DNA of 64,000 nucleotides from the NCBI RefSeq assembly GCF_017833255.1, contig NZ_JAFIBU010000001.1, positions 4,508,501 through 4,572,500 on the forward strand. Reading direction: 5' to 3'. Positions 1 to 64,000 of this stretch are shown here, one piece after another (the stretch's first letter is position 1; each line of letters begins with the position of its first letter). The DNA comes from Paenibacillus sp. PvR098 (GTDB lineage: Bacteria > Bacillota > Bacilli > Paenibacillales > NBRC-103111). The notes below the pieces were generated by a model that worked only from the letters and a program-made list of their open reading frames with translations, was not told the origin of the DNA and did not search any database. The position numbers were made by a program, and so were the translations under genes.

Positions 1-345
1 AATGGCGCCAGAGTGGCAGCGACTGAAATTCGCACAGGAGATGAAGTGCTGGTCCGTACCTATAACGGCAAAGCGATTTATGTTGAGGTTCTGAATCAGA
101 CGAACAATCCTGAGCAGCGCGTGGACTTCACCGTCACTGGCACGCTGAACAGCTACACGTTTAATTCCAAAGGACAGCTCGCAAACATTTCCATCAACCA
201 GTCGGTAAACGGCGGAGTCCAGACTGCGGTATATGGCGTATCTTCCGAGCTGTACATTTCCGGTGATCTCAGCTTGCTGACCGCAGGCCGCTCGCTTGAA
301 CTGAGAGGCAAAGACCAAATCGTACACACCATCATTATTCGATAG
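1..345 (+). CDS. C-terminal end of a surface or cell-wall protein (5' truncated)
   Basis: The frame is open from the first base, so the start lies outside the window and only about 114 residues are visible. They show alternating beta-strand character (GDEVLV, FTVTGTLNSYTF, ISINQSV, VYGVSSELYISGDLSLL) and end in TIIIR. This looks like the repeated small beta-barrel domain (DUF5666-like) found near the C-terminus of large Paenibacillus surface proteins, often ones with S-layer homology domains. No SLH motif or catalytic residue is visible in this part, so the parent protein cannot be named. A hairpin follows at 393-426. Confidence 0.6.
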   Translation, partial: NGARVAATEIRTGDEVLVRTYNGKAIYVEVLNQTNNPEQRVDFTVTGTLNSYTFNSKGQLANISINQSVNGGVQTAVYGVSSELYISGDLSLLTAGRSLELRGKDQIVHTIIIR

Positions 346-392
346 ATAACAGACTAGATCAGAAAAAGGTTAGAGTTGCAGCGTAAGAGCAG

Positions 393-432
393 CCCTTCAT
401 CCAGCGCCCGGCGTTAGGATGAAGGGCCCTTC
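393..432 (+). terminator. Rho-independent terminator-like hairpin
   Basis: CCCTTCATCC at 393-402 pairs perfectly with GGATGAAGGG at 417-426, with a 14-base loop followed by CCCTTCTTTG. The T tract is weak. It lies 50 bases after the stop of the partial first gene and before the ilvA promoter. Confidence 0.6.
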
Positions 433-458
433 TTTGTTTATCGGCATGATAACAAGGG

Positions 459-486
459 TGGACACGATTTTCTTTCCGTGTATAAT
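459..486 (+). promoter_or_regulatory. Sigma-A-type promoter of ilvA
   Basis: TGGACA at 459-464 and a perfect TATAAT at 481-486 are separated by 16 bases, 41 bases before the ilvA start codon. No T-box specifier structure was recognised in the short leader. Confidence 0.6.
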
Positions 487-527
487 TAGTAGAAAATATG
501 GTGAGAAACGTTGGAGGAAGCGCCAAA

Positions 528-1781
528 ATGACTGCACAACGCATCAAGCTCGAGGACATTATCGTTGCCAGCCACGTGCTGAAGGATGTTGTCCATCATA
601 CCCCGTTACAAAAAAATTTCATTTTGTCCGAGAAATACGGCTGTAATGTTTACTTGAAACGGGAGGATCTTCAGGTCGTCCGTTCGTTCAAAATACGCGG
701 TGCCTATAACCTGATCCGCAGTCTCCCCGAAGAGAAGCTGCAAAGAGGTGTGGTATGCGCCAGCGCCGGCAATCATGCTCAGGGCGTGGCGTATTCCTGC
801 AAGGCGCTGGCAATACCGGGCAAAATTTTCATGCCGGCAACGACGCCTCGGCAAAAAATTTCGCAAGTGAAGTTGTTCGGAGGCTCGTTCGTGGAGGTGC
901 TGTTGATTGGCGATACGTTTGACGACTCGCTTAAAGAAGCTTTAGCTTACTGTGAGCAGGAAGACATGTCGTTCATTCATCCTTTCGATAACCCTAAGGT
1001 GGTTGCGGGACAGGGCACTGTTGGCTTAGAGCTGATGAACGACATGCGGGAGCAGGCCGACTACGTCTTTGCCGGCATTGGCGGCGGCGGCCTGATTGCA
1101 GGTATAGGCACATACATCAAAAGCATCAGCTCCACGACCCGGGTCATCGGGGTTGAAGCAACCGGTGCGCCCTCCATGCGGCAGTCAATCGATGCAGGAG
1201 AGATCGTGACGCTAGGAGAGATCGACAAGTTCGTTGATGGAACGGCCGTCAAGCGGGTCGGCGAGATCAACTTCGACATCGCCCGTGAAGTCGTTGACGC
1301 TATTGTCGTGGTGCCGGAAGGCAAAGTATGCACGACGATTCTCGAGCTGTATAATGAGAATGCGATTGTTGCAGAGCCCGCAGGGGCTCTTCCGGTTGCA
1401 GCGCTGGAGTTCTACCGTGAGGAGATAGCGGGCAAGAACGTTGTGTGCGTCATCAGCGGCGGCAACAACGACATCGACCGGATGCAGGAAATTAAGGAGC
1501 GCTCGCTCATCTATGAGGGTCTGAAACATTACTTCATCGTCAACTTTCCTCAGCGGGCAGGTGCGCTGCGGGAGTTCCTCGAGCATGTGCTGGGACCGAA
1601 CGACGATATTACCCGGTTCGAATACACAAAGAAAACGAGCAAGGAGAACGGGCCGGCCTTGGTCGGCATTGAGCTGAAGCATAAGGAGGATTTCGGTCCT
1701 CTGACCGACCGGATGCACCAAAGGGGCCTCCGATTCAGTGAAATCAACAAAGATCCAAATTTGTTCAATTTGCTTATTTAA
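528..1781 (+). CDS. ilvA: Threonine ammonia-lyase (threonine dehydratase)
   Basis: This PLP enzyme deaminates threonine to 2-oxobutanoate, the first step of isoleucine synthesis. The PLP lysine sits in SFKIRGAYN (Lys55), and the phosphate-binding loop GIGGGGLIAG is near residue 185. The last 90 or so residues form the ACT-like regulatory domain. The start at 528 (417 aa) is preferred over the in-frame ATG at 498 because GGAGGA at 513-518 lies 9 bases upstream of it. The length fits the Bacillus biosynthetic form (about 420 aa). The gene appears monocistronic, with its own promoter at 459-486 and a strong bidirectional terminator at 1803-1848. Confidence 0.95.
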   Translation: MTAQRIKLEDIIVASHVLKDVVHHTPLQKNFILSEKYGCNVYLKREDLQVVRSFKIRGAYNLIRSLPEEKLQRGVVCASAGNHAQGVAYSCKALAIPGKIFMPATTPRQKISQVKLFGGSFVEVLLIGDTFDDSLKEALAYCEQEDMSFIHPFDNPKVVAGQGTVGLELMNDMREQADYVFAGIGGGGLIAGIGTYIKSISSTTRVIGVEATGAPSMRQSIDAGEIVTLGEIDKFVDGTAVKRVGEINFDIAREVVDAIVVVPEGKVCTTILELYNENAIVAEPAGALPVAALEFYREEIAGKNVVCVISGGNNDIDRMQEIKERSLIYEGLKHYFIVNFPQRAGALREFLEHVLGPNDDITRFEYTKKTSKENGPALVGIELKHKEDFGPLTDRMHQRGLRFSEINKDPNLFNLLI

Positions 1782-1802
1782 ATTCCAGTCGTCTCATTAA
1801 AA

Positions 1803-1848
1803 AAGCCAAGTCTGCAGGCTCCTTAGGGAGCCGTAGACTTGGCTTTTT
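1803..1848. terminator. Bidirectional terminator between ilvA and the aminotransferase gene
   Basis: AAGCCAAGTCT and AGACTTGGCTT flank an inner GGCTCC/GGAGCC stem, with T tracts on both strands. The hairpin sits between two convergent genes. Confidence 0.85.
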
Positions 1849-1865
1849 CGTATATTGATGCGGAT

Positions 1866-3173
1866 TTATTTAGCAGCGATCTTCTCGATATCCAATACGC
1901 CCTGGTAGATCGTTTCGAACAGCTCTTCGATGTTCGCTTCCTCGATGCAGGAGAACGCGACACGCAGGTCGGTTTGGCCGAGTGCAATCGTACCGATCCC
2001 GTATTGCTCCAAGAGATGAACGCGAAGCGTTTCGGCATCGACGTTCTTCAGCTTCAGGCACATGAAATAGCCGGAATTGAACGGGTAGTACTCCCAGGCG
2101 CCGTCGAACTTGCCGTTGTCGAGCAGAGCTTTGGTGCGGTTGGCACGGCCCTTCATGATCTCGAATTTCTCCTGCTTCTGCGCATGGAAATCCGGAGATT
2201 GCAGCGCGTGAAGCACGAACGTTTGGGACGGATGCGGACCACTGGAGATCGTCGCGCGGATGATACCCATGGTTTTCTGCTCAAGCGCGGCCAGCATGGC
2301 GTCACTTTGACCGGCATAGGTGATAAAGCCGACACGGAATCCCCATACGTACTCTTCCTTGGTGGCTCCGTCGATTTTGACCGACAGGACGCGCGGATGC
2401 AGATCCGCCAAGTCCCCAGCCAGTGATTCCTGCAAGGAATCCTCGAAGAATAAACCGAAGTAGGCGTCGTCCGTCACGGCAACCACGTTAATGCCGGCTT
2501 CAGCCGCATCCTTGATGGCCGATACGATCGCGCGTCCTTCTTCCAGACCCGGCGTGTAGCCTGTCGGATTGTTCGGGAAGTTGAGCAGTACAATCGCCTT
2601 GCCCTTATTCTTCTGCGCCAACAGAGCTTCGCGGAGCGCGTCCGCGTTAAATTTGCGCTCGCTGTTGTACAGCGGATAGTAGACGAGCTCGGCTCCGCGG
2701 CGAATGCCGAAGGTCAGCTCATAGTTTTCCCAGTTTTTGTCGGGAATAATTACGGCATCTCCGGGTCCGGCGAACAAGTCGGCGACAATGCTCAGCCCGT
2801 GCGTCAGCGCATTGGTTGCGATCGGATTGCCCAGACCCTTGCCTTGCAGGGACGGGTTTTCTTCCAGCATCTTGCTGCGCCAAGCGGCACGCAGCTCCGG
2901 TTTGCCGGCAGGCGGTGCATATTCGTAAATGTCCTTGGGGTTATATGCGGACAACGTGTCTTGAATGACCTTCAGATGCATCGGTTGGCCGTTCTCAAGT
3001 GCCGTACCGATGGTAGCGTTAAATTTCTTGGCTTTCGTCTTCGCTTCTGCAGATTGGCTGAGAATGCCGACTTTAGGGAAATAGATTTGCTTGCCAAGAT
3101 CGGAAAGCATGTCGTATACGTGCTGGTTTTCCTTCGCGATCGTTTCATTCAATTGTTGGGCAAGTGGGTTCAT
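1866..3173 (-). CDS. Class I/II PLP-dependent aminotransferase
   Basis: This 435-residue protein has fold type I aminotransferase architecture. ATNALTHGLSIVADLFAGPGD is the cofactor-binding region, LLNFPNNPTGY is the classic Asn-Pro-Pro-Thr-Gly-Tyr motif, and VTDDAYFGL carries the PLP-contacting Asp and Tyr. The Schiff-base lysine is in IDGATKEEYVWGFRVGF near residue 270. The substrate cannot be told from sequence; aromatic or acidic amino acids are likely. The start at 3173 is chosen because AAGGAAG lies 7 bases upstream, better placed than the ATG at 3191. The gene converges with ilvA and diverges from the DeoR-type regulator. Confidence 0.88.
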   Translation of the reverse strand: MNPLAQQLNETIAKENQHVYDMLSDLGKQIYFPKVGILSQSAEAKTKAKKFNATIGTALENGQPMHLKVIQDTLSAYNPKDIYEYAPPAGKPELRAAWRSKMLEENPSLQGKGLGNPIATNALTHGLSIVADLFAGPGDAVIIPDKNWENYELTFGIRRGAELVYYPLYNSERKFNADALREALLAQKNKGKAIVLLNFPNNPTGYTPGLEEGRAIVSAIKDAAEAGINVVAVTDDAYFGLFFEDSLQESLAGDLADLHPRVLSVKIDGATKEEYVWGFRVGFITYAGQSDAMLAALEQKTMGIIRATISSGPHPSQTFVLHALQSPDFHAQKQEKFEIMKGRANRTKALLDNGKFDGAWEYYPFNSGYFMCLKLKNVDAETLRVHLLEQYGIGTIALGQTDLRVAFSCIEEANIEELFETIYQGVLDIEKIAAK

Positions 3174-3380
3174 TCTGATTCTTCCTTCCATGTTCTTCTG
3201 TATGCATGCATTAGCTCATATTATATCACTTTAGCGCGGGAGCGTCACGGTGCTTTTTTTACAAATTACGTGCGGCGTAGGAAACCATTCGAGCTTTTTT
3301 TCAAGTAAAGACATCTTGGTTTTGTCCGGAAGGCTGTGTTACGATGGGTTAGACTATATTTGCACGAGCGGAGGCACCTC

Positions 3381-4157
3381 ATGTCAGCCATCAAACGATA
3401 CGAAAGCATTATGGAGCTGATGATAGAAAAAGGAGAAGTAACCGTTGCTGAACTTGCCGCACGGCTTGGGGTAACGGGCAAAACGATCCGTCAGGATTTG
3501 GAGAAGCTGGAGATCAAGGGGCTGCTGCTGAGAACCCACGGCGGCGCGATCCTGGAAAACGTTGGGTATTCTGGCTTGTTCCCGGACAAGATGCCCAACG
3601 GCAAGCAAGCGAGTGAAAAACACGAGGCCGCTATGTGCGCATTGTCCTTCATCGAGCAGGATGATATTATCGCCCTGGACAGCGGCAGTACGACGCTGCA
3701 AATCGCCCGTCTGCTGGACAATGCGCCGCTGACGGTCATTACGAATGACCTTTACATTATCAGCGAGCTGATCAAGAAGGATCAGATCCGGCTCGTCGTT
3801 CCCGGCGGATTCCGCAGTCGAAACCTGCTGGTGAGCGAGGATGCGGGAGGGTTTCTGGATAAGCTGAACGTGCAGAAGGCGTTCTTGTCGACCACCGGGA
3901 TTCATCCGGAGTATGGCTATACGATTTTCACGCATATGCACTTGGAGCAAAAGCAGGCGTTGATCCGCTCAGCCAAGCAGGTGTTTTGCGTTGCCGACAA
4001 CAGCAAGTTCGATAAATGCGCGCTGATCACGTTCGCCAAGCTTTCGGAGATTCCGGTCATCATCACAGATACTGCTTTGCCGGAAGAGACAGTACAAAAG
4101 TATAAGTCAGCAGGCGTTCGCATTGAACGGGAGTTCTCCGTGGGTGCGGAGGGGTAA
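3381..4157 (+). CDS. DeoR/GlpR-family transcriptional regulator
   Basis: This 258-residue repressor-type protein has an N-terminal winged helix (VTVAELAARLGVTGKTIRQD, near residues 17-36) followed by the family linker LLLRTHGGA. The C-terminal domain is an ISOCOT-type sugar-phosphate sensor, with DSGSTTLQIARLL and VVPGGFRSRNLLV. Family members usually answer to a phosphorylated sugar. The start at 3381 has GGAGG 7 bases upstream; the ATG at 3336 lacks a ribosome binding site. The gene lies directly before kduI, in the same orientation. An inverted repeat between the two suggests that it controls pectin or uronate catabolism. Confidence 0.88.
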   Translation: MSAIKRYESIMELMIEKGEVTVAELAARLGVTGKTIRQDLEKLEIKGLLLRTHGGAILENVGYSGLFPDKMPNGKQASEKHEAAMCALSFIEQDDIIALDSGSTTLQIARLLDNAPLTVITNDLYIISELIKKDQIRLVVPGGFRSRNLLVSEDAGGFLDKLNVQKAFLSTTGIHPEYGYTIFTHMHLEQKQALIRSAKQVFCVADNSKFDKCALITFAKLSEIPVIITDTALPEETVQKYKSAGVRIEREFSVGAEG

Positions 4158-4180
4158 TATTTTTTTATTTATTTATTTAG

Positions 4181-4224
4181 GTTCATTTCGGTTTATAAAT
4201 AATTTAATATGTACCAAAATGAAC
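4181..4224. promoter_or_regulatory. Candidate operator (inverted repeat) in front of kduI
   Basis: GTTCATTTCGGT at 4181-4192 and ACCAAAATGAAC at 4213-4224 are inverted copies matching at 11 of 12 positions, 20 bases apart in AT-rich DNA. The right arm lies just upstream of a TATAAT at 4233-4238, where it would cover the -35 region of kduI. Binding by the adjacent DeoR-type protein is inferred. Confidence 0.55.
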
Positions 4225-4232
4225 GATCGTAT

Positions 4233-4238
4233 TATAAT
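4233..4238 (+). promoter_or_regulatory. -10 element of the kduI promoter
   Basis: A perfect TATAAT lies 36 bases before the kduI start codon. The matching -35 is poor (TGTACC at 4210-4215 with a 17-base spacer) and is overlapped by the inverted repeat. Confidence 0.45.
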
Positions 4239-4273
4239 AGCAAGTGAATACGTTATCGGGAGGAACTCATATC

Positions 4274-5110
4274 ATGATGGAAAACCGCTATGCCGCCAAT
4301 CCAACAGACACGAAATCATACGATACGGAACGCTTGCGCAAAGATTTTTTGATGGAGGGTTTATTTGTTCCAGAGCACCTGAACATGGTATATAGTCATG
4401 TAGATCGCTTTATTACGGGTGGCGTTATCCCGGTAAAAGAGCCGGTGAAGCTGGAAGCCGACAAGCACGATATCGGTGCGGATTATTTTCTGGAGCGCCG
4501 CGAGATCGGAATCATCAATATCGGTGCAAAGGGAAGCGTAACCGTGGATGGAACCGATTACGAGCTGGACAACAAAGATTGCTTATATGTCGGTCTCGGA
4601 AACAAGGAAGTATGGTTTAAAAGCGCGGACGCATCGAATCCGGCGCGATTTTATTTGAGCTCTACGCCTGCACACAAAAATTACCCGACCCAAAAAGCGG
4701 CGATCAGCCAGGCGGAACCGGCACAGCTGGGATCTCTCCCCAACTCCAATGAGCGCACGATCTATAAATACATTCATCTGAACGGCGTGCAAAGCTGTCA
4801 GCTCGTGATGGGCATGACGCTGCTGAAGCCGGGCAACATGTGGAATACGATGCCCAGCCATACGCATAACCGCCGTTCGGAAACGTATCTCTACTTCGAC
4901 ATGCCGGAGGATGGCGTTGTGTTCCATATGATGGGGGAACCAAGCGAAACCCGCCATCTTGTCGTTCGCAACGAGCAAGCGATCATCAGCCCGAGCTGGT
5001 CGATTCACAGCGGCGTTGGCACAAGCCATTATACATTCATCTGGGCGATGGCCGGAGAGAATCAAGAGTTCACGGATATGGACATGATCGAGATGCAGGA
5101 CCTGAGATAA
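4274..5110 (+). CDS. kduI: 5-dehydro-4-deoxy-D-glucuronate isomerase
   Basis: KduI converts 5-keto-4-deoxyuronate to 3-deoxy-D-glycero-2,5-hexodiulosonate in pectin and hyaluronan-type uronate breakdown. In this 278-residue protein the cupin zinc ligands fall at the family positions: His196 and His198 and Glu203 in HTHNRRSETYLYF, and His245 in SWSIHSG. The start at 4274 has GGGAGG at 4258-4263; the ATG at 4244 has no ribosome binding site. No other uronate gene is adjacent, so the rest of the pathway must lie elsewhere. Regulation is probably by the upstream DeoR-type gene. Confidence 0.95.
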   Translation: MMENRYAANPTDTKSYDTERLRKDFLMEGLFVPEHLNMVYSHVDRFITGGVIPVKEPVKLEADKHDIGADYFLERREIGIINIGAKGSVTVDGTDYELDNKDCLYVGLGNKEVWFKSADASNPARFYLSSTPAHKNYPTQKAAISQAEPAQLGSLPNSNERTIYKYIHLNGVQSCQLVMGMTLLKPGNMWNTMPSHTHNRRSETYLYFDMPEDGVVFHMMGEPSETRHLVVRNEQAIISPSWSIHSGVGTSHYTFIWAMAGENQEFTDMDMIEMQDLR

Positions 5111-5127
5111 AGATAGGATGATGCAAT

Positions 5128-5178
5128 AAAAAACACAAGCGCCAACCGTTTCTAGTGCGGATGGGGCTTGTGTTTTTT
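5128..5178. terminator. Bidirectional terminator between kduI and glsA
   Basis: AAAAAACACAAGC at 5128-5140 pairs with GCTTGTGTTTTTT at 5166-5178 and serves two convergent genes. Confidence 0.8.
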
Positions 5179-5193
5179 GTATTCTTACGGCGG

Positions 5194-6144
5194 CTAAAAA
5201 ATACTCCAATCGAACTGCTCCGACAGTGTTTGCAGCAGATGAACCCCTGCAGTGCTGTTGCCTTTGTCGTTGAGCGCCGGACCAATCACGCCAATGCCAT
5301 AACGGCCGGGAACCAGCGCCATAATGCCGCCGGAGACGCCGCTCTTGGCCGGAAGGCCGACACGAATAGCAAATTCCCCGGAAGCGTTGTACATGCCGCA
5401 GGAAAACATGAAAGTTTTGGCGATTTGCACGTAACGCCTAGGGATCAGTTGGCGTCCGGTCAGCGGGTCCGTGCCGTTCATCGCCAGTACTAGGCCCATT
5501 CGGGCCACGTGACGGCAGGTCAGCTCGATCGAGCAGTGCTTAAAGTACACGTCGAGGATCTCCTCCACGTCATCGGCTTCGGAAAGGACTTCATTATCCT
5601 TCAGGAAATAGGCTAGCGACCGGTTGCGGTGGGCGGTAGAAGACTCTGAACGATACACGGCTTCGTTGTAGGTGAGCGTTGCGTCACCCGCGAGCTCCCG
5701 GAAAAATGCGAGTATGCGTTCCGTTTTTTCCGCCGGTGTGGCTCCGTGGATCAAAGAGGAGATGGCAATGGCCCCAGCATTGATCAAGGGATTGAACGGT
5801 TTGCCGGGCTCTACCAGCTCCAGCTTGAGCATAGAGTTGAAGTCGTCGCCCGTCGGCTCCATCCCGACCTTGCTGAACACACCTTCCTCGCCCCGATCTA
5901 TTAACGCGAGGAGCAGTGTAAATACTTTGGAAATACTCTGCATGGTGAAGCGTAAGCCGCAGTCGCCCGCGGTTACCTCCCGTCCGCCGCTATCGATTAT
6001 CGTAATACCGAGTGCATCGGCAGGGGCGAGAGCCAATTCGGGAATATAGGAAGCCGGTTGGCCTTGAGACGTTTCGCTCCGGCTTGATTCTAACCATTCG
6101 GGCAGCCTGAGGGTAAGCCGGTTCAATTCGGATTCGTTGGTCAA
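5194..6144 (-). CDS. glsA: Glutaminase
   Basis: This serine-dependent beta-lactamase-fold enzyme hydrolyses glutamine to glutamate and ammonia. In its 316 residues the catalytic Ser-x-x-Lys is Ser70-Ile-Ser-Lys73 in FTMQSISKVFTLLLAL. The conserved NPLINAGAIA, ENEVL-like (DNEVLSEADD) and KSGVSGGIMALVPGR blocks are also present. The start codon is TTG at 6144, with an AAGGAGG ribosome binding site 9 bases upstream; no ATG fits better. Upstream, at 6145-7729, lies decayed DNA rather than a glutamine transporter or sensor gene. Confidence 0.95.
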   Translation of the reverse strand: MTNESELNRLTLRLPEWLESSRSETSQGQPASYIPELALAPADALGITIIDSGGREVTAGDCGLRFTMQSISKVFTLLLALIDRGEEGVFSKVGMEPTGDDFNSMLKLELVEPGKPFNPLINAGAIAISSLIHGATPAEKTERILAFFRELAGDATLTYNEAVYRSESSTAHRNRSLAYFLKDNEVLSEADDVEEILDVYFKHCSIELTCRHVARMGLVLAMNGTDPLTGRQLIPRRYVQIAKTFMFSCGMYNASGEFAIRVGLPAKSGVSGGIMALVPGRYGIGVIGPALNDKGNSTAGVHLLQTLSEQFDWSIF

Positions 6145-6380
6145 AACAGATAACCTCCTTTCTTATTAGAATAGCTTTTTTGTTCATGAAAGAAAAGCTG
6201 CCATGGGAGAAACATCCCCAACGGGTTATGGATGATGTGTGCTGCGGTATGCGGGCAAAATGCCTTCATCATCTCCAGCGTCTGAGTATCCAGCTCCCGG
6301 TCCCGCTGTTCGAGTCCGTCCATCACTTGCCGGAGTCGAGGCTCTTTCAGATTCTGCCCAAGTTTGTACCTGCCTCTAAG
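6141..6380 (-). pseudogene. 3' remnant of an unrecognised gene
   Basis: A minus-strand frame reads through a charged, helical-looking stretch (EPRLRQVMDGLEQRDREL, then FCPHTAAHIIHN) to a stop at 6141. Its upstream part, beyond about 6380, is antisense to the chemotaxis-receptor remnant and so cannot belong to it. I read this as the tail of a gene whose 5' part was lost at a junction near 6380. The stop overlaps the TTG start of glsA. I recognise no family, and the frame could be fortuitous. Confidence 0.3.
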
Positions 6381-7729
6381 CTGATAGTATTGATTCGACG
6401 ACCCATTCCGTCCACAACAGTATCGATCATGTAGCCACACGGTTGGTATCCATTGCCGAAGCAAGCGCAGCAAAACCGGATTTGGTTACTGCTTTACAAA
6501 GCGAAAGCAGGGAACGAGTGGCGGAAATCGTCTTGCCGCTATATGGAGAAATCAAAGCAATGAACGCCATAAATGTCTTTGAGATTGGCGATGATCAAGG
6601 TACCGTTCTGTTTCGCGGTCATAACCCGGATAAGTTCGGAGATGATAAAAGTGGAACGAAAGCCATACAGGTGGCAAGTGAAGGACGCTCGATCGGTGGT
6701 TTGGAATTCGGATCAAGCGGTATATCGGTTCGGGCTTTTGTTCCCATCATGTCTAACGATAAAGTGATCGGCACTCTGCAAGTCGGTGCGGATGACTCGT
6801 TTCTCGATGAAATGAACCGCACTCTAGGCATCAGGGATACTGATTGTGATTACCGTGTTGGTTTCTGCGGCTGCCGCTTTGGTGCTGACCCGTTCCGTAA
6901 CTCGACCAGTTGACCGCTTGGTTACGTTCATGGGACGAATATCAAATGCGGATCTAAGTGAGGAATACTACGATGGTAAAATCGGTACCGACGAAATCGG
7001 AAGACTTTTGAGCGGGGCCGTAGAAATGTCCCGGCAGCTCCGGACGTTAATCCAGCAAATTCAATTGACGGCAGAACTGGTTACTGCTTTCTCCGGTAAA
7101 TTGTCCTCAATATCCAGACGGTATCCGATACCGCGAAGACCATACACGAACTGAACGAAAGGTCGATGCAAATCGATGAAATTGTTCATTTGATTACTGA
7201 CATATCTGAACAGGTGAATCTGCTCTCGCTGAACGCTTCCATCGAGGCCGCGCGAGCCGGAGAATATGGAAGAGGTTTTGCCGTCGTTGCGAATGAAATA
7301 AAAAAGCTGGCTGGACAATCCAAAGCTTCCGCAACGAATATTTCTGACATGATGAAGGACATGCAGGAAGCAACCGTGCGTGCAGTATCGGAAATGGATA
7401 AGAGCGTATCAGAAGCGATTGATGGAATTGACACAATAAACAGAGCCGGAGAGGCGTTCGGGGAAATCTCTTTGGCTGTGGAACAAGTTTCTTTGCAAAT
7501 TACGGAAATCTCTGCGGTTACTGAGCAGATTTCTGCTGCAACGGAGGAAGTTTCCGCATCCATGTTCGAAATGGTTCATGTGGCTAAAAGTACGGTAGAA
7601 CATACCGGGAATGTGCTATCCCTTTCGCAGGAACAGTTGGCCACAGCGGAGGAAATGACGGCAACCTCAGATACGCGTAACCGGATGTCGACTGAGTTGA
7701 AAAAAATGGTTAGTCAATTCAAATTATAG
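6380..7729 (+). pseudogene. Decayed methyl-accepting chemotaxis protein
   Basis: Three reading-frame pieces line up as one receptor. The first (about 6380-6840) is a ligand-binding domain starting mid-protein after a stop at 6377, with no first membrane helix. A one-base shift near 6840 leads to a second membrane helix (IVITVLVSAAAALVLT) and HAMP (about 6840-7110). A further shift with loss of the first part of the signalling coiled coil near 7110 leads to the hairpin tip ([20 protein letters not shown]) and C-terminal helix (about 7115-7729). Methylation-helix sequence near the end ([14 protein letters not shown]) is also shortened. No piece could make a functional receptor. Confidence 0.85.
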
Positions 7730-8190
7730 GCCGGTTTGATCGTTTGCCTAATTATACACGGTTCCTTGCGAGCGTTTTGGTTAAAGTAACCATGTGTGTA
7801 TTCTCTCTTAGAAAGTTTACTTATTAGGTCTACGAATAGACTGATAACCCGCATCGATTGATACGGGTTATTTTTATTGCAGAGTTAGAGGAAACTTGCC
7901 GTTAAAGATAGCGCGGAGAATCATATCACACAAGTAACGGCTAAATTTAACGCTTGCACAATTGTAGATCTTGCCACAGGCGCTTACTATTAGGGCTAAT
8001 GATCGACTATCCTTGCCTCATATCGTACTGGCTAAGCGGTTCGTAATATCGTATCATGAAGAGTCGCCTTCCTGCATGGAATGGGTTGGAATGTCCATAA
8101 TATAGGATACATTTATCACGCAAGGTTCAAGAGGTTCAATATTATTTTTCCTTATAATGCAAATTATTATTTAAACAAAGGAGTTTATTT
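7730..8190. other. Intergenic region before dbpA
   Basis: This 460-base stretch has no supported gene. A hairpin at 7844-7871 is listed separately. The rest is AT-rich, and no confident promoter or structured RNA was recognised. Confidence 0.5.
7844..7877 (+). terminator. Terminator-like hairpin
   Basis: ATAACCCG at 7844-7851 pairs with CGGGTTAT at 7864-7871, extended inward by ATC/GAT, and is followed by a T-rich tail. It lies 115 bases past the end of the chemotaxis pseudogene and may be its relic terminator. Confidence 0.55.
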
Positions 8191-9639
8191 ATGAATGAGC
8201 AAGGCTTTAAGGACTATAAATTAAGTGAGGATATTATCCGTGCCTTAGATAGCTTGGGGTACCAAAAGCCCACGGAAGTTCAAAGCAGGGTGATCCCCTT
8301 TGCGCTTGAGAAGAAGGATATGACCGTTAAATCCCATACGGGAAGCGGTAAAACCGCGGCTTACGGCATTCCGATCTGTGAAATGGTGGAATGGGAAGAG
8401 AATCGGCCGCAGGCTTTGATTTTAACGCCAACGCGCGAGCTTGCTGATCAGGTCAAGCAGGACATCATGAATATTGGCAGATATAAACGAATCAAGGCAA
8501 CTGCTATTTATGGGAAGCAGCCTTTTGCCAGGCAAAAGGTGCAGCTGACGCACAAAAATCACGTTGTCGTAGGTACGCCGGGACGGGTAATGGATCATAT
8601 CGAGAAACAAACCATTGACTTGGAGCAAGTAAGGTTTCTTGTGATTGATGAAGCCGATGAGATGCTGAGCATGGGATTTATCGAGCAGGTGGAGAAGATT
8701 ATCCGCGAGCTTCCCAAGGATCGAATGACCATGCTGTTCTCTGCGACGCTGCCCAAGGATGTTGAGAATTTATGCCACCGGTATATGAATCATCCATTGG
8801 ATATTGAGATGAAGACAGAGGGTAAAACGACAAGCCAAATTGAACACTCGCTTTATATGGTGAAGGACGAGAACAAGCTTAATCTGCTCCGGGACGTCAC
8901 CATGGTCGAGAATCCGGACAGCTGTATTATATTTTGCCGAACGCAGGTCAGGGTAGATGTTGTGTTTAAAGAATTAGACAAGCGGGGATACCCCTGTGAC
9001 AGAATCCATGGGGGAATGGAGCAGGACAATCGCTTTCAGGTTATGAATGCGTTCAAACAAGGGGAATTCCGCTATCTAATTGCGACGGATGTAGCCGCGA
9101 GAGGGATTGATATAGACAGCATCAGTCATGTGATCAACTATGACCTTCCATTAGAGAATGCAAGCTATGTGCATCGGACCGGCCGAACGGGAAGGGCTGG
9201 CCATTCGGGGAAAGCGATCTCCTTCGCGACGCCAAATGAAGAGAAGTTCCTTTTCAACATTGAAAAATATATTGGGTTTGAGATCCCCAGGAAATCTAGT
9301 CCTTCAAAAGAAGCAGTGACACATGCTAAAGCTGCTTTTGAAGCGAAGATGAGGAATCAGCCAGCCGTCAAAAAGGACAGGAGCTCCCGATTGGATCAAG
9401 AAATCCTGAAACTGTATTTTAATGGTGGGAAGAAAAAGAAGATCAGAGCTGTAGACTTTGTCGGCACCATTGCCAAAATTGAAGGCGTATCGGCGGATGA
9501 CATAGGGATTATCACTATAGAGGATAATGCTTCCTATGTGGATATTCTCAACGGCAAAGGCCGCCTGGTACTCCATAAGATGAAGGATACAACGATCAAA
9601 GGAAAGCTTCTGAAGGTTCAAGAGGCGAACAAGAAATAG
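8191..9639 (+). CDS. dbpA: ATP-dependent RNA helicase DbpA (DEAD-box)
   Basis: This 482-residue DEAD-box protein has all the core motifs in order: SHTGSGKT (I), PTRELADQV (Ia), GTPGR (Ib), DEAD (II), SAT (III), [10 protein letters not shown] (V) and [10 protein letters not shown] (VI). The last 75 or so residues form the DbpA RNA-binding domain ([20 protein letters not shown]), which in B. subtilis YxiN and E. coli DbpA recognises hairpin 92 of 23S rRNA. The likely role is therefore late 50S subunit assembly. AAAGGAG precedes the ATG. The gene stands alone, between the chemotaxis pseudogene and a terminator at 9659-9693. Confidence 0.95.
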
Positions 9640-9658
9640 GATGTTACAACCATAGGAT

Positions 9659-9693
9659 GATCCTGGTCGGAGACTCACCGGGGTCTTTTTTTT
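9659..9693 (+). terminator. Terminator of dbpA
   Basis: GATCCTGG at 9659-9666 pairs with CCGGGGTC at 9678-9685, with G-U pairs, followed by eight T. Confidence 0.75.
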
Positions 9694-9772
9694 GCGTAAC
9701 GGGGTGGGGAAGCGCAACGGAATAAGTCATAGAAATGTATCGGCAGAACCTTACCATAAGTTAAAGGCAAAT

Positions 9773-9820
9773 ATCTAGAGCCTCCTGTTGTTTAGCGGGA
9801 GGCTCTAGATATAATTATTA
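9773..9820. terminator. Perfect hairpin 3' of the RCC1 gene
   Basis: ATCTAGAGCCTCC at 9773-9785 pairs with GGAGGCTCTAGAT at 9798-9810 around a 12-base loop. The flanks are AT-rich rather than a pure T tract. It probably terminates the minus-strand RCC1 gene. Confidence 0.6.
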
Positions 9821-9881
9821 CATTGTGACACAAATCAACAATCTATTAGTCAACACATTTGGAGGCCTTTTTAGTCGAACC

Positions 9882-10890
9882 CTAGTTTTTTCCCATAGAT
9901 GGTATGAAAACCATGTTCCGTATGTCGTCTTCCGTATATGTATTGCTGAAAAAGTCGAGGTATGCCTTTTCGGCGGATATCAAACGGTTGACCGTCAGCG
10001 TTGGGTCTATCTGATTTGCGCGAATATCATTAAAGAACGATTGATACACCTGCCGTCGGAGATCTACAAAGGACTCGCCTATGTGAGCCAGAGGATCATC
10101 CCAGTAACGGAACACATTCCCGGCAATTGTTCCGGCATCTTGCGGAAAGCCTTCGGATTTGGTGTACTTCGGCACGTTTCGGTTCGAATAGTCTTCTAAA
10201 TTCGTCAGATCTTCTGCACCGAGGGTTCCTTGATAATAAGGCTTAAATACATGCTCCAGATCATAAAGCACTTCGTTGTTTAAATACAGAACAGCCAATT
10301 TAGCGTCATAGGGAATACTGCCGTTCGCTGTGCCCTCGAAGTCCTTTTCTGAAATGGTGAATTCCGTTGTTTGGTTGTTATTCAGCAGCTGCAAATGGTT
10401 TCGCAGTTCTTCCCTCAGATAGGGCCTTTCGTCGGAAAGGGTCTTTTTCCATGTGACTGTGTGATTGCCTACAACGATAGCTATGGATAATACGTTGTCT
10501 AATTTTTTCACTTTGACCGGGGTGGAACGGAGTTCCTGAGTCCCATCTCCTAATTGCCCCGCATGGTTGTTACCCCATGCCCATACGGTGCCGTCACTTT
10601 GTAAAGCGAGGGTATGATCAAACCCGGCAGCAACCGCAATGATGTTCGTCAAACCCTTCACCTGAACAGGAAAAAACCGATCTTCCTGCGTGCCGTCTCC
10701 CAATTGGAACCGATCGTTGTATCCCCAAGTCCATACCTGACCATCCTGAATTGCGATGGAATGCTCTAGTCCGGTCGATATGGTGTTGTCATTATGGGCA
10801 TTCTGTGCTGAAACGGTAGGGCAGATTGGAGGATAATAAGCCCCAAATAATACTTGCGGCGGTAACATAAGTAAGAAAATTGAGTTTCAT
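9882..10890 (-). pseudogene. RCC1-repeat protein, frameshifted near the signal peptide
   Basis: The main frame (9882-10868) holds two clear RCC1-type repeats (WTWGYNDRFQLGDGTQ, WAWGNNHAGQLGDGTQ) and a third that breaks off after VVGNHTV. An unrecognised 190-residue C-terminal part follows. No good ribosome binding site serves that frame. Instead, an ATG at 10890 with GAGGTG upstream opens a signal peptide (MKLNFLTYVTAASIIWGLLS) one base out of register, and that frame stops soon after. The natural product was probably an exported RCC1 beta-propeller-like protein. A sequencing error would produce the same picture. Confidence 0.65.
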
Positions 10891-11218
10891 CTGAATCACC
10901 TCATAAGTTGATCTGGTTGTCTTCTACAGTATTTCATCGTTTGGTTACTTATTTTGTTATAGAGGGGCTCGGTGACTGCTCCTTTCGAGGTAGAGTTTCC
11001 GTTTTGAAAAACAGCAATTGCTTCAATGTTATCATTTTTTGGGGATAAAATTTTAGAATAGATTTATAAGAATGGGGATATAGGGTTGGTACACCGTTTT
11101 TTTATAACTCTGGCGTCTTGCATTATTAAGATATTGTGAATTCTGCTTAGCTCATCTCCTTTCCGGGTAACAAGATAAGGTACTGCTTGTACAATTTTCC
11201 CACGGGAGGGCTTTATTG
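10891..11218. other. Intergenic region between the RCC1 gene and katE
   Basis: These 328 AT-rich bases hold divergent upstream regions. I searched for a sigma-B promoter (GTTTAA with GGGTAA-like -10), as expected for a general-stress catalase, and found no convincing match. Confidence 0.4.
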
Positions 11219-13267
11219 ATGAGCGAAGAACGTAAAGTGAACGAGAACAGCAAAAATGAACAACTGGAGCAGTTTCGCGTCCAGGATGAAGGACAACAAT
11301 TAACAACGAATCAAGGACTGAAAATTGCCGAGGATGAGTTCTCCTTAAAAGCGGGCGAACGGGGCCCCACGTTAATGGAGGATTTTCATTTTCGGGAAAA
11401 AATGACGCATTTTGATCATGAACGTATTCCCGAACGGGCCGTACACGCGAGAGGGTTTGCTGCCCATGGGGAATTTGAAGTATATAAATCGATGAAAGAA
11501 TATACAAAGGCGGGGTTCTTGCAGGATCCGTCTGTGAAAACGCCTGTTTTTGTGCGCTTTTCAACCGTAGCAGGCTCCCGCGGCTCGGCCGAGACCGTTC
11601 GGGATGCGCGCGGTTTTGCCACGAAGTTCTATACCCAGGAAGGAAACTATGATCTGGTTGGAAACAATATTCCGGTCTTTTTCATTCAAGATGCGATCAA
11701 GTTTCCGGATCTGGTGCATGCGCTGAAACCGGAGCCTCACAATGAGATGCCGCAAGCTGCAACTGCTCACGATACGTTTTGGGACTTTGTAGCCAACAAC
11801 CAAGAATCGGCTCATATGGTGATGTGGGCGAAGTCCGATCGGGCGATCCCGCGCAGTTTTCGTATGATGGAAGGATTTGGAGTACACACGTTCCGTTTTG
11901 TGAATGAACAAGGGAAAGCGCATTTTGTGAAATTCCATTGGAAGCCAGTACTTGGGGTACACTCCTTGGTTTGGGATGAGGCGCAGAAGATAGCAGGAAA
12001 AGATCCGGATTTCCATCGTCGTGATTTGTGGGAATCGATTGAACAAGGGAATTATCCTGAGTTCGAATTAGGTGTCCAGCTTCTTAAGGAAGAAGATGAA
12101 TTCAAATTTGACTTTGATATTCTGGACCCGACCAAGCTATGGCCGGAAGAGGATGTGCCGGTAACCATCATCGGCAAGATGACGCTGAATCGTAATGTGG
12201 ATAACGTGTTTGCCGAAACGGAACAAGTTGCCTTCCACCCAGGGCATGTTGTTCCCGGTATCGACTTCTCGAATGATCCGTTGTTACAAGGCCGTCTGTT
12301 TTCTTATACCGATACACAGCTGACCCGCCTTGGCGGTCCGAACTTTCACGAGCTGCCAATCAATAGACCCGTATGTCCTTTCCACAACAATCAACGCGAT
12401 GGAATTGGCCGTCAAACGATTAATCGGGGCCAAGTCAGCTATCATAAAAATTCGTTGGCAGCCAATACACCAGCCCCAACGCCTGAGGCGGAGGGAGGAT
12501 ATGTACATTATCAGGAGAAAGTGGAAGGCCGTAAAGTACGCAGCCGAAGCGAAAGCTTTAAAGACCATTTCTCACAAGCGACGATGTTTTGGAACAGTAT
12601 GAGTGAACCTGAGAAGCAGCATATTATCTCGGCGTTCACGTTTGAGCTTGGAAAAGTGAAGAGCAAATCGATACGTCAGCAGGTGGTCGACATGTTTGCG
12701 AATGTCAATATGGAATTGGCCGCAACGGTGGCTGAAGCGATTGGAGCAGCTGCGCCACAAGGGAAAGGGTCCAAGGTGACGAAATCATCCCCGGCACTTA
12801 GCCAAGCCAATACCAAGAAAATGCCGAATACTCGTAAAGTCGGTGTGATTATTGGGCAACATGTTGACGGCACTGATGTAACGTCGATTTTAGAACAATT
12901 AGAAGCAGCGGGGATCCAGACTGAGATCATTAGCGACAAGCTGGGAATGGTAAAAGGATCGAAGGATAAGGACCTTGAAATCAAGCATACCTTTTTAACA
13001 GCCGACTCCGTCCTATTCGATGCGATTTATGCGGTTGGAGGAAGTGGTGGAAGCAAAACGTTTATCAAAAAGGCCGTTTCCTTTATTGATGAAGCGTATG
13101 CTCACTTTAAACCGATTGGAGCGACCCACGAAGGGAAGCAATGGTTGGAAGACAGTGATATGGCAAAGAGCCCTGGTGTAGTCATAGGGAATGAAACGAA
13201 AAAATTTGCGAATGAATTTGTTGATGCGATTGCAGCCCATCGACATTGGGACCGTCAATTGGTATAA
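11219..13267 (+). CDS. katE: Large-subunit catalase (clade 2, KatE/HPII type)
   Basis: This haem catalase disproportionates hydrogen peroxide. At 682 residues it matches the large-subunit class (B. subtilis KatE is about 686). The distal histidine is His83 in RGFAAHGEFEVY, and the proximal haem tyrosine is near residue 363 in RLFSYTDTQLTRLG. The C-terminal 150 or so residues (from KVGVIIGQHVDG) form the class I glutamine amidotransferase-like, flavodoxin-type domain found only in large catalases. The start ATG at 11219 has GGGAGGG 8 bases upstream; an in-frame TTG at 11216 is less likely. The gene is monocistronic, with a terminator at 13280-13306. Confidence 0.95.
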   Translation: MSEERKVNENSKNEQLEQFRVQDEGQQLTTNQGLKIAEDEFSLKAGERGPTLMEDFHFREKMTHFDHERIPERAVHARGFAAHGEFEVYKSMKEYTKAGFLQDPSVKTPVFVRFSTVAGSRGSAETVRDARGFATKFYTQEGNYDLVGNNIPVFFIQDAIKFPDLVHALKPEPHNEMPQAATAHDTFWDFVANNQESAHMVMWAKSDRAIPRSFRMMEGFGVHTFRFVNEQGKAHFVKFHWKPVLGVHSLVWDEAQKIAGKDPDFHRRDLWESIEQGNYPEFELGVQLLKEEDEFKFDFDILDPTKLWPEEDVPVTIIGKMTLNRNVDNVFAETEQVAFHPGHVVPGIDFSNDPLLQGRLFSYTDTQLTRLGGPNFHELPINRPVCPFHNNQRDGIGRQTINRGQVSYHKNSLAANTPAPTPEAEGGYVHYQEKVEGRKVRSRSESFKDHFSQATMFWNSMSEPEKQHIISAFTFELGKVKSKSIRQQVVDMFANVNMELAATVAEAIGAAAPQGKGSKVTKSSPALSQANTKKMPNTRKVGVIIGQHVDGTDVTSILEQLEAAGIQTEIISDKLGMVKGSKDKDLEIKHTFLTADSVLFDAIYAVGGSGGSKTFIKKAVSFIDEAYAHFKPIGATHEGKQWLEDSDMAKSPGVVIGNETKKFANEFVDAIAAHRHWDRQLV

Positions 13268-13279
13268 GTAATTTGTCTC

Positions 13280-13306
13280 AAAAGAGAGGAGAAATCCTCT
13301 CTTTTT
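13280..13306. terminator. Terminator of katE
   Basis: AAAAGAGAGGA, loop GAAA, then TCCTCTCTTTTT form a perfect stem. It overlaps the 3' end of the convergent acetyltransferase gene. Confidence 0.85.
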
Positions 13307-13841
13307 AGTGCTTCCACTCCAACGTTTCATCTGGATCTGCAAGTTTTCGTCCATAAAAACGCAGGGAATGAAAATTGTGAATTTCGCTGCATGCCTTCCT
13401 CATTTTCTCCATAATCACGGTTTGATCCTCCTCGAAAGGGGGCCAATACAAGATGTTCATTTCAAAAGATTGTCCATTCTCATCCTCGCGAGTATAGCGA
13501 ATCCGATCCGCTTTTTTGAATCCGTTTCTTAAATAAAATTTCATCCTCTTTTGTGTATCTTCATCGTCGACATCTATCGGTTCTGCTTCGAGGAGGATCA
13601 GTTTTCCCTTTTGTTTAAATTGATCCAGCAACTTGGAGCCGATTCCCCTGCCTCTGTTTTTGGAATTTACGAGGAAATAATCGATAAAGATAAACGTCGG
13701 AAATTCTGCAAATAACACCAGATAATCGGCTGTTTCTTCTTTGTGATAATAGGGGGAGGTTTCTAGTAACGTTTTCAATTGCCCTGGATCTTTCATTTCA
13801 TGCTCGGGAAAATAATCGTTAAGCTTCTCATACCATTGCAT
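13305..13841 (-). CDS. GNAT-family N-acetyltransferase
   Basis: This 178-residue protein has the acetyl-CoA binding motif A NRGRGIGSKLL near residue 65, and a YLRNGFKKADRIRY segment like the fourth strand and helix of the fold. The substrate is unknown. The start at 13841 is set by GGAGG 8 bases upstream; the upstream GTG at 13850 overlaps that ribosome binding site. The gene converges with katE, and its stop lies in the katE terminator. Confidence 0.75.
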   Translation of the reverse strand: MQWYEKLNDYFPEHEMKDPGQLKTLLETSPYYHKEETADYLVLFAEFPTFIFIDYFLVNSKNRGRGIGSKLLDQFKQKGKLILLEAEPIDVDDEDTQKRMKFYLRNGFKKADRIRYTREDENGQSFEMNILYWPPFEEDQTVIMEKMRKACSEIHNFHSLRFYGRKLADPDETLEWKH

Positions 13842-13992
13842 ATCGTACACCTCCGTAGGGATTTACAAATGAATATCATGAAATGTTATCCACTATAGGA
13901 TTATTATGGGATAGGGGAGCGGGGTCTATTCCTATGCTTCGTAATCGGTGAATGAAAAACGCGAATTTTGTCTAATATTGTGAAATTTTCTC

Positions 13993-14021
13993 TTGAAACC
14001 GTAGAAAAGAGTGTGTAGTAT
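13993..14021 (+). promoter_or_regulatory. Promoter of the xpt-pbuX operon
   Basis: TTGAAA at 13993-13998 and TAGTAT at 14016-14021 are separated by 17 bases, with a TG just before the -10. It lies 25 bases upstream of the riboswitch aptamer. Confidence 0.6.
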
Positions 14022-14046
14022 ATACAAAGTAAAATATCATACAACA

Positions 14047-14117
14047 ACTCGTATAATTTTGGGGATATGGCCCATAAGTTTCTACCGGACGACCACTTTA
14101 ATCGACCGACTATGAGT
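14047..14117 (+). ncRNA. Guanine-class purine riboswitch aptamer
   Basis: The P1 helix pairs ACTCGTA at 14047-14053 with TATGAGT at 14111-14117. The conserved TATAAT-x4-GGGATATGGC and GTTTCTACCGG core loops are in place. The base that pairs with the ligand (14110, in GACTATG) is C, the guanine/hypoxanthine-specific state, not the T of adenine riboswitches. It precedes xpt-pbuX, exactly as in B. subtilis, where guanine or hypoxanthine causes early termination. Confidence 0.95.
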
Positions 14118-14222
14118 GAAAGCGCATCTAGGGTTCCGTTTCTTTGATCTTGCAGAAAAGAAAGGCTGGTCCAAGCGATGCGGGCACTATCGTGTGTTAC
14201 ACCAAAAGGGATAAAAACCCAG

Positions 14223-14271
14223 AAGGACAGGCTTCACTTGAGAGGAACTGCTCAAGGAGCCTGTCCTTTTT
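14223..14271 (+). terminator. Riboswitch-controlled terminator of xpt-pbuX
   Basis: AGGACAGGCT and AGCCTGTCCT, extended inward by CTTGAG/CTCAAG, are followed by a T tract. This is the expression platform of the guanine riboswitch; the 105 bases before it would hold the antiterminator partner. Confidence 0.85.
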
Positions 14272-14299
14272 CGGTTGGAAAAGGAGCGATAAACGCAGA

Positions 14300-14908
14300 A
14301 TGGAATTATTGAAGGAACGCATCCGTCAGGAGGGATTGATTCTGTCCGATACGGTGCTAAAGGTGGATTCTTTTTTGAACCACCAGGTGGATACGCAGCT
14401 TACGCTGGAGATCGGACGGGAGTTTGCGCGGTTGTTCAGCCATGAACCCATCACCAAAGTACTCACCATTGAGGCCAGCGGCATTCAGTTTGCGATGGCG
14501 ACGGGGATCGCACTGAACGTGCCTTTTATTTATGCAAAAAAGAAGAAGGCCGTCACTCTCTCCGAGAAAGTGTATTCGGCACCTGTGCATTCGTTTACCC
14601 GGCAGGAATCGTACCAGGTTAGCGTTTCGCAGAAATACTTGGGGCCCAGCGATAAAGTGCTGATCGTAGATGATTTTCTGGCTACAGGCGCGGCGCTGGT
14701 AGGGCTGGTCGATATCGTAAGAGAATCGGGAGCAGAGCTTATGGGAGTAGGCTGCGTTATCGAGAAAAGCTTTCAGGAAGGCCGCAGCCTGCTGGAAAAT
14801 AAGGGAGTGTCTGTGCATTCCTTAGCCCGGATTGCTTCGATGTCGCCAGGTGAGATTCATTTTGTAGAAGACAATAGTTTATTCCATCAAGGTCAAGGGA
14901 GAATGTAA
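14300..14908 (+). CDS. xpt: Xanthine phosphoribosyltransferase
   Basis: The enzyme joins xanthine and PRPP to give XMP in purine salvage. The 202-residue type I PRTase has the PRPP-binding motif VLIVDDFLATGAA. It begins MELLKERIRQEG like B. subtilis Xpt (194 aa). The ATG at 14300 is chosen by homology and because the upstream in-frame codons run through the terminator hairpin. AAGGAG lies 13 bases upstream, a rather long spacing. The gene is one base from pbuX and under guanine riboswitch control. Confidence 0.93.
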   Translation: MELLKERIRQEGLILSDTVLKVDSFLNHQVDTQLTLEIGREFARLFSHEPITKVLTIEASGIQFAMATGIALNVPFIYAKKKKAVTLSEKVYSAPVHSFTRQESYQVSVSQKYLGPSDKVLIVDDFLATGAALVGLVDIVRESGAELMGVGCVIEKSFQEGRSLLENKGVSVHSLARIASMSPGEIHFVEDNSLFHQGQGRM

Positions 14909-14909
14909 A

Positions 14910-16199
14910 ATGTTAAGCAAACAAAAAGTGATTACCTTAGGCTTTCAGCATGTGCTGGCTATGTATGCCGGAGCTGTGATCGTGCCGCTGATTGTCGGGG
15001 GAGCGCTCAATCTGACCAGCACCCAAATCGCTTATCTGATCGCAGCTGATTTATTTACCTGCGGCATCGCCACGATCCTGCAGGTAATGGGAACGAAGTA
15101 TTTCGGCAGCGGACTGCCCGTTATTTTGGGATGTACCTTTACTGCAGTTGGCCCGATCATTGCCATCGCCTCCACATCGAATTTGGCGACAGCGTACGGA
15201 GCCATTATCATATCCGGTTTGTTCGTTATTTTAGCCGCGCCGCTGTATGGAAAGATGCTTAAATTTTTCCCTACCGTTGTGACCGGGTCGGTCGTGACGA
15301 TTATCGGGCTCTCCCTGATTCCAGTAGCGATGAACAACGTTGCGGGCGGTCAAGGAAGCCCCGACTTCGGCCAGCCGAGCAATCTGCTTCTTGCGTTTTT
15401 CACGCTGGTGGTTATTCTTGTAGTCAGCCGGTTGGCTACCGGATTTTTACGTGCTATTTCCGTGCTTGTCGGGTTGGTTGCCGGAACGGTCGCAGGCTAT
15501 GCCATGGGCATTGTTAGCTTCTCTTCCGTTTCGTCAGCGTCATGGGTTAGTGTTGCCCAGCCATTCTACTTTGGTATTCCTGAGATCAGCATCACCGCTA
15601 TTATTACTATGATTATCGTAAATATCGTCAGCATGGTAGAGTCCACAGGCGTTTATTTTGCCGTAGGCAAAGCAACCGATCAAAAAGTCGAGAAGAAGCA
15701 AATCGTCAACGGCTTGCGTTCCGAAGGTCTGGCCATTATGCTGGGCGGGATTTTCAATGCGTTTCCTTATACCGCCTTCTCTCAAAATGTCGGCTTGATC
15801 TCGCTTACTCGCGTGAAATCCCGGGACGTTATTTTTGCTGCGGGAGGCATCATGGTTATTCTGGGCTTGCTGCCTAAACTGGCGGCCTTAACGACGGTCA
15901 TTCCCAATGCGGTGCTTGGGGGCGCCATGATCGTTATGTTCGGATCAGTCGCAGCCGCGGGTATATCGATTCTCTCGGGGGTTGACCTGCGCAAAGGCGA
16001 CAATCTTCTGATTGCCGCTTGCAGTATCGCTGTAGGTCTGGGTTCGGCAACTCTTCCTCAAATGTTCGATCAACTGCCGGGCTTCGCCAAAATGCTGATG
16101 CAAAACGGAATCGTGTCCGGTTCCTTGACCGCTATTCTTTTGAATTTGCTCCTGTCCAAGCGAAATGCTGCCGCTTCGGAGGTTGTTCAGGAAGCTTAA
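14910..16199 (+). CDS. pbuX: Xanthine permease (NCS2/UraA family)
   Basis: This 429-residue nucleobase:cation symporter-2 protein has about 12-14 hydrophobic segments. Family signatures include FGSGLPVILGCTF (substrate loop), the ENVGLI-like FSQNVGLISLTRVKSR, and the QxxP-type region around STGVYFAVGK. It follows xpt by one base with AAGGGAG upstream, and probably imports xanthine for Xpt. The operon is controlled by the guanine riboswitch and ends at the 16315-16361 terminator. Confidence 0.93.
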   Translation: MLSKQKVITLGFQHVLAMYAGAVIVPLIVGGALNLTSTQIAYLIAADLFTCGIATILQVMGTKYFGSGLPVILGCTFTAVGPIIAIASTSNLATAYGAIIISGLFVILAAPLYGKMLKFFPTVVTGSVVTIIGLSLIPVAMNNVAGGQGSPDFGQPSNLLLAFFTLVVILVVSRLATGFLRAISVLVGLVAGTVAGYAMGIVSFSSVSSASWVSVAQPFYFGIPEISITAIITMIIVNIVSMVESTGVYFAVGKATDQKVEKKQIVNGLRSEGLAIMLGGIFNAFPYTAFSQNVGLISLTRVKSRDVIFAAGGIMVILGLLPKLAALTTVIPNAVLGGAMIVMFGSVAAAGISILSGVDLRKGDNLLIAACSIAVGLGSATLPQMFDQLPGFAKMLMQNGIVSGSLTAILLNLLLSKRNAAASEVVQEA

Positions 16200-16314
16200 T
16201 AGGTCGTTTGTAAATCGTTCCCGAACTTGGTTTCGGAGGCGATTATCGGAAAGCCGGGAAAGCACAGGGAAAATTCTGCTGATTTCTTAGATAGATGGGA
16301 ACGGGATATGTATG

Positions 16315-16361
16315 AAAATATACAAGCCAGTGCTTTCAAGGCACTGGCTTGTATATTTTTT
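16315..16361. terminator. Bidirectional terminator between pbuX and the collagen-like gene
   Basis: AAAATATACAAGCCAGTGC at 16315-16333 pairs perfectly with its complement at 16341-16359. The stop codon of the convergent collagen-like gene lies in the T tail. Confidence 0.9.
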
Positions 16362-16953
16362 ATCCGACTTGAATTAATTGTAAAGAGGCTCCATGGCAGC
16401 TTGCGTTGGCTGGTAGGGCGGCAAAAAGTTGAACCCTGTCATCGGTTAGTAAGGAAAAAAGGATCGAGCAGCTTAACGTGTTGCTGTTTGGAGTGGGGCC
16501 GGCAGATTTGTATCCATAGGTGATGGAAGAGAGTACTTCAATTGAACCGTTGATGACGATGTTAAACTGTGCCGGACTCTCAGCTTCACTGGGAAGAGCG
16601 GCTGTTACGTTGTAGTTGATTTGAAATATTCCGTCTCTTAAAACTTTTAATCCTTCAGGAATAAGGACAACATCTTGCAGCGGACCCGCAATCCTCAAAG
16701 GAACAGGACCTGAAACCGTATGACCTGAAGGGGAGTAGGCATATCCAAAAGCGACATCTGGTAACCCTGGAAGTCCGGGAGGCCCCTGCTCACCCTGCTG
16801 TCCACGAGGTCCCGGAGGTCCCTGCTCGCCCTGTTGTCCACGAGGTCCTGGGGATCCCTGCTGACCCTGTGGTCCGCGAGGTCCTGGAGGCCCGGGAGGT
16901 CCTGGCCTATACCCGCAAGTGCATGGATTACAGCAGCACCGACAGTAATTCAT
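16360..16953 (-). CDS. Collagen-like spore-surface-type protein
   Basis: This 197-residue protein has a Cys-rich N-terminus ([10 protein letters not shown]), then about 15 uninterrupted Gly-X-Y triplets ([16 protein letters not shown] onward). A globular beta domain of about 140 residues follows, with an INYNVTAAL segment. This is the layout of BclA-type exosporium proteins, whose C-terminal domain has a TNF-like jelly-roll fold and trimerises. There is no signal peptide, consistent with mother-cell assembly onto the spore. The start has AAAGGAG 7 bases upstream. It lies 59 bases downstream of the PKD-domain gene, probably in one transcript. Spore location is inferred. Confidence 0.8.
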
Positions 16954-17012
16954 TTCAGCACTCCTTTCTAAATGGATCATTCGGAGAACGGTCTGGGACG
17001 GCGGAGCTTAGG

Positions 17013-19049
17013 TTATCTTCGAATGGTGATGGGTACGGAAGCAAGCAATCCGCCCGAGCTGGATTGTATGGTGATCGACCTTGTTGCGTCCGGCTGCATT
17101 GTGGCCCCTTCTATTCGGTATTCCCACTGACCCAGAGCATCAACGTCCACTTGAGCAAGAACAGGTCCATTACTGTTGTTACCCAAGTGAATGGTAATCC
17201 TTACTCCTGGCCCAGAAACATTAGATGTTCCTGTTATTCGCCATTCCGCCTCACGTGTTCGGAACTCCGCACGGGTGACAGTAAGGTTATCGGGCAGGGT
17301 CATGATCTGGACGGTATCCGCCGATGCTCCCCCTGGGCCGCTAACGGTTAATTGGAAAACCAAGGGTTCCGGTTGCTTGGGAAATGCAAAGGTTGGATTT
17401 GGTGTTTGGGCACCGCTCAGCTGTACGGCAGCTCCAAAGATTTGTTCCCAGATAAAACTCACGGCGTTCACGGAACCACTGCCATCAAGGGTAACGATCG
17501 TACCTTGTTGTACCGTTTGATCCGGTCCTGCGTCCGCAATCGGTGTCGGTGCATCCTCAACAACCTGAACAGTAACGCTGCTTGTCGATGGCCCTCCCGG
17601 GCCTGTAACGGTCAATGAAAACACGAGAGTGACATTACTGTTCGGTGCCGTAAACGTAGGTGTAGCTGAATTTTCTCCAGTTAGTACAACGGGAGTTCCG
17701 GATACTTGGGTCCAATGAAAGGATGTGATGGGTCCGGTAGAGTGCGTACCATCCAGCATGACTTGAGCCCCAATGAGTACGGTTTGATCATCTCCGGCGG
17801 ACGCCTGGACAGGAATCGGATTAAATGGAGGTCCTTCGACGACAACAGGAACGGTCATTTTCCCACCTGCTGCAGACCAAACCGTTACATCATCGGGAGC
17901 ATAATCCAGGTTAGAGATCGTCAAGGTTCCACCTGCAGGAATGGTGCCAAAATCAGCGACGGTCAGTAACGGATCCCCGATCTCGTCGCTGGACTGAGCC
18001 GAAACGGTCAATTCTTTGGTTTCGGTGCTGTAGGTTGCTGCAGTTGTGATTAAATCTACGGGTAAAGCTACCTTTGAACTGTCCGGATGATCACTGACGT
18101 TGGTCACCGTAACCTCGCTTGGCGGATGGTTGCCCGTATAGAAAACACGTGCAAAGTAGGAGCCTTGGTTACCCAGCATTATTGTCGGCAAAAAGCCTGT
18201 GCCGGAGACTTCCATATCCTGCGGCGAATCATCTGTGAAGGCGAAGAGATCAATAAATCCGCCGTTCATCGTGGTTCTTTCATAGGTTGCACGAGTAATA
18301 TCAAGGCCGGAGTTGACGGCGATTGTGCCTAATAACGCAAATTGTCTAGTCTCGATGCAATTATCCGGGTCGATACCGGGAGTAGTAGAACGATCCGGAG
18401 AGCCAATACCAATACCAGGCCCCTCAATGCGGAAATAATTTTGCGGCTGCCCCTGTTGATCTACAAATATACTTCCGATGATGGGATGCAAAACATTAGG
18501 ATCACCAATGTACCCCTGTGGAACAGCAGGTATAACGTTGGGATCCCAGCGAAGAAACGGATGGACTCTGCTATTTCCCGCAAGTTGAAAGTTCCTTCCG
18601 TTTAAATCGCCTATGTCTTCAGTAAAATTGATTTCACCAATGCTTGGATCTCCCGGATCAGGTTCAGCCACAAAGGTATCTACTCCGTAGGGATGACTCA
18701 CTGTATAATCGGTATTAGGGATTAATCCGGAAACGCGAATCCGAACTCTTCCAAATACAATTTGTTCATCGTCTCTTGGAACTTCGTTTACAAATGCCGC
18801 TTCAAGTGCCAATACGAGTCGAGCTCTTTCTCCAGTGCCCGTGGTCATTTCAGCTTCGGCTGCCATATAAAAAGCTTCAGATGGGAAGTTGTCAGGGAAT
18901 GACACCGGACTTGAGGGATCAGGTAGCTCTGCTGGGGTTATGCCGCTGAACGGATCATTTGGATCAAGATTCAGCTGAAGGCGAAGTTGATTTTCATCCT
19001 TATACCATAAAGGGAAACCATTATGCTCACTTAAAGGACCAACTTTCAT
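17013..19049 (-). CDS. PKD-domain structural protein
   Basis: This 678-residue protein has an unrecognised N-terminal part of about 430 residues, rich in Pro, Asp and Gly. Two PKD domains follow, each opening with the typical AGxDQTV and LDGxxS blocks (ASAGDDQTVLIGAQVMLDG and DAGPDQTVQQGTIVTLDG). A final beta-rich domain ends in TIRR. PKD domains are Ig-like and usually extracellular, yet there is no signal peptide. The start at 19049 has AAAGGAGG. A CATATCTTA on the minus strand at 19101-19109 resembles a sigma-K -10, but no proper -35 accompanies it. Cotranscription with the collagen-like gene suggests a spore-surface role. Confidence 0.75.
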   Translation of the reverse strand: MKVGPLSEHNGFPLWYKDENQLRLQLNLDPNDPFSGITPAELPDPSSPVSFPDNFPSEAFYMAAEAEMTTGTGERARLVLALEAAFVNEVPRDDEQIVFGRVRIRVSGLIPNTDYTVSHPYGVDTFVAEPDPGDPSIGEINFTEDIGDLNGRNFQLAGNSRVHPFLRWDPNVIPAVPQGYIGDPNVLHPIIGSIFVDQQGQPQNYFRIEGPGIGIGSPDRSTTPGIDPDNCIETRQFALLGTIAVNSGLDITRATYERTTMNGGFIDLFAFTDDSPQDMEVSGTGFLPTIMLGNQGSYFARVFYTGNHPPSEVTVTNVSDHPDSSKVALPVDLITTAATYSTETKELTVSAQSSDEIGDPLLTVADFGTIPAGGTLTISNLDYAPDDVTVWSAAGGKMTVPVVVEGPPFNPIPVQASAGDDQTVLIGAQVMLDGTHSTGPITSFHWTQVSGTPVVLTGENSATPTFTAPNSNVTLVFSLTVTGPGGPSTSSVTVQVVEDAPTPIADAGPDQTVQQGTIVTLDGSGSVNAVSFIWEQIFGAAVQLSGAQTPNPTFAFPKQPEPLVFQLTVSGPGGASADTVQIMTLPDNLTVTRAEFRTREAEWRITGTSNVSGPGVRITIHLGNNSNGPVLAQVDVDALGQWEYRIEGATMQPDATRSITIQSSSGGLLASVPITIRR

Positions 19050-19173
19050 AGGGTGCCTCCTTTCATAAACGATTATTGTTTTAACATTTCTCCCTATGAT
19101 TAAGATATGATTTGCACAATCAATTGACAGGTACACCGGTACAGTGAATTTCTTCCTAAATAGCTTACAGTGT

Positions 19174-19216
19174 AAAAAAGCATCTCCCCTCAGCTTTATG
19201 AGGAAAGATGCTTTTT
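19174..19216 (-). terminator. Terminator of the tandem P-loop gene
   Basis: On the minus strand GCATCT and CCTCA pair with TGAGG and AGATGC, followed by six T. It separates the P-loop gene from the PKD gene promoter region. Confidence 0.8.
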
Positions 19217-19231
19217 GCAGTACGGAAGATC

Positions 19232-20329
19232 TCATTCACTAATGGCAGCCAGGCTGATGATCTCTTGTAAAACTTCCTCCTTGATCTGATCTATCCTGTG
19301 GAAATCGGTGGAATGAACATAGATTTGCTCCAGTTCATCCTGAAGGGATTTGGCTTGTGCAAGATCCTCAATGGACGCTTTCATTTGTGCGGCGTATCGC
19401 CCTTTGATGTCGCTTATAGCATCCGCATGAGCTTCATCCGTACCTGGCTTGATGCAGTGCTCATACATATCCAAGATCTCGTCAGCATCGCGGTCGGGAT
19501 AATACTCATGTGGCGCCGTGCTGTCAAATATGGCGAACCCCAGCTCCCGCACAATGACCATATCCAGACTGTTCGGGTCAAAGCCGCAGTGGTAAATTTC
19601 CACATCGAAGCCGCGTTCAATTCCTGCGGCTGCCAGCTTTTTCAGCAGGGTGGATTTACCCGAACCGGCCCGGCCTTTAATGAGGTATCTTTTCAGGCCT
19701 TCAGTCAAATTCGGAACAAAATCGACCGCGCCTTTCGGGGTGGCCGCTCCCAAAAAACGGTGGTCTACGCGGCTCTGACGTTCGAGTTTCCGATTACCGT
19801 AGAGGAGCTGTATATACTCCACTGTCAGTTCATCGGCTGCCTGAAAGTTCATGTTTGCGATATAAATCGTTTCCCATTCGTCATGAATGCGAAGCGCTTC
19901 CGCGAACCCGGCATAAGCGCGTTCATGGGCTTGTTGAATGCTCTCATTCAAGTTTTCGATCTCCGGTTGTCGGGCAGCGAGCTGAGCCGTATCCCCGGTC
20001 TCGCCCAAGGTCACGTATCGCACAACCGTCCCCGGCTCCCGGGGCTCTATTACACGAGGGGCCGTCCCATCAACGATTCCCACCCTTAAAGCAGGGATGA
20101 TCAATCCGTCCAGCGAGTCATTGTCCGAGGCGCAATGAATAAACCAGATGTCATAGCCGTTCTCTACCATTTGGTTTCCGATGGTCCGAATCAAACCCGA
20201 CTTTGCTGTCGCCGATCCCCCTTGTAAAATAAAAAGACGCTCCAATCCTTGTAAAGACGAGTCGAACAGGTTGGCAAAGCCGCGAGCCGTATTGCCGCTC
20301 GCGTAAAAGTTTTTGACGATACCAGTCAT
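19232..20329 (-). CDS. Tandem P-loop ATPase-like protein (PRK06851 type)
   Basis: The 366-residue protein is built from two related halves. The first half has a degenerate Walker A (FILQGGSATAKSGLIR), the second a good one (LIKGRAGSGKSTLLKK). Each is followed by a matching block: DIWFIHCASDNDSLDGLIIP and DVEIYHCGFDPNSLDMVIV. So the protein is an internal duplication of an NTPase domain, the first copy perhaps no longer hydrolytic. I recall this as the uncharacterised PRK06851 family; its substrate is unknown. The ATG at 20329 is preferred because AAAGG lies 10 bases upstream; a GTG at 20338 abuts that site. Confidence 0.75.
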   Translation of the reverse strand: MTGIVKNFYASGNTARGFANLFDSSLQGLERLFILQGGSATAKSGLIRTIGNQMVENGYDIWFIHCASDNDSLDGLIIPALRVGIVDGTAPRVIEPREPGTVVRYVTLGETGDTAQLAARQPEIENLNESIQQAHERAYAGFAEALRIHDEWETIYIANMNFQAADELTVEYIQLLYGNRKLERQSRVDHRFLGAATPKGAVDFVPNLTEGLKRYLIKGRAGSGKSTLLKKLAAAGIERGFDVEIYHCGFDPNSLDMVIVRELGFAIFDSTAPHEYYPDRDADEILDMYEHCIKPGTDEAHADAISDIKGRYAAQMKASIEDLAQAKSLQDELEQIYVHSTDFHRIDQIKEEVLQEIISLAAISE

Positions 20330-20552
20330 CACCGTCACACCTTTCTAGGCTAATGTCATGGTGCATAGTTCATCGTATTACAGCCCTGTCAAAAAGGTGC
20401 AGCCGAATACAGTCGATGACGAAATGGGCTTCAGCCTTGGAAGCAACTGTAGAATAGTCGAGATCATCTAATGGGCAACATAATCGTTAGCTTCATACGG
20501 ATAGGCGGTTAAGTGGTTAATTTATTCTTATAGAGGTTAAGGAGACTTCCCC

Positions 20553-21128
20553 ATGTTAGACTTCAAACCGTTCATTCTACCGGAGGAACCAGTCCCCCCG
20601 TTCGCCATAGCCTGCCAACAATGTGAGCTTTCCAAGCAGCGGCATCGTGTGATATGGGGAGAGGGAAACCCCAATGCACCGGTTTTCATCCTATTGGACA
20701 ACCCCGGTTCACGCGAAGATCGGGAGGGTCAGCCTTTTGTATGCGGAACTCGGGAAACGTTACAGTACGGGATGAGAGAGGCTGGACTAGACATCGATTC
20801 GGTTTATGTGAGCTATCTATTGAAATGTCGTCCAATACGTGCTTATAATAAGCCGCTTGCTAGAGAAGCGTGCTTTTCTCATTTGCAGCTACAATTGAAG
20901 GAGAAGAGGCCGGATGTACTGTTTGCTCTAGGCAATGTGGTGGTGCAAACCTTATTTCCAGACCAGGAAGCCGACGTGAAAAGCTATAGAGGAAAGTGGC
21001 ATACGTTTCAAGAGATGCCGATAGCGGTTTCCTATCATCCTTTGGCTGTGCGCCGAAGACCTGTACTTATGAAGTATTTCGTAGAAGATATAAAGTTTGT
21101 TGCCGAAAAGATCAAAGACATGATATGA
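20553..21128 (+). CDS. Uracil-DNA glycosylase-like protein (family 4/5 type)
   Basis: This 191-residue protein has the iron-sulphur type UDG layout. Candidate 4Fe-4S cysteines occur in CQQC near residue 22, in LLKCRPI, and in REACFSHL. The active-site loop is LLDNPGSREDREGQPF, where most family 4 enzymes read GEAPGxxED, so the motif is altered. The C-terminal SYHPLAVRRRP replaces the usual HPSxLLR. It probably excises uracil from DNA, but the altered motifs leave specificity open. AAGGAG precedes the ATG. An alkyladenine glycosylase gene follows in the same direction after 46 bases. Confidence 0.75.
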   Translation: MLDFKPFILPEEPVPPFAIACQQCELSKQRHRVIWGEGNPNAPVFILLDNPGSREDREGQPFVCGTRETLQYGMREAGLDIDSVYVSYLLKCRPIRAYNKPLAREACFSHLQLQLKEKRPDVLFALGNVVVQTLFPDQEADVKSYRGKWHTFQEMPIAVSYHPLAVRRRPVLMKYFVEDIKFVAEKIKDMI

Positions 21129-21174
21129 AAGGTTATAAAAGGTTTGGATTAGGGACCAAAGAGAGGTGAGTCTA

Positions 21175-21765
21175 GTGTCGTTTCAACCTGTAGACGCAAT
21201 ATTTTTCCAACAACCCACATTGGATTTGGCTCGTTCGCTGCTTGGGCTGCTGCTAGTAAAGGAAACTGAATCAGGCACGGCTTCGGGCTGGATTGTGGAA
21301 ACCGAAGCTTATAGGGGGCCGGAGGATCGTGCAGCGCACAGCTTTAACCATCGAAGGACGCCAAGAACGGAGGTGATGTTTGGTCCTCCTGGTTATGCAT
21401 ATACCTATGTGATGCACACCCATTGTCTGGTGAATGTGGTCAGTGGGAAGGAGGGCCATCCAGAGGCCGTGTTAATTAGAGCTGTCGAGCCTTATACGGG
21501 CATAGAAATGATGTATGAGCGCCGCGGAAAAGAAAAAAAGAAAATAGAACTCACCAATGGTCCGGGCAAGCTGACGAAAGCTCTGGGAATAAACCAAGAG
21601 GATTATGGAACACCTTTATTTGAACCGCCTCTTTTTATTGCAGAGGGAAGAGGAGAAATTAAATCCATAGTGACCGGTCCTAGGATCGGCATTGAGAATA
21701 GCGGCGAGGCCAAAGACTATCCCTGGCGATTTTGGGAGAATGGAAACCCGTTTGTATCTAGGTAA
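21175..21765 (+). CDS. 3-methyladenine DNA glycosylase (AAG/MPG family)
   Basis: This 196-residue enzyme removes alkylated and deaminated purines from DNA. Signatures are VETEAYRGPEDRAAHSF with the catalytic Glu of the AAG family, FGPPGYAYTYVMHTHCLVNV, and LTNGPGKLTKAL. The start is a GTG at 21175, with GAGAGG 8 bases upstream, which gives the same length as B. subtilis YxlJ. A GTG at 21166 is in frame but overlaps the ribosome binding site. With the preceding UDG-like gene it forms a small base-excision repair pair. Confidence 0.9.
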   Translation: MSFQPVDAIFFQQPTLDLARSLLGLLLVKETESGTASGWIVETEAYRGPEDRAAHSFNHRRTPRTEVMFGPPGYAYTYVMHTHCLVNVVSGKEGHPEAVLIRAVEPYTGIEMMYERRGKEKKKIELTNGPGKLTKALGINQEDYGTPLFEPPLFIAEGRGEIKSIVTGPRIGIENSGEAKDYPWRFWENGNPFVSR

Positions 21766-21871
21766 GTAATAAGCGCTATTCTCTATTAACGAAGTGTCAA
21801 CTCTCGCAGTGGTTTTGAACGAGCTTACATGATATAGTGGAATATATTTAAAATAGAAAAGAGGACTTAAC

Positions 21872-22165
21872 ATGATCGATCATATCGTACTAGTTAAATT
21901 TGGCGAATCGACAACGCAGGAGCAGTTGCAGGATGTAGTTGAACGATTCAAAGCTCTCAAAAATCATCTTACGGGAATCGTGGATCTTCAAGCCGGTATC
22001 AACTTTTCAGAGAAAAATCAAGGCTATCAATTGGTATTGAGCGTTCGGTTTGAAAACAAAGCGGCTCTGGAGGCTTATGGACCGAATCCTGAACATCAAG
22101 CGGTTGCGGCTTTGATCAGAGAAGTAGGACGAGTGGATAGTATTGTGGTTGATATTGAAATCTAA
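21872..22165 (+). CDS. Dabb (stress-responsive A/B barrel) domain protein
   Basis: This 97-residue protein is a single Dabb domain. It begins MIDHIVLVKFGE, has a mid-section LQAGINFSEKN, and ends with a VVDIEI strand. These ferredoxin-like proteins usually dimerise; most have no proven function. AAAGAGGA precedes the ATG. A strong terminator at 22191-22238 follows. Confidence 0.85.
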   Translation: MIDHIVLVKFGESTTQEQLQDVVERFKALKNHLTGIVDLQAGINFSEKNQGYQLVLSVRFENKAALEAYGPNPEHQAVAALIREVGRVDSIVVDIEI

Positions 22166-22190
22166 AGCTTGCTTCTCATAGATCGATAGT

Positions 22191-22238
22191 AAAATAAGCT
22201 TTGTCCTGCAGCCTTGGCTCGGACAAAGCTTATTTTTT
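22191..22238 (+). terminator. Terminator of the Dabb gene
   Basis: AAAATAAGCTTTGTCC at 22191-22206 pairs with GGACAAAGCTTATTTT starting at 22221, with further T following. Confidence 0.9.
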
Positions 22239-22385
22239 GTCCGACATATGGGAGTGATCTGGAGGGTCTATCATTCCATCGACTCTCCAGTAGGTCCCCT
22301 GAGTATCCTTTTTCCTCTGGGGAACGTATAATTATAATAGATTGATAGATTTTCAATACTACATAATATAGGAGTGATTATACCT

Positions 22386-23195
22386 ATGCATAGCGGTATC
22401 TTGAGAGGTTTTACTCACCGGCACGAAGCCCCGGTTCAATATATATTGCGGCTTGATGAAACTGAAGTCCCACTTAATGATTGGGTTGGAGAGCACCTTC
22501 AAATCCAGTTTTTACATGAAATTCGATGTATTCATTGCAATAGAAAAATTAAAAAAACATACAATTCCGGCTACTGTTATCCCTGTTTCGTTGCGCTTGC
22601 AGAAAATGATTTGTGTATCGTTAAACCCCATGAATGCCACTTTGATCAAGGAACGTGCCGGGATGAAGCTTTCGCTCAAACGCACTGTATGGTTCCGCAT
22701 TATGTATATCTTGCGGTAAGCAGCGGCCTTAAAGTCGGTCTTACCCGCAAGGGAAACCAAATGAAGCGTTGGACAGACCAAGGGGCTATTCAGGCCATTC
22801 CCATTGCTGAGCTCCCGACAAGAAAGCTTGCAGGAGAACTGGAATTTGAACTTAGCAAACATGTGATGGACAAAACGGACTGGCGCAAAATGCTGAAGGG
22901 TGAAGTCAGCGAGATTGAATTGCTTCAAAGCAGAATTGAGATTCTTGCTCATGTTCCGGAAGCCTTTAAACCGTATCTGCTCGACGAAACGACGGTGTTC
23001 GAATTCCTTTACCCACAGATGGAGTCGCTGCAGAAAATCAAGACGTACGATCTGGAAAAGTCTCCGATGATCACGGACCGTCTGATTGGAATAAAGGGCA
23101 ACTACCTGATGTTTGAGCAAGCAGTAATCAACGTAAGGAAATATAGCGGATACAAGGTATCCATTTCACTTGAAGCCTCGCAGGTGGCGCAATAA
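22386..23195 (+). CDS. DUF2797 zinc-binding protein
   Basis: This 269-residue protein shows a treble-clef-like N-terminal part with cysteine pairs (CIHCNRK, then CYPCF about 18 residues on). A Cys/His-rich segment follows, with HECHFDQGTCRDE. The central region has the family signature YLAVSSGLKVGLTRKGNQ, which resembles a GIY-YIG-like start. The biochemical role of DUF2797 is not known. The ATG at 22386 has AGGAG 10-11 bases upstream; the in-frame GTG at 22374 lies within the ribosome binding site. It is monocistronic. Confidence 0.8.
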   Translation: MHSGILRGFTHRHEAPVQYILRLDETEVPLNDWVGEHLQIQFLHEIRCIHCNRKIKKTYNSGYCYPCFVALAENDLCIVKPHECHFDQGTCRDEAFAQTHCMVPHYVYLAVSSGLKVGLTRKGNQMKRWTDQGAIQAIPIAELPTRKLAGELEFELSKHVMDKTDWRKMLKGEVSEIELLQSRIEILAHVPEAFKPYLLDETTVFEFLYPQMESLQKIKTYDLEKSPMITDRLIGIKGNYLMFEQAVINVRKYSGYKVSISLEASQVAQ

Positions 23196-23302
23196 CGATG
23201 TGGCTTGGGACTTCAGCGCCGCGGCTCTTCGTCCGGACGGACGCTGGCCGTGCTGGCGGTCACCGATACGGACTGACTAATCTCATGATAGAAAGAAGAA
23301 AT

Positions 23303-23338
23303 GCACGATACACCTCAAACGGGACGTATCGTGCTTTT
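23303..23338. terminator. Terminator between DUF2797 and the MFS gene
   Basis: GCACGATAC at 23303-23311 pairs with GTATCGTGC at 23326-23334 and is followed by TTTT. It lies between convergent genes. Confidence 0.75.
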
Positions 23339-23370
23339 CATATGGATGTGATTTCAAAACCGCTTCTTAC

Positions 23371-24627
23371 TTAAGCTTCCTGAGCCCATTCCTTTAGGGT
23401 ACGGTCATGCGGAAGGAAGAAGGTCAGAAGGCCGATCAGTGGAAGGATACTCACCATCTGCATGACCACCGGGAGATGCAGCGCATCGATCAGACCGCCG
23501 AGCGCCACCGCTCCCAGCGCGCCTAGACCGAAGGCGAGACCGGTAATCAGTCCGGACACGGTTCCGATCTTGCCTGGGATCAGCTCTTGTGCGTACACTA
23601 CTGAAACGGAAAAGCTGGAGAGGATGATGAAACCGTTAACAAGCAAAATGACATACGCCCAGAACGGATTGGCATAAGGCAAAAGCAAGGCCAGGGGCGC
23701 GGAGCCGACCATGGAGAAGAAGATCAGGTTGCGTCGTCCGAATTTATCGGACAGCGGACCACCCATGAAGGTGCCTAGTGCGCCCGCCGCGGCGAACAGG
23801 AAGATGTAGATTTGAGCCTTTTCCAAAGTAATTCCGAACTGTTCCATGAGATAAAACGGATAATAGATCGTCACGCCAGCATGGTACCAGGACCGGGCGA
23901 ACACGAGAAAAATCAACGTTAAGATAGCGAAAGTGATTTGCTTTTTGCGCAAAGGACTCATGACCCGTACGCCGTTCTTCTTTGCCGCAGGCGGATGCAC
24001 AGCTATATATCCGCTGTACCAGCGGGAGATAAAGAGCTGGACGAGAATGGCCAGCCCGGCAACTGCCGTAAACCAGATCGCCCCGAATTGACCGAGCGGG
24101 ACGAAGAGGAAGGCCGTCATAAGAGGAGCCAGCGATTGCCCTGAGTTGCCGCCTACCTGAAAGATCGACTGCGCGAGTCCGCGTCTTGAGCCTCCGGCCA
24201 TGTAGGCTACCCGCGAGCCTTCCGGATGGAAGACGGCGGAGCCGAGTCCGATGAATAGCACGGATAGCAGAACCAGCCAATAATTCGGCGCAAAAGCCAG
24301 CCCGAGCACACCGATAAAGGTAAGGCCCATTCCCATCGGCAGCATGTAAGGGGAGGGACGGCGGTCCGAATATAGGCCGATGACCGGCTGCATAATCGAA
24401 GCGGTCATGTTTAAAGCGAACACGATAATACCCGATTGCATATAGGTCAAATTCATGGAATCCTTCAGAATCGGCAGGATCGCAGGAATGATCGATTGAA
24501 TGGAATCATTAAATAAATGCACCAAACTGATGGCAAGCAGTATGCGGAATACGGTTGGTTTCCCATTGGCCTCCGGTGACCTTTGAAAAACCGGTCCGGA
24601 GGCCGCTGCTCCGGTTTGCGCCTGCAT
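23371..24627 (-). CDS. MFS transporter, fosmidomycin-resistance (Fsr) type
   Basis: This 418-residue major facilitator protein has about 12 membrane segments. HLFNDSIQSIIPAILPILKD in the first helix is typical of the Fsr branch. FIGLGSAVFHPEGSRVA and GGNSGQSLAPL match conserved loops of fosmidomycin efflux proteins. GGPLSDKFGRRNL is the MFS loop 8-9 motif. The likely role is proton-driven drug efflux; the substrate is unproven. AAAGGAG lies 10 bases before the ATG. psd lies 36 bases upstream on the same strand, so cotranscription is possible. Confidence 0.88.
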   Translation of the reverse strand: MQAQTGAAASGPVFQRSPEANGKPTVFRILLAISLVHLFNDSIQSIIPAILPILKDSMNLTYMQSGIIVFALNMTASIMQPVIGLYSDRRPSPYMLPMGMGLTFIGVLGLAFAPNYWLVLLSVLFIGLGSAVFHPEGSRVAYMAGGSRRGLAQSIFQVGGNSGQSLAPLMTAFLFVPLGQFGAIWFTAVAGLAILVQLFISRWYSGYIAVHPPAAKKNGVRVMSPLRKKQITFAILTLIFLVFARSWYHAGVTIYYPFYLMEQFGITLEKAQIYIFLFAAAGALGTFMGGPLSDKFGRRNLIFFSMVGSAPLALLLPYANPFWAYVILLVNGFIILSSFSVSVVYAQELIPGKIGTVSGLITGLAFGLGALGAVALGGLIDALHLPVVMQMVSILPLIGLLTFFLPHDRTLKEWAQEA

Positions 24628-24663
24628 GAAAGAACGCTCCTTTCTTGGTTAGGATCCAGCGGC

Positions 24664-25470
24664 CTAATCCCGATGTTTGGTTATTCCAAGCGCTTCTCCC
24701 ATGGTAACTCTGCTGCCGACTTTTACATCTTCACGGGGGGCGAAGGTGCCCGATTCGGTCAGGAGCACGACGGTAGATCCGAATTCGAAGTAAGCAAGCT
24801 CGTCGCCGCGGCTTAGCTCATTCGGAAGCGGGGTAACGTATTGAATGCTGCTCACATTCAAAGCCCCGACCTTCACCACGGCGACTTCCCCGGTATCATG
24901 CTGTATATAAGTAATCAAACGCTCATTACGGCTAAGGACCCGACGCATATGCTTGAGTCCGAAGTCGTTTACCGGATACACCTTGCCTGCGACATGCTCC
25001 TTCTCCAGAATCTTACCTGTCACGGGAGAATGAATCCGGTGATAGTCGGTGGGACTCAAGTAAAGAACATAATAAAATCCATGTTTGTAATTGATCATGC
25101 GGGGACTTTGGTTCAGCAGCTCATCAATTGTGTAATCCTGTCCCTTTACATTGACAATAAGCCCCTCTTGAATGCTTCCCATCCCGGTAATCAGGGCATC
25201 GACGGGGCTGACTACCGTATCTGGCGTCTCGTCGATAGGACGCAATCCTGCTTTTAATCTGCGGGTAAAAAAATCGTTCAAAGAAGCATACTCATGTATC
25301 GCTTTCTCCGCATCTTGTACGCGAATGCCGTAAGTACGAATAAAGCGTGGAATCAGCGCTCGGCTAGCTCTGGATTTGGCAAAGGTTCCTGTCAGTCTCG
25401 ACACGGTCTTGCGTGAGGAAAGCTCGGTCAGCAGCCGGAATAGCGAAATCTTCATAATGGAAAGGTTCAC
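24664..25470 (-). CDS. psd: Phosphatidylserine decarboxylase proenzyme
   Basis: Psd makes phosphatidylethanolamine from phosphatidylserine at the membrane. Self-cleavage occurs at the Gly-Ser of FEFGSTVVLL near residue 229, which would form the pyruvoyl group on the alpha chain. Other signatures are VSPVDALITGMG and YLSPTDYHRIHSPVTG, with the charge-relay His. Length (268 aa) fits the Bacillus type. The start is uncertain: a GTG at 25470 aligns with B. subtilis Psd but has a weak ribosome binding site, and an ATG lies at 25455. No pssA is adjacent. Confidence 0.92.
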   Translation of the reverse strand: MNLSIMKISLFRLLTELSSRKTVSRLTGTFAKSRASRALIPRFIRTYGIRVQDAEKAIHEYASLNDFFTRRLKAGLRPIDETPDTVVSPVDALITGMGSIQEGLIVNVKGQDYTIDELLNQSPRMINYKHGFYYVLYLSPTDYHRIHSPVTGKILEKEHVAGKVYPVNDFGLKHMRRVLSRNERLITYIQHDTGEVAVVKVGALNVSSIQYVTPLPNELSRGDELAYFEFGSTVVLLTESGTFAPREDVKVGSRVTMGEALGITKHRD

Positions 25471-25564
25471 CTGTTTTCTCTTAATGTAAGTACGCGAATC
25501 TAACGCCTATCTTGACACAGAACGGAGCACAAAGCAATCCTAAAACGAACCTTAAAAAGCAAGA

Positions 25565-25585
25565 AAAGCTCCCGAAGGAGCCTTT
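25565..25585 (-). terminator. UUCG-loop hairpin upstream of psd
   Basis: On the minus strand AAGGCTCC, loop TTCG, GGAGCTTT form a stable stem followed by a short T run, about 95 bases before the psd start. It could be an attenuator or simply an end signal for either strand. Nothing else decides. Confidence 0.4.
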
Positions 25586-25756
25586 CATTTCATATATTAG
25601 GACGGATTAAGCCTTACAGGCGTATTTTTGAATTCCCCACAGGTAAGGCAAGCGGCCAGGTTCACTAAAATCGGGCTGCAGGTCTTGGATGTAGCTATGG
25701 AATTTTTTCAAGATCCTCCATTGACAAATATTTCAATCGTGATAATATGATGATGT

Positions 25757-25843
25757 CACTAGGGGAGCCGCACAGGCTGAGATTGGATCAATAGATCCTA
25801 GACCCTCTGAACCTGATCTGGTTTATACCAGCGTAGGGAAGTG
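25757..25843 (+). ncRNA. TPP riboswitch (thi box)
   Basis: The conserved thi-box blocks are present in order: AGGGGAGCC, CTGAGA at 25777-25782, ACCCTCTGAACCTGATCTGG and CAGCGTAGGGAAGT. CACTA and AGTG at the ends can form P1. It lies 120 bases upstream of ykoE, and a terminator follows at 25880-25913, consistent with transcriptional shut-off by thiamine pyrophosphate. Confidence 0.95.
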
Positions 25844-25879
25844 GAAGATCGTTGGCACATATATTTCTATGGTGCTTAC

Positions 25880-25913
25880 AAGGCCGCTTCCTTCATCGGG
25901 AGGCGGCCTTTTT
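25880..25913 (+). terminator. TPP-riboswitch expression-platform terminator
   Basis: AAGGCCGCTTCC and GGGAGGCGGCCTT form a GC-rich stem ending in TTTTT, between the aptamer and ykoE. Confidence 0.85.
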
Positions 25914-25964
25914 GGCGTCATTCTCCCGGGGTTCTGAAAAAGATGGAAGAGGAGAGAGGAAAAG

Positions 25965-26558
25965 ATGTCCAAACGTTTGAAGTTGACAGATATTCTGGTC
26001 ACAGTCGTTATCGCCGTTGTATTCAGTATTATTTATCGGGTGTGGACCGACGTGTACAATTTGGCAAAGCTTCCGGGAATCCAGCTGGATCAATTCATGT
26101 ACGGTATGTGGTTTATGGCTGCGACCGTCGCGTTCTTGATCATCCGTAAGCCAGGGGTGGCCTTCCTGGCGGAAGTAGCCGCAGCCTCCGGCGAGCTGAT
26201 CGTCGGTTCTCCGTACGGTGTAGAGGTGCTTACATACGGAGTCCTTCAGGGGATTGGCGCCGAGTTGATCTTTGCCGCATTCCTATACAAACGCTTCTCC
26301 GCTGCCGTAGCTGGTCTGGCTGGGATTGCTGCGGGTACGGGTGCGCTGGCCCTTGATTTTTTCAAAGGCTATCTTCTCGAATTGCAAACGTGGAACTTGG
26401 TGCTGTACATTGTCATGAGGTTTATTGGGAGTTTTCTCATTTGCGGTCCGCTCGCCTATCTTCTTGTGAAGGCATTGGAAAAAACCGGGGTCACACAGCT
26501 CGTGCGTCCGGCGAGCGCCGGCGATTATGAAGATCTGGACAGGAAGAGCGTGCATTGA
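25965..26558 (+). CDS. ykoE: ECF transporter S component YkoE
   Basis: This 197-residue membrane protein has about five to six hydrophobic helices (TDILVTVVIAVVFSIIYRVW first). It is the substrate-binding unit of the YkoEDC energy-coupling-factor transporter, assigned to the thiamine precursor hydroxymethylpyrimidine or related compounds. GAGGAGAG precedes the ATG. It is first in the ykoE-ykoD-ykoC-tenA operon behind the TPP riboswitch. Its stop overlaps the ykoD start. Confidence 0.9.
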   Translation: MSKRLKLTDILVTVVIAVVFSIIYRVWTDVYNLAKLPGIQLDQFMYGMWFMAATVAFLIIRKPGVAFLAEVAAASGELIVGSPYGVEVLTYGVLQGIGAELIFAAFLYKRFSAAVAGLAGIAAGTGALALDFFKGYLLELQTWNLVLYIVMRFIGSFLICGPLAYLLVKALEKTGVTQLVRPASAGDYEDLDRKSVH

Positions 26559-28072
26559 CCGGGTCGGTGCAAAACCGTGATCGCTTCATCACCTGGGTTT
26601 CGCAGCTCCGGCTGAAGTTTCCCGGCAGTTCGTCACTATTGTTCGACGGCTTAAGCGCCGGTGTGCCAGCAGGGCAAAAGGTACTTCTGCTGGGTCCCAG
26701 CGGCTGCGGCAAATCTACGCTTCTTCAGGTTTGGAGCGGGCTGATCCCGGATGCGTTGGAGGTGCCGCTTAAGTACGAAGACATCGGCATTCCTCACTCG
26801 TGGGGGTATTTGTTTCAAGATCCTGATGTCCAGTTCTGCATGCCTTATGTAGATGAAGAAATAGCGTTTGTGCTTGAGAATATCCGGGTGCCCCGTGATC
26901 GTATGCCCGAGAGGATCAGGCAGTGTTTGGAGCAGGTCGGCCTGGATTTGCACGACCCGCATGTGCCGATCGCTTCGCTTTCCGGAGGGATGAAGCAGCG
27001 GCTTGCTATCGCCTCGCTGCTTGCGCTAAGGCCGGACGTCTGGTTCCTCGACGAACCGACATCATTGCTTGACCCCGAAGGGACGACCGAGGTATGGGAA
27101 ACTGTTAAACAAATCACTCATGACAAAACGGTCATTATCGTGGAGCATAAAATAGATGAAATTGTAGATTACGTGGACCGGGTGATCCTCTTTGACTCTG
27201 ATGCGCGTATTGTCGCCGATGGGGAGCCGGAGCAGGTGTTCCGGAACTTTAAGCCACAGCTGATGGAATACGGGATTTGGTATCCGGGCGTGTGGGACGA
27301 CTTTGCGGATAGAAGGCCCAAGCGTGATCGTTATCCAAACGAAGTTCCCGAGGAGAGGGAGCCGCTGGTCCAATTGCATGAGCTAACGGGTTATCATGGG
27401 AAGGACAAGAAAATCGATGTCGCCTCCGCGAAGCTGTATGCCGGGGACTGGGTTGCGATTGTAGGGGAGAACGGTGCGGGCAAAAGTACGCTGCTCCAAT
27501 CCCTCATGCAATTAATCCCGACAAAGGGTGAGTACGTGCTGGCGGGGAAGCCCGTTCGCAGCTTCGACGATGTGGCGGACATGGCGGCTTATGTGTTTCA
27601 AAATCCGGAGATGCAGTTTGTGACGAACACGGTTTACGATGAATTGGCGTTTAATTTCAGGCGTGACGGGGATTCCGAGGACACGATTAGAATGAAAGCG
27701 GATGAACTTCTGCAGTGGTTCGGCCTCAGCAAGCACCGCGACCTGCATCCTTATCAGCTGTCGCTAGGTCAGAAACGCCGGCTCAGCGTGGCGGCGGCCA
27801 CGGTCAAAGCACAGCGGCTTGTGCTGTTAGACGAGCCTACGTTCGGCCAAGACGCCGCGAATACGTTCGCGCTGCTGGAGAAGCTGGAAATGTGGCGGCA
27901 GGAAGGGGTCGCCATCGTTATGGTCACACACGATACGGAAATTGTAAGCAGGTATGCTACAAGGGTATGGGAGATACGGCAGGGGCGTCTTGCCGCAGCG
28001 CTCAGTCCAGGAGAGTATACGAGCCGATTCATGGCGGATCGACCGCTGCCTTTCGCAGAATTAAGGAGCTGA
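26555..28072 (+). CDS. ykoD: ECF transporter double ATP-binding protein YkoD
   Basis: This 505-residue protein fuses two ABC ATPase domains. The first has Walker A GPSGCGKST, signature LSGGMKQR and Walker B WFLDEPTSLLD. The second has GENGAGKST, LSLGQKRRL and LLDEPTFGQD. Together they power the transporter through YkoC. The start is probably the TTG at 26555, overlapping the ykoE stop (ATTGA), though a GTG at 26567 is possible. The stop overlaps the ykoC start (TGATG), indicating translational coupling. Confidence 0.92.
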   Translation: MTGSVQNRDRFITWVSQLRLKFPGSSSLLFDGLSAGVPAGQKVLLLGPSGCGKSTLLQVWSGLIPDALEVPLKYEDIGIPHSWGYLFQDPDVQFCMPYVDEEIAFVLENIRVPRDRMPERIRQCLEQVGLDLHDPHVPIASLSGGMKQRLAIASLLALRPDVWFLDEPTSLLDPEGTTEVWETVKQITHDKTVIIVEHKIDEIVDYVDRVILFDSDARIVADGEPEQVFRNFKPQLMEYGIWYPGVWDDFADRRPKRDRYPNEVPEEREPLVQLHELTGYHGKDKKIDVASAKLYAGDWVAIVGENGAGKSTLLQSLMQLIPTKGEYVLAGKPVRSFDDVADMAAYVFQNPEMQFVTNTVYDELAFNFRRDGDSEDTIRMKADELLQWFGLSKHRDLHPYQLSLGQKRRLSVAAATVKAQRLVLLDEPTFGQDAANTFALLEKLEMWRQEGVAIVMVTHDTEIVSRYATRVWEIRQGRLAAALSPGEYTSRFMADRPLPFAELRS

Positions 28073-28878
28073 TGGCTGTGCCTTTCCTTTGGTCTTATAG
28101 GGAAACGTGGCTGCACCGCGTCAACCCTACCTTTAAGCTGATCGTTTCGATAGGCATGTTTATGCTTGTGCTGCTGACACATAACTTGAATGTTCTGATG
28201 AATGTGACTTGGATGCTTATTCTGCTGTTCTTTGCCGCCACCGGCCATCCGACGCGCAGACTGCTGCTTCTGATGCTGCCCTTCGGGTTGATGTTTGTGT
28301 CGTCTGCTACGTCTATGGTGTTTTTCGGCAAAGGAGAGACGACCTGGCTGCGCTCGGGGCTCATACACGTCACGGAGGAAAGCTTCTACCGCGGCATGCA
28401 CATTGGACTCAAATCGGTCAATATGGCTCTAATCGGCCTGTTGTTCGGACTAACGACTAGTCCTGTTCGGTTGTTCTATTCGCTTATGCAGCAGGTGCGG
28501 CTGCCGGCCAAGTACGCATACAGCTTTATGGCCGCTATGCGTCTTTTACCGATGGTGGCAGCTGAATACCGAACGCTGCAGATGGCGTTTAAAGTCCGCG
28601 GCGTCAAGAGAGCGAAAGGGATCCGCGGCTGGGTAGATTCGCTGAAGCGGTATGCTATCCCGCTGCTGGCCCAAAGCATCCGCCGTGCCCAGCGGATTGC
28701 GGTGGCTATGGAGGCGAAGCGGTTCTCATCGGTCAAGGAAAGAACGTATTATTACCTGATCGGTTGGTCTGTGAATGATGGGCTTCTGGTCGGGATCATG
28801 CTGCTCTTATGGATTGCCGCTGTTTGGTTGGGATGGCAGCATCCATATTTCAGCGTAGGGGATGTAAGGTCAACATAG
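28072..28878 (+). CDS. ykoC: ECF transporter transmembrane protein YkoC
   Basis: This 268-residue T component has about five to six membrane helices. The C-terminal coupling helix region carries the paired Ala-Arg-type motifs expected of EcfT proteins (FKVRGVKRAKG and RIAVAMEAKRF). It links the YkoD ATPases to YkoE. The start at 28072 has AAGGAG 4 bases upstream and overlaps the ykoD stop. tenA follows after 48 bases. Confidence 0.9.
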   Translation: MAVPFLWSYRETWLHRVNPTFKLIVSIGMFMLVLLTHNLNVLMNVTWMLILLFFAATGHPTRRLLLLMLPFGLMFVSSATSMVFFGKGETTWLRSGLIHVTEESFYRGMHIGLKSVNMALIGLLFGLTTSPVRLFYSLMQQVRLPAKYAYSFMAAMRLLPMVAAEYRTLQMAFKVRGVKRAKGIRGWVDSLKRYAIPLLAQSIRRAQRIAVAMEAKRFSSVKERTYYYLIGWSVNDGLLVGIMLLLWIAAVWLGWQHPYFSVGDVRST

Positions 28879-28926
28879 TTAAAGGCAGTTCACTAATTTT
28901 CAATGAAGAAACGGAGAGGATTACCC

Positions 28927-29589
28927 ATGAAATTTTCCGAACACCTTCGTCGCGCGGCGGATGCAAGCTGGAACGCCAGCTTCGAGCATCCGTTCGTTCG
29001 TGGAATCGGCAACGGCACGCTGCCGCTGGCCTGCTTTCGTCATTATGTGCTGAACGACGCCTATTATTTGTCCCAGTTCGCACGGGTACAGGCATTGGGG
29101 GCAGCCAAGGCGAACGATTTGTTCACGGTCAACCGCATGGCCGTGCATGCACAAGGCACTTATGGAGCTGAGCTCTCACTGCACGAGAAGTTTTCAAAGC
29201 TTCTGGGCATCACCGAAGAGGAACAGAAGGCATTCGAGCCGGCGCCGACAGCATACGCGTATACGTCGCATATGCTTCGGGCGGCGTACACTGGACAGAT
29301 GGGCGACATTATCGCCGCCATTCTTCCGTGCTATTGGCTCTACTACGAGATCGGTGAGAGGCTTGCAGGCTGTACACCGGAGGAGCCGATTTATCAGGAG
29401 TGGATCGCCGCGTACGGCGGTGAATGGTTCCGCGAGCTGGTGGAGGAGCAGATTGTCCGGATCGACGAGATCGCGGAGCAGGTGACACCGCAGGACCGGG
29501 AGAGGATGCAGAACCATTTTGTCATCAGCAGTCGATACGAATATATGTTCTGGGATATGGCCTATCGCCAAGAAACTTGGCCGATATAG
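28927..29589 (+). CDS. tenA: Thiaminase II / aminopyrimidine aminohydrolase
   Basis: TenA hydrolyses aminopyrimidine products of thiamine breakdown to hydroxymethylpyrimidine. In this 220-residue protein the nucleophile is Cys135 in AILPCYWLYYEIG. The FRHYVLNDAYYLSQFA block and the conserved C-terminal YEYMFWDMAYR helix are also present. The ATG at 28927 follows GGAGAGG. As the fourth gene of the TPP-controlled operon, it would process what YkoEDC imports, giving a coherent pyrimidine salvage unit. Confidence 0.93.
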   Translation: MKFSEHLRRAADASWNASFEHPFVRGIGNGTLPLACFRHYVLNDAYYLSQFARVQALGAAKANDLFTVNRMAVHAQGTYGAELSLHEKFSKLLGITEEEQKAFEPAPTAYAYTSHMLRAAYTGQMGDIIAAILPCYWLYYEIGERLAGCTPEEPIYQEWIAAYGGEWFRELVEEQIVRIDEIAEQVTPQDRERMQNHFVISSRYEYMFWDMAYRQETWPI

Positions 29590-29596
29590 TACGTTG

Positions 29597-29627
29597 AAAC
29601 CGTAGCGGTGCTCGCTGCGGTTTTTTA
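29597..29627. terminator. Terminator of the ykoEDC-tenA operon
   Basis: AACCGtaGCG and CGCtgCGGTT pair around a short loop, followed by TTTTTT. Confidence 0.75.
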
Positions 29628-29679
29628 CCGGTTGAAGCGCCTATCAATTTCTCCTATCAAACTCGGTAACGGCTTTAGT

Positions 29680-30480
29680 TTAAACACCCGGCTGCTGTCC
29701 CCCGTCGATGACGATTTCCGTGCCCGTGATTGAAGGGACGCGGTCGGAAACAAGCAGCAGCGCCATCGCCGCGATTTCTGCCGGATCTACGATATGGCCT
29801 AGCGGAATAGCGGCGTTCAGCTCTGCTTGCTGAGCCTCGACCGTAATCCCCTTAGCATTCGCATTCTGCTCCGCCAGTTTTAGTGCCCGTTCTGTAGCCG
29901 TTGTTCCGGGCGAAATGGCGTTAATTCTGACATTGGATCTGGCCAATTCCTTGGAAATCCCTCTAGTAAAGTTAAGGAGAGCCGCATTGGCGGTACTGCC
30001 GGCGAGAAACGTTGGGCCAGGTGTTCGTCCTGCACCGCCGACGATGTTGACGATGCGCCCGTCACCTTGACGGATCATGTGGGGGGCTGCTTCCTTCACC
30101 ATGCGGATGTAGCCCAGCAGCTTCAGGTTCCACGCTTCCAAAAACGCCTCCTCGGGCATTTCAAAAAACGACCCGGCTCTTGCCGACCCGGCATTATTGA
30201 TCAGAATATCGATACGGCCAAAGTGAGCCATCGTTGCGGAGACGGTTTGCTTCACCGTCTCCGAGTCGCGCATATCTCCGTTCACCGTGACAATGCGTGA
30301 AGCCTCCTCCTCAGGATAACCCTGGAGGATTGCGGCAGTTGCTTGCTGCATGCGCTCAGGGTTCCTCGCCACCATTACGATTGAAGCTCCTTCTTCAAAC
30401 AGCGCTTTAGAACAGGCAAATCCGATCCCGGCGCTTGCTCCGGTGATAATGGCCGCTTTCCCGGAAAGTCCCAAATTCAT
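29680..30480 (-). CDS. SDR-family oxidoreductase with degenerate active site
   Basis: This 266-residue Rossmann protein has the classical NAD(P) motif TGASAGIG, NNAG near residue 95, and a C-terminal ITGTEIVIDGG block. The usual catalytic Tyr-x3-Lys is missing: where YSASKAAL is expected the sequence reads GSTANAAL, giving Gly and Asn. The preceding segment is IVNIVGGAGRTPGP rather than a plain IxS. Related proteins with this NAAL motif exist, so this is probably a subfamily and not random decay. The substrate is unknown. GGAGGA lies 7 bases before the ATG. Confidence 0.85.
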   Translation of the reverse strand: MNLGLSGKAAIITGASAGIGFACSKALFEEGASIVMVARNPERMQQATAAILQGYPEEEASRIVTVNGDMRDSETVKQTVSATMAHFGRIDILINNAGSARAGSFFEMPEEAFLEAWNLKLLGYIRMVKEAAPHMIRQGDGRIVNIVGGAGRTPGPTFLAGSTANAALLNFTRGISKELARSNVRINAISPGTTATERALKLAEQNANAKGITVEAQQAELNAAIPLGHIVDPAEIAAMALLLVSDRVPSITGTEIVIDGGQQPGV

Positions 30481-30739
30481 CCCATTTCCTCCTTCATCGT
30501 TTGCGGCTTTTTGCTTCCGTTTGCAGGTAAGGTATATTATCTTTTCGGATACAGCGGATAATCGACCGATGATGGCACTTTAATCCATATCATGCGCAGC
30601 GGCTCGTCGGCTCCGGTTTTGAAGAACGACTTCGGAAGCCCTTTCCATGAATAACAGAAAAGCCTCGTGCTCAAACTGGTTGTAGGTCGGTGGTCGTCTC
30701 AGAGCCTCGCTAATATTTGGTTCAAACCAGGCTCCTTCT

Positions 30740-31594
30740 TCATAACTGGTTCTGTTCATCGGAGCTGCCTGTTCGAAAAGGTTTTACCCCATCGTCCCCT
30801 TCCTTACCCCAGCCTTGGTCCTGTTGATCGGGGTCATCCTCGCGCTGCTTCGCATCTTGAAGCCAGCGCAAGCGGTAACAGTTCATCCCGGCCTGTCCGA
30901 GTTCCTCAAGCAAACCGTAATTGGCCCAAGCCCCCACAACGGCGCCGATGACGGGAACAAGCTGCAGCATCTTGCGAAAGTCGATCGTATCCCGGTATTC
31001 CTGCTGCAGCTGCCGCCAATCAATATGATGGGTGTATGAGTCTGCCGGAGGCAGTGTTTTCGATGTCTCTGACCATTCAGCAATCGTGCGGTAGAGCTCC
31101 GGTTTTTTATTTTGGCTGGAGAAGGCGATCTGAAACACATGGAGGATAAACAGCCGCTCCCTATAATCCAGTGTTGAATGTCCGTAAACGTGAGCGAGTT
31201 CGAACAGAAATTTCATCTTGATGCCGATGAGGATGGGAAAGTCCGCGATGCCGAGCAGAATGCCGCCCGCACCCGCGCCGGCGCCTTCGGCTGCCGCCAG
31301 CTTTTTGTAGAAGGAGATCAGTTCTTCAGCCTTATGATCGCGCATGGCCAGACTCAAGGATGTTAAGGGTGCATTCTTCGGAATGTAATCCATACCGAAA
31401 AGGGCGGTTTGGACGATGCCCTTCACCGCGGTGGTGATTGTGGTGTGGACCTTTTCCGGTATGACCTGATTTACGCGAGTTTGCACCGCTCTGGACGTTT
31501 TTTCCATAACTCCCGGCGGCTTGATCAGCTCTTTCTCCCAACGTATCAGCTGTCTGGCCATCTGTTGTTCGTATACGGTCAACTGGTGGTCCAT
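30740..31594 (-). CDS. EcsC-family protein
   Basis: This 284-residue protein is of the EcsC family (named after the third gene of the B. subtilis ecs operon, function unresolved). It has a glycine- and alanine-rich membrane-associating segment (AAAEGAGAGAGGILLGIADF) and a second hydrophobic region, LVPVIGAVVGAWANYGL. The end is acidic and Gln-rich. No ecsAB transporter genes are near. Two ATGs, at 31600 and 31594, are possible; the GGGGG stretch upstream favours 31594. The gene diverges from tag. Confidence 0.8.
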   Translation of the reverse strand: MDHQLTVYEQQMARQLIRWEKELIKPPGVMEKTSRAVQTRVNQVIPEKVHTTITTAVKGIVQTALFGMDYIPKNAPLTSLSLAMRDHKAEELISFYKKLAAAEGAGAGAGGILLGIADFPILIGIKMKFLFELAHVYGHSTLDYRERLFILHVFQIAFSSQNKKPELYRTIAEWSETSKTLPPADSYTHHIDWRQLQQEYRDTIDFRKMLQLVPVIGAVVGAWANYGLLEELGQAGMNCYRLRWLQDAKQREDDPDQQDQGWGKEGDDGVKPFRTGSSDEQNQL

Positions 31595-31679
31595 TGTCAT
31601 CCCCCGCTCGACGATAGGAATATGTCAGTACACGTCATTATTATACGCTATACTTAGGAAAAAAAGGAGTTGGTAACCC

Positions 31680-32249
31680 ATGGTTTGCCGCTGCGGCTGG
31701 GTGAATGAAGATCCGCTTTATATTCGTTACCATGATCAGGAATGGGGGGTGCCGGTTCATGACGATCGGATGCTGTTTGAAATGCTGATATTGGAAGGGG
31801 CGCAAGCAGGACTAAGCTGGTATACGGTGCTGAAAAAAAGAGATCGGTACCGTGAAGCGTTCGATGGTTTCGATCCCGCTATCGTGGCGGGCTACGATGA
31901 GATGAAGCTGGATGAGCTGCTTGCCGATCCCGGTTTGATTCGCAACCGGCTGAAGATGCGGGCCAGCGTCACCAATGCCAAAGCATTCCTCGAGGTGCAG
32001 GAGGAATTCGGCAGCTTTGACCGTTACATCTGGGGGGTTGTCGGAGGCAAGACCAAACGCAACGCTTGGCTCTCGCTTCGAGAGGTCCCCGCCAGCACAC
32101 CGGAATCGGATGAGATGAGTAAGGCTTTGAAAAAACGGGGCTTTACTTTTGTGGGTTCCACGATTTGCTATGCATTTATGCAAGCAACAGGCATGGTGAT
32201 GGATCATACGACGGACTGCTTCCGGTATGAAACGGGAGTCGACGAGTAA
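31680..32249 (+). CDS. tag: DNA-3-methyladenine glycosylase I
   Basis: Tag removes 3-methyladenine from DNA. The 189-residue protein has the zinc ligands of the family: Cys in CRCGWV, His in YHDQEWG, and the pair in MDHTTDCF. The catalytic region EMLILEGAQAGLSWYTVLKKR is conserved. AAGGAG precedes the ATG. With the AAG-type enzyme at 21175 the window encodes two unrelated 3-methyladenine glycosylases. Confidence 0.95.
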   Translation: MVCRCGWVNEDPLYIRYHDQEWGVPVHDDRMLFEMLILEGAQAGLSWYTVLKKRDRYREAFDGFDPAIVAGYDEMKLDELLADPGLIRNRLKMRASVTNAKAFLEVQEEFGSFDRYIWGVVGGKTKRNAWLSLREVPASTPESDEMSKALKKRGFTFVGSTICYAFMQATGMVMDHTTDCFRYETGVDE

Positions 32250-32383
32250 CCTGGTTTCACACACCTCTTTTGCATCGACCAAGCTATTCATAAATGTCGC
32301 TGCTATTGGACAAGAAAGCCCTTCCGTCCTCGCTCTTCCTTGAATACATTAATAAAGACTTTATGTAAAAAGGAGGCAGCGCT

Positions 32384-33568
32384 ATGTATCGTCCCGATGT
32401 AGCTATTGTGACGCCCGGGTCCTTCGTTATTCCTTCCGGCAAAAGCAGTTCCGTCGAGCTGGTAGTGGAGCAGGTGGCAAGCCGGATCAAGAGCCATATT
32501 CGTTTGGTTGTCTTAGGCCGGTTGGGCCGGTTGCCGGCTTCGGAGGTCCGTCAGGGAGTAAGATACATCCGGGTACCTGCGCCCTCCCCTCAGCAGTATA
32601 TCCGCAGTGTCAGCCGCAAGCTGGCTTCATTACGGCCGCAGGTGATTCAGGTGGAGAACCGCCCGAGGTTTGTTCGATATTTACGTCGAAGATTTCCGCA
32701 AGCACGCATATGGCTGTCGCTGCACTCGGTAACTTTTGTTTCCATGCCGCATATCGGCCCCAAGGAGCTGCAACGATGCTTGGCCGCGGCGGACCGGATT
32801 GTGGTCAACAGCTGGTTTCTAAAGGAACAGATTGAACGAAAAGATCCGGGGTCTGTGAACAAAATTGTGGTGAATCATCTCGGTGTGGACCCGGAGCGCT
32901 TTATGACGCGATGGTCCCCCGAAGGAGCCGCCAAACGCGAGATGATGCTGCATCGTCATGGATGGCAGGACCGGAAAATCATCCTGTATGTCGGCCGATT
33001 GATCCCCATGAAGGGCGTGCATCGTCTGTTTAAAGTCATGCCGCAGATCATCCAGCAGGTGCCAAGCGCCCTATTGCTAGTAGTAGGAAGCGCCTACTAC
33101 GGCTCGAGAAGAATCACGCCTTACGTCCGCAAACTCCGCAGGAACGCAGCGAAGCTGAACCCCCATGTTCACTTCATCCCGTATGTGTCTCATGGAGAAG
33201 TCGATGAGTGGTTCCGTCTTGCGGACGTGCTGGTTGTACCGTCTACGAATAAAGAAGCGTTCGGGCTTGTCAACGTGGAGGCGATGGCATCCGGCGTTCC
33301 TGTGATAGCCACGCGGGCCGGCGGGATGAAAGAGATTGTAGAGGACGGGATAACCGGCAGGACACTGCAGCTTTCATCACTGGGGACGGAGCTGGCGCCT
33401 GCCGTGACCTGGCTGCTGCAAGATGAAGAGGAAGTCCGCCGGATGGGGGAAAAGAGCGTTGATCGGGTGCTAAATCATTTTACATGGGAACAAACGGCGG
33501 CAAGATTTTTGGACTTGTATCAGATGGAGGGTATCCGTCTATCTGAAGGAGATCTTCAGCCGTTTTGA
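32384..33568 (+). CDS. Glycosyltransferase family 4 protein, CotSA-like
   Basis: This 394-residue GT-B enzyme has the C-terminal GT4 donor-binding motifs IILYVGRLIPMKG and the EX7E block within EAFGLVNVEAMASGVPVIA. The N-terminal acceptor domain has SVELVVEQVAS. It resembles CotSA/YtcC spore-coat glycosyltransferases of Bacillus in length and motifs. AAAGGAGG lies 6 bases before the ATG. It is the first gene of a spore-surface-like block, 194 bases before the long repeat protein. Spore location is inferred from its neighbours. Confidence 0.82.
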   Translation: MYRPDVAIVTPGSFVIPSGKSSSVELVVEQVASRIKSHIRLVVLGRLGRLPASEVRQGVRYIRVPAPSPQQYIRSVSRKLASLRPQVIQVENRPRFVRYLRRRFPQARIWLSLHSVTFVSMPHIGPKELQRCLAAADRIVVNSWFLKEQIERKDPGSVNKIVVNHLGVDPERFMTRWSPEGAAKREMMLHRHGWQDRKIILYVGRLIPMKGVHRLFKVMPQIIQQVPSALLLVVGSAYYGSRRITPYVRKLRRNAAKLNPHVHFIPYVSHGEVDEWFRLADVLVVPSTNKEAFGLVNVEAMASGVPVIATRAGGMKEIVEDGITGRTLQLSSLGTELAPAVTWLLQDEEEVRRMGEKSVDRVLNHFTWEQTAARFLDLYQMEGIRLSEGDLQPF

Positions 33569-33667
33569 TTTGTTAGCGAGTTCCTGGTTTCCAGACGGCT
33601 GTAAAAGAATTCAAAGCTATATAACGAACGGTTATTGTGCGGCTGCCTATTTTTTACAGGGTGAATG

Positions 33668-33695
33668 ACCTCCTTTTGGGTGAATGCATATGTTA
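33668..33695 (+). promoter_or_regulatory. Sigma-K-like promoter of the decapeptide-repeat gene
   Basis: AC at 33668-33669, a 17-base spacer, and CATATGTTA at 33687-33695 match the sigma-K consensus (AC, 16-17 bases, CATAnnnTA). The -10 ends 67 bases before the start codon, and GGAGG lies between. This indicates late mother-cell expression. Confidence 0.55.
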
Positions 33696-33762
33696 GCAAT
33701 GACTACTTGCGAACTTTACCATTGCAGCATGATAAGTCATCACGGAATATAGGAGGGCACAT

Positions 33763-36700
33763 ATGAAAAAGGTGAGCCGCCGGAGTTCCGGCAAAGTCAG
33801 ACCGACTCGAACGAAGCGAGTCGGTGCGTTCATTAATGAATTGAGCTGGTTGGATGAAGCGAGTACGGAGTGGACAGAAGAGGCAAGCCCTGAGGAGTCT
33901 GCCCCCGAAAGCGATCTTGAAGCGAATTCTGGTCAGGAGATCGTACCGACGGTACCATCCCCATCTCCAACTCCGTCTCCAACTCCAACTCCAACTCCAA
34001 CTCCAACTTCAACTCCATCTCCATCAAAGGGAATTTCTTCGAATGCCCTGTCCGCTTCAAGCGCTATGGTCTATACAGATGATTTGGCTAACGAGTCGGT
34101 GACGTCGGAGAAGATAGCGCGTTATGCTGTCGACGGATATAAAATTAAGCGCGGCAGCATCGGAAAGGATCATATTATCGATTATGCAATTGACGGCACG
34201 AAGCTTGCTAACGGCAGCATAACTCAACAAAAGCTGTCACCTGGGGCAGTTACAGAAGAGAATCTGGCAGTAGGTTCCGTCACCACGGACAAAATTCAGG
34301 ATCGGGCGATCAGCGGGTTGAAGCTGCAAAACAACAGCATCACGTCAGAGAAGCTGGCGGACAAAACGATCGATGCGATGAAAATCGCAGAGCACTCGAT
34401 TCATACGAAACACTTGGCCGACGAAGCGGTTACGGCTGAGCTGATTCAGAACCAATCCGTCACGTCCGACAAAATTAAAAGCGGAGCCATCCAAACCATT
34501 CATATGGCCAACGGCTCCGTCAATACGGCGAAGCTCGCCGATGGGGCGGTTACCCCGGAGAAGCTGAAGGATTTGTCTGTAACATCCGCCAAACTGGCCG
34601 ATGGGGAAATCAGTACTAGTAAATTGGCCACAGGAGCGGTGACGGAGGACAAATTGGCGCCTTGGAGCGTTGCCTCCGAGCATATCAAGCTGCATTCGAT
34701 TGTTCACGGTCATTTGACAGCAGGGCTCGTTCAAAGCGAAAACATCGCTCCAAAGCAAATTGAAGCAGGACACTTGTCTGAAGGAGCTGTGCAAGCCGTT
34801 CATCTCAAGGATGGCGTGATTACTTCCCCCAAGCTTTCCAAAGGGGCGGTACAAGGTGCGCATTTGCAGGATGGAGTTATCGATGGAAAGCACGTCCAGC
34901 AGGGTGTAATTGAAAATCGTCATCTGTCGGCTCGAGCTGTTACAGGCGATAAGCTGGCGGCATCCAGCGTTGGCGTGTCCCAACTGACAGACGGGGCGGT
35001 GACGGCGGAGAAGCTGGCGGAGCATGCTGTAAACTCCAGCAAGCTGGCTAAGGGCTCGGTGAAAGCAGAGCATTTGGTCGCCGGGACGGTAGGATCGGGA
35101 CATTTGGCCGAGAAAGCCGTGCTGACGGGACATTTGGCGGCAAAGGCGGTTGCTGTTGAGCATTTGCAGGACCGAGTCGTGACAACGGAAAAGCTTCAGG
35201 ACCGTGCGGTTACTTCAGAGAAGCTGAGCAACGGAGCGGTCTTGCAGCAGCATCTCCATGAGGGAGCCGTGCTGACCGGACACTTGTCAAACCACAGCGT
35301 AACGACCTCGAAGATATCCAGCGAATCGGTTTCAACGGATAAACTGACCAATTTGGCTGTCACAACGGCAAAGCTGGCGCATGCCAGTGTGACTCCAGAG
35401 AAAATCGGAAAGGAAGCAATACAGGCGGAGCATCTTTCTCCCGGGGCGGTTCAGCATGTGCATCTTGGCAAATCATCCGTTAGGACACAGCAATTGGAGG
35501 ATGGGGTTGTAACGACGGAGAAGCTGGCCAAAGGAGCGGTTACCGGGCTTCAGCTTGCTGAGGGTGCGGTGCGCTCCTCTAACCTGGCCGAAGGTGCAGT
35601 AGACGGCAGCCGGCTCGCTCCGGGGTCTGTATCGACCGAGCATCTGAGACAGGGGGCGGTCGGGGCATGGCAGCTCGCCACCGATGCGGTGGGTGAAGCT
35701 CAATTAAGGATTCAGGCAGTGACTACCGAGAAGCTGGCGCTCGGCGCAGTAGATGCCAGACGATTGGCCGCAGGCTCCGTTGCATCGGAGCACCTGAGCT
35801 CTGGCTGCATCGCATCGGGGCACATCGCCGCTGAAGCGATAGGCGAAGGGCACCTGGGGCCCCAAGCGGTGACAACGGAGAAGCTGGCGCCTGGTGCGGT
35901 AGATGGCAGCCGTCTGGCGGAGGGGGCCGTTGTGTCGGAGCACCTGGCCTCCGGCGCCGTCGGATCGGTACAGCTTGCTTTTGGATCGGTCAGCGAAGTG
36001 CACTTGCAGCCGCAGGCGGTGACGAAGGAGAAGCTTGCGCGCGGTGCGGTGGATGGCAGCCGGTTGGCTGCAGATTCCATAGCGGCGAAGCATCTGACCT
36101 TGGGCTCCGTTGGTTCGGAGCACCTAAGGGAAGAATCGGTAGGCGAAGCGCACCTTCATCCGGGGGCGGTGACGGCGGAGAAGCTGGCGCCCGGCGCGGT
36201 AGTCGGCAGCCGGTTGGCCGCAGCCAGCGTTGCATCGGAGCACCTGAACCCGGGCTGCGTCGAGTTCGAACACCTAAGGGAAGAATCGGTAGGTGAAGTG
36301 CAGTTGCAGCCGCAGTCGGTCACAACGGAGAAGCTGGCGTCCGGTGCCGTAGACAGCAGCCGGCTGGCTGCTGGCAGCGTCGCATCGGAGCACCTGTCCT
36401 CGTGCAGCGTTGAATATGAACACCTGGCCGAAGAATCGGTAGGTGAAGTGCACTTGCAGCCGCAGGCGGTGACGAAGGAGAAGATTGCACGCGGTGCGGT
36501 AGACGGAAGCCGGTTGGCGGCAGAATCGGTTACGGCGAAGCATCTGACCCCGGGCTCGGTTTTTTCAGAGCATCTTGCTGCAGGAACGGTAGGCGAAGAT
36601 CAGCTTCAACCGGAGGCGGTAACGGCGGAAAAGCTGGCATGCGGTGCGGTGGTTGGCAGCCGGTTGGCAGCGGGCTCTATCGTATCAGAGCACCTGACTG

Positions 36701-38058
36701 TAGGCTCCGTTGATTCAGAGCATCTGATCCCAGGTTCCGTCGGCTCGGCTCAACTGGCGGAAGGATCGGTAGGCGAAGTGCAGCTGAGTCCGGAGGCGGT
36801 GACCACAGAGAAACTGGCCCCAAGTGCGGTAGATGGCCGTCGTCTGGCAGTCGGATCGGTCACCTCGGAGCATCTGACCCCGGGCTCGGTTGGCTCGGAG
36901 CATCTGGCCGAAGAATCGGTAGGTGAAACACAGCTCCAGCCGGGAGCAGTGACGGCGGAGAAGCTGGCGCCCGGAGCGGTGGTCGGAAGCCGGCTCGCGG
37001 CGGGCTCGATTGAAGCGGATCATCTGACTCCAGGCTCCGTAGAATCGGAGCACCTAAGGGAAGAATCGGTAGGCGAAGCACATCTGGGGTCGGGTGCAGT
37101 AACGACGGAGAAGCTGGCGCCCGGTGCAGTAGATGGCAGCCGTCTGGCGGCGGGCTCCATCGCATCAGAGCACCTGACTCCGGGGGCCGTGAGATCGAAG
37201 CACCTGGCCGTAGACGCGGTGGGTGAGGCGCAGTTGAGGCCGCACGCGGTGACGACGGAGAAGCTGGCTCCTAGTGCGGTAGACGCGAGCCGTCTGGCAG
37301 CAGGCTCCGTGTTAGCGAAGCACTTAGGCGATGGATCCATTGATGGAATGCATATTAAGCAGGAAACGATTTCCGGCTATCATCTGATCCCGGGAACCCT
37401 CTCTCTGCTGCACCTCGAACCCGAGCTTCAATCTCTGCTGAGCGGACTGTCAATCAAAAAAGCGCTTCGGGTGACGAGTGCCCCTGCTGACACGGATTTG
37501 GTCAGGGAAGCGGCTGCATATCTGGTGGGAGATGCGGATGCAGCGTCTGAGACGGAAGAAACGGCGGAACTGATGGAACCAGCCGGGGACGAGGAATCCT
37601 CAAGGGGTACCGCGGTAACAGCTCTGCTGGAACTTGCCGCAGAGCCCTACGTTGAAGCGATCACGGAGCCGGCAGAGGAACTGGATAACGATAAAATCGT
37701 CCTGCACTCGATTTCAGAGGATACTCTGACGGTCTTCGATAGTAAGGACGTCGGATTGCATCCTGAGCCTATCCTGCATGCAGAGGCCAGCTTACGGATG
37801 ACCAATGCACAGCTATTTGGTCTAAGCAGCTTCTCTTTGCCCGCAGAATCGGAAAGTGTCACCGTTGAGGTAACCTTCGAAAGGGCGTATGCTGACGAAA
37901 ACTATGTTCTCGTTGGTACGACGAGTCACCCGGGCTGTTATGCCGTGATCCAAAGCAAGCAAGCAGACTGTGCAGTTATTGAAGTCGTACGATGCAAATC
38001 TTCAGAAGAGCTTCAAGGGTCTGTCAACTGGATTGCCATCGGCGTCGCATATGAATAA
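33763..38058 (+). CDS. Giant decapeptide-repeat protein, putative spore-surface fibre
   Basis: The 1431-residue protein has five parts. Residues 1-20 are basic, about 21-62 acidic, and 65-88 a Pro/Thr/Ser linker. Residues 112-1221 are exactly 111 tandem decapeptides with no break, pattern [AS]-[VI]-x3-[KHQR]-[LI]-x2-G. A non-repetitive acidic then beta-rich domain of about 210 residues ends with VNWIAIGVAYE, which fits what I recall as the Paenibacillus WIAG-tail domain. There is no signal peptide. A hydrophobic residue every five positions suggests a beta-solenoid or trimeric beta-fibre. AGGAGG precedes the ATG, and a sigma-K-like promoter lies upstream. Its neighbours are glycosyltransferases, so it may be glycosylated. 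Confidence 0.88.
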   Translation: MKKVSRRSSGKVRPTRTKRVGAFINELSWLDEASTEWTEEASPEESAPESDLEANSGQEIVPTVPSPSPTPSPTPTPTPTPTSTPSPSKGISSNALSASSAMVYTDDLANESVTSEKIARYAVDGYKIKRGSIGKDHIIDYAIDGTKLANGSITQQKLSPGAVTEENLAVGSVTTDKIQDRAISGLKLQNNSITSEKLADKTIDAMKIAEHSIHTKHLADEAVTAELIQNQSVTSDKIKSGAIQTIHMANGSVNTAKLADGAVTPEKLKDLSVTSAKLADGEISTSKLATGAVTEDKLAPWSVASEHIKLHSIVHGHLTAGLVQSENIAPKQIEAGHLSEGAVQAVHLKDGVITSPKLSKGAVQGAHLQDGVIDGKHVQQGVIENRHLSARAVTGDKLAASSVGVSQLTDGAVTAEKLAEHAVNSSKLAKGSVKAEHLVAGTVGSGHLAEKAVLTGHLAAKAVAVEHLQDRVVTTEKLQDRAVTSEKLSNGAVLQQHLHEGAVLTGHLSNHSVTTSKISSESVSTDKLTNLAVTTAKLAHASVTPEKIGKEAIQAEHLSPGAVQHVHLGKSSVRTQQLEDGVVTTEKLAKGAVTGLQLAEGAVRSSNLAEGAVDGSRLAPGSVSTEHLRQGAVGAWQLATDAVGEAQLRIQAVTTEKLALGAVDARRLAAGSVASEHLSSGCIASGHIAAEAIGEGHLGPQAVTTEKLAPGAVDGSRLAEGAVVSEHLASGAVGSVQLAFGSVSEVHLQPQAVTKEKLARGAVDGSRLAADSIAAKHLTLGSVGSEHLREESVGEAHLHPGAVTAEKLAPGAVVGSRLAAASVASEHLNPGCVEFEHLREESVGEVQLQPQSVTTEKLASGAVDSSRLAAGSVASEHLSSCSVEYEHLAEESVGEVHLQPQAVTKEKIARGAVDGSRLAAESVTAKHLTPGSVFSEHLAAGTVGEDQLQPEAVTAEKLACGAVVGSRLAAGSIVSEHLTVGSVDSEHLIPGSVGSAQLAEGSVGEVQLSPEAVTTEKLAPSAVDGRRLAVGSVTSEHLTPGSVGSEHLAEESVGETQLQPGAVTAEKLAPGAVVGSRLAAGSIEADHLTPGSVESEHLREESVGEAHLGSGAVTTEKLAPGAVDGSRLAAGSIASEHLTPGAVRSKHLAVDAVGEAQLRPHAVTTEKLAPSAVDASRLAAGSVLAKHLGDGSIDGMHIKQETISGYHLIPGTLSLLHLEPELQSLLSGLSIKKALRVTSAPADTDLVREAAAYLVGDADAASETEETAELMEPAGDEESSRGTAVTALLELAAEPYVEAITEPAEELDNDKIVLHSISEDTLTVFDSKDVGLHPEPILHAEASLRMTNAQLFGLSSFSLPAESESVTVEVTFERAYADENYVLVGTTSHPGCYAVIQSKQADCAVIEVVRCKSSEELQGSVNWIAIGVAYE
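33955..34025 (+). repeat. CCAACT/CCATCT hexanucleotide microsatellite
   Basis: Tandem hexamers encode the Pro-Thr/Pro-Ser linker of the repeat protein. A repeat-number change would alter linker length in steps of two residues without shifting the frame. Confidence 0.9.
34096..37425 (+). repeat. 111 tandem 30-base (decapeptide) repeats
   Basis: I divided the reading frame into consecutive ten-residue units from Ser112 to Glu1221. Every unit keeps a hydrophobic residue at positions 2 and 7. Early units vary; later ones are nearly identical. Long antisense frames across this stretch arise from the periodicity. Confidence 0.95.
35686..37365 (+). repeat. Higher-order 150-base (50-residue) super-repeat
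   Basis: Decapeptides 54-109 fall into eleven copies of a five-unit block whose units begin roughly SVGE, AVTTEKLAPG, AVDGSRLAAG, SVASEHL and SVGSEHL. One copy carries a single extra decapeptide (SVGSAQLAEG, unit 89). This points to recent amplification by unequal recombination. Confidence 0.9.
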
Positions 38059-38070
38059 ACCGACAAAGGC

Positions 38071-38103
38071 TAAAGGCTTGTTCCCGGAGGGAGCAAGCCT
38101 TTA
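38071..38103 (+). terminator. Terminator of the decapeptide-repeat gene
   Basis: TAAAGGCTTG and CAAGCCTTTA pair, with an inner TTCCC/GGGAG. The T tail is short, and no other signal is seen before 38331. Confidence 0.65.
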
Positions 38104-38331
38104 ATACATATCGGCTGCATCATGGTTTGGGATCGGCCTACCTCAGCTTAATGTCGGCCCTACATGATAAACGTCCATAATGCGTACAAGGATGATGCAT
38201 ATCATATCAGCATAGATCGATATGCACTCCTTTCGGAAGGGCAGCCCGTGACAGGGATTGTCCTTGGGCACGGAAGTCACTTGGAACGGAATGGCGATTC
38301 CGCTTTTAGAGGAGGGTAGGGAAAATCACCG

Positions 38332-39183
38332 ATGAGAATTCTAGTCATAGACGGTCATGCATTGGCTGGCGGAATGGTATTTCAGTACTTATCTGAACAC
38401 ACGCAGCATGAGCTTTTTTTCACAAGTCGGGAGAAAGAACATCGTCCGTACAGTCTTTATCTCGATGCCAAAGATCCTGTAATGGTTGAAAAATTAGTCG
38501 AAGTGATTCGTCCTCACATCATCATCAACAGTATCGGGCTCATTAACGATCTAGCCAGACAGCAAGAAATTGATGCTTATCGCATTAACGGACTGCTGCC
38601 TCAGCAATTGGCTGACTTGGCGGACCGGCAGAAATCGAGACTGATTCATCTGAGCACAGACAGTGTCTTTCTTGGTGACCGCGGCTCTTATGAAGAACGG
38701 CATGTTCCCGACGGGAACACCGTCTATGCCAAGACGAGATCGCTTGGAGAGGTAAGGCGCGCTCCCCATCTTACTATACGTACTTCTCTGCTGGGTCCGG
38801 ATCTAGACAACCCTTGCTGTGGATTATTAAGCTGGTTTCTGAAACAAAGAGGAAGCGTGAGGGGATTTGTAAGTGTTCCTTGGAACGGCATTACTACACT
38901 GGAATTGGCCAAGTTTGTCCATGATATTATTGATCGGCCCAAAGCGCTGAGCGGGATCGTCCATTTAGCCTCAGAGGAGAAAATCAATAAATACGAGCTG
39001 CTGGAGCAGCTGCGAACGATTTTTCATATACAAGGCGTTGTGATTCAACCCGATGATGCTATTACACTGGATCGCACGCTAAAATGTACACGCAAGGATC
39101 TGGATTATGTCATTCCGCGCCATCATCAAATGCTGCGTGAGCTTTACCAGTGGATGGTCAGTCACGGTTTATCCGGACGCTGA
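38332..39183 (+). CDS. RmlD-like SDR, nucleotide-sugar reductase/epimerase family
   Basis: This 283-residue extended-SDR protein has an N-terminal Rossmann fold with an altered glycine motif (IDGHALAGG). NSIGLIN, the substrate-side LIHLSTDSVFLGDRGSYEE block, and RTSLLG match dTDP-4-dehydrorhamnose reductase relatives. The catalytic pair reads VYAKTRSLGE, so the expected Lys four after Tyr is Arg. The probable role is making or modifying a nucleotide sugar for the neighbouring transferases; the product cannot be named. The gene begins 273 bases after the repeat gene. Confidence 0.78.
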   Translation: MRILVIDGHALAGGMVFQYLSEHTQHELFFTSREKEHRPYSLYLDAKDPVMVEKLVEVIRPHIIINSIGLINDLARQQEIDAYRINGLLPQQLADLADRQKSRLIHLSTDSVFLGDRGSYEERHVPDGNTVYAKTRSLGEVRRAPHLTIRTSLLGPDLDNPCCGLLSWFLKQRGSVRGFVSVPWNGITTLELAKFVHDIIDRPKALSGIVHLASEEKINKYELLEQLRTIFHIQGVVIQPDDAITLDRTLKCTRKDLDYVIPRHHQMLRELYQWMVSHGLSGR

Positions 39184-39343
39184 GAGATCGGCGTCTTTTT
39201 GCTTTTTATGAAGAGGACAACGATGCAATGACTCTATGTAAAGGAATGGCGGAGGAGGTAGGGAGACGAGCTGCGCCGCCATTCCCATGGATGGAAGCCG
39301 CCCTGGAACAGGTACGGAAAAACCATGGTTAAAGATCGTTTCG

Positions 39344-40462
39344 CTACTTGTTGTGTGATTGTACTTTCCTGCATTGGGCGAGCAGATACTTTGCATAAGC
39401 CATGGGGTTCTCATAAGTGGCTTTCCATTCTTCCAGCATACCGGCTTCCCGAAAACTGTACCGCTGGTCCTTTCCATTGCATTCAATAAACAAGGGATTA
39501 CCGTCCGCCGTTATGCCGATATCCAGCCCCAAGTCGGCCAAATCCGGTAGGTTGTTCCCCAGATGAGAAGCTATCCTTAGCGAAAAATCATATATATTCT
39601 TGATCACTTTTTTCTGCTTTAGACGGGGGTATTCCTCCTGTAAAATGTCCTCCAGCCGATGAACCTTGCCTCCTTGGGCTACATTGGTCAAGAAACAGCT
39701 TTTAGAAGCCACTTTGGCCACATATCCCGTGATCTGCCATTCGCCTGAAACTCCCTTTTGTACAGATACCCGTAGATCGAAGGGGCGCCCCTTGTAGGTT
39801 GCCAGGGGCAGGCACTGCTGGACGATATATTTCCCCTTTAGAAGTCTGCGCCGCAGGATCCGGGGCAGTCTGGAGCCGCTGAATTTAGCCGTACGCCAGG
39901 CTTTGTTGCGTACGCTGAGCGTGACCGGATACTCTAAGCTCCAACCGGTTGGGGTGCGGTCCAGCTTCATCACCCCTCGTCCTATGCTGCTTTTATTCGG
40001 CTTAACGATGATAGAATCGAACAATTTCATCAGGCTTCTTACATTCGCCGGGGTGGCTCGGCAAGTCCGCGGCAAATGGGGAATGAAAGCGGGGTCTGCC
40101 ATGAGCAGATTGTGAATGGTTAGCTTGCCGTAGCGGTTCCAGCGATTAAACAGCTGCTTCCCTTCACCCGCCCAAGATTGGAGCTTGCGGAACTCCCGTA
40201 TGCCGGGATAAATAGCGCGATTATGAATAACTTGCGGCGAAGGAATGGTCGTTAAAACAAACTTGCCGTCGGTGGATTTGACATAAGCCTTCACATGAGC
40301 CCTTCCCGCCTTAACATCGTGAATACGAAAAAAGCATGGCGTAAAGCCGAATCTCTTGCCCGCCTCTACGTAAAAATCAACCCTCTCGTGTTTTGTTTTT
40401 CCTGTAGGTATTCTACAGTGCAGCTTATCATTGACGAGGATGCCCACGTAGGGAGGTAGCAT
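39344..40462 (-). CDS. YheC/YheD-family ATP-grasp protein (spore-coat associated)
   Basis: This 372-residue protein has the YheC/D N-terminal region (MLPPYVGILVND) and an ATP-grasp core. Visible motifs are IVKPNKSSIGRGVMKL, FDLRVSVQKGVSGEWQITGYVAKVA, and the metal-binding ADLGLDIGITADGNPLFIECNGKDQR. B. subtilis YheC and YheD are sporulation proteins, YheD forming rings around the forespore. The reaction is unknown, though ATP-grasp enzymes ligate a carboxylate to an amine or thiol. The ATG at 40462 has AAAGGAG 8 bases upstream. It is the only minus-strand gene inside the glycosyltransferase block. Confidence 0.85.
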   Translation of the reverse strand: MLPPYVGILVNDKLHCRIPTGKTKHERVDFYVEAGKRFGFTPCFFRIHDVKAGRAHVKAYVKSTDGKFVLTTIPSPQVIHNRAIYPGIREFRKLQSWAGEGKQLFNRWNRYGKLTIHNLLMADPAFIPHLPRTCRATPANVRSLMKLFDSIIVKPNKSSIGRGVMKLDRTPTGWSLEYPVTLSVRNKAWRTAKFSGSRLPRILRRRLLKGKYIVQQCLPLATYKGRPFDLRVSVQKGVSGEWQITGYVAKVASKSCFLTNVAQGGKVHRLEDILQEEYPRLKQKKVIKNIYDFSLRIASHLGNNLPDLADLGLDIGITADGNPLFIECNGKDQRYSFREAGMLEEWKATYENPMAYAKYLLAQCRKVQSHNK

Positions 40463-40618
40463 GGCACTCACTCCTTTGTCCTAAGAATCGGACTTCATTT
40501 GACCTTACAGTATATGTAACAGAAGGAAAGGGGGTTTGGACAGGTGACGTGGGCATTCAACGGGATGTCTGCCTGCACTGGTCATAAGCCAATTTTTAAA
40601 AGGAGAGGTTATTGGTCT

Positions 40619-40717
40619 ATGTCCATAACCACCCCGGCGCATATCCTTTTAGGAGTAGTTCTTTTGTGCATAGTGAATTTGTCCATTTCAAGTTATGCTG
40701 AAGGATGGTGGCTCTAA
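40619..40717 (+). CDS. Small hydrophobic 32-residue peptide, coupled to galU
   Basis: A 32-codon frame begins at ATG 40619 after AAGGAGAGG and ends with a TAA whose last base starts the galU ATG (TAATG). The peptide has one hydrophobic segment (HILLGVVLLCIVNLSI) with few charges, so it could be a small membrane protein. Strong ribosome binding and the exact overlap argue for translation, perhaps only to couple galU translation. No family is recognised. Confidence 0.4.
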   Translation: MSITTPAHILLGVVLLCIVNLSISSYAEGWWL

Positions 40718-41616
40718 TGAAGGTCCGAAAAGCAATTATTCCGGCTGCTGGTTTGGGTACCCGCTTTCTTCCGGCTACCAAAGCCATGCCGAAAGAAATG
40801 CTTCCTATTATTGATAAGCCGACGATTCAATTCATTGTGGAGGAGGCGGTGGCTTCCGGTATTGAAGATATCATCATCGTGACCGGCAAGGGCAAGCGGT
40901 CGATTGAGGATCATTTTGATGCCGCCTTCGAGCTAGAGTATCATCTTCTCCAAAAAGGCAAGGTGGAGCTTCACCAGAAAGTGCAGGAGCCCTCTCGCAT
41001 GATCGATATCCATTATATTCGCCAAAAAGAGCCGATGGGCTTGGGGCACGCGATCTGGTGCGCCAGAAAATTTATCAAGGACGAACCGTTTGCCGTGCTG
41101 CTTGGAGATACCTTTGTGCAAGGAGAGCGCCCTTGCTTAAAGCAGATGATGGATTACTACGATCGCTATAAAACGTCGATCATCGGTGTGCAGCCTGTGA
41201 AGGAAAGCAAAGTGTCCAGTTATGGCATCATCGACGGGCAGCATATGCACGACCACTTCTATGCGATTACCCGTCTTATAGAAAAGCCGAAGCCGGAGGA
41301 TGCGCCTTCAAATTTGGCGATGATTGGAAGATATATTCTGACACCCACGATCTTCCCTATTCTGGAGCATCAAGAAGCGGGATTCGGACAGGAAATTCAA
41401 TTGACCGATGCCATCTCTAGGCTGAACGAGCTAGAAGCCGTCTATGCCTGTGAGATTGACGGCGTATGGCATGATGTTGGCGATCAGGCCGGATATGTCC
41501 GAACGATGCTTGCCATTGCCGCACAACGGGACGATATCAAAGAGCAGCTGTTTGAGCTTCTGCCAACGCTGTTAAAGCAGCGGGAAGGAAGGAGCGGGGA
41601 CTTCGATGACGATTGA
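40717..41616 (+). CDS. galU: UTP-glucose-1-phosphate uridylyltransferase
   Basis: The enzyme makes UDP-glucose. The 299-residue protein has the nucleotidyl-transfer motif IIPAAGLGTRFLPATKAMPKE near the start, EKP in LIEKPKPED, and VWHDVGDQAGY near the C-terminus. ATG 40717 is preferred to 40705 because AAGGATGG lies upstream of it. Placed directly before glf (11-base overlap), it probably feeds a UDP-sugar pool for the downstream transferases. It may be one of several GalU paralogues in the genome. Confidence 0.93.
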   Translation: MKVRKAIIPAAGLGTRFLPATKAMPKEMLPIIDKPTIQFIVEEAVASGIEDIIIVTGKGKRSIEDHFDAAFELEYHLLQKGKVELHQKVQEPSRMIDIHYIRQKEPMGLGHAIWCARKFIKDEPFAVLLGDTFVQGERPCLKQMMDYYDRYKTSIIGVQPVKESKVSSYGIIDGQHMHDHFYAITRLIEKPKPEDAPSNLAMIGRYILTPTIFPILEHQEAGFGQEIQLTDAISRLNELEAVYACEIDGVWHDVGDQAGYVRTMLAIAAQRDDIKEQLFELLPTLLKQREGRSGDFDDD

Positions 41617-42706
41617 TTTTTTGATCGTCGGCGCCGGGTTCTCCGGCTGCGTATTGGCACGGGAGCTGGCAGAGAAGCTTGATAAACGAGTGCTGGTCGT
41701 TGATACAAGAAATCATATCGGAGGCAATGCGTATGACTGTTATGACGATGCCGGCATTCTGATCCAGCCTTACGGACCACACATCTTTCATACCAATAGT
41801 AAAATGGTGTTTGATTATTTATCCCAATATACGGAATGGATATTATATGAACACCGTGTATTGGCTCAAGTCGATGGACGCAAGGTGCCGATACCGATTA
41901 ACCTGGACACCATCAATGAGCTTTACGGGCTTCGTTGTTCCGAGAAAGAACTCTCCGCATTCTATGATGCGGTCCGGCAACCTGTGGACCACATTACCAA
42001 TTCAGAGGACATCATCATCAGTAAAGTGGGCGTTGAGCTGTACGACAAATTTTTTAAGCACTATACCAAAAAGCAATGGGACTTGTGGCCGTCGGAGCTG
42101 GATTCCTCGGTTTGTGCAAGAATACCGGTACGGACGAACAGGGATCCCCGCTATTTCACCGACAAATATCAGGTAATGCCCAAGCGCGGATATACCCGCA
42201 TGTTCCAGAGAATCATCGATCACCCGAATATTCAGATCATGCTGCAAACGGATTATAAGCAGATTAGCAGCATCATCCCTCACCGGTATTTAATATATTC
42301 GGGTCCGATCGATACCTTCTTCGATTACAAGTTTGGCAAGCTGCCTTACCGTTCGCTGAATTTTACATTCGAAACGCTGGATCAGCCGTTATTTCAAGAA
42401 GTGGGCGTAGTGAACTATCCCATGTCCTATGATTTTACGCGAATTACCGAATTCAAGCATATCACGGGGCAGCAGCACCCAAGAACGACGATTTTGTACG
42501 AATACCCTTCGGCCGAAGGGGACCCGTATTACCCGATTCCCAGAGAAGAAAATAACCGGATCTACCAGCTGTATAAACAGGAAGCGGAGCAGCTGGAGAA
42601 CGTTTGGTTTGTCGGACGCCTTGGAACTTACAAGTACTATAATATGGACCAAGTGGTGGCGCAGGCTTTGACTTTATTTGAAAGCAAATTAAGAAACCTC
42701 CTATGA
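41606..42706 (+). CDS. glf: UDP-galactopyranose mutase
   Basis: This 366-residue flavoenzyme interconverts UDP-galactopyranose and UDP-galactofuranose. The FAD motif is FLIVGAGFSGCVLARELAE, followed by HIGGNAYD. GPHIFHTN and the substrate-site region YKQISS to YSGPIDTFFDYKFG are typical, as is the final FVGRLGTYKYYNMDQVV. The ATG follows GAAGGAAGGAG and overlaps galU by 11 bases. Its presence predicts galactofuranose in the glycan made by this cluster. No galE is seen in the window. Confidence 0.95.
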   Translation: MTIDFLIVGAGFSGCVLARELAEKLDKRVLVVDTRNHIGGNAYDCYDDAGILIQPYGPHIFHTNSKMVFDYLSQYTEWILYEHRVLAQVDGRKVPIPINLDTINELYGLRCSEKELSAFYDAVRQPVDHITNSEDIIISKVGVELYDKFFKHYTKKQWDLWPSELDSSVCARIPVRTNRDPRYFTDKYQVMPKRGYTRMFQRIIDHPNIQIMLQTDYKQISSIIPHRYLIYSGPIDTFFDYKFGKLPYRSLNFTFETLDQPLFQEVGVVNYPMSYDFTRITEFKHITGQQHPRTTILYEYPSAEGDPYYPIPREENNRIYQLYKQEAEQLENVWFVGRLGTYKYYNMDQVVAQALTLFESKLRNLL

Positions 42707-42729
42707 GCATAGGAAGGAGTGAACTGTCC

Positions 42730-43551
42730 GTGATATTTTGTACGCTTGTACGGAAGGAACAGCTGGCTAACGCGATCGTACTTGCAAAATCCGTGAAATC
42801 CTTTCATCCCCATGCCCGGATCGTACTCTGTCTGGCAGAGCATCATGTGTCTGCAAATCATACTTCATTGTTCGACGAAGTTGTGATTGTGACCAATAAC
42901 GGTCAGCCCTTCGATTCAGCGGAAAGCTGCTGCGCTGCCAAAGCCTATTTGTTAAGGCAGCTGCTTGCCTCACATGCAGATGAGAAGATCATCTATCTGG
43001 ACCCGGAAATTAAATTATTCGAATCGTTTAAAGAGATCGAACAGCTGCTTGACCGGCACGATATTATCGCAGCTCCTTATCATTTGGAGCCCTGCGATAT
43101 GGAGGAGTATGGTTGGGAGATTGAACGGCTGCAGAATGGGTTTCTGCATGCAGGATTTCTTGCCCTTCGAAGCTCGGAGACCGGGAGAAGGTTCAGCCAG
43201 TGGTGGTCCCAGCATGTCGATAATAGCTTCTATGGCCCCTCCAAAGACGGGTGGGCGGATCATAAATGGTTAAGCCTGGCCATGGTGCCTTTTCATATCT
43301 ATCTACTCAAAGACCCTTCGTTTCATGTCGCCGCTTGGAACGTTCACGCAAGCGGCAGAACCATCTCTTTATCTTCGAAAGGCCATTATATGGTTAACGG
43401 CCAGCCGCTTCATTCCTTTCACTTTATGAATACAAACGGGATGCTGGACCAACGCTTGGGGTCGTTTATTCCCGATCAAAGTAAGCCGGTGCATAAACTG
43501 TTTCAATCTTATCGAGGGGAGCTAGAGCTTACCAATCAATCCTTATCGTAA
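42730..43551 (+). CDS. GT8-like glycosyltransferase
   Basis: This 273-residue GT-A-type protein is related to the N-terminal half of the next gene. Shared blocks are VIFCTLV, the HPHARIVLCL strand, AGFLALRSSETGRRFSQWW, and YMVNGQPLHSFHF. The metal motif reads LDPEIKLF, where the paralogue has IDTDTQIL, so the usual DxD is altered. The GTG at 42730 is preferred because AAGGAG lies 10 bases upstream and the paralogue starts at the matching point. An ATG at 42703 overlaps the glf stop and has no ribosome binding site. Confidence 0.75.
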   Translation: MIFCTLVRKEQLANAIVLAKSVKSFHPHARIVLCLAEHHVSANHTSLFDEVVIVTNNGQPFDSAESCCAAKAYLLRQLLASHADEKIIYLDPEIKLFESFKEIEQLLDRHDIIAAPYHLEPCDMEEYGWEIERLQNGFLHAGFLALRSSETGRRFSQWWSQHVDNSFYGPSKDGWADHKWLSLAMVPFHIYLLKDPSFHVAAWNVHASGRTISLSSKGHYMVNGQPLHSFHFMNTNGMLDQRLGSFIPDQSKPVHKLFQSYRGELELTNQSLS

Positions 43552-43564
43552 GGAGGTCATGTCC

Positions 43565-45643
43565 ATGATCATCTGCACAATGACTACAGCCAGTCATTTA
43601 TTCAGGGCCAAGGTAATGGCCAATTCCGCCAAGAAGCATCACCCCGACGCCATGGTAGTCGTTTGCTTAATCGAAAAAGCACTGCATCCGTCGGCAGGGG
43701 AATTCGCTTCGTTCGATCACGTGGTGCTCGCCAAAGACCTGGGTATTCCGAACTTCGACGCCTACTTATTTAAACGAAATGTTCATGAAGCCTCCTTTGC
43801 GCTTAAAGGCCATTTTCTTAAATACTTGTTCCGAACCTACCCCGGCGAGAATGAATTCGTGTTTATTGATACCGACACACAAATCCTGAGTCCGCTGGAC
43901 GAAGTCCGGGATGCCCTGCGCGATCACTCCATCGTATTGACACCGCATGAAGTTAACGACGCAAAGGAGAGCCATTATTTTCACGGCATCTTTAACATCG
44001 GTTTTATTGCCCTAAGCAGAACGGGAGATACCGGGCGCTTTCTGGATTGGTGGATCCGCCGGGTGGACCGGTATTGTTATGATCACTATCAAAACATGGG
44101 ATTGTTCTATGAACAAACCTGGCTCGATTTGGTCCCCACGTTGTTCGATACGAAGATCTTGCTGCATCCCGGATATAATGTGGCGTTTTGGAATTTACGG
44201 GAGAGAGGGCAGTCCATTGCGCAGGATGCAAACGGTCAATATACGGTTAACGGCCAGCCTCTTCGATTCTTCCATTTCTCTAACATGACCGGGGCTTTGG
44301 CCGGTTCCATGAAAAGATTTATTCCGGATGAGAAGGCAGTCATGTATAAGCTGTTCCGTTCCTATCTGAGAGAGCTGAAACGAATGGGACGAAGGACAGC
44401 AGGCCGCCTTCGCTGGAGTTATGATTATTATACTAGCGGTGTGAGAGTCTCCCAGAAAGCACGCGCTCTGTTCAGGGAGGAGCCGGACCTGGAAAATAAG
44501 TATCCTAACCCCTATCAATATTCCAATCGAACCTTTAGAACCAAGTCTTCCTTACGAATTGTTCAAGTCGTCTCCAATGCCCCGGACGCGTATCCTGTAC
44601 CCCCTATCGATCAAGGAGGTACGGAAAAGGTGGTCTACGAGTTGACGGAGGAGCTTGTAAAAAGGGGTCATCAGGTGTACCTGTATGCTGCCCTGGGAAG
44701 CAGAAGCAGCGCCAAATTGATCCCGTATCCTTCCCATATTCGTGCAAACCATATAGGGAAATATGTAGGCAGTACGCTGCCACCCCGTGTGGATATCATC
44801 CATGACCATACGTTCAATTCGGCCGTCAGCCGGAGCCGACGGAGAATTCCAACATTGTGCACTCAGCATATCACACGTAATTACGGGGTTCCCCATTCCG
44901 TTTATGTGAGCAAGCGTGCGCTAGAGGTGATCGGCAAAAACAAAGGCTTCCATGTATATAACGGAATCGATCCGAATCAATACGAGTTCAGTGAGGAGAA
45001 GCGGGATTATCTGCTCTTTATCGGAAGGATCATTAGAGAAAAAGGAATTATGGAAGCGATAGACGTTGCCGAGAGAACGGGGAAAAAATTGATGATTGCC
45101 GGACCCATAAAAGACAAAGAGCTGTATGAGAATGAAATTCAACCCAGGATCGAGGGCAATTCGAACATTGAATATGTAGGCACGGTAGGCGGAAAGCAGA
45201 AGCAGGAGCTCATCAAGCACGCCAGGTGCTTACTGTTCCCTATTCTGTGGGAGGAGCCCTTCGGACTTGTCATGATCGAAGCCATGGCTTGCGGTACTCC
45301 GGTGATTGCTTTTGCGAACGGCTCCGTCCCGGAAGTTATGTCGGGTTTCCCTAATCTGATCTGCACGACGGTGGATGAGATGGTTCAGAAAGTGCTGCAC
45401 GAACCGCTTCCCGATCCTCATGCGCTCCGTGATTATGTAAAAAGACACTTTACGATGGAGCTGATGACGGACCGTTATTTGGAAATCTATGAGCACATAA
45501 GAAGTAAAGCCCGCAGGATCGGAGGAAAGAAAAAGGGGAGGTTGCTGGGTAAACGGGCACGAAAGCTGAGATTGGTTATGAGGAACAGACGGAGAAAAGG
45601 AACCGGCGTCAAAAGGAGAATAAGAAGAACCGTTCCCGCTTAG
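43565..45643 (+). CDS. Two-domain glycosyltransferase (GT8-like plus GT4) with basic tail
   Basis: The 692-residue protein joins three parts. Residues 1-270 form a GT8-like GT-A domain with the DxD-type motif IDTDTQIL. Residues 335-640 form a GT4 GT-B domain with PIDQGGTEKVVYELTEELV, LLFIGRIIREKG and EEPFGLVMIEAMACGTPVIAF. The last 45 residues have 22 Lys/Arg and no acidic residue. Two catalytic units would add two linked sugars. AAGGAGG lies 8 bases before the ATG at 43565. The N-terminal half is a paralogue of the preceding gene, from which it is 13 bases away. Confidence 0.83.
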   Translation: MIICTMTTASHLFRAKVMANSAKKHHPDAMVVVCLIEKALHPSAGEFASFDHVVLAKDLGIPNFDAYLFKRNVHEASFALKGHFLKYLFRTYPGENEFVFIDTDTQILSPLDEVRDALRDHSIVLTPHEVNDAKESHYFHGIFNIGFIALSRTGDTGRFLDWWIRRVDRYCYDHYQNMGLFYEQTWLDLVPTLFDTKILLHPGYNVAFWNLRERGQSIAQDANGQYTVNGQPLRFFHFSNMTGALAGSMKRFIPDEKAVMYKLFRSYLRELKRMGRRTAGRLRWSYDYYTSGVRVSQKARALFREEPDLENKYPNPYQYSNRTFRTKSSLRIVQVVSNAPDAYPVPPIDQGGTEKVVYELTEELVKRGHQVYLYAALGSRSSAKLIPYPSHIRANHIGKYVGSTLPPRVDIIHDHTFNSAVSRSRRRIPTLCTQHITRNYGVPHSVYVSKRALEVIGKNKGFHVYNGIDPNQYEFSEEKRDYLLFIGRIIREKGIMEAIDVAERTGKKLMIAGPIKDKELYENEIQPRIEGNSNIEYVGTVGGKQKQELIKHARCLLFPILWEEPFGLVMIEAMACGTPVIAFANGSVPEVMSGFPNLICTTVDEMVQKVLHEPLPDPHALRDYVKRHFTMELMTDRYLEIYEHIRSKARRIGGKKKGRLLGKRARKLRLVMRNRRRKGTGVKRRIRRTVPA

Positions 45644-45681
45644 ATGAAGCTTCAGACTAGAAACCAAGGGAGGGAGCATCC

Positions 45682-46638
45682 ATGGGGGAAAAGCGTAACC
45701 TCATCATTGCCAGAGTCGGAGACCGTTCACTTCACCACGAATGGCTGCAGCCGGCGGAATTCAAAAATTTTGATTTATGCCTTAGTTACTACGGCAATAA
45801 GCCGGACCGATATGCCCATGATGGAGAGTATTACTTTGAAAGCAAGGGAACCAAGTGGCCGAAGCTGTACGAACTGATGGAAACCCTGGGGGACAGTATT
45901 TTGGAGTACGACGCCATATGGTTTCCGGATGATGACATCAGCACGAATGCTCAAGATATTGCGCGGATGTTTGAGCTGTTTCACGAGCAAGAGCTCATGC
46001 TGGCGCAGCCGGCGCTGAACCAGAATGCTTTCTTTCAAGTCACGGTCCGGCATATTGACTTTAAATTAAGATACACCAACTTTGTAGAGGTCATGGTTCC
46101 GATTTTTTCCAAGGAAGCCTTGCGTGTGTGTTGGCCGACTTTTCGTAATAATTTGACCGGGTGGGGATTGGAGCATGTATGGGCAAAGCTGCTGAACTAT
46201 CCCCATAAGAAAATAGCCATTTTGGATGAAACGCCGGTGAAGCACACGAGGCCTCCGGGCCAGGGAGATTTGTACAGCAATATTCGATCGCAGTTTAACA
46301 TCAATATTCAGGAAAACAATGAAACGAAGATGCTGGAGCAATATGGTATTGTAGCCCCCGAACCAAGTGAGATCAAGCATTATGACGGAATCAAGGTGTG
46401 GGACCCGATTGCGGAGCTGCATGAGAAATCAAAGCGTGAATCAGGGCATGGGAAACGCTTGAGAAGACGAAGAAAGACAAGATGGAACACGCGGGCTCAG
46501 CCAAGGAAAAGAGTAGGCTTAGGGAAAAACAGAAAAGGAACCATCATGAAGAAAAAAATATCCGGCATGCGCAGAACCGTCGGGGGTGCTGCAGGAAGAG
46601 GGGCCCGAAGAATGACTAAGAAATCGAAGGCGGCCTAG
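45682..46638 (+). CDS. DUF707-like putative glycosyltransferase with basic tail
   Basis: Of 318 residues, the first 245 or so form a GT-A-like domain: NLIIARVGDRSLHHEW, then the acidic metal-site candidate IWFPDDDIS, and GWGLEHVWAKLL near the middle. This matches what I know of DUF707, a family seen in bacteria and plants. The last 70 residues hold 29 Lys/Arg with few acidic residues, like the tails of two neighbours. AGGGAGG precedes the ATG, and the gene lies 38 bases after the previous one. Confidence 0.7.
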   Translation: MGEKRNLIIARVGDRSLHHEWLQPAEFKNFDLCLSYYGNKPDRYAHDGEYYFESKGTKWPKLYELMETLGDSILEYDAIWFPDDDISTNAQDIARMFELFHEQELMLAQPALNQNAFFQVTVRHIDFKLRYTNFVEVMVPIFSKEALRVCWPTFRNNLTGWGLEHVWAKLLNYPHKKIAILDETPVKHTRPPGQGDLYSNIRSQFNINIQENNETKMLEQYGIVAPEPSEIKHYDGIKVWDPIAELHEKSKRESGHGKRLRRRRKTRWNTRAQPRKRVGLGKNRKGTIMKKKISGMRRTVGGAAGRGARRMTKKSKAA

Positions 46639-46824
46639 GGTAAGAATCGGAATGATCCTATGTACGATGACAACGGAGAGCGTCTGCACGGGGCCAAACT
46701 AGAAGAGTGGTGCCGATCGTAAGGCGTCTGTAAATTTTCTCGATGACCGGTTGGCGGGGCGTATACTCAAACCTCCTGCCAGCCGCAGGAAGAAATCTTG
46801 CAGCGGAAGTATGAGGTGGGATTG

Positions 46825-47898
46825 ATGATATTTGCTCTGCTTGCGCATGAAGACGAGCATACTCTGGCCGCCCAGCTGGACAATATTCGTCATTTTAATC
46901 CTGGATCGCGGATTGTGCTCTACAACGGGGGAACCGACCCCGATTTTGCCAGGAGGTTTGAACTACCGATCTGTCCGTACAGCCGTCCCTTGAATCACGG
47001 TAATCTGACCTTTTATATGTGGGATGTGATGAGATGGCTTGAGGAGGAGCATGTCGATTATGAATATTTGATCAATTTAGACCATGATTTGCTGTTCGTG
47101 AAGCACGGGTTCCAAGCCTTCTTGAATGAAACGATGGGGAAGTACGACTGTATGGGCTGGGATATGGTAACGAGTCGCAGCAGCGAGGATTCGGAACTGA
47201 CCTGTGTACAAACGATGTGGGACGAATGGCATCTATGGAAGCCCGTTTTCCAAACGGATCATTTTATTCGTTTTTTGAACCCTGCGCAGGTGTACCGCCA
47301 TCAGCTTGTCCGGTGTATGCTGGCTTCTGTTGATCGAGTGAAGATGGAACGCATGTTTTCAGAAACCCGCGTCTTTGCTCTGGAAGAAATGTTTTTCGTT
47401 ACGCTGGCGCTTAGTTGCGGGGGGAAGATCCGTGAATATCCTCGGGATGAGACATGGCACAAGGTTGCACGCTTTCAATGGCCGGGTATCAGTCATGAGG
47501 AGGCTTATCATGCCAGGGATCATCCTTATTACTTCTGGGTTCACCCGGTTAAAGGGATAGCGTTGTTCCAAATGCATCAATGGTTAATGTCCGGGGCAAG
47601 TTTTCCGCAAGAAGCCTTGTCCACTCCCGAGGAGCCTGCCGCTAAGCCCCAGGCAGCGTCGTCGGAAGTGCAGCGCTATGTCAGGAGAAGGAACCATAAA
47701 GCCAAGCGGAACACAAAGGTTAAACGGAAACCGGTTGTGAAGAAAAAGAAAATAAGCTTGAAAAGAACAGGGCTTCGCGGCAGCAGGAGGAGGAGTAAAC
47801 CGCTTCTTTACGGAAAAATGAAATCGGCCAAGAGCATACGAGGAAGATTGAAGGGGGCCAAGGGAAGGGGTGCGAAAAAACACAAAACCAGTGGATGA
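46825..47898 (+). CDS. Glycosyltransferase-like protein with basic tail
   Basis: This 357-residue protein begins LMIFALLAHEDEHTLAAQ, with a short-chain GT-A nucleotide-sugar fold (HFNPGSRIVLYNGG). INLDHDLLFV is a probable DxD metal site, and EEMFFVTLALSCGG comes later. The fold resembles GT14/core-2-type or related bacterial transferases; I cannot assign a family firmly. The last 76 residues contain 33 Lys/Arg. The ATG at 46825 has AGGTGG 6 bases upstream, but a TTG at 46798 with AGGAAG is also plausible. A terminator at 47925-47973 closes the operon. Confidence 0.7.
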   Translation: MIFALLAHEDEHTLAAQLDNIRHFNPGSRIVLYNGGTDPDFARRFELPICPYSRPLNHGNLTFYMWDVMRWLEEEHVDYEYLINLDHDLLFVKHGFQAFLNETMGKYDCMGWDMVTSRSSEDSELTCVQTMWDEWHLWKPVFQTDHFIRFLNPAQVYRHQLVRCMLASVDRVKMERMFSETRVFALEEMFFVTLALSCGGKIREYPRDETWHKVARFQWPGISHEEAYHARDHPYYFWVHPVKGIALFQMHQWLMSGASFPQEALSTPEEPAAKPQAASSEVQRYVRRRNHKAKRNTKVKRKPVVKKKKISLKRTGLRGSRRRSKPLLYGKMKSAKSIRGRLKGAKGRGAKKHKTSG

Positions 47899-47924
47899 CC
47901 TGACTCGCTTATATTTTTTTAACA

Positions 47925-47973
47925 GCAATAAGACCGACAAGGGGGGCCTATGGCCGGTTGTCGGTCTTATTGC
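47925..47973. terminator. Bidirectional terminator at the end of the glycosyltransferase operon
   Basis: GCAATAAGACCGACAA at 47925-47940 pairs with TTGTCGGTCTTATTGC at 47958-47973. It overlaps the 3' end of the convergent small-protein gene. Confidence 0.9.
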
Positions 47974-48271
47974 ATTTCTCTTGCTGTGAACCCGGGCGAT
48001 GACAATCATGAACCAGCGTTATGTTCACCCACGGTTTCTTCGGGGCTCCGACCCTTTTTCTCCGTATTTTGATTCCAATCATTTTGACGGCGATCTGCCG
48101 TTGATATCTGCTGATCGCTTCAATTTGTTCAACCAGTCTTTGCTCGGCTGCTCTCGTCTTAACCGTAACGTCTGCCACGCTTTCCAGGATTCTCGCCAGC
48201 GCGCGTTGACTTCGGGCAAGAGAATTCAAAATATGAAGCTTCGTTCGCGCTTCTTCCTCGTGCCAGTTCAC
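47948..48271 (-). CDS. Small helical protein C, function unknown
   Basis: This 107-residue, charged, helix-rich protein shares a motif with the two genes upstream of it (KLHILNSLARSQRALARILES). Its tail is basic and carries two cysteines (HDCHRPGSQQEKC). The start is GTG at 48271, overlapping the stop of the preceding gene (GTGA), with GGAGGA 8 bases upstream, so translation is coupled. Its 3' end runs into the shared terminator. Location next to coat-like genes suggests a spore role, unproven. Confidence 0.65.
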   Translation of the reverse strand: MNWHEEEARTKLHILNSLARSQRALARILESVADVTVKTRAAEQRLVEQIEAISRYQRQIAVKMIGIKIRRKRVGAPKKPWVNITLVHDCHRPGSQQEKCNKTDNRP

Positions 48272-48618
48272 TTTAAGCTTCCTCCGAATGACATAGGGTC
48301 AAGTCCCAGCAGGCCGCCGGCGTTGTCCGCATCATTCGCGCTGTTCTCCTTCTCCCCAATAAGCGCCTGAAGACCCTTGGCGAGCGCCTGTTCCATTTTG
48401 GTCATTCCGTCAATGACCTCGATTAATTGATCATGGATTTCCACGGTTTTGCGCAGCTGATCCCCATCTTGCTCAAACTGTGAGGAGGACATGTGATGGC
48501 AAAGCCATTGACTTGAACGTGATGCTTCAGCGGCCTTAGCCTCCAAAATTAACGATATGTTCAACTGGAATTGGGAAACGGAATTCAGTATCTTATGATA
48601 AGCTTCTTCTCTGCTCAT
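48268..48618 (-). CDS. Small helical protein B, function unknown
   Basis: This 116-residue protein is predicted mostly alpha-helical. It shares a pattern with its neighbours (HKILNSVSQFQLNISLILEAK), then has an acidic and hydrophobic heptad-like segment (IHDQLIEVIDGMTKMEQALA). The C-terminus is Gly-rich (ADNAGGLLGLDPMSFGG). The ATG has GAGGAAG 5 bases upstream. It is the middle gene of three minus-strand genes and overlaps the next by four bases. Confidence 0.65.
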   Translation of the reverse strand: MSREEAYHKILNSVSQFQLNISLILEAKAAEASRSSQWLCHHMSSSQFEQDGDQLRKTVEIHDQLIEVIDGMTKMEQALAKGLQALIGEKENSANDADNAGGLLGLDPMSFGGSLK

Positions 48619-48649
48619 ACTTACTTCCTCTTTTCCATTATCAAATAAG

Positions 48650-48940
48650 TTATTCTTCTCCTTCGGGGATTTCGACTTCTTTCATAATCAGTATCAAATT
48701 ATCTGCTATGGCATCGGATAGATCGGCAAGGCTGTTTAAGTAGGTTGCAATATTCTTAGTGACGCTTAGTGATTTTTCCATCAAATCCTCGATATCACGG
48801 AAGGTCGGGTTCTCATGCGGGATTTCATGAACGAGATGGGCCATACGCACGGCAACATGCCTCTTGGATTCAAGAATTTTGGTCATTTCCCAGTGCGAGG
48901 AGGCCATATATTCGATGATGTTTGTAACTTTTTGATGCAT
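48650..48940 (-). CDS. Small helical protein A, function unknown
   Basis: This 96-residue helical protein shares the pattern KVTNIIEYMASSHWEMTKILES with the two genes after it, and ends in an acidic MKEVEIPEGEE. Similar short proteins recur in Paenibacillus genomes, often with unreliable names. The ATG at 48940 has GGGAGG 7 bases upstream. A minus-strand CATATATTA at 48974-48982, 33 bases upstream, resembles a sigma-E/sigma-K -10 element, with no convincing -35. Confidence 0.68.
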   Translation of the reverse strand: MHQKVTNIIEYMASSHWEMTKILESKRHVAVRMAHLVHEIPHENPTFRDIEDLMEKSLSVTKNIATYLNSLADLSDAIADNLILIMKEVEIPEGEE

Positions 48941-48973
48941 AGCATATCCTCCCTCATAAACGAAATTCTTACA

Positions 48974-48982
48974 TAATATATG
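48974..48982 (-). promoter_or_regulatory. Possible sporulation-type -10 for the small helical genes
   Basis: CATATATTA on the minus strand fits CATAnnnTA (sigma-K) and matches most of the sigma-E -10. The -35 match is poor, so this is tentative. Confidence 0.25.
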
Positions 48983-49025
48983 CTGCAAGGCTTGACATGA
49001 ACCGTGGCATTCGCCTAATCTGAGC

Positions 49026-50030
49026 TTATTCTTTGCTTCCAAGTTCACTCCACTTCATCAGCAGCCCACCGTGCACGAAACCTCCGCCGAAGCCGTACAT
49101 CAGCACGTTGTCGCCTTCTTTCAGCAAGCCCTGTTTGACCCCTTGGTCCAGGGCCAGTGGAATGGTCGCGGCTGATGTATTGCCGAAGCGCTCGATCGTA
49201 TGCAGTGTTTTATCCATAGGAATCCCTGTCCTCTCACAAACGGACTCGATAATGCGCAGATTGGCGCTGTGGGGAACGAACCAGTCCACGTCGCTGGTAG
49301 ACTTGCCGGCTTTCTTAAGCAGCTCGGACACCCCTTTGGGCACGGTCTGAACCGCAAATTTGTATACCTCGCGGCCGTTTTGCACAAGCTTTCCGTCGCC
49401 GCTTACGGGTACTCCGTTCAGAGAGGAGGCGAGGCCGCTTCGATATAGGTGCAAACCTCCATTGCCGTCGGAGCCGAAGTTGGAGGAGAGCAGAGTAACT
49501 TCCGCCCCTCTGGACTCCCGTTCCAGCAGCACGGCCCCGGCGGCGTCGCCGAACAAAATACACGTGGTGCGGTCCGTGTAATCAGTTATTTTGGATAAGG
49601 CGTCAGCGCCGATGACGAGCGCCTTACGATGAAGCCCCGATGCAAGCATGCTGCCGGCCGCATGCAGTCCGTATACGAACCCGGCGCAGGCGGCGCTCAG
49701 ATCAAAGGCGAGTGTTTGCGGGATGTCAAAGTGCGCCTGGACCAAAGAAGCTGTCGAAGGGAAAGTGAAGTCCGGAGTGCTGGTGCTGACGATGAGAAGA
49801 TCTACATCCTCAAGAGACACACCGTAGCGGTCTACGAGATTCTTTACCGCTTCAATGCACAGGTGGCTGGTATACTCTTCGGGAGCGCTGATCCGTCTTT
49901 CACGGATACCTGTACGCTGAACGATCCATTCGTCATCGGTCTCCACCATTCGCTCAAGGTCTGCATTGGTCAACAGCCGATCTGGTGTGTAGCTGCCGAT
50001 GGCTTTTATTTTTGGAAAGAATGAATTCAT
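49026..50030 (-). CDS. fabH: Beta-ketoacyl-ACP synthase III
   Basis: FabH condenses an acyl-CoA primer with malonyl-ACP to start fatty acid synthesis. The 334-residue protein shows the thiolase-fold triad: Cys in SAACAGFVYGLHAA near residue 113, His in VPHSANLRII, and Asn in ERFGNTSAATIP. GAGGTG lies 8 bases before the ATG. The promoter carries a FapR-type operator, so malonyl-CoA probably controls it. No fabF follows, unlike B. subtilis fabHA-fabF; a small helical-protein gene lies next. Confidence 0.95.
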   Translation of the reverse strand: MNSFFPKIKAIGSYTPDRLLTNADLERMVETDDEWIVQRTGIRERRISAPEEYTSHLCIEAVKNLVDRYGVSLEDVDLLIVSTSTPDFTFPSTASLVQAHFDIPQTLAFDLSAACAGFVYGLHAAGSMLASGLHRKALVIGADALSKITDYTDRTTCILFGDAAGAVLLERESRGAEVTLLSSNFGSDGNGGLHLYRSGLASSLNGVPVSGDGKLVQNGREVYKFAVQTVPKGVSELLKKAGKSTSDVDWFVPHSANLRIIESVCERTGIPMDKTLHTIERFGNTSAATIPLALDQGVKQGLLKEGDNVLMYGFGGGFVHGGLLMKWSELGSKE

Positions 50031-50073
50031 GGGTAGATCACCTCTGTATATTGTATATGTTACGCTTAAAATG

Positions 50074-50079
50074 ATTATA
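50074..50079 (-). promoter_or_regulatory. -10 element of the fabH promoter
   Basis: A perfect TATAAT on the minus strand lies 44 bases before the fabH ATG. The -35 region is occupied by the FapR-type palindrome. Confidence 0.6.
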
Positions 50080-50087
50080 ACCTGATA

Positions 50088-50104
50088 TTAGTACTAGGTA
50101 CTAA
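50088..50104. promoter_or_regulatory. FapR-type operator at fabH
   Basis: TTAGTACTAGGTACTAA is a perfect inverted repeat (TTAGTAC, TAG, GTACTAA) and closely matches the FapR box of Bacilli. Its position just upstream of the -10 would let FapR block RNA polymerase until malonyl-CoA releases it. Confidence 0.85.
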
Positions 50105-50283
50105 AAATAAGGATACATTGGGTTTCGCTATCTGTCAATGAACTTATGTACTCGAAGCTTAGCCGGATTTCGGTATATAATGAAGCCAGCACAACAGAAA
50201 TCACAGGGAAGAGCAGATGACGCTGCCAAGGCATAGTCATGGAGCTTCCTTGCTTTCGGTTTATGGATAGAGAGGTGTGTACG

Positions 50284-51117
50284 ATGAATTGGTCTTTGAG
50301 AAGCTACAAAATATTGACGATTTTGCTGCCCCCTCTTATCATTGGGGGGTTCGAGTACATCCGGCATGATTTTTTGCTAAACGTGATTTCTATGGAAGCA
50401 GGTAATTTCTATATGACCCTGCTAACCCTGCTGCTCTCTTATCTGTTCGGCACGTGGATGTTCGGGCGCATTCAGACCACTAATGAGAAGCTGGCGGAAG
50501 AGCAGGCGAAGCGAGCCGTATATGAAGAGCGGGAGCGGCTGGCGCAGGAGCTGCACGATAACATTGCGCAGATCTTATTTTTTATGAATGTGCAGCTAAA
50601 GAAAGGGCGGCTGGATGAAGCCCGATCTGCCGTGTCGGAGATTGATCATCATCTGCGGCAAGCGATCTTCAATTTAAGAACGGCCCCGGAAGAGGGGGCG
50701 AATTTCATCACCAGGCTGCGAACTTGGCTGGAAGAGTGGAGCGGGATGAGCGGTATTGCCGTCGATCAACGGATCAGCGTGCCTGAGGACAGTATTCCGC
50801 CGTCAGCTGAGGTTCCGCTGTTCTCTATCATCCGAGAAGCGTTTACCAATATCCGCAAGCATTCCCATGCCGATCATGCTTACATCGAGTTTGTACGGTG
50901 GGATGATGGATCGGGCTGGCGTTTGCGGATTTCCGATAACGGCAAAGGAACGGATCGTGAAGCGGATGAACAGCCGAACCGTTACGGGATCTCGATCATG
51001 CGCAAACAGGCCAAAGAGCTGGGGGCAAAGCTGGAGATCGATTCGGCTCCTGGAGAAGGGCTGAAGCTGCTCGTTACAGGCCCGTTAAGCGAGGAAAAGG
51101 GAGGAAGAAAGGCATGA
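50284..51117 (+). CDS. Sensor histidine kinase (NarL/LiaS/DesK type)
   Basis: This 277-residue kinase has two N-terminal membrane helices (ILTILLPPLIIGGF and MTLLTLLLSYLFGTW). The HisKA_3 box ERERLAQELHDNIAQ has the phospho-accepting His near residue 92. A HATPase domain follows, with EAFTNIRKHSHA (N box) and ISDNGKG (G1). There is almost no extracytoplasmic loop, so it may sense membrane state. The ATG at 50284 follows GAGAGGTG. Its stop overlaps the response-regulator start by four bases. Confidence 0.9.
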   Translation: MNWSLRSYKILTILLPPLIIGGFEYIRHDFLLNVISMEAGNFYMTLLTLLLSYLFGTWMFGRIQTTNEKLAEEQAKRAVYEERERLAQELHDNIAQILFFMNVQLKKGRLDEARSAVSEIDHHLRQAIFNLRTAPEEGANFITRLRTWLEEWSGMSGIAVDQRISVPEDSIPPSAEVPLFSIIREAFTNIRKHSHADHAYIEFVRWDDGSGWRLRISDNGKGTDREADEQPNRYGISIMRKQAKELGAKLEIDSAPGEGLKLLVTGPLSEEKGGRKA

Positions 51118-51785
51118 ATTACCGCGTACTGATTGCAGACGATCACCCGCTTGCCAGAAGAGCTGTCCGTACGCTGATCGAGGGAGAGGACGGCTTCGAG
51201 TGGATCGGTGAAGCTCAGAACGGCCTGGAAGCAATCGAGCTTTGCGGCAGGCTGCTGCCGGATCTCGTACTGATGGATATTCAAATGCCGAAGATGGGGG
51301 GCCTGGAAGCAACGAAGCGGATCAAGCAGCTCTATCCGCATATTCGTGTGGTCATGCTCACCGTGTCCGATGATGTGACGGATTTGTTCACTGCCATACG
51401 TTATGGCGCTCAAGGATATCTGCTGAAAAATATGGATCCCGACGATTGGATTGTGTATTTACATGGTTTGCTTGATGATGACAGTGAAATTTCGCGAGGC
51501 ATGGCGGACCGGCTGTTCCACTCGTTCCGCTCGGCGGATGCTGCCCCCGTAAGCAATATACAGCCAAGCGCGCTGTCTCAGCGGGAGTGTGAAATATTGA
51601 GCTGTGTGGCCAGCGGCCAAAGCAACCGGCAAATCGCAGAGACGCTTATTATCACAGAGAATACGGTGAAGAATCATATTAAAAACATTTTGGCTAAGCT
51701 GTCTCTCGATAATCGGGTACAGTTGACAGCGTATGCCGTCCGTCATGGACTGACACAGATCGGACAAAAAAACGGGCGAAAATAG
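51114..51785 (+). CDS. Response regulator, NarL/LuxR family
   Basis: This 223-residue protein has a receiver domain with acidic pocket ADDHP and phospho-acceptor Asp in LVLMDIQMPKMGG (near residue 54). A LuxR-type helix-turn-helix follows near residues 155-215 (SQRECEILSCVASGQSNRQIAETL, ENTVKNHIKNIL). The ATGA overlap with the kinase gene shows translational coupling. Targets are unknown; the downstream copper-type gene is a candidate. Confidence 0.92.
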   Translation: MNYRVLIADDHPLARRAVRTLIEGEDGFEWIGEAQNGLEAIELCGRLLPDLVLMDIQMPKMGGLEATKRIKQLYPHIRVVMLTVSDDVTDLFTAIRYGAQGYLLKNMDPDDWIVYLHGLLDDDSEISRGMADRLFHSFRSADAAPVSNIQPSALSQRECEILSCVASGQSNRQIAETLIITENTVKNHIKNILAKLSLDNRVQLTAYAVRHGLTQIGQKNGRK

Positions 51786-51867
51786 CCCGGTTGAGTCATT
51801 CTTTCGAGCAGCGGTTTGTTATACATTACAGATGGATATAATGATCGCTAAGAAGGAAGGGAATTAT

Positions 51868-52539
51868 ATGATGAAAAAATGGCATATTATGCTGGTGCTG
51901 AGCCTATTTTTATCGCTCATGCTCGGAGGCCTGGCTAGTGCACATGTAACCGTCTTGCCCAAAGAAACGACACAGGGGTCTTACGAAAAGTTTGCCGTCC
52001 GGGTCCCGGTTGAGAAGGATGTGGCCACAGTGAAGGTGGAAGTGAAATTTCCTCTGGAACAGGTTACGATTTCCCGTTTTGAGCCGAAGCCGGGCTGGAC
52101 ATATGAGATTACTAAAAACAATGACGATAAAATTACCGGGGTCATTTGGACGGCATCGGGTGAAGGCCTGGGACCTGCCGAGTTCGGCGAATTTTACATG
52201 CAGGGCAAAGTCGCGGATAACGCTACTGCCATCCAGTGGAAGGCGTATCAAACGTATAAGGACGGGAGCGTTGTTGAGTGGGTAGGTGCGGAAGGCGCGG
52301 ATAAGCCGGCCTCTGTTACGAAGGTGAATGCCAAGCCGGCAGGAGCAGCTACAGACAGTCACGGTCATGCCTCGGCCCCGGCAGCCGATGCAGCCGCAGC
52401 CCATGGCAGCGATGCCGCGGCGTCGGCAGCAACCGAGACACCGGCAGCAGCATCTGGGGCACCACTATACTTGTCCATTGCTGCCGTTATTCTGGGAGCG
52501 GCATCCCTCATCGTCTCTCTGTCACGTAAAAAAGGTTGA
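51868..52539 (+). CDS. YcnI-like (DUF1775) copper-binding exported protein
   Basis: This 223-residue protein has a signal peptide ending GLASA. The mature protein then begins with His-Val-Thr-Val, as in YcnI, where the N-terminal His takes part in the copper-binding histidine brace. The DUF1775 beta-domain covers about residues 28-155, followed by an Ala/His-rich linker (SHGHASAPAADAAAAHG). A C-terminal membrane helix (LYLSIAAVILGAASLIVSL) anchors it outside. The ATG at 51868 follows AAGGAAGGG. No ycnJ/ycnK partner is present here. Confidence 0.87.
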   Translation: MMKKWHIMLVLSLFLSLMLGGLASAHVTVLPKETTQGSYEKFAVRVPVEKDVATVKVEVKFPLEQVTISRFEPKPGWTYEITKNNDDKITGVIWTASGEGLGPAEFGEFYMQGKVADNATAIQWKAYQTYKDGSVVEWVGAEGADKPASVTKVNAKPAGAATDSHGHASAPAADAAAAHGSDAAASAATETPAAASGAPLYLSIAAVILGAASLIVSLSRKKG

Positions 52540-52557
52540 TCTGCTGCGAGTGAATTT

Positions 52558-52589
52558 AACCCGTCTCCATCTCTGGAGGCGGGTTTTTG
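52558..52589 (+). terminator. Terminator of the ycnI-like gene
   Basis: AACCCGtCTCC pairs with GGAGgCGGGTT around ATCTCT, followed by a T tract. Confidence 0.8.
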
Positions 52590-52716
52590 TGCATCATAAC
52601 GTTATGGGATATGGAAGAAGAAGTATTCTAGGCAAAAATAATCATAAAAATGCAGTATATGGGGGATGCTGGTTTTAGATTCGATCATTAATTAGTTCAG
52701 GGAGGACACCACGGAG

Positions 52717-53481
52717 ATGCTGCAACGTATTCGCAACAAGAAAAAAACCTTGTTATTGCTCATATGCCTGATGATGAGCTTGACTGCTGCCGGGACGGCC
52801 TTTGCTTTCGGTGAAGGAGCGCAGGGTCCGGATGTTTATGCCGTTCAAGGTATGTTAAAATCGCTGGGCTATTACGCGGGCAATATTACAGGTTATTACG
52901 GACCCGATACAGCTAGCGGCGTAAGGATGTTCCAGAAGGCTCATGGACTTCGGGTCACAGGGGCGGTTGATGACCAAACCTTACAATCCATACTATGGGC
53001 ATACGCGAATCTGAAAATTCCGAAGAAGCCCACGCCCGCTCCGACGCCACCCCCGGCTCCGCAGCCTAATCCCGTGCCTCAGGAGAAACCGACGGAGCTC
53101 ACGGCCGAGGAGCAGCAGATGCTCGACTTGGTCAACCAAGCTCGTACCGAAGCAGGGTTGTCCCCGTTTGCAGTCGATTTGGAGCTGTCGAAAGTGGCCC
53201 GGCTGAAAAGCCAAGACATGGTAGATAAAAACTATTTCTCCCATGACTCTCCAACCTATGGCTCGCCTTTCGACATGATGAAGAAATTCGGAATTGAGTA
53301 TCGCACCGCGGGAGAGAACATCGCCTGCAATCAGAACGTGACTGCAGCCCATCAAGCTCTGATGAATTCGGAGGGACACCGAGCCAATATTTTAAGCAAA
53401 GACTTCACTCATATCGGCATCGGTATAGTTGATGGAGGTCCCTGCGGTAAAATGTTCACACAGCAGTTTATTGCCAAATAA
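52717..53481 (+). CDS. CAP/SCP-domain exported protein with peptidoglycan-binding domain
   Basis: This 254-residue protein has a signal peptide ending GTAFA. A PG_binding_1 domain follows near residues 32-92 (YAVQGMLKSLGYYAGNITGYYG, then FQKAHGL). A Pro-rich linker and a CAP domain of the YkwD type complete it (LDLVNQARTEAGLSPFAVD, FSHDSPTYGSPFDMM, AGENIACNQ, HRANIL). It probably sits in the cell wall or spore cortex; YkwD-type CAP domains have no settled enzymatic role. GGGAGG lies upstream. Confidence 0.9.
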   Translation: MLQRIRNKKKTLLLLICLMMSLTAAGTAFAFGEGAQGPDVYAVQGMLKSLGYYAGNITGYYGPDTASGVRMFQKAHGLRVTGAVDDQTLQSILWAYANLKIPKKPTPAPTPPPAPQPNPVPQEKPTELTAEEQQMLDLVNQARTEAGLSPFAVDLELSKVARLKSQDMVDKNYFSHDSPTYGSPFDMMKKFGIEYRTAGENIACNQNVTAAHQALMNSEGHRANILSKDFTHIGIGIVDGGPCGKMFTQQFIAK

Positions 53482-53494
53482 CACGGGTCATCCC

Positions 53495-53536
53495 GTACAA
53501 AAAACTGAGGCATGATGATGCTTCAGTTTTTTGTAC
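53495..53536 (+). terminator. Terminator of the CAP-domain gene
   Basis: GTACAAAAAACTGAGGCAT and the complementary TGCTTCAGTTTTTTGTAC form a long near-perfect hairpin. Confidence 0.8.
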
Positions 53537-53679
53537 TCAAGACGGTCATTGCCAACAGACGGGAGCCGAAAGCTCTAATATTACGAGGAGGTTAAATTCG
53601 GTTGGAAACATTTCCTTAAAGAGGCCGATAGTGTAAAATAGGAGAACACAAACAAAATTGGTGGAAGCGGGTCGGAACC

Positions 53680-54156
53680 ATGGCTTCGAAAGTGCTGAAG
53701 GAATTTAAAGAATTTGCGATAAAAGGAAATATGATCGAGCTTGCCATCGGTGTCATTATCGGTGCTGCTTTCAGTAAGGTAGTGACGTCGATCGTCAATG
53801 ATGTGGTCATGCCTCCGATCGGACTATTGCTTGGGAGGGTCAATTTTTCAGATTTGTTCATCAGCTTGGACGGGATGTCGTATGCATCACTCAAGCAAGC
53901 GCAAGATGCAGGAGCGCCAACATTGAATTACGGACTGTTTATCAACACGCTGCTTGATTTTCTAATCGTGGCTTTCGTCATTTTTATTGCCGTAAAGCAG
54001 CTTAATCGCCTGCGCAAAAAGGAAGAAGCCAAGCCGGAACCGAAAGCGGACACCAAGGAATGTCCGGAATGCTTATCTGATATACCGTTCAAAGCGGTCC
54101 GCTGTAAATATTGTACTGCAATACTTGAAGGGACAGAGGAACCTAAAGGCGTCTAA
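53680..54156 (+). CDS. mscL: Large-conductance mechanosensitive channel with C-terminal zinc ribbon
   Basis: This 158-residue protein has MscL features: [27 protein letters not shown] for the pore helix and its amphipathic N-terminus, a periplasmic loop, and a second helix ([15 protein letters not shown]). It releases solutes under hypo-osmotic shock. The cytoplasmic helix is followed by an added zinc ribbon with Cys128-x2-Cys131 and Cys142-x2-Cys145 (CPECLSD, CKYC). Ordinary MscL (120-150 aa) ends before this. The ribosome binding site is weak. Confidence 0.92.
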
Positions 54157-54300
54157 TTAAGAAATGACAATCATCGTTCTCCGAAATGGTGGGGGCAGGA
54201 GATTTTTGCATCTTAAGAAATTATTCAGAAAATCCTTCACTTGTTCTAAAGGTATTATGGTTAACCTAGGGTTGATATGAGCAGGGAGGGTTCGGTGCAC

Positions 54301-54885
54301 ATGAATCTCAGTTCCATCGTTCAAGAAAAGTTTTTATTTCTTAATAAATTCATCCAATCTCCTAAAGAGGTTGGGAGCGTGACGCCCAGCTCCCGTTTTC
54401 TGGCACATGCCATGACCAAGCCGGTTGCTTGGGACAAGATTGAGAGTGTGGCGGAGCTTGGAGCCGGGACGGGCGCGCTGACCAAATACATTGAGCAGGC
54501 CGCCTCAGGTCGAGTTAAAGTGCTTCTGTTTGAGAAAGAACCGGCGCTTCGATTTCAGTTGGCTCAAAAGTATCCCGCGTTCTCTTGTTATGCAGATGCC
54601 TGCCACATTCAAAAAGCGGTTCGCCGCGAAAAATTGGACGGTCTGGATATCGTGATCAGCGGTCTTCCGTTCTTTAACTTCCCGCAGGAAATTCGTGACC
54701 GGTTGATCAAACAAATTATTTCGTCCTTGAAGCCGGACGGAAGTTTCATAGCTTTTCAATATTCTCTGCAGATGAAGCCGCAATTAAGCCGTTATTTTGA
54801 CATTGAAACCATCCGCTTTGTGCCATTCAATGTTCCGCCGGCTTTCGTATATGTGTGCCGAAAGAAAGTGAATCAGACAACATGA
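54301..54885 (+). CDS. Class I SAM-dependent methyltransferase, phospholipid-methylase-like
   Basis: This 194-residue protein has SAM motif I VAELGAGTGALTKY, motif II region VLLFEKEP, and the motif IV-like IVISGLPFFNFP. The N-terminal FIQSPKEVGSVTPSSRFLA is typical of PmtA-like and KsgA-related enzymes that act on phospholipids. The substrate is unproven. The ATG at 54301 has GGGAGGG 10 bases upstream. It overlaps the DedA gene by four bases (ATGA), which suggests a membrane-lipid role. Confidence 0.8.
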   Translation: MNLSSIVQEKFLFLNKFIQSPKEVGSVTPSSRFLAHAMTKPVAWDKIESVAELGAGTGALTKYIEQAASGRVKVLLFEKEPALRFQLAQKYPAFSCYADACHIQKAVRREKLDGLDIVISGLPFFNFPQEIRDRLIKQIISSLKPDGSFIAFQYSLQMKPQLSRYFDIETIRFVPFNVPPAFVYVCRKKVNQTT

Positions 54886-55508
54886 CTTATGAGACTTTGA
54901 TCGATTTGATCGGTCAGTACGGGTACGCGGCCTTGTTCTTTGCATTATGGCTTGGTATTGTGGGAATGCCTATTCCTGATGAGGTGATTGTGATGACCGG
55001 AGGTGCGGTAACGGCGGGAGGGCTGCTGCTCACCGTTCCGGCATTTATTCTGACTTATCTGGGAGTTGTATCTGGTCTTTCCTTGGGTTATGTTCTGGGT
55101 CGTTATATCGGGACACCCGTATTGGATAGACTAAAACGAAAGAAAAATATGAACAAATATATCGAATTGTCTGAACAGTGGAGCAATAAATACGGAAGTT
55201 TGGCGCTGGTCATCAGCTATTTTTTTCCTGTCATCCGGCATGTGATGCCTTACGTTGTGGGGCTGAATAAAATGTCATTCCGTAGGTATGCCCTTTTTTC
55301 TTATACTACCGGTTTGCTATGGACTCTGATTTTTTTCACGGCGGGACGTTTAACAGTGGATCACGCGGCGGAAGTCGGGACAAAAATATATACGTACGGC
55401 TTGAATATGCTTTGGGTGCCTGTTATAGCGGGCCTGTTATATTGGGTTGTCCGGTTTATCGTTCGAAAAAAGCGGGGAAGGGTCAAGCAAATGATCGATA
55501 AGCAATAA
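54882..55508 (+). CDS. DedA-family membrane protein
   Basis: This 208-residue protein has the DedA signatures LGIVGMPIPDEVIVM near the N-terminus and GRYIG, then FFPVIRHVMPYVVGLNKMSFRRY. It has four to five membrane helices. Several DedA proteins flip polyprenyl phosphate or phosphatidylethanolamine. The start at 54882 overlaps the methyltransferase stop; translation is probably coupled because the local ribosome binding site is weak. The C-terminus is basic (RKKRGRVKQ). Confidence 0.88.
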   Translation: MTYETLIDLIGQYGYAALFFALWLGIVGMPIPDEVIVMTGGAVTAGGLLLTVPAFILTYLGVVSGLSLGYVLGRYIGTPVLDRLKRKKNMNKYIELSEQWSNKYGSLALVISYFFPVIRHVMPYVVGLNKMSFRRYALFSYTTGLLWTLIFFTAGRLTVDHAAEVGTKIYTYGLNMLWVPVIAGLLYWVVRFIVRKKRGRVKQMIDKQ

Positions 55509-55712
55509 CTTGTTTTCATTGATTAAATCTCTTTTTATGGACAGACTATTCAAGAGATGAAACGTATTGTCAACAAAATTTACAGAGTCGCCGCATGCAT
55601 AATCGGCGGCAACAGATGATGAACCCCTTAAAAATCCATGGACAATCATGGATATTTTTTTAGTTTATATTCGAAAAAGTGCGTTAGAAGCCCATTTTTC
55701 CCATACTAACGC

Positions 55713-55740
55713 ACCACAATATGCTATCCTTCATAAACTA
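55713..55740 (+). promoter_or_regulatory. Sigma-K-like promoter of gerE
   Basis: AC at 55713-55714, a 17-base spacer, and CATAAACTA at 55732-55740 match the sigma-K consensus. gerE is transcribed by sigma-K in B. subtilis, so this site also serves as a local reference for the one at 33668-33695. Confidence 0.7.
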
Positions 55741-55799
55741 AATTTGACTGTATCCCTAGACCTTGTAATGATACCAAAACCCGGGCAAGGAGGGGTGAC

Positions 55800-56024
55800 A
55801 TGAAGGGCAGCGACCATAAAAGTAAATTTTTGCTAACCAATCGTGAACGTGAAGTATTTGAACTGCTTGTACAAGATAAAACGACCAAAGATATCGCGCA
55901 GCAATTGTTTATCAGTGAAAAAACTGTGCGAAACCATATCTCGAACGTTATGCAAAAACTTAATGTGAAAGGGCGTTCGCAAGCGGTTGTCGAGCTGATC
56001 AAGCTTGGGGAGTTGCAGATCTGA
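55800..56024 (+). CDS. gerE: Spore germination/coat regulator GerE
   Basis: This 74-residue protein is a single LuxR-type DNA-binding domain: LLTNREREVFELLVQDKT, then the recognition helix region FISEKTVRNHISNVMQKL. It is nearly colinear with B. subtilis GerE, including the length. GerE acts in the mother cell late in sporulation with sigma-K, activating or repressing coat genes. GGAGGGG precedes the ATG. Its presence fixes the organism as a spore former and provides a possible regulator for the 32-49 kb cluster. Confidence 0.95.
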   Translation: MKGSDHKSKFLLTNREREVFELLVQDKTTKDIAQQLFISEKTVRNHISNVMQKLNVKGRSQAVVELIKLGELQI

Positions 56025-56044
56025 GGAAATCCAATGGACCTAAC

Positions 56045-56101
56045 AAAGCCTTCTTACTTACGTTTCCTCGATGTAGAGGGATCGTTAGAGAAGGCTTTTT
56101 G
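56045..56101 (+). terminator. Terminator of gerE
   Basis: AAAGCCTTCT at 56045-56054 pairs with AGAAGGCTTT near 56089-56098 across a structured loop, followed by T. Confidence 0.65.
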
Positions 56102-56308
56102 GTTTGAGAAGAGGAAGGAGGGAAGGGAAGAAATTGGACAACCCTGTCATTGTAAATTAATGTGGCTCCATATTGGGTGATACTACTATTGTCGGATGTG
56201 TTGAAATGGATACTTAGTATCACTTTATGAGCAACGCACGGTTGTTATGAAATGTGGTAATATTGGATAGAATTAATGATTAAGCTTGTGAATATCGAGG
56301 TGAGAGAA

Positions 56309-58384
56309 ATGGGCAAAAATGGTTTGGCCAATGAACTATTATCATTGTACGAGATGTATAGATCAATTTTCGAAAATCACCCAGATGCATGTTATGCATT
56401 TGATTTACAAGGTAATTTTATGATGGCTAATCAATCATGTGAGAGGATTTTTGGTTATTCCAGAGAAGAATTGCTCACCATGACATTTGTTCCTTTCTTT
56501 AAAGAAGAAGATGTAAATACGGCTTTTCGATATTTCACATCTGCTGCCAATGGGAATCAAGAGGTTGTAGAAATGAAGGTCCGACATAAAAATGGACACT
56601 TTATGGATTTAAATATAACGCTTGTACCTATATTTATAGATCATAAGATACAAGGGGTCATAGGAATTGGAAGAGATGTGAGTGAGCAAAACCTCACTCA
56701 GAAGGAATTGATATCTTCAAAGAATCAATTGCAAAACATTTTTAACAGCTTAGATGCTTGTTTCTGGTCGCATGACGTAGTAACGAACACCAAAGCTATT
56801 ATTTCACCTGCATGTGAAAAAATTTATGGCTATTCTCAACACTTTTTTATTTCCGACCCCTTATTTTGGATCAAGGTCATACATCCAGACGATAAAGATA
56901 AAGTCCAGAAGTACCGGCAACGGATATATACTGGTGAGTCGGTCAAGCAAGAATACCGAATTATACATGCCACTGGCCAAATCAAGTGGGTCTCGGATCA
57001 TACGATACCGGTATTTAACGAGAGGGCGGAATTGATACGTCTGGACGGGCTGGTTTCCGACATCACTCAACGAAAAGTAGCCGAAGAACAGCTGTACTTC
57101 ATGGCTTTTCACGATGTACTAACGGGATTGCCCAATCGGCGCATGTATAGAAACAAACTCGATAAAGCATTAGCGAATGCTCAAGACAAATATAAAGTCG
57201 TTGTTATGTACCTTGATCTTGATCGCTTTAAATATGTTAATGATTCCCTTGGACATATGATGGGTGATCGACTGTTACAAATTGTGGCTGATCGATTAAA
57301 AGCTTGTTTGGACGAAGAAGATACTATTTCTCGTCAAGGCGGTGATGAGTTTACCATTTTACTAAATAAAGTAGCCAGCCTTGAACACATTTATCCTATT
57401 GCAAATAAAATCCTAGATACTATAGTTCAACCCATTAGGCTTGATCATCATGAATTTATCTTAACTACAAGTGTTGGTGTCAGTGTATATCCAGATCATG
57501 GACAAGATTCTCACACCTTAATCAAGCAAGCCGATCAAGCCATGTACCTTGCAAAGGAACATGGAAAAAATAATTTTAAGCTTTATGAGCCTGATATCAC
57601 AACGATTTCATCTAGAAAATGGATATTAGAGCAGAGTCTCCGTAAGGCAATGAAGAATGATGAATTATCTCTTCATTATCAACCCATCGTTGATCTCAGG
57701 AGAGGAAGCATGATTGGTCTGGAAGCGTTAGTACGCTGGCATCAATCTGAATTGGGTTATATTCCACCTACTGAGTTTATACCTATTGCAGAGGAATGCG
57801 GGTTAATCATACCTATAGGTGAATGGATTCTTAGAAGTGCGTGTATGCAAAATAAATTATGGCAGAAAAAGGGATACCACCCCATATTTGTGTCCGTAAA
57901 TATATCCGCGAGACAATTTGAAAATGCGAATTTTGTTCCAATGGTGGAAAGTATATTAAGCGAAACCAGGTTGGAACCACAGTATTTAAAGCTTGAAATA
58001 ACGGAAAGTACAGCGATGTCTAGTGCTGAGGATATGATTAAGAGACTCGAAAAGCTTCAAGCATTAGGAGTTCATCTATCCATTGATGATTTTGGGACAG
58101 GATATTCCTCGTTGAGTTACTTGAAGAAATTCCAGATTGGAACGTTAAAAATAGATCAGTCATTTATTAAGGATATCAATATAGATCCTAACCAGGAAGC
58201 CATCATTAATGCTATTGTGGCTATGGCTAAAAATTTACGTATCCATGTCATAGCGGAAGGCGTTGAGCTGTTGCAACAGGTTGAGTTTTTAAAAAATATT
58301 GGCTGCTATGATATGCAAGGATATTTTTTCAGTAAGCCTTTGGCGACTGAACATGTCGAAAGATTATTCGGTAAAAAGTTGTAG
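56309..58384 (+). CDS. PAS-PAS-GGDEF-EAL cyclic-di-GMP protein
   Basis: This 691-residue cytoplasmic signalling protein has two PAS domains (about 15-135 and 145-265), GGDEF (about 270-430) and EAL (about 445-690). The diguanylate cyclase motif is intact (RQGGDEFTIL). The EAL site keeps GLEALVRW, VNISARQF, EITEST, DDFGTGYSS, LKIDQSFI and AEGVE, so phosphodiesterase activity is also expected. GAGGTGAG precedes the ATG at 56309. The DNA is more AT-rich than its neighbours. A GGDEF relic follows downstream. Confidence 0.92.
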   Translation: MGKNGLANELLSLYEMYRSIFENHPDACYAFDLQGNFMMANQSCERIFGYSREELLTMTFVPFFKEEDVNTAFRYFTSAANGNQEVVEMKVRHKNGHFMDLNITLVPIFIDHKIQGVIGIGRDVSEQNLTQKELISSKNQLQNIFNSLDACFWSHDVVTNTKAIISPACEKIYGYSQHFFISDPLFWIKVIHPDDKDKVQKYRQRIYTGESVKQEYRIIHATGQIKWVSDHTIPVFNERAELIRLDGLVSDITQRKVAEEQLYFMAFHDVLTGLPNRRMYRNKLDKALANAQDKYKVVVMYLDLDRFKYVNDSLGHMMGDRLLQIVADRLKACLDEEDTISRQGGDEFTILLNKVASLEHIYPIANKILDTIVQPIRLDHHEFILTTSVGVSVYPDHGQDSHTLIKQADQAMYLAKEHGKNNFKLYEPDITTISSRKWILEQSLRKAMKNDELSLHYQPIVDLRRGSMIGLEALVRWHQSELGYIPPTEFIPIAEECGLIIPIGEWILRSACMQNKLWQKKGYHPIFVSVNISARQFENANFVPMVESILSETRLEPQYLKLEITESTAMSSAEDMIKRLEKLQALGVHLSIDDFGTGYSSLSYLKKFQIGTLKIDQSFIKDINIDPNQEAIINAIVAMAKNLRIHVIAEGVELLQQVEFLKNIGCYDMQGYFFSKPLATEHVERLFGKKL

Positions 58385-58447
58385 ATCTGAGAATGACACG
58401 GACCGAACAAAGCCTCTTTTTACGCCCCCGCAAGAAAGGAAGCAGGG

Positions 58448-58555
58448 ATTCATGGGATTATTAATGACTCTTTAGGACATCACCGTGGCGATGAATTTCT
58501 AAGGAGGGTCAGGTTTGCTGTAATTGAATGGCACCGCTGTCGTCATTCTAGTTAG
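58448..58555 (+). pseudogene. Fragment of a GGDEF-domain gene
   Basis: Read in frame from 58454, the sequence gives GIINDSLGHHRGDEFLRRV, matching the conserved GGDEF-domain segment (INDSLGHxxGDxLLxxV). It then degrades and stops at 58553-58555. Upstream residues do not fit the domain. The fragment differs from the intact gene just upstream (YVNDSLGHMMGDRLLQIV), so it is a relic of another cyclase gene or an older duplicate. Confidence 0.55.
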
Positions 58556-59451
58556 CTTAAAGTGGATTCGGGGGAAGCAAGTAATTTTTGTGTAAACATG
58601 TTTAACGCCATGCTTGCTGATTCACCTTTTTCTTGGATCATGAACAAATTTCGTATGAATCGATATCCTTTAATCGGGAATTCGCAAAGCTCACCTGATC
58701 TTAATTCTTTCCTTACAACCAATCGGGATAGAATAGCAATGCCAAGGCCGGAAGCTACAGCCTCTTTAACCCCTTGGGTGCTGCTAAAAACAAAGGAACG
58801 TTTAACCTCAAGACCGGCATCACGAATAAACCGATCGCTGAATGCCCGAGTTCCTGAACCGCCTTCTCGAAAGATCCATATTTGTCCTTGCAGTGCTGAT
58901 TCCAATTTAGCTGCCCTTGGATTACATAAAGGGTGGCTGGGTGAGGCAATCAGTATCATTTCGTCCTTCATGAATGATTTTATATGTAAACCAGGCTGAG
59001 TAACCTCTCCCTCGACTAACCCAAGATCCAACTCATTTGTGCGGACCGCTTGAACAATTTCTTCCGTATTTCCAATATTCACTTGAATTTCAACCTGAGG
59101 ATACTGCTCTACATATTGGGCGAGTACCCGCGGCAGGATATACTCACCGATGGTGAAGCTGGCGCCTATTTTTAGTAAACCGGTCACTTCGTCACGAAGC
59201 GATTGGATTTCTTGTTTCGCTTCATGGTAGAGCGTGAGGATTTGCTTTGCCTGCCTATATAAAATCTCTCCTGCCTCCGTTAGTTTGACATGTTTAGGTG
59301 AGCGATGCAAAAGCTTGGCTCCAAATTCATTTTCCAAATTTCGAATATGTAAGCTTACACCAGGCTGTGAAAGGTTGAGAATTTCCGCAGCTCGGGAGAA
59401 ATTGCTCTGCTCCGCTACGGTTACAAAGACCCGAAGTGTTTCTACGATCAT
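58552..59451 (-). CDS. LysR-family regulator (CysL/YeiE type)
   Basis: This 299-residue protein has an N-terminal winged helix (MIVETLRVFVTVAEQSNFSR, AAEILNLSQPGVSLHIRNLE) and a periplasmic-binding-protein-like effector domain. It resembles the CysL/YwfK and YeiE branch. The ATG at 59451 has AGGAGG 7 bases upstream. It is divergent from the YeiH-type gene, the common arrangement for this regulator and exporter, so it probably controls that gene. Confidence 0.88.
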   Translation of the reverse strand: MIVETLRVFVTVAEQSNFSRAAEILNLSQPGVSLHIRNLENEFGAKLLHRSPKHVKLTEAGEILYRQAKQILTLYHEAKQEIQSLRDEVTGLLKIGASFTIGEYILPRVLAQYVEQYPQVEIQVNIGNTEEIVQAVRTNELDLGLVEGEVTQPGLHIKSFMKDEMILIASPSHPLCNPRAAKLESALQGQIWIFREGGSGTRAFSDRFIRDAGLEVKRSFVFSSTQGVKEAVASGLGIAILSRLVVRKELRSGELCEFPIKGYRFIRNLFMIQEKGESASMALNMFTQKLLASPESTLS

Positions 59452-59671
59452 TGAGATCCTCCTGTTTGACTCCATGTGTGTAGTACTTCTGCCACTAGAT
59501 GGATGTTGTTATATGTTCATTGTATTTGTATTTCTTATCGTAAACAATCCCAATCATTAGTTTTACTCATGATCAAGATAGTAAATCGGTATTTCACTTC
59601 CGGATGCATCGGTAATATAGTTGAATCATAAGCACATTCAGGGTTCTAGGGAGTAGTTGGGAGTGAGTACG

Positions 59672-60706
59672 ATGGCACAGGCATATGCCCTTCCATTAAA
59701 GAGGGGTTTTGATTTTATTCAAGGCATGGGATTAACACTGCTGTTGGCTCTGTCGGCTAAATATGTATCGGGAATTCCTTTCCTGAGCATTCTGGGGCAG
59801 CTTGTTATCGCCATTCTGCTTGGGATGATTTGGAGAGCTGTCATCGGCATTCGGGATGAGAACCTTGCAGGTATTTCATTTTCGAGTAAAACACTGCTGC
59901 GCTGCGGCATTGTTCTGCTTGGGCTGCGGTTGAATCTGTTGGATATCCTACATGCGGGACCTAAGGTGATGGTTATTGTCTTCACGGTTGTCATTTTTAC
60001 ACTATTTGTTGTCTATGGCATTACCAAATGCTTTAAGATACAAACGAGGCTAGGCATGCTTACTGCATGCGGGACGGCAATATGTGGTGCTGCAGCCGTT
60101 GTGGCCATTTCACCTCAAATGAAGGCTCGCAATGACGAAACAGCGATTAGCGCCGCGACCGTAGCCATTTTGGGAACGATTTTTACGTTGATGTACACGT
60201 TATTATATCCAGTGCTTGGACTTACGCCAGTTGGATATGGTGTGTTTGCGGGTGCTACGCTTCACGAAGTAGCTCACGTTATTGCGGCAGCAGCTCCAGG
60301 TGGTAAAGAAGCTGAGGATATGGCGGTTATCGTCAAGCTGTCTCGGGTTGCTATGTTGGTTCCCGTAGCTATGATCATCGGGTTTTGGGCAAACAGGTTG
60401 GAGAATACAGGACAAGACAAGTCGCAAAAGATGAATTGGAAATCGATCCCCATTCCTTGGTTTATTTTTGGCTTCATAATAATGAGCGGTGTAAATACGT
60501 TGAACTGGATTCCCTTAGCGATAACTAACCAACTGATCACCATCGCGTATTTGTTAATTGCGATGGCGATGGCGGGACTTGGACTGAACGTTGATCTGGT
60601 TACTTTCCGGCGTTTAGGAATGAAGCCTCTGGCTGCAGGATTCATCGGGTCTGTTTTGTTAGCTGGTTTAGGCTGGGTACTGGTTCATTATTTCGGGCTG
60701 GCATAA
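59672..60706 (+). CDS. YeiH-family putative sulfate/sulfite exporter
   Basis: This 344-residue membrane protein has about 10 helices. Family (UPF0324) motifs include LRCGIVLLGLRLN, TACGTAICGAAAVVAISP and GATLHEVAHVIAAA. It is assigned to sulfite or sulfate export by family inference only. The ATG at 59672 has GGGAG 8 bases upstream; an in-frame TTG at 59657 is less likely. Its divergence from a LysR gene supports paired regulation. Confidence 0.88.
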   Translation: MAQAYALPLKRGFDFIQGMGLTLLLALSAKYVSGIPFLSILGQLVIAILLGMIWRAVIGIRDENLAGISFSSKTLLRCGIVLLGLRLNLLDILHAGPKVMVIVFTVVIFTLFVVYGITKCFKIQTRLGMLTACGTAICGAAAVVAISPQMKARNDETAISAATVAILGTIFTLMYTLLYPVLGLTPVGYGVFAGATLHEVAHVIAAAAPGGKEAEDMAVIVKLSRVAMLVPVAMIIGFWANRLENTGQDKSQKMNWKSIPIPWFIFGFIIMSGVNTLNWIPLAITNQLITIAYLLIAMAMAGLGLNVDLVTFRRLGMKPLAAGFIGSVLLAGLGWVLVHYFGLA

Positions 60707-60820
60707 CATGCAGTATGGGTGGATATCACTTTTTGGGTTGAGGTCATTCCTTATGCATATTATGGACGGAATTCCGACATATTAGTTGGTAACCAATGGT
60801 TAGGGGAAAGGAAGTTGGAG

Positions 60821-61576
60821 ATGAAATTGTGGACGGGATGTTTTGCGGTTGTTCTGATGTTATGTTCAACTCTGCTTGCGGAGGCCCAGGAAATGGCCAT
60901 TCCAACGAAAAGGGCTGCTATTGTCATTGACGACTTTGGTAGCAACATGCCCGGAACCAAGGAGATGATGAACCTGCCGTTTCCTATCACTGCTGCGGTG
61001 ATGCCCTTTTTGCCAACGACAAAAAGGGATGCGGAATGGGCGCATCAGAACGGGCACGAAGTGATCGTTCATCTGCCAATGGAGCCCAAGTCAGGCAGCA
61101 AAGACAAATGGCTTGGACCGGGAGCGATAACGACCGATCTCACGGAGGATGAAATCAGGCGGCGTGTTAATGCTGCGATTGATGATGTACCCTACGCTGT
61201 AGGCATCAATAATCATATGGGCTCCAAAGTAACCGCAGATCCTCGTGTGATCTATATCATTTTGGAAGAATGCCAAAAAAGAGGAGTGTTTTTTCTCGAT
61301 AGCCATACGAATTACCGGAGCATTGTGTCCAAAACAGCATCAAAGGTCGGAGTTCCTTGTATTGAAAATCATATTTTTCTTGATGATGTCAACACGAAGA
61401 ACCATATTGCCAAACAAATTAAACTGCTTCAAGAGCACCTGCTGGATCATGACCAATGTGTAGTCATTGGTCATGTAGGAGCCCGCAAGAAAACGGCTGA
61501 AGTTCTGGAAGAGGTCATCCCTCACTTAACGGATGACATTGAGTTTGTGCCGGTTTCCCAGCTGATGAATAAATAA
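60821..61576 (+). CDS. Divergent polysaccharide deacetylase (YibQ-type), exported
   Basis: This 251-residue protein has a signal peptide (LWTGCFAVVLMLCSTLLAEA). The divergent polysaccharide deacetylase domain follows, with AAIVIDDFG (metal Asp pair), PITAAVMPFLP, HEVIVHLPMEP, INNHMGSKVT and FFLDSHTN. It probably acts on cell-wall or spore carbohydrate. The ATG at 60821 follows GGAAAGGAAG and begins at the signal peptide; an upstream in-frame ATG at 60719 would add a non-homologous extension. Confidence 0.87.
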   Translation: MKLWTGCFAVVLMLCSTLLAEAQEMAIPTKRAAIVIDDFGSNMPGTKEMMNLPFPITAAVMPFLPTTKRDAEWAHQNGHEVIVHLPMEPKSGSKDKWLGPGAITTDLTEDEIRRRVNAAIDDVPYAVGINNHMGSKVTADPRVIYIILEECQKRGVFFLDSHTNYRSIVSKTASKVGVPCIENHIFLDDVNTKNHIAKQIKLLQEHLLDHDQCVVIGHVGARKKTAEVLEEVIPHLTDDIEFVPVSQLMNK

Positions 61577-61600
61577 TCAGCGTTTGTTATAAAACACGAT

Positions 61601-61628
61601 AAAAAGCCGAGGCTGTTTCGGCTTTTTG
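61601..61628 (+). terminator. Terminator of the deacetylase gene
   Basis: AAAAAGCCGA pairs with TCGGCTTTTT around a 7-base loop. Confidence 0.8.
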
Positions 61629-61713
61629 TTATGTTATCGATCATTGTAATCATATTCATTTAATAATATATTCATAGCATAGTGATTTAATGGGTACGAG
61701 AAGAGGGGAAGAA

Positions 61714-63600
61714 ATGAGCAAACGACATGTTGATTTTTTGGGTGATATAACGATCTTTGTTTCTTCCGCTTTAATCATCAAAAACGTAAATAAATCGATC
61801 TTTAACCTTCTTCGTTATACTGAAGAGGATCTAATCGGCAAACACTTGAATTTGATTCTTCCTGAATATCAGCTGACGATGATTACGTCAAGGGCGTCAG
61901 ACTATATTCCTTATGTTGATACGATTCTTGTATCTCAGAATGAAAATCGTATTCCCATCTCGGTTTCCGCATCGGCAGCCCATGACGATCATGGGAACAT
62001 ACTCGGCATTATTTTGCTGCTGCATGATATCTTGGGTAGAAATCAAGAAAAGGTAACTCTTGTCGACATGAATAATCGCTACCGTTCGATGGCGGATAAT
62101 GCGCTGGATGCTGTCATTGTGATGAATTCTGAAGGCATGATCATCGAATGGAATCCTCAAGCAGAGGTTCAATTCGGTTGGACGGAGGAGGAAGTCATCG
62201 GGCACAGCCTGGCCGAGCTTATTATCCCGCATGCCTTTCGGGAAAAGCATCAGCGGGGACTTCAGCGGTTTATAGAATCAGGGGTGCATCACATACTGAA
62301 TAAAAGAATTGAGTTAACAGCACTACATCGTAACGGTCATCTATTTCCGGTGGAGTTAACCGTAACCCCCATTCGTTGGGGGGATACATATCTTTTCAGT
62401 GCATTTGTCAGGGACATTACTTCGAGAAAGCAAGCGGAGAGAGAGCTTGTGGGTGCCAAAGAGGCCGCCGAAGCAGCAGCTCGGGCGAAAAGCAAATTTC
62501 TTGCAACTATGAGTCATGAAATCAGGACGCCTCTGAATGGAATTGTCGGAATGACACAATTATTAAAAGAAACGATACTAACTGAGGAGCAGCAGGAGTA
62601 TCTGGAATATATTCTTAAGAGCGAACATGCCTTGCTGGCAATCATTAATGACATTCTGGATTTTTCGAAAATCGATTCAGGGAATGTGGAGCTGGAAGAA
62701 GGGCCGTTTGATTTAATAATCTGTATTGAGGAAACGTTCGATATCTTATCCGGGATCGCAAGAGATAAACAGTTAGCTATGAGTTATACAATCGATCCTG
62801 ACTTACCGAAAACGATGGTAGGAGACATTACTCGAATAAGGCAAATCCTCATCAATCTGATCGGAAATTCAATTAAATTCACACCGTCGTCAGGCAGTAT
62901 TTGTTTAACAGTTGAGAGCATGAATTCGCCAAGCAGCAGCCAGTTCAAACTTCGGTTCACCGTCAAAGATTCCGGAATTGGAATCCCAAAGGAGAAGATG
63001 GAGCACTTGTTTATCCCGTTCTCACAACTTGACTCCTCCACCACTCGGAAGTATGGAGGAACCGGTTTGGGACTAGCCATTAGCAAGAGCCTGGTTGAAC
63101 TCATGGGTGGGAAGATCTGGGCCGAACCCAATAACGAAGGAGCGACTATGATATTTACCATTATGCTTAAACCGGCAGCTTTGTCGATCAACGATCAGGC
63201 GGACGCGGATCCTGACTTGTCGATTGTGGCTGGCACAGTCCATATTCTGATCGCTGAAGACAACGCAGTCAACCAAAAAGTGCTTCGTTATTTATTAGCC
63301 AAAGAAGGGTTTCAATCGGATGTGGTAAATAACGGTTTCGAGGTCATGGATGCCATCAAATATAAAGCATATGATCTCATTTTTATGGACGTGCAGATGC
63401 CTGGGATGGATGGGATTGAAGCCACCAGGCAAATAAGAAAGGTATTGCCTCCTGAGGCTCAGCCTAGAATCATTGCGGTAACGGCCAATGCTTTCACAGA
63501 AGATAAAGAGAAATGCCTGGAAGCAGGGATGGATGATTATATCAGTAAACCGATCAATCGGTCGAAGCTGGTCAAAACGCTGAAAATAGCATATACATGA
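61714..63600 (+). CDS. Hybrid sensor histidine kinase (PAS-PAS-HisKA-HATPase-REC)
   Basis: This 628-residue cytoplasmic kinase has two PAS domains (about 10-115 and 125-245) and HisKA with phospho-His in FLATMSHEIRTPLNG near residue 272. The HATPase motifs are LIGNSIKFTP, DSGIGIP and YGGTGLGLAISK. The C-terminal receiver has acidic pairs AEDNAVN and acceptor Asp in LIFMDVQMPGMDG. There is no membrane segment. It would feed a phosphorelay, perhaps to Spo0F, but the output partner is not in the window. GAGGGGAAG precedes the ATG. Confidence 0.93.
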   Translation: MSKRHVDFLGDITIFVSSALIIKNVNKSIFNLLRYTEEDLIGKHLNLILPEYQLTMITSRASDYIPYVDTILVSQNENRIPISVSASAAHDDHGNILGIILLLHDILGRNQEKVTLVDMNNRYRSMADNALDAVIVMNSEGMIIEWNPQAEVQFGWTEEEVIGHSLAELIIPHAFREKHQRGLQRFIESGVHHILNKRIELTALHRNGHLFPVELTVTPIRWGDTYLFSAFVRDITSRKQAERELVGAKEAAEAAARAKSKFLATMSHEIRTPLNGIVGMTQLLKETILTEEQQEYLEYILKSEHALLAIINDILDFSKIDSGNVELEEGPFDLIICIEETFDILSGIARDKQLAMSYTIDPDLPKTMVGDITRIRQILINLIGNSIKFTPSSGSICLTVESMNSPSSSQFKLRFTVKDSGIGIPKEKMEHLFIPFSQLDSSTTRKYGGTGLGLAISKSLVELMGGKIWAEPNNEGATMIFTIMLKPAALSINDQADADPDLSIVAGTVHILIAEDNAVNQKVLRYLLAKEGFQSDVVNNGFEVMDAIKYKAYDLIFMDVQMPGMDGIEATRQIRKVLPPEAQPRIIAVTANAFTEDKEKCLEAGMDDYISKPINRSKLVKTLKIAYT

Positions 63601-63758
63601 TGCAATATTGGAGCAGCCGCTGACTGTTCCAACGGATGTAACGGTTTCTTCTCAATAACAATCATAGTGGTTGGTTTTTCTTGCTGTTCGGGGGAATAAT
63701 GGATTTTACAAAGTGAATTCTATATAATAAGAGGATACGGGGTAAGGAGGGACGTCCA

Positions 63759-64000
63759 ATGCAGATGAAGAATAAAAGAATAAGGCTGGTGTTTTTGCTG
63801 CTGATTCTGCTTGCGCTTGCGTTGGCCTCCGTCAGTCCTTTTATTAATGTTGAACCCGTATCCAGAGGTTCGTCTGCTTCCACAGGTTATTCCACGTTTT
63901 CCTTAGGAGCGATGGTTTATCAGCAGATAGCAACGACATATCTGACCGCTGCTTTTTCTTTTGCAAGCTATTGGGATCTGCTGCTAATTGTTTTGCTTTT
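63759..64000 (+). CDS. N-terminal part of an unrecognised membrane protein (3' truncated)
   Basis: An ATG at 63759 with AAGGAGGG upstream opens a frame that runs off the window after about 80 codons. It begins with a basic stretch (MQMKNKRIR), then a signal-like hydrophobic helix (LVFLLLILLALALASVSPF). An outside segment rich in Ser (SRGSSASTGYSTFS) and another hydrophobic stretch follow. No family can be named from this much. Confidence 0.65.
   Translation, partial: MQMKNKRIRLVFLLLILLALALASVSPFINVEPVSRGSSASTGYSTFSLGAMVYQQIATTYLTAAFSFASYWDLLLIVLL

Follow-up and report, generated by a model that had tools for sequence, protein, structure and literature searches.

A WIAG-tail protein with a phage-fibre-like decapeptide shaft in Paenibacillus sp. 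PvR098, a probable fibre of the Paenibacillales spore surface

The window analysed here, a stretch of 64,000 nucleotides from Paenibacillus sp. PvR098, contains the gene of a very large repetitive protein set among genes related to sugar activation and transfer (Table 1). It is the only decapeptide-repeat gene and the only WIAG-tail gene found in the 4.70-Mb genome, and we refer to it hereafter as the fibre gene. Its product consists of a K/R-rich head, a linker, a long shaft of decapeptides, a second linker and a C-terminal tip domain.

Table 1. Features of the fibre gene and its surroundings, in window positions.
Feature	Position	Strand	Evidence
Family-4 glycosyltransferase, directly upstream in many relatives	32384..33568	+	PF00534 6.5e-38; synteny
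Sigma-K-type promoter: AC (33668-33669), 17-bp spacer, CATATGTTA (33687-33695)	33668..33695	+	perfect match
Fibre gene	33763..38058	+	1431 aa ORF
K/R-rich head ending in NELSWLD; proposed anchor	33763..33855 (motif 33835-33855)	+	motif conservation
Pro/Thr/Ser linker, residues 62-88, variable among relatives	33946..34026	+	sequence, relatives compared
Shaft, 111 gapless decapeptides, residues 112-1221	34096..37425	+	register analysis; PHROG tail-fibre matches
First 20 decapeptides, conserved unit by unit, gapless between relatives	34096..34695	+	alignment
Expanded shaft part, 12 x 50-residue (5-unit) super-repeat, residues 612-1211	35596..37395	+	lag analysis
Acidic linker, residues 1222-1339, variable in relatives	37426..37779	+	sequence
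WIAG-tail tip domain, residues 1340-1431, six-stranded beta fold (predicted)	37780..38055	+	NF012201 1e-28; AlphaFold2
RmlD-like dTDP-sugar reductase	38332..39183	+	PF04321 1.1e-19; synteny
YheC/D-like ATP-grasp protein, syntenic across order	39344..40471	-	PF14398 3.9e-61
Sugar-nucleotide pyrophosphorylase (GalU-like)	40705..41616	+	PF00483 6.6e-34
UDP-galactopyranose mutase	41606..42706	+	PF03275 4e-78
Glycosyltransferase-like cluster	42703..47898 (42703-43551, 43559-45643, 45682-46638, 46798-47898)	+	
Three small adjacent proteins	47948..49048	-	near locus in L031, L051, L064, L066, L067

The sequence-only reading had divided residues 112 to 1221 into 111 consecutive units of ten residues with neither insertion nor deletion, and we recovered the same division, as well as the coordinates and the length of the reading frame. 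Hydrophobic residues occupy positions 2 and 7, as that reading had it, in 111 of the 111 units, compared with at most 16 units in 2000 composition-preserving shuffles of the repeat region. Position 2 is V in 87 units, I in 23 and L in one, position 7 is L in 95, I in 14 and M and V in one each, and together the two positions take 222 of the 272 V, I, L, M and F residues of the region. Self-identity of the shaft is 0.34 at lag 10 and 0.45 at lag 50 and only 0.07 at lag 5; because of the difference between lags 10 and 5, the unit of sequence is taken as ten residues and the period of hydrophobicity as five, such that the five-residue spacing proposed before holds for hydrophobicity and the sequence itself repeats every ten. 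The second half of the shaft appears to owe its length to the duplication of blocks of five units, since its super-repeat is also visible in the DNA as a 150-bp tandem. The first 20 units align across 27 sequences (26 relatives and the window protein) over 211 columns with 0 gaps and a mean column identity of 72%, and this unit-by-unit conservation indicates selection. Among the relatives, the longest uninterrupted shafts comprise from 63 to 206 units, a length range of approximately threefold.

The basic head, the Pro/Thr linker and the separate C-terminal domain described earlier are all present in the sequence, the linker being rich in Ser as well, and the N-terminus carries no hydrophobic signal-like stretch, in agreement with the reported lack of a signal peptide. 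What had been overlooked is that the C-terminal domain already has a family name, WIAG-tail, and that the layout is found throughout the order: the Paenibacillales relatives have in common the K/R-rich head, the NELxWLD motif, a variable linker, a shaft starting from YTDD and the WIAG-tail. In its general form, [NDST][ED]LxW[LI][DEN], the head motif was found in each of the 27 relatives whose N-terminus is intact, and the back-translated pattern occurs a single time in the genome, within the fibre gene. One relative (L029) is a short protein, with an open frame of 335 aa, that has the head motif NELDWLDD and a WIAG-tail without any decapeptide shaft, an arrangement that points to a core of head and tip able to exist without the shaft.

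The profile search of the C-terminal part that had been suggested found the NCBIfam model WIAG-tail (NF012201), matched by residues 1350-1427 at 1e-28 with 99.2 bits against a curated cut-off of 33; by this score the protein is a member of the family. The AlphaFold2 model of the tip is confident (pLDDT 93.1, pTM 0.80) and its fold matches the C-terminal domains of the phage tailspike LKA1 gp49 (Z 10.6) and of the R1 pyocin fibre (Z 9.9), the Helix agglutinins, which are H-type lectins (Z 8.7-8.9, rmsd 2.3-2.5 over 78-80 residues), and the Gp53-like tip 4mtm (Z 7.3). Among viral predicted structures, the matches were tail fibres and H-type lectin domains. From the model, the tip of the window protein is predicted to have the H-type lectin fold. 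Tailspike, R-pyocin tip and H-type lectin folds work as trimers. Gp53-like_C (PF21882) scored 15.3 bits on the window tip, below the Pfam gathering score of 24.9, and a weak match to it, below the curated cut-off, appears in 15 of 22 WIAG-tail members (best E 0.0014).

The shaft, for its part, matched tail-fibre families in PHROG, with E-values down to 3.2e-200 for phrog_892, and its profile matched 208 phage records. The fibre nature proposed for the protein is thus supported, as both its shaft and its tip are similar to those of phage tail fibres. The proposal of a stacked beta fibre was not borne out: the AlphaFold2 monomer of the shaft has short helical turns and not strands, at a pLDDT of 51, and as the model is this poor the stacked beta structure stays unproven. 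Such a model would be expected for an obligate oligomer, yet is no proof of one. The shaft repeat is shared with PDB 9eg4 'orf16' (about four decapeptides) and with the cyanophage fibre gp28 (8i4m); no publication was found for 9eg4, and for gp28 the P-SCSP1u paper speaks of resolved N-termini, and therefore no solved structure of the decapeptide shaft is confirmed. A further match of the shaft profile, at 4.5e-05, is to decapeptides of Legionella DotG/IcmE (PDB 7muc), a likeness that is probably convergent.

Approximately 95 bp upstream of the fibre ATG lies the element AC-N17-CATATGTTA. Published sigma-K promoters have a -35 element with C at the fourth position and the same -10 element as sigma E (PMC517825), and the SigK-dependent promoter of Bt bclA is CAC-N16-CATATGTTA (PMC4750369), to which the fibre promoter is nearly identical in sequence. 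In 19 relatives AC-N17-CATAnnnTA precedes the orthologue with a spacing that is invariant although the surrounding DNA varies; of the 28 upstream regions compared, that of the window among them, 20 have a perfect promoter and 8 differ from it by a single base, the variant AC-N17-AATATGTTA being found upstream of the orthologue in 8 further relatives. Among more distant genera, it is exact in L076 and has one mismatch in L067, L075 and L080, and no clear match was seen upstream of the orthologue in L064, L066, L071 and L072. As the exact pattern occurs at four sites in the genome, the other three not evidently at spore genes, the weight of the promoter lies in its position and conservation and not in its rarity. 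The -10 element, common to sigma E and sigma K, does not separate the two, and this counts against the assignment to sigma K.

Across the order, GT4, rmlA/B/D, further glycosyltransferases and YheC/D recur around the fibre gene, such that its placement among sugar-transfer genes, pointed out before, is a conserved linkage and not an accident. YheC and YheD of B. subtilis are spore-coat-associated. Near the fibre gene of relatives a DUF3880 and Glyco_trans_1_2 pair is seen, the architecture of CgeB, a spore-surface maturation protein. In the glycosyltransferase-like cluster, 42703-43551 and 46798-47898 had no confident family match and are given a putative glycosyltransferase role from position and resemblance. 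The last three proteins of this cluster (43559-47898) end in long K/R-rich tails, in character like the fibre head, and may dock on the same layer as the head does. No basal-layer protein of the CotY/CotZ family (PF10612) was found in the genome, and a Bacillus-type exosporium lattice for anchoring is therefore not evident.

Sigma-E/K-like elements lie upstream of RmlD (AT-N16-CATATCATA, 38180-38206, + strand) and of YheC/D (AC-N17-CATATACTG, 40508-40535, - strand), and in several distant genera, too, the three small proteins at 47948-49048 lie close to the fibre gene. Elsewhere in the window, a small collagen-like protein (16360-16980, - strand) with a Cys-rich N-terminus and a Pfam Collagen match at 1.4e-10 looks BclA/ruffle-like and is possibly a second spore-surface protein; its gene is adjoined by that of a 740-aa protein with K319L-like PKD domains (17013-19235, - strand).

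The WIAG-tail was found in 269 of 298 Paenibacillales genomes, usually as one copy; in some genomes two such genes lie side by side (e.g., G014:C1:11305-14840). In a sample of the phylum, 6 of 398 genomes had it, all members of the order, and none of the about 390 sampled Bacillota genomes from outside the order did. The list of WIAG-tail genomes was compared by hand with that of genomes with the sporulation marker SpoIVA, present in 282 of the 298. The WIAG-tail occurs in 268 of these 282 and is missing from 14. Fifteen of the 16 SpoIVA-negative genomes come from one genus (g29), with the WIAG-tail in 0 of 15, and since this is a single genus the co-absence stands for one evolutionary loss and not for 15; the sixteenth, G221, is a 70%-complete assembly and has the WIAG-tail. 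Late production in the mother cell, as suggested by the sequence-only reading, gains independent support from the sigma-K-type promoter, the SpoIVA co-absence and the syntenic YheC/D gene, and on these genomic grounds production of the fibre protein at the time of sporulation is well supported. A search of the literature (WIAG-tail, Paenibacillus spore nap, decapeptide fibres) found no experimental description of such a protein, nor any sign of it in proteomic, transcriptomic or microscopic work. Within the papers searched, the WIAG-tail name was found in one use, for an algal virus protein, the tail fibre BQ1_177 of Chrysochromulina parva virus, which is annotated with the domain (PMC12085832).

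We consider it probable that the protein is a mother-cell-made fibre, projecting from the Paenibacillales spore surface, probably trimeric and glycosylated, with the build of a phage tail fibre. The earlier interpretation is thereby kept in its late mother-cell production, its sugar-gene linkage and its fibre, and left unsupported in its stacked-beta shaft. The gene would be transcribed late in the mother cell by sigma K, possibly also by sigma E, and the product, having no signal peptide, would be retained in the mother-cell cytoplasm. The basic head and the NELxWLD motif would deposit it on the forming spore, and the decapeptide shaft would, in the manner of phage tail fibres, trimerise and project outward. 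The WIAG-tail, as a trimeric lectin-like tip, would cap the fibre and set its register, and it may serve to bind a carbohydrate or some other surface. Decoration of the fibre may be the task of the dTDP-sugar and glycosyltransferase genes next to it, with the S/T residues at unit positions 1, 3 and 4 as candidate sites.

The main rival to a surface fibre is a long structural scaffold, buried in the inner or the outer spore coat, whose basic head, together with the basic tails of its neighbours, would cross-link the coat layers. The same promoter and sporulation evidence applies to it, and the YheC/D neighbour and the genome in which no CotZ family was found speak in its favour. However, the C-terminal fibre-tip fold and the conserved sugar genes suit an exposed structure better, and the roughly threefold variation of shaft length is easier to accept if the shaft projects than if it is part of a fitted scaffold; we regard the scaffold as unlikely.

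The lectin-like tip and the sugar gene cluster would also fit a vegetative cell-surface or secreted adhesin with a coincidental link to sporulation, which is quite improbable given that the protein has no signal peptide, no cell-wall anchor domain was matched, the promoter is of the sporulation type and the gene is absent from the non-sporulating genus. We give still less credit to the idea that a tail fibre of a phage or prophage, or a part of a phage-tail-like particle, was left in the chromosome. In its favour is the resemblance of shaft and tip to tail-fibre modules, but no other phage structural gene is seen nearby, nearly every genome of the order has one copy in a conserved gene context, the promoter is of the sporulation type, and no WIAG-tail relative was found in 50,697 phage records or in IMG/VR. 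A prophage remnant was rejected, as no phage genes were seen and the synteny is order-wide.

The spore-surface fibre that we favour would resemble BclA and BclA-like proteins of the Bacillus cereus group in having a mother-cell sigma-K promoter, which the fibre gene shows as judged by sequence and conservation, a repetitive shaft of variable length, a terminal trimer-type domain and glycosylation genes alongside. Unlike BclA, its unit is a decapeptide and not the Gly-X-Y collagen repeat (no Pfam Collagen match), its tip has the predicted tailspike/H-type-lectin fold and is not C1q-like (no BclA_C or C1q Pfam match), and the CotZ-family basal layer of the BclA exosporium has no counterpart found in the genome. 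With phage tail fibres (phrog_892; cyanophage, mycobacteriophage; gp53-like and R-pyocin tips) it shares the kind of shaft repeat and the tip fold, whereas its gene is chromosomal, order-wide and sporulation-linked, encodes a K/R-rich NELxWLD head, and is flanked by housekeeping and sugar genes and not by virion genes. The protein would thus work like BclA and yet is no BclA, and it has a phage-tail-fibre build and yet is no phage gene. The F-ENA endospore appendages (DUF4183; PMC11952670) are spore appendages that occur in Paenibacillaceae, but they are polymers of small subunits, whereas the window protein is a single giant chain for which Pfam gave no DUF4183 match. Pentapeptide-repeat solenoids (PF00805, HetL) also have a hydrophobic residue every five; such a solenoid is ruled out by the period of ten and the lack of a PF00805 match in Pfam, NCBIfam HetL reached an E of 0.045 only, far below its cut-off, and the monomer model of the shaft available for comparison is of low confidence.

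We also put forward, as a speculation more likely wrong than right, that Paenibacillales spores carry a domesticated receptor-binding fibre of the phage type where Bacillus has its collagen-type nap, with a trimeric decapeptide shaft and an active H-type-lectin-like tip for specific glycans, be it on soil polymers, roots, insects or neighbouring spores. The NCBIfam WIAG-tail model covers the 80-residue tail, the one part already named; the head motif, the shaft, the promoter, the synteny and the link to the spore come from the present analysis. Both plant-growth promoters and insect pathogens belong to the Paenibacillus order, and it is the spores of the order that travel and make first contact, with a covering of which little has been described. 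A giant protein that nearly all genomes of the order encode, usually in a single copy, and that promoter and distribution tie to sporulation offers a concrete candidate, open to deletion, for the outermost fibre of these spores, and a case of a cell using the blueprint of a phage fibre.
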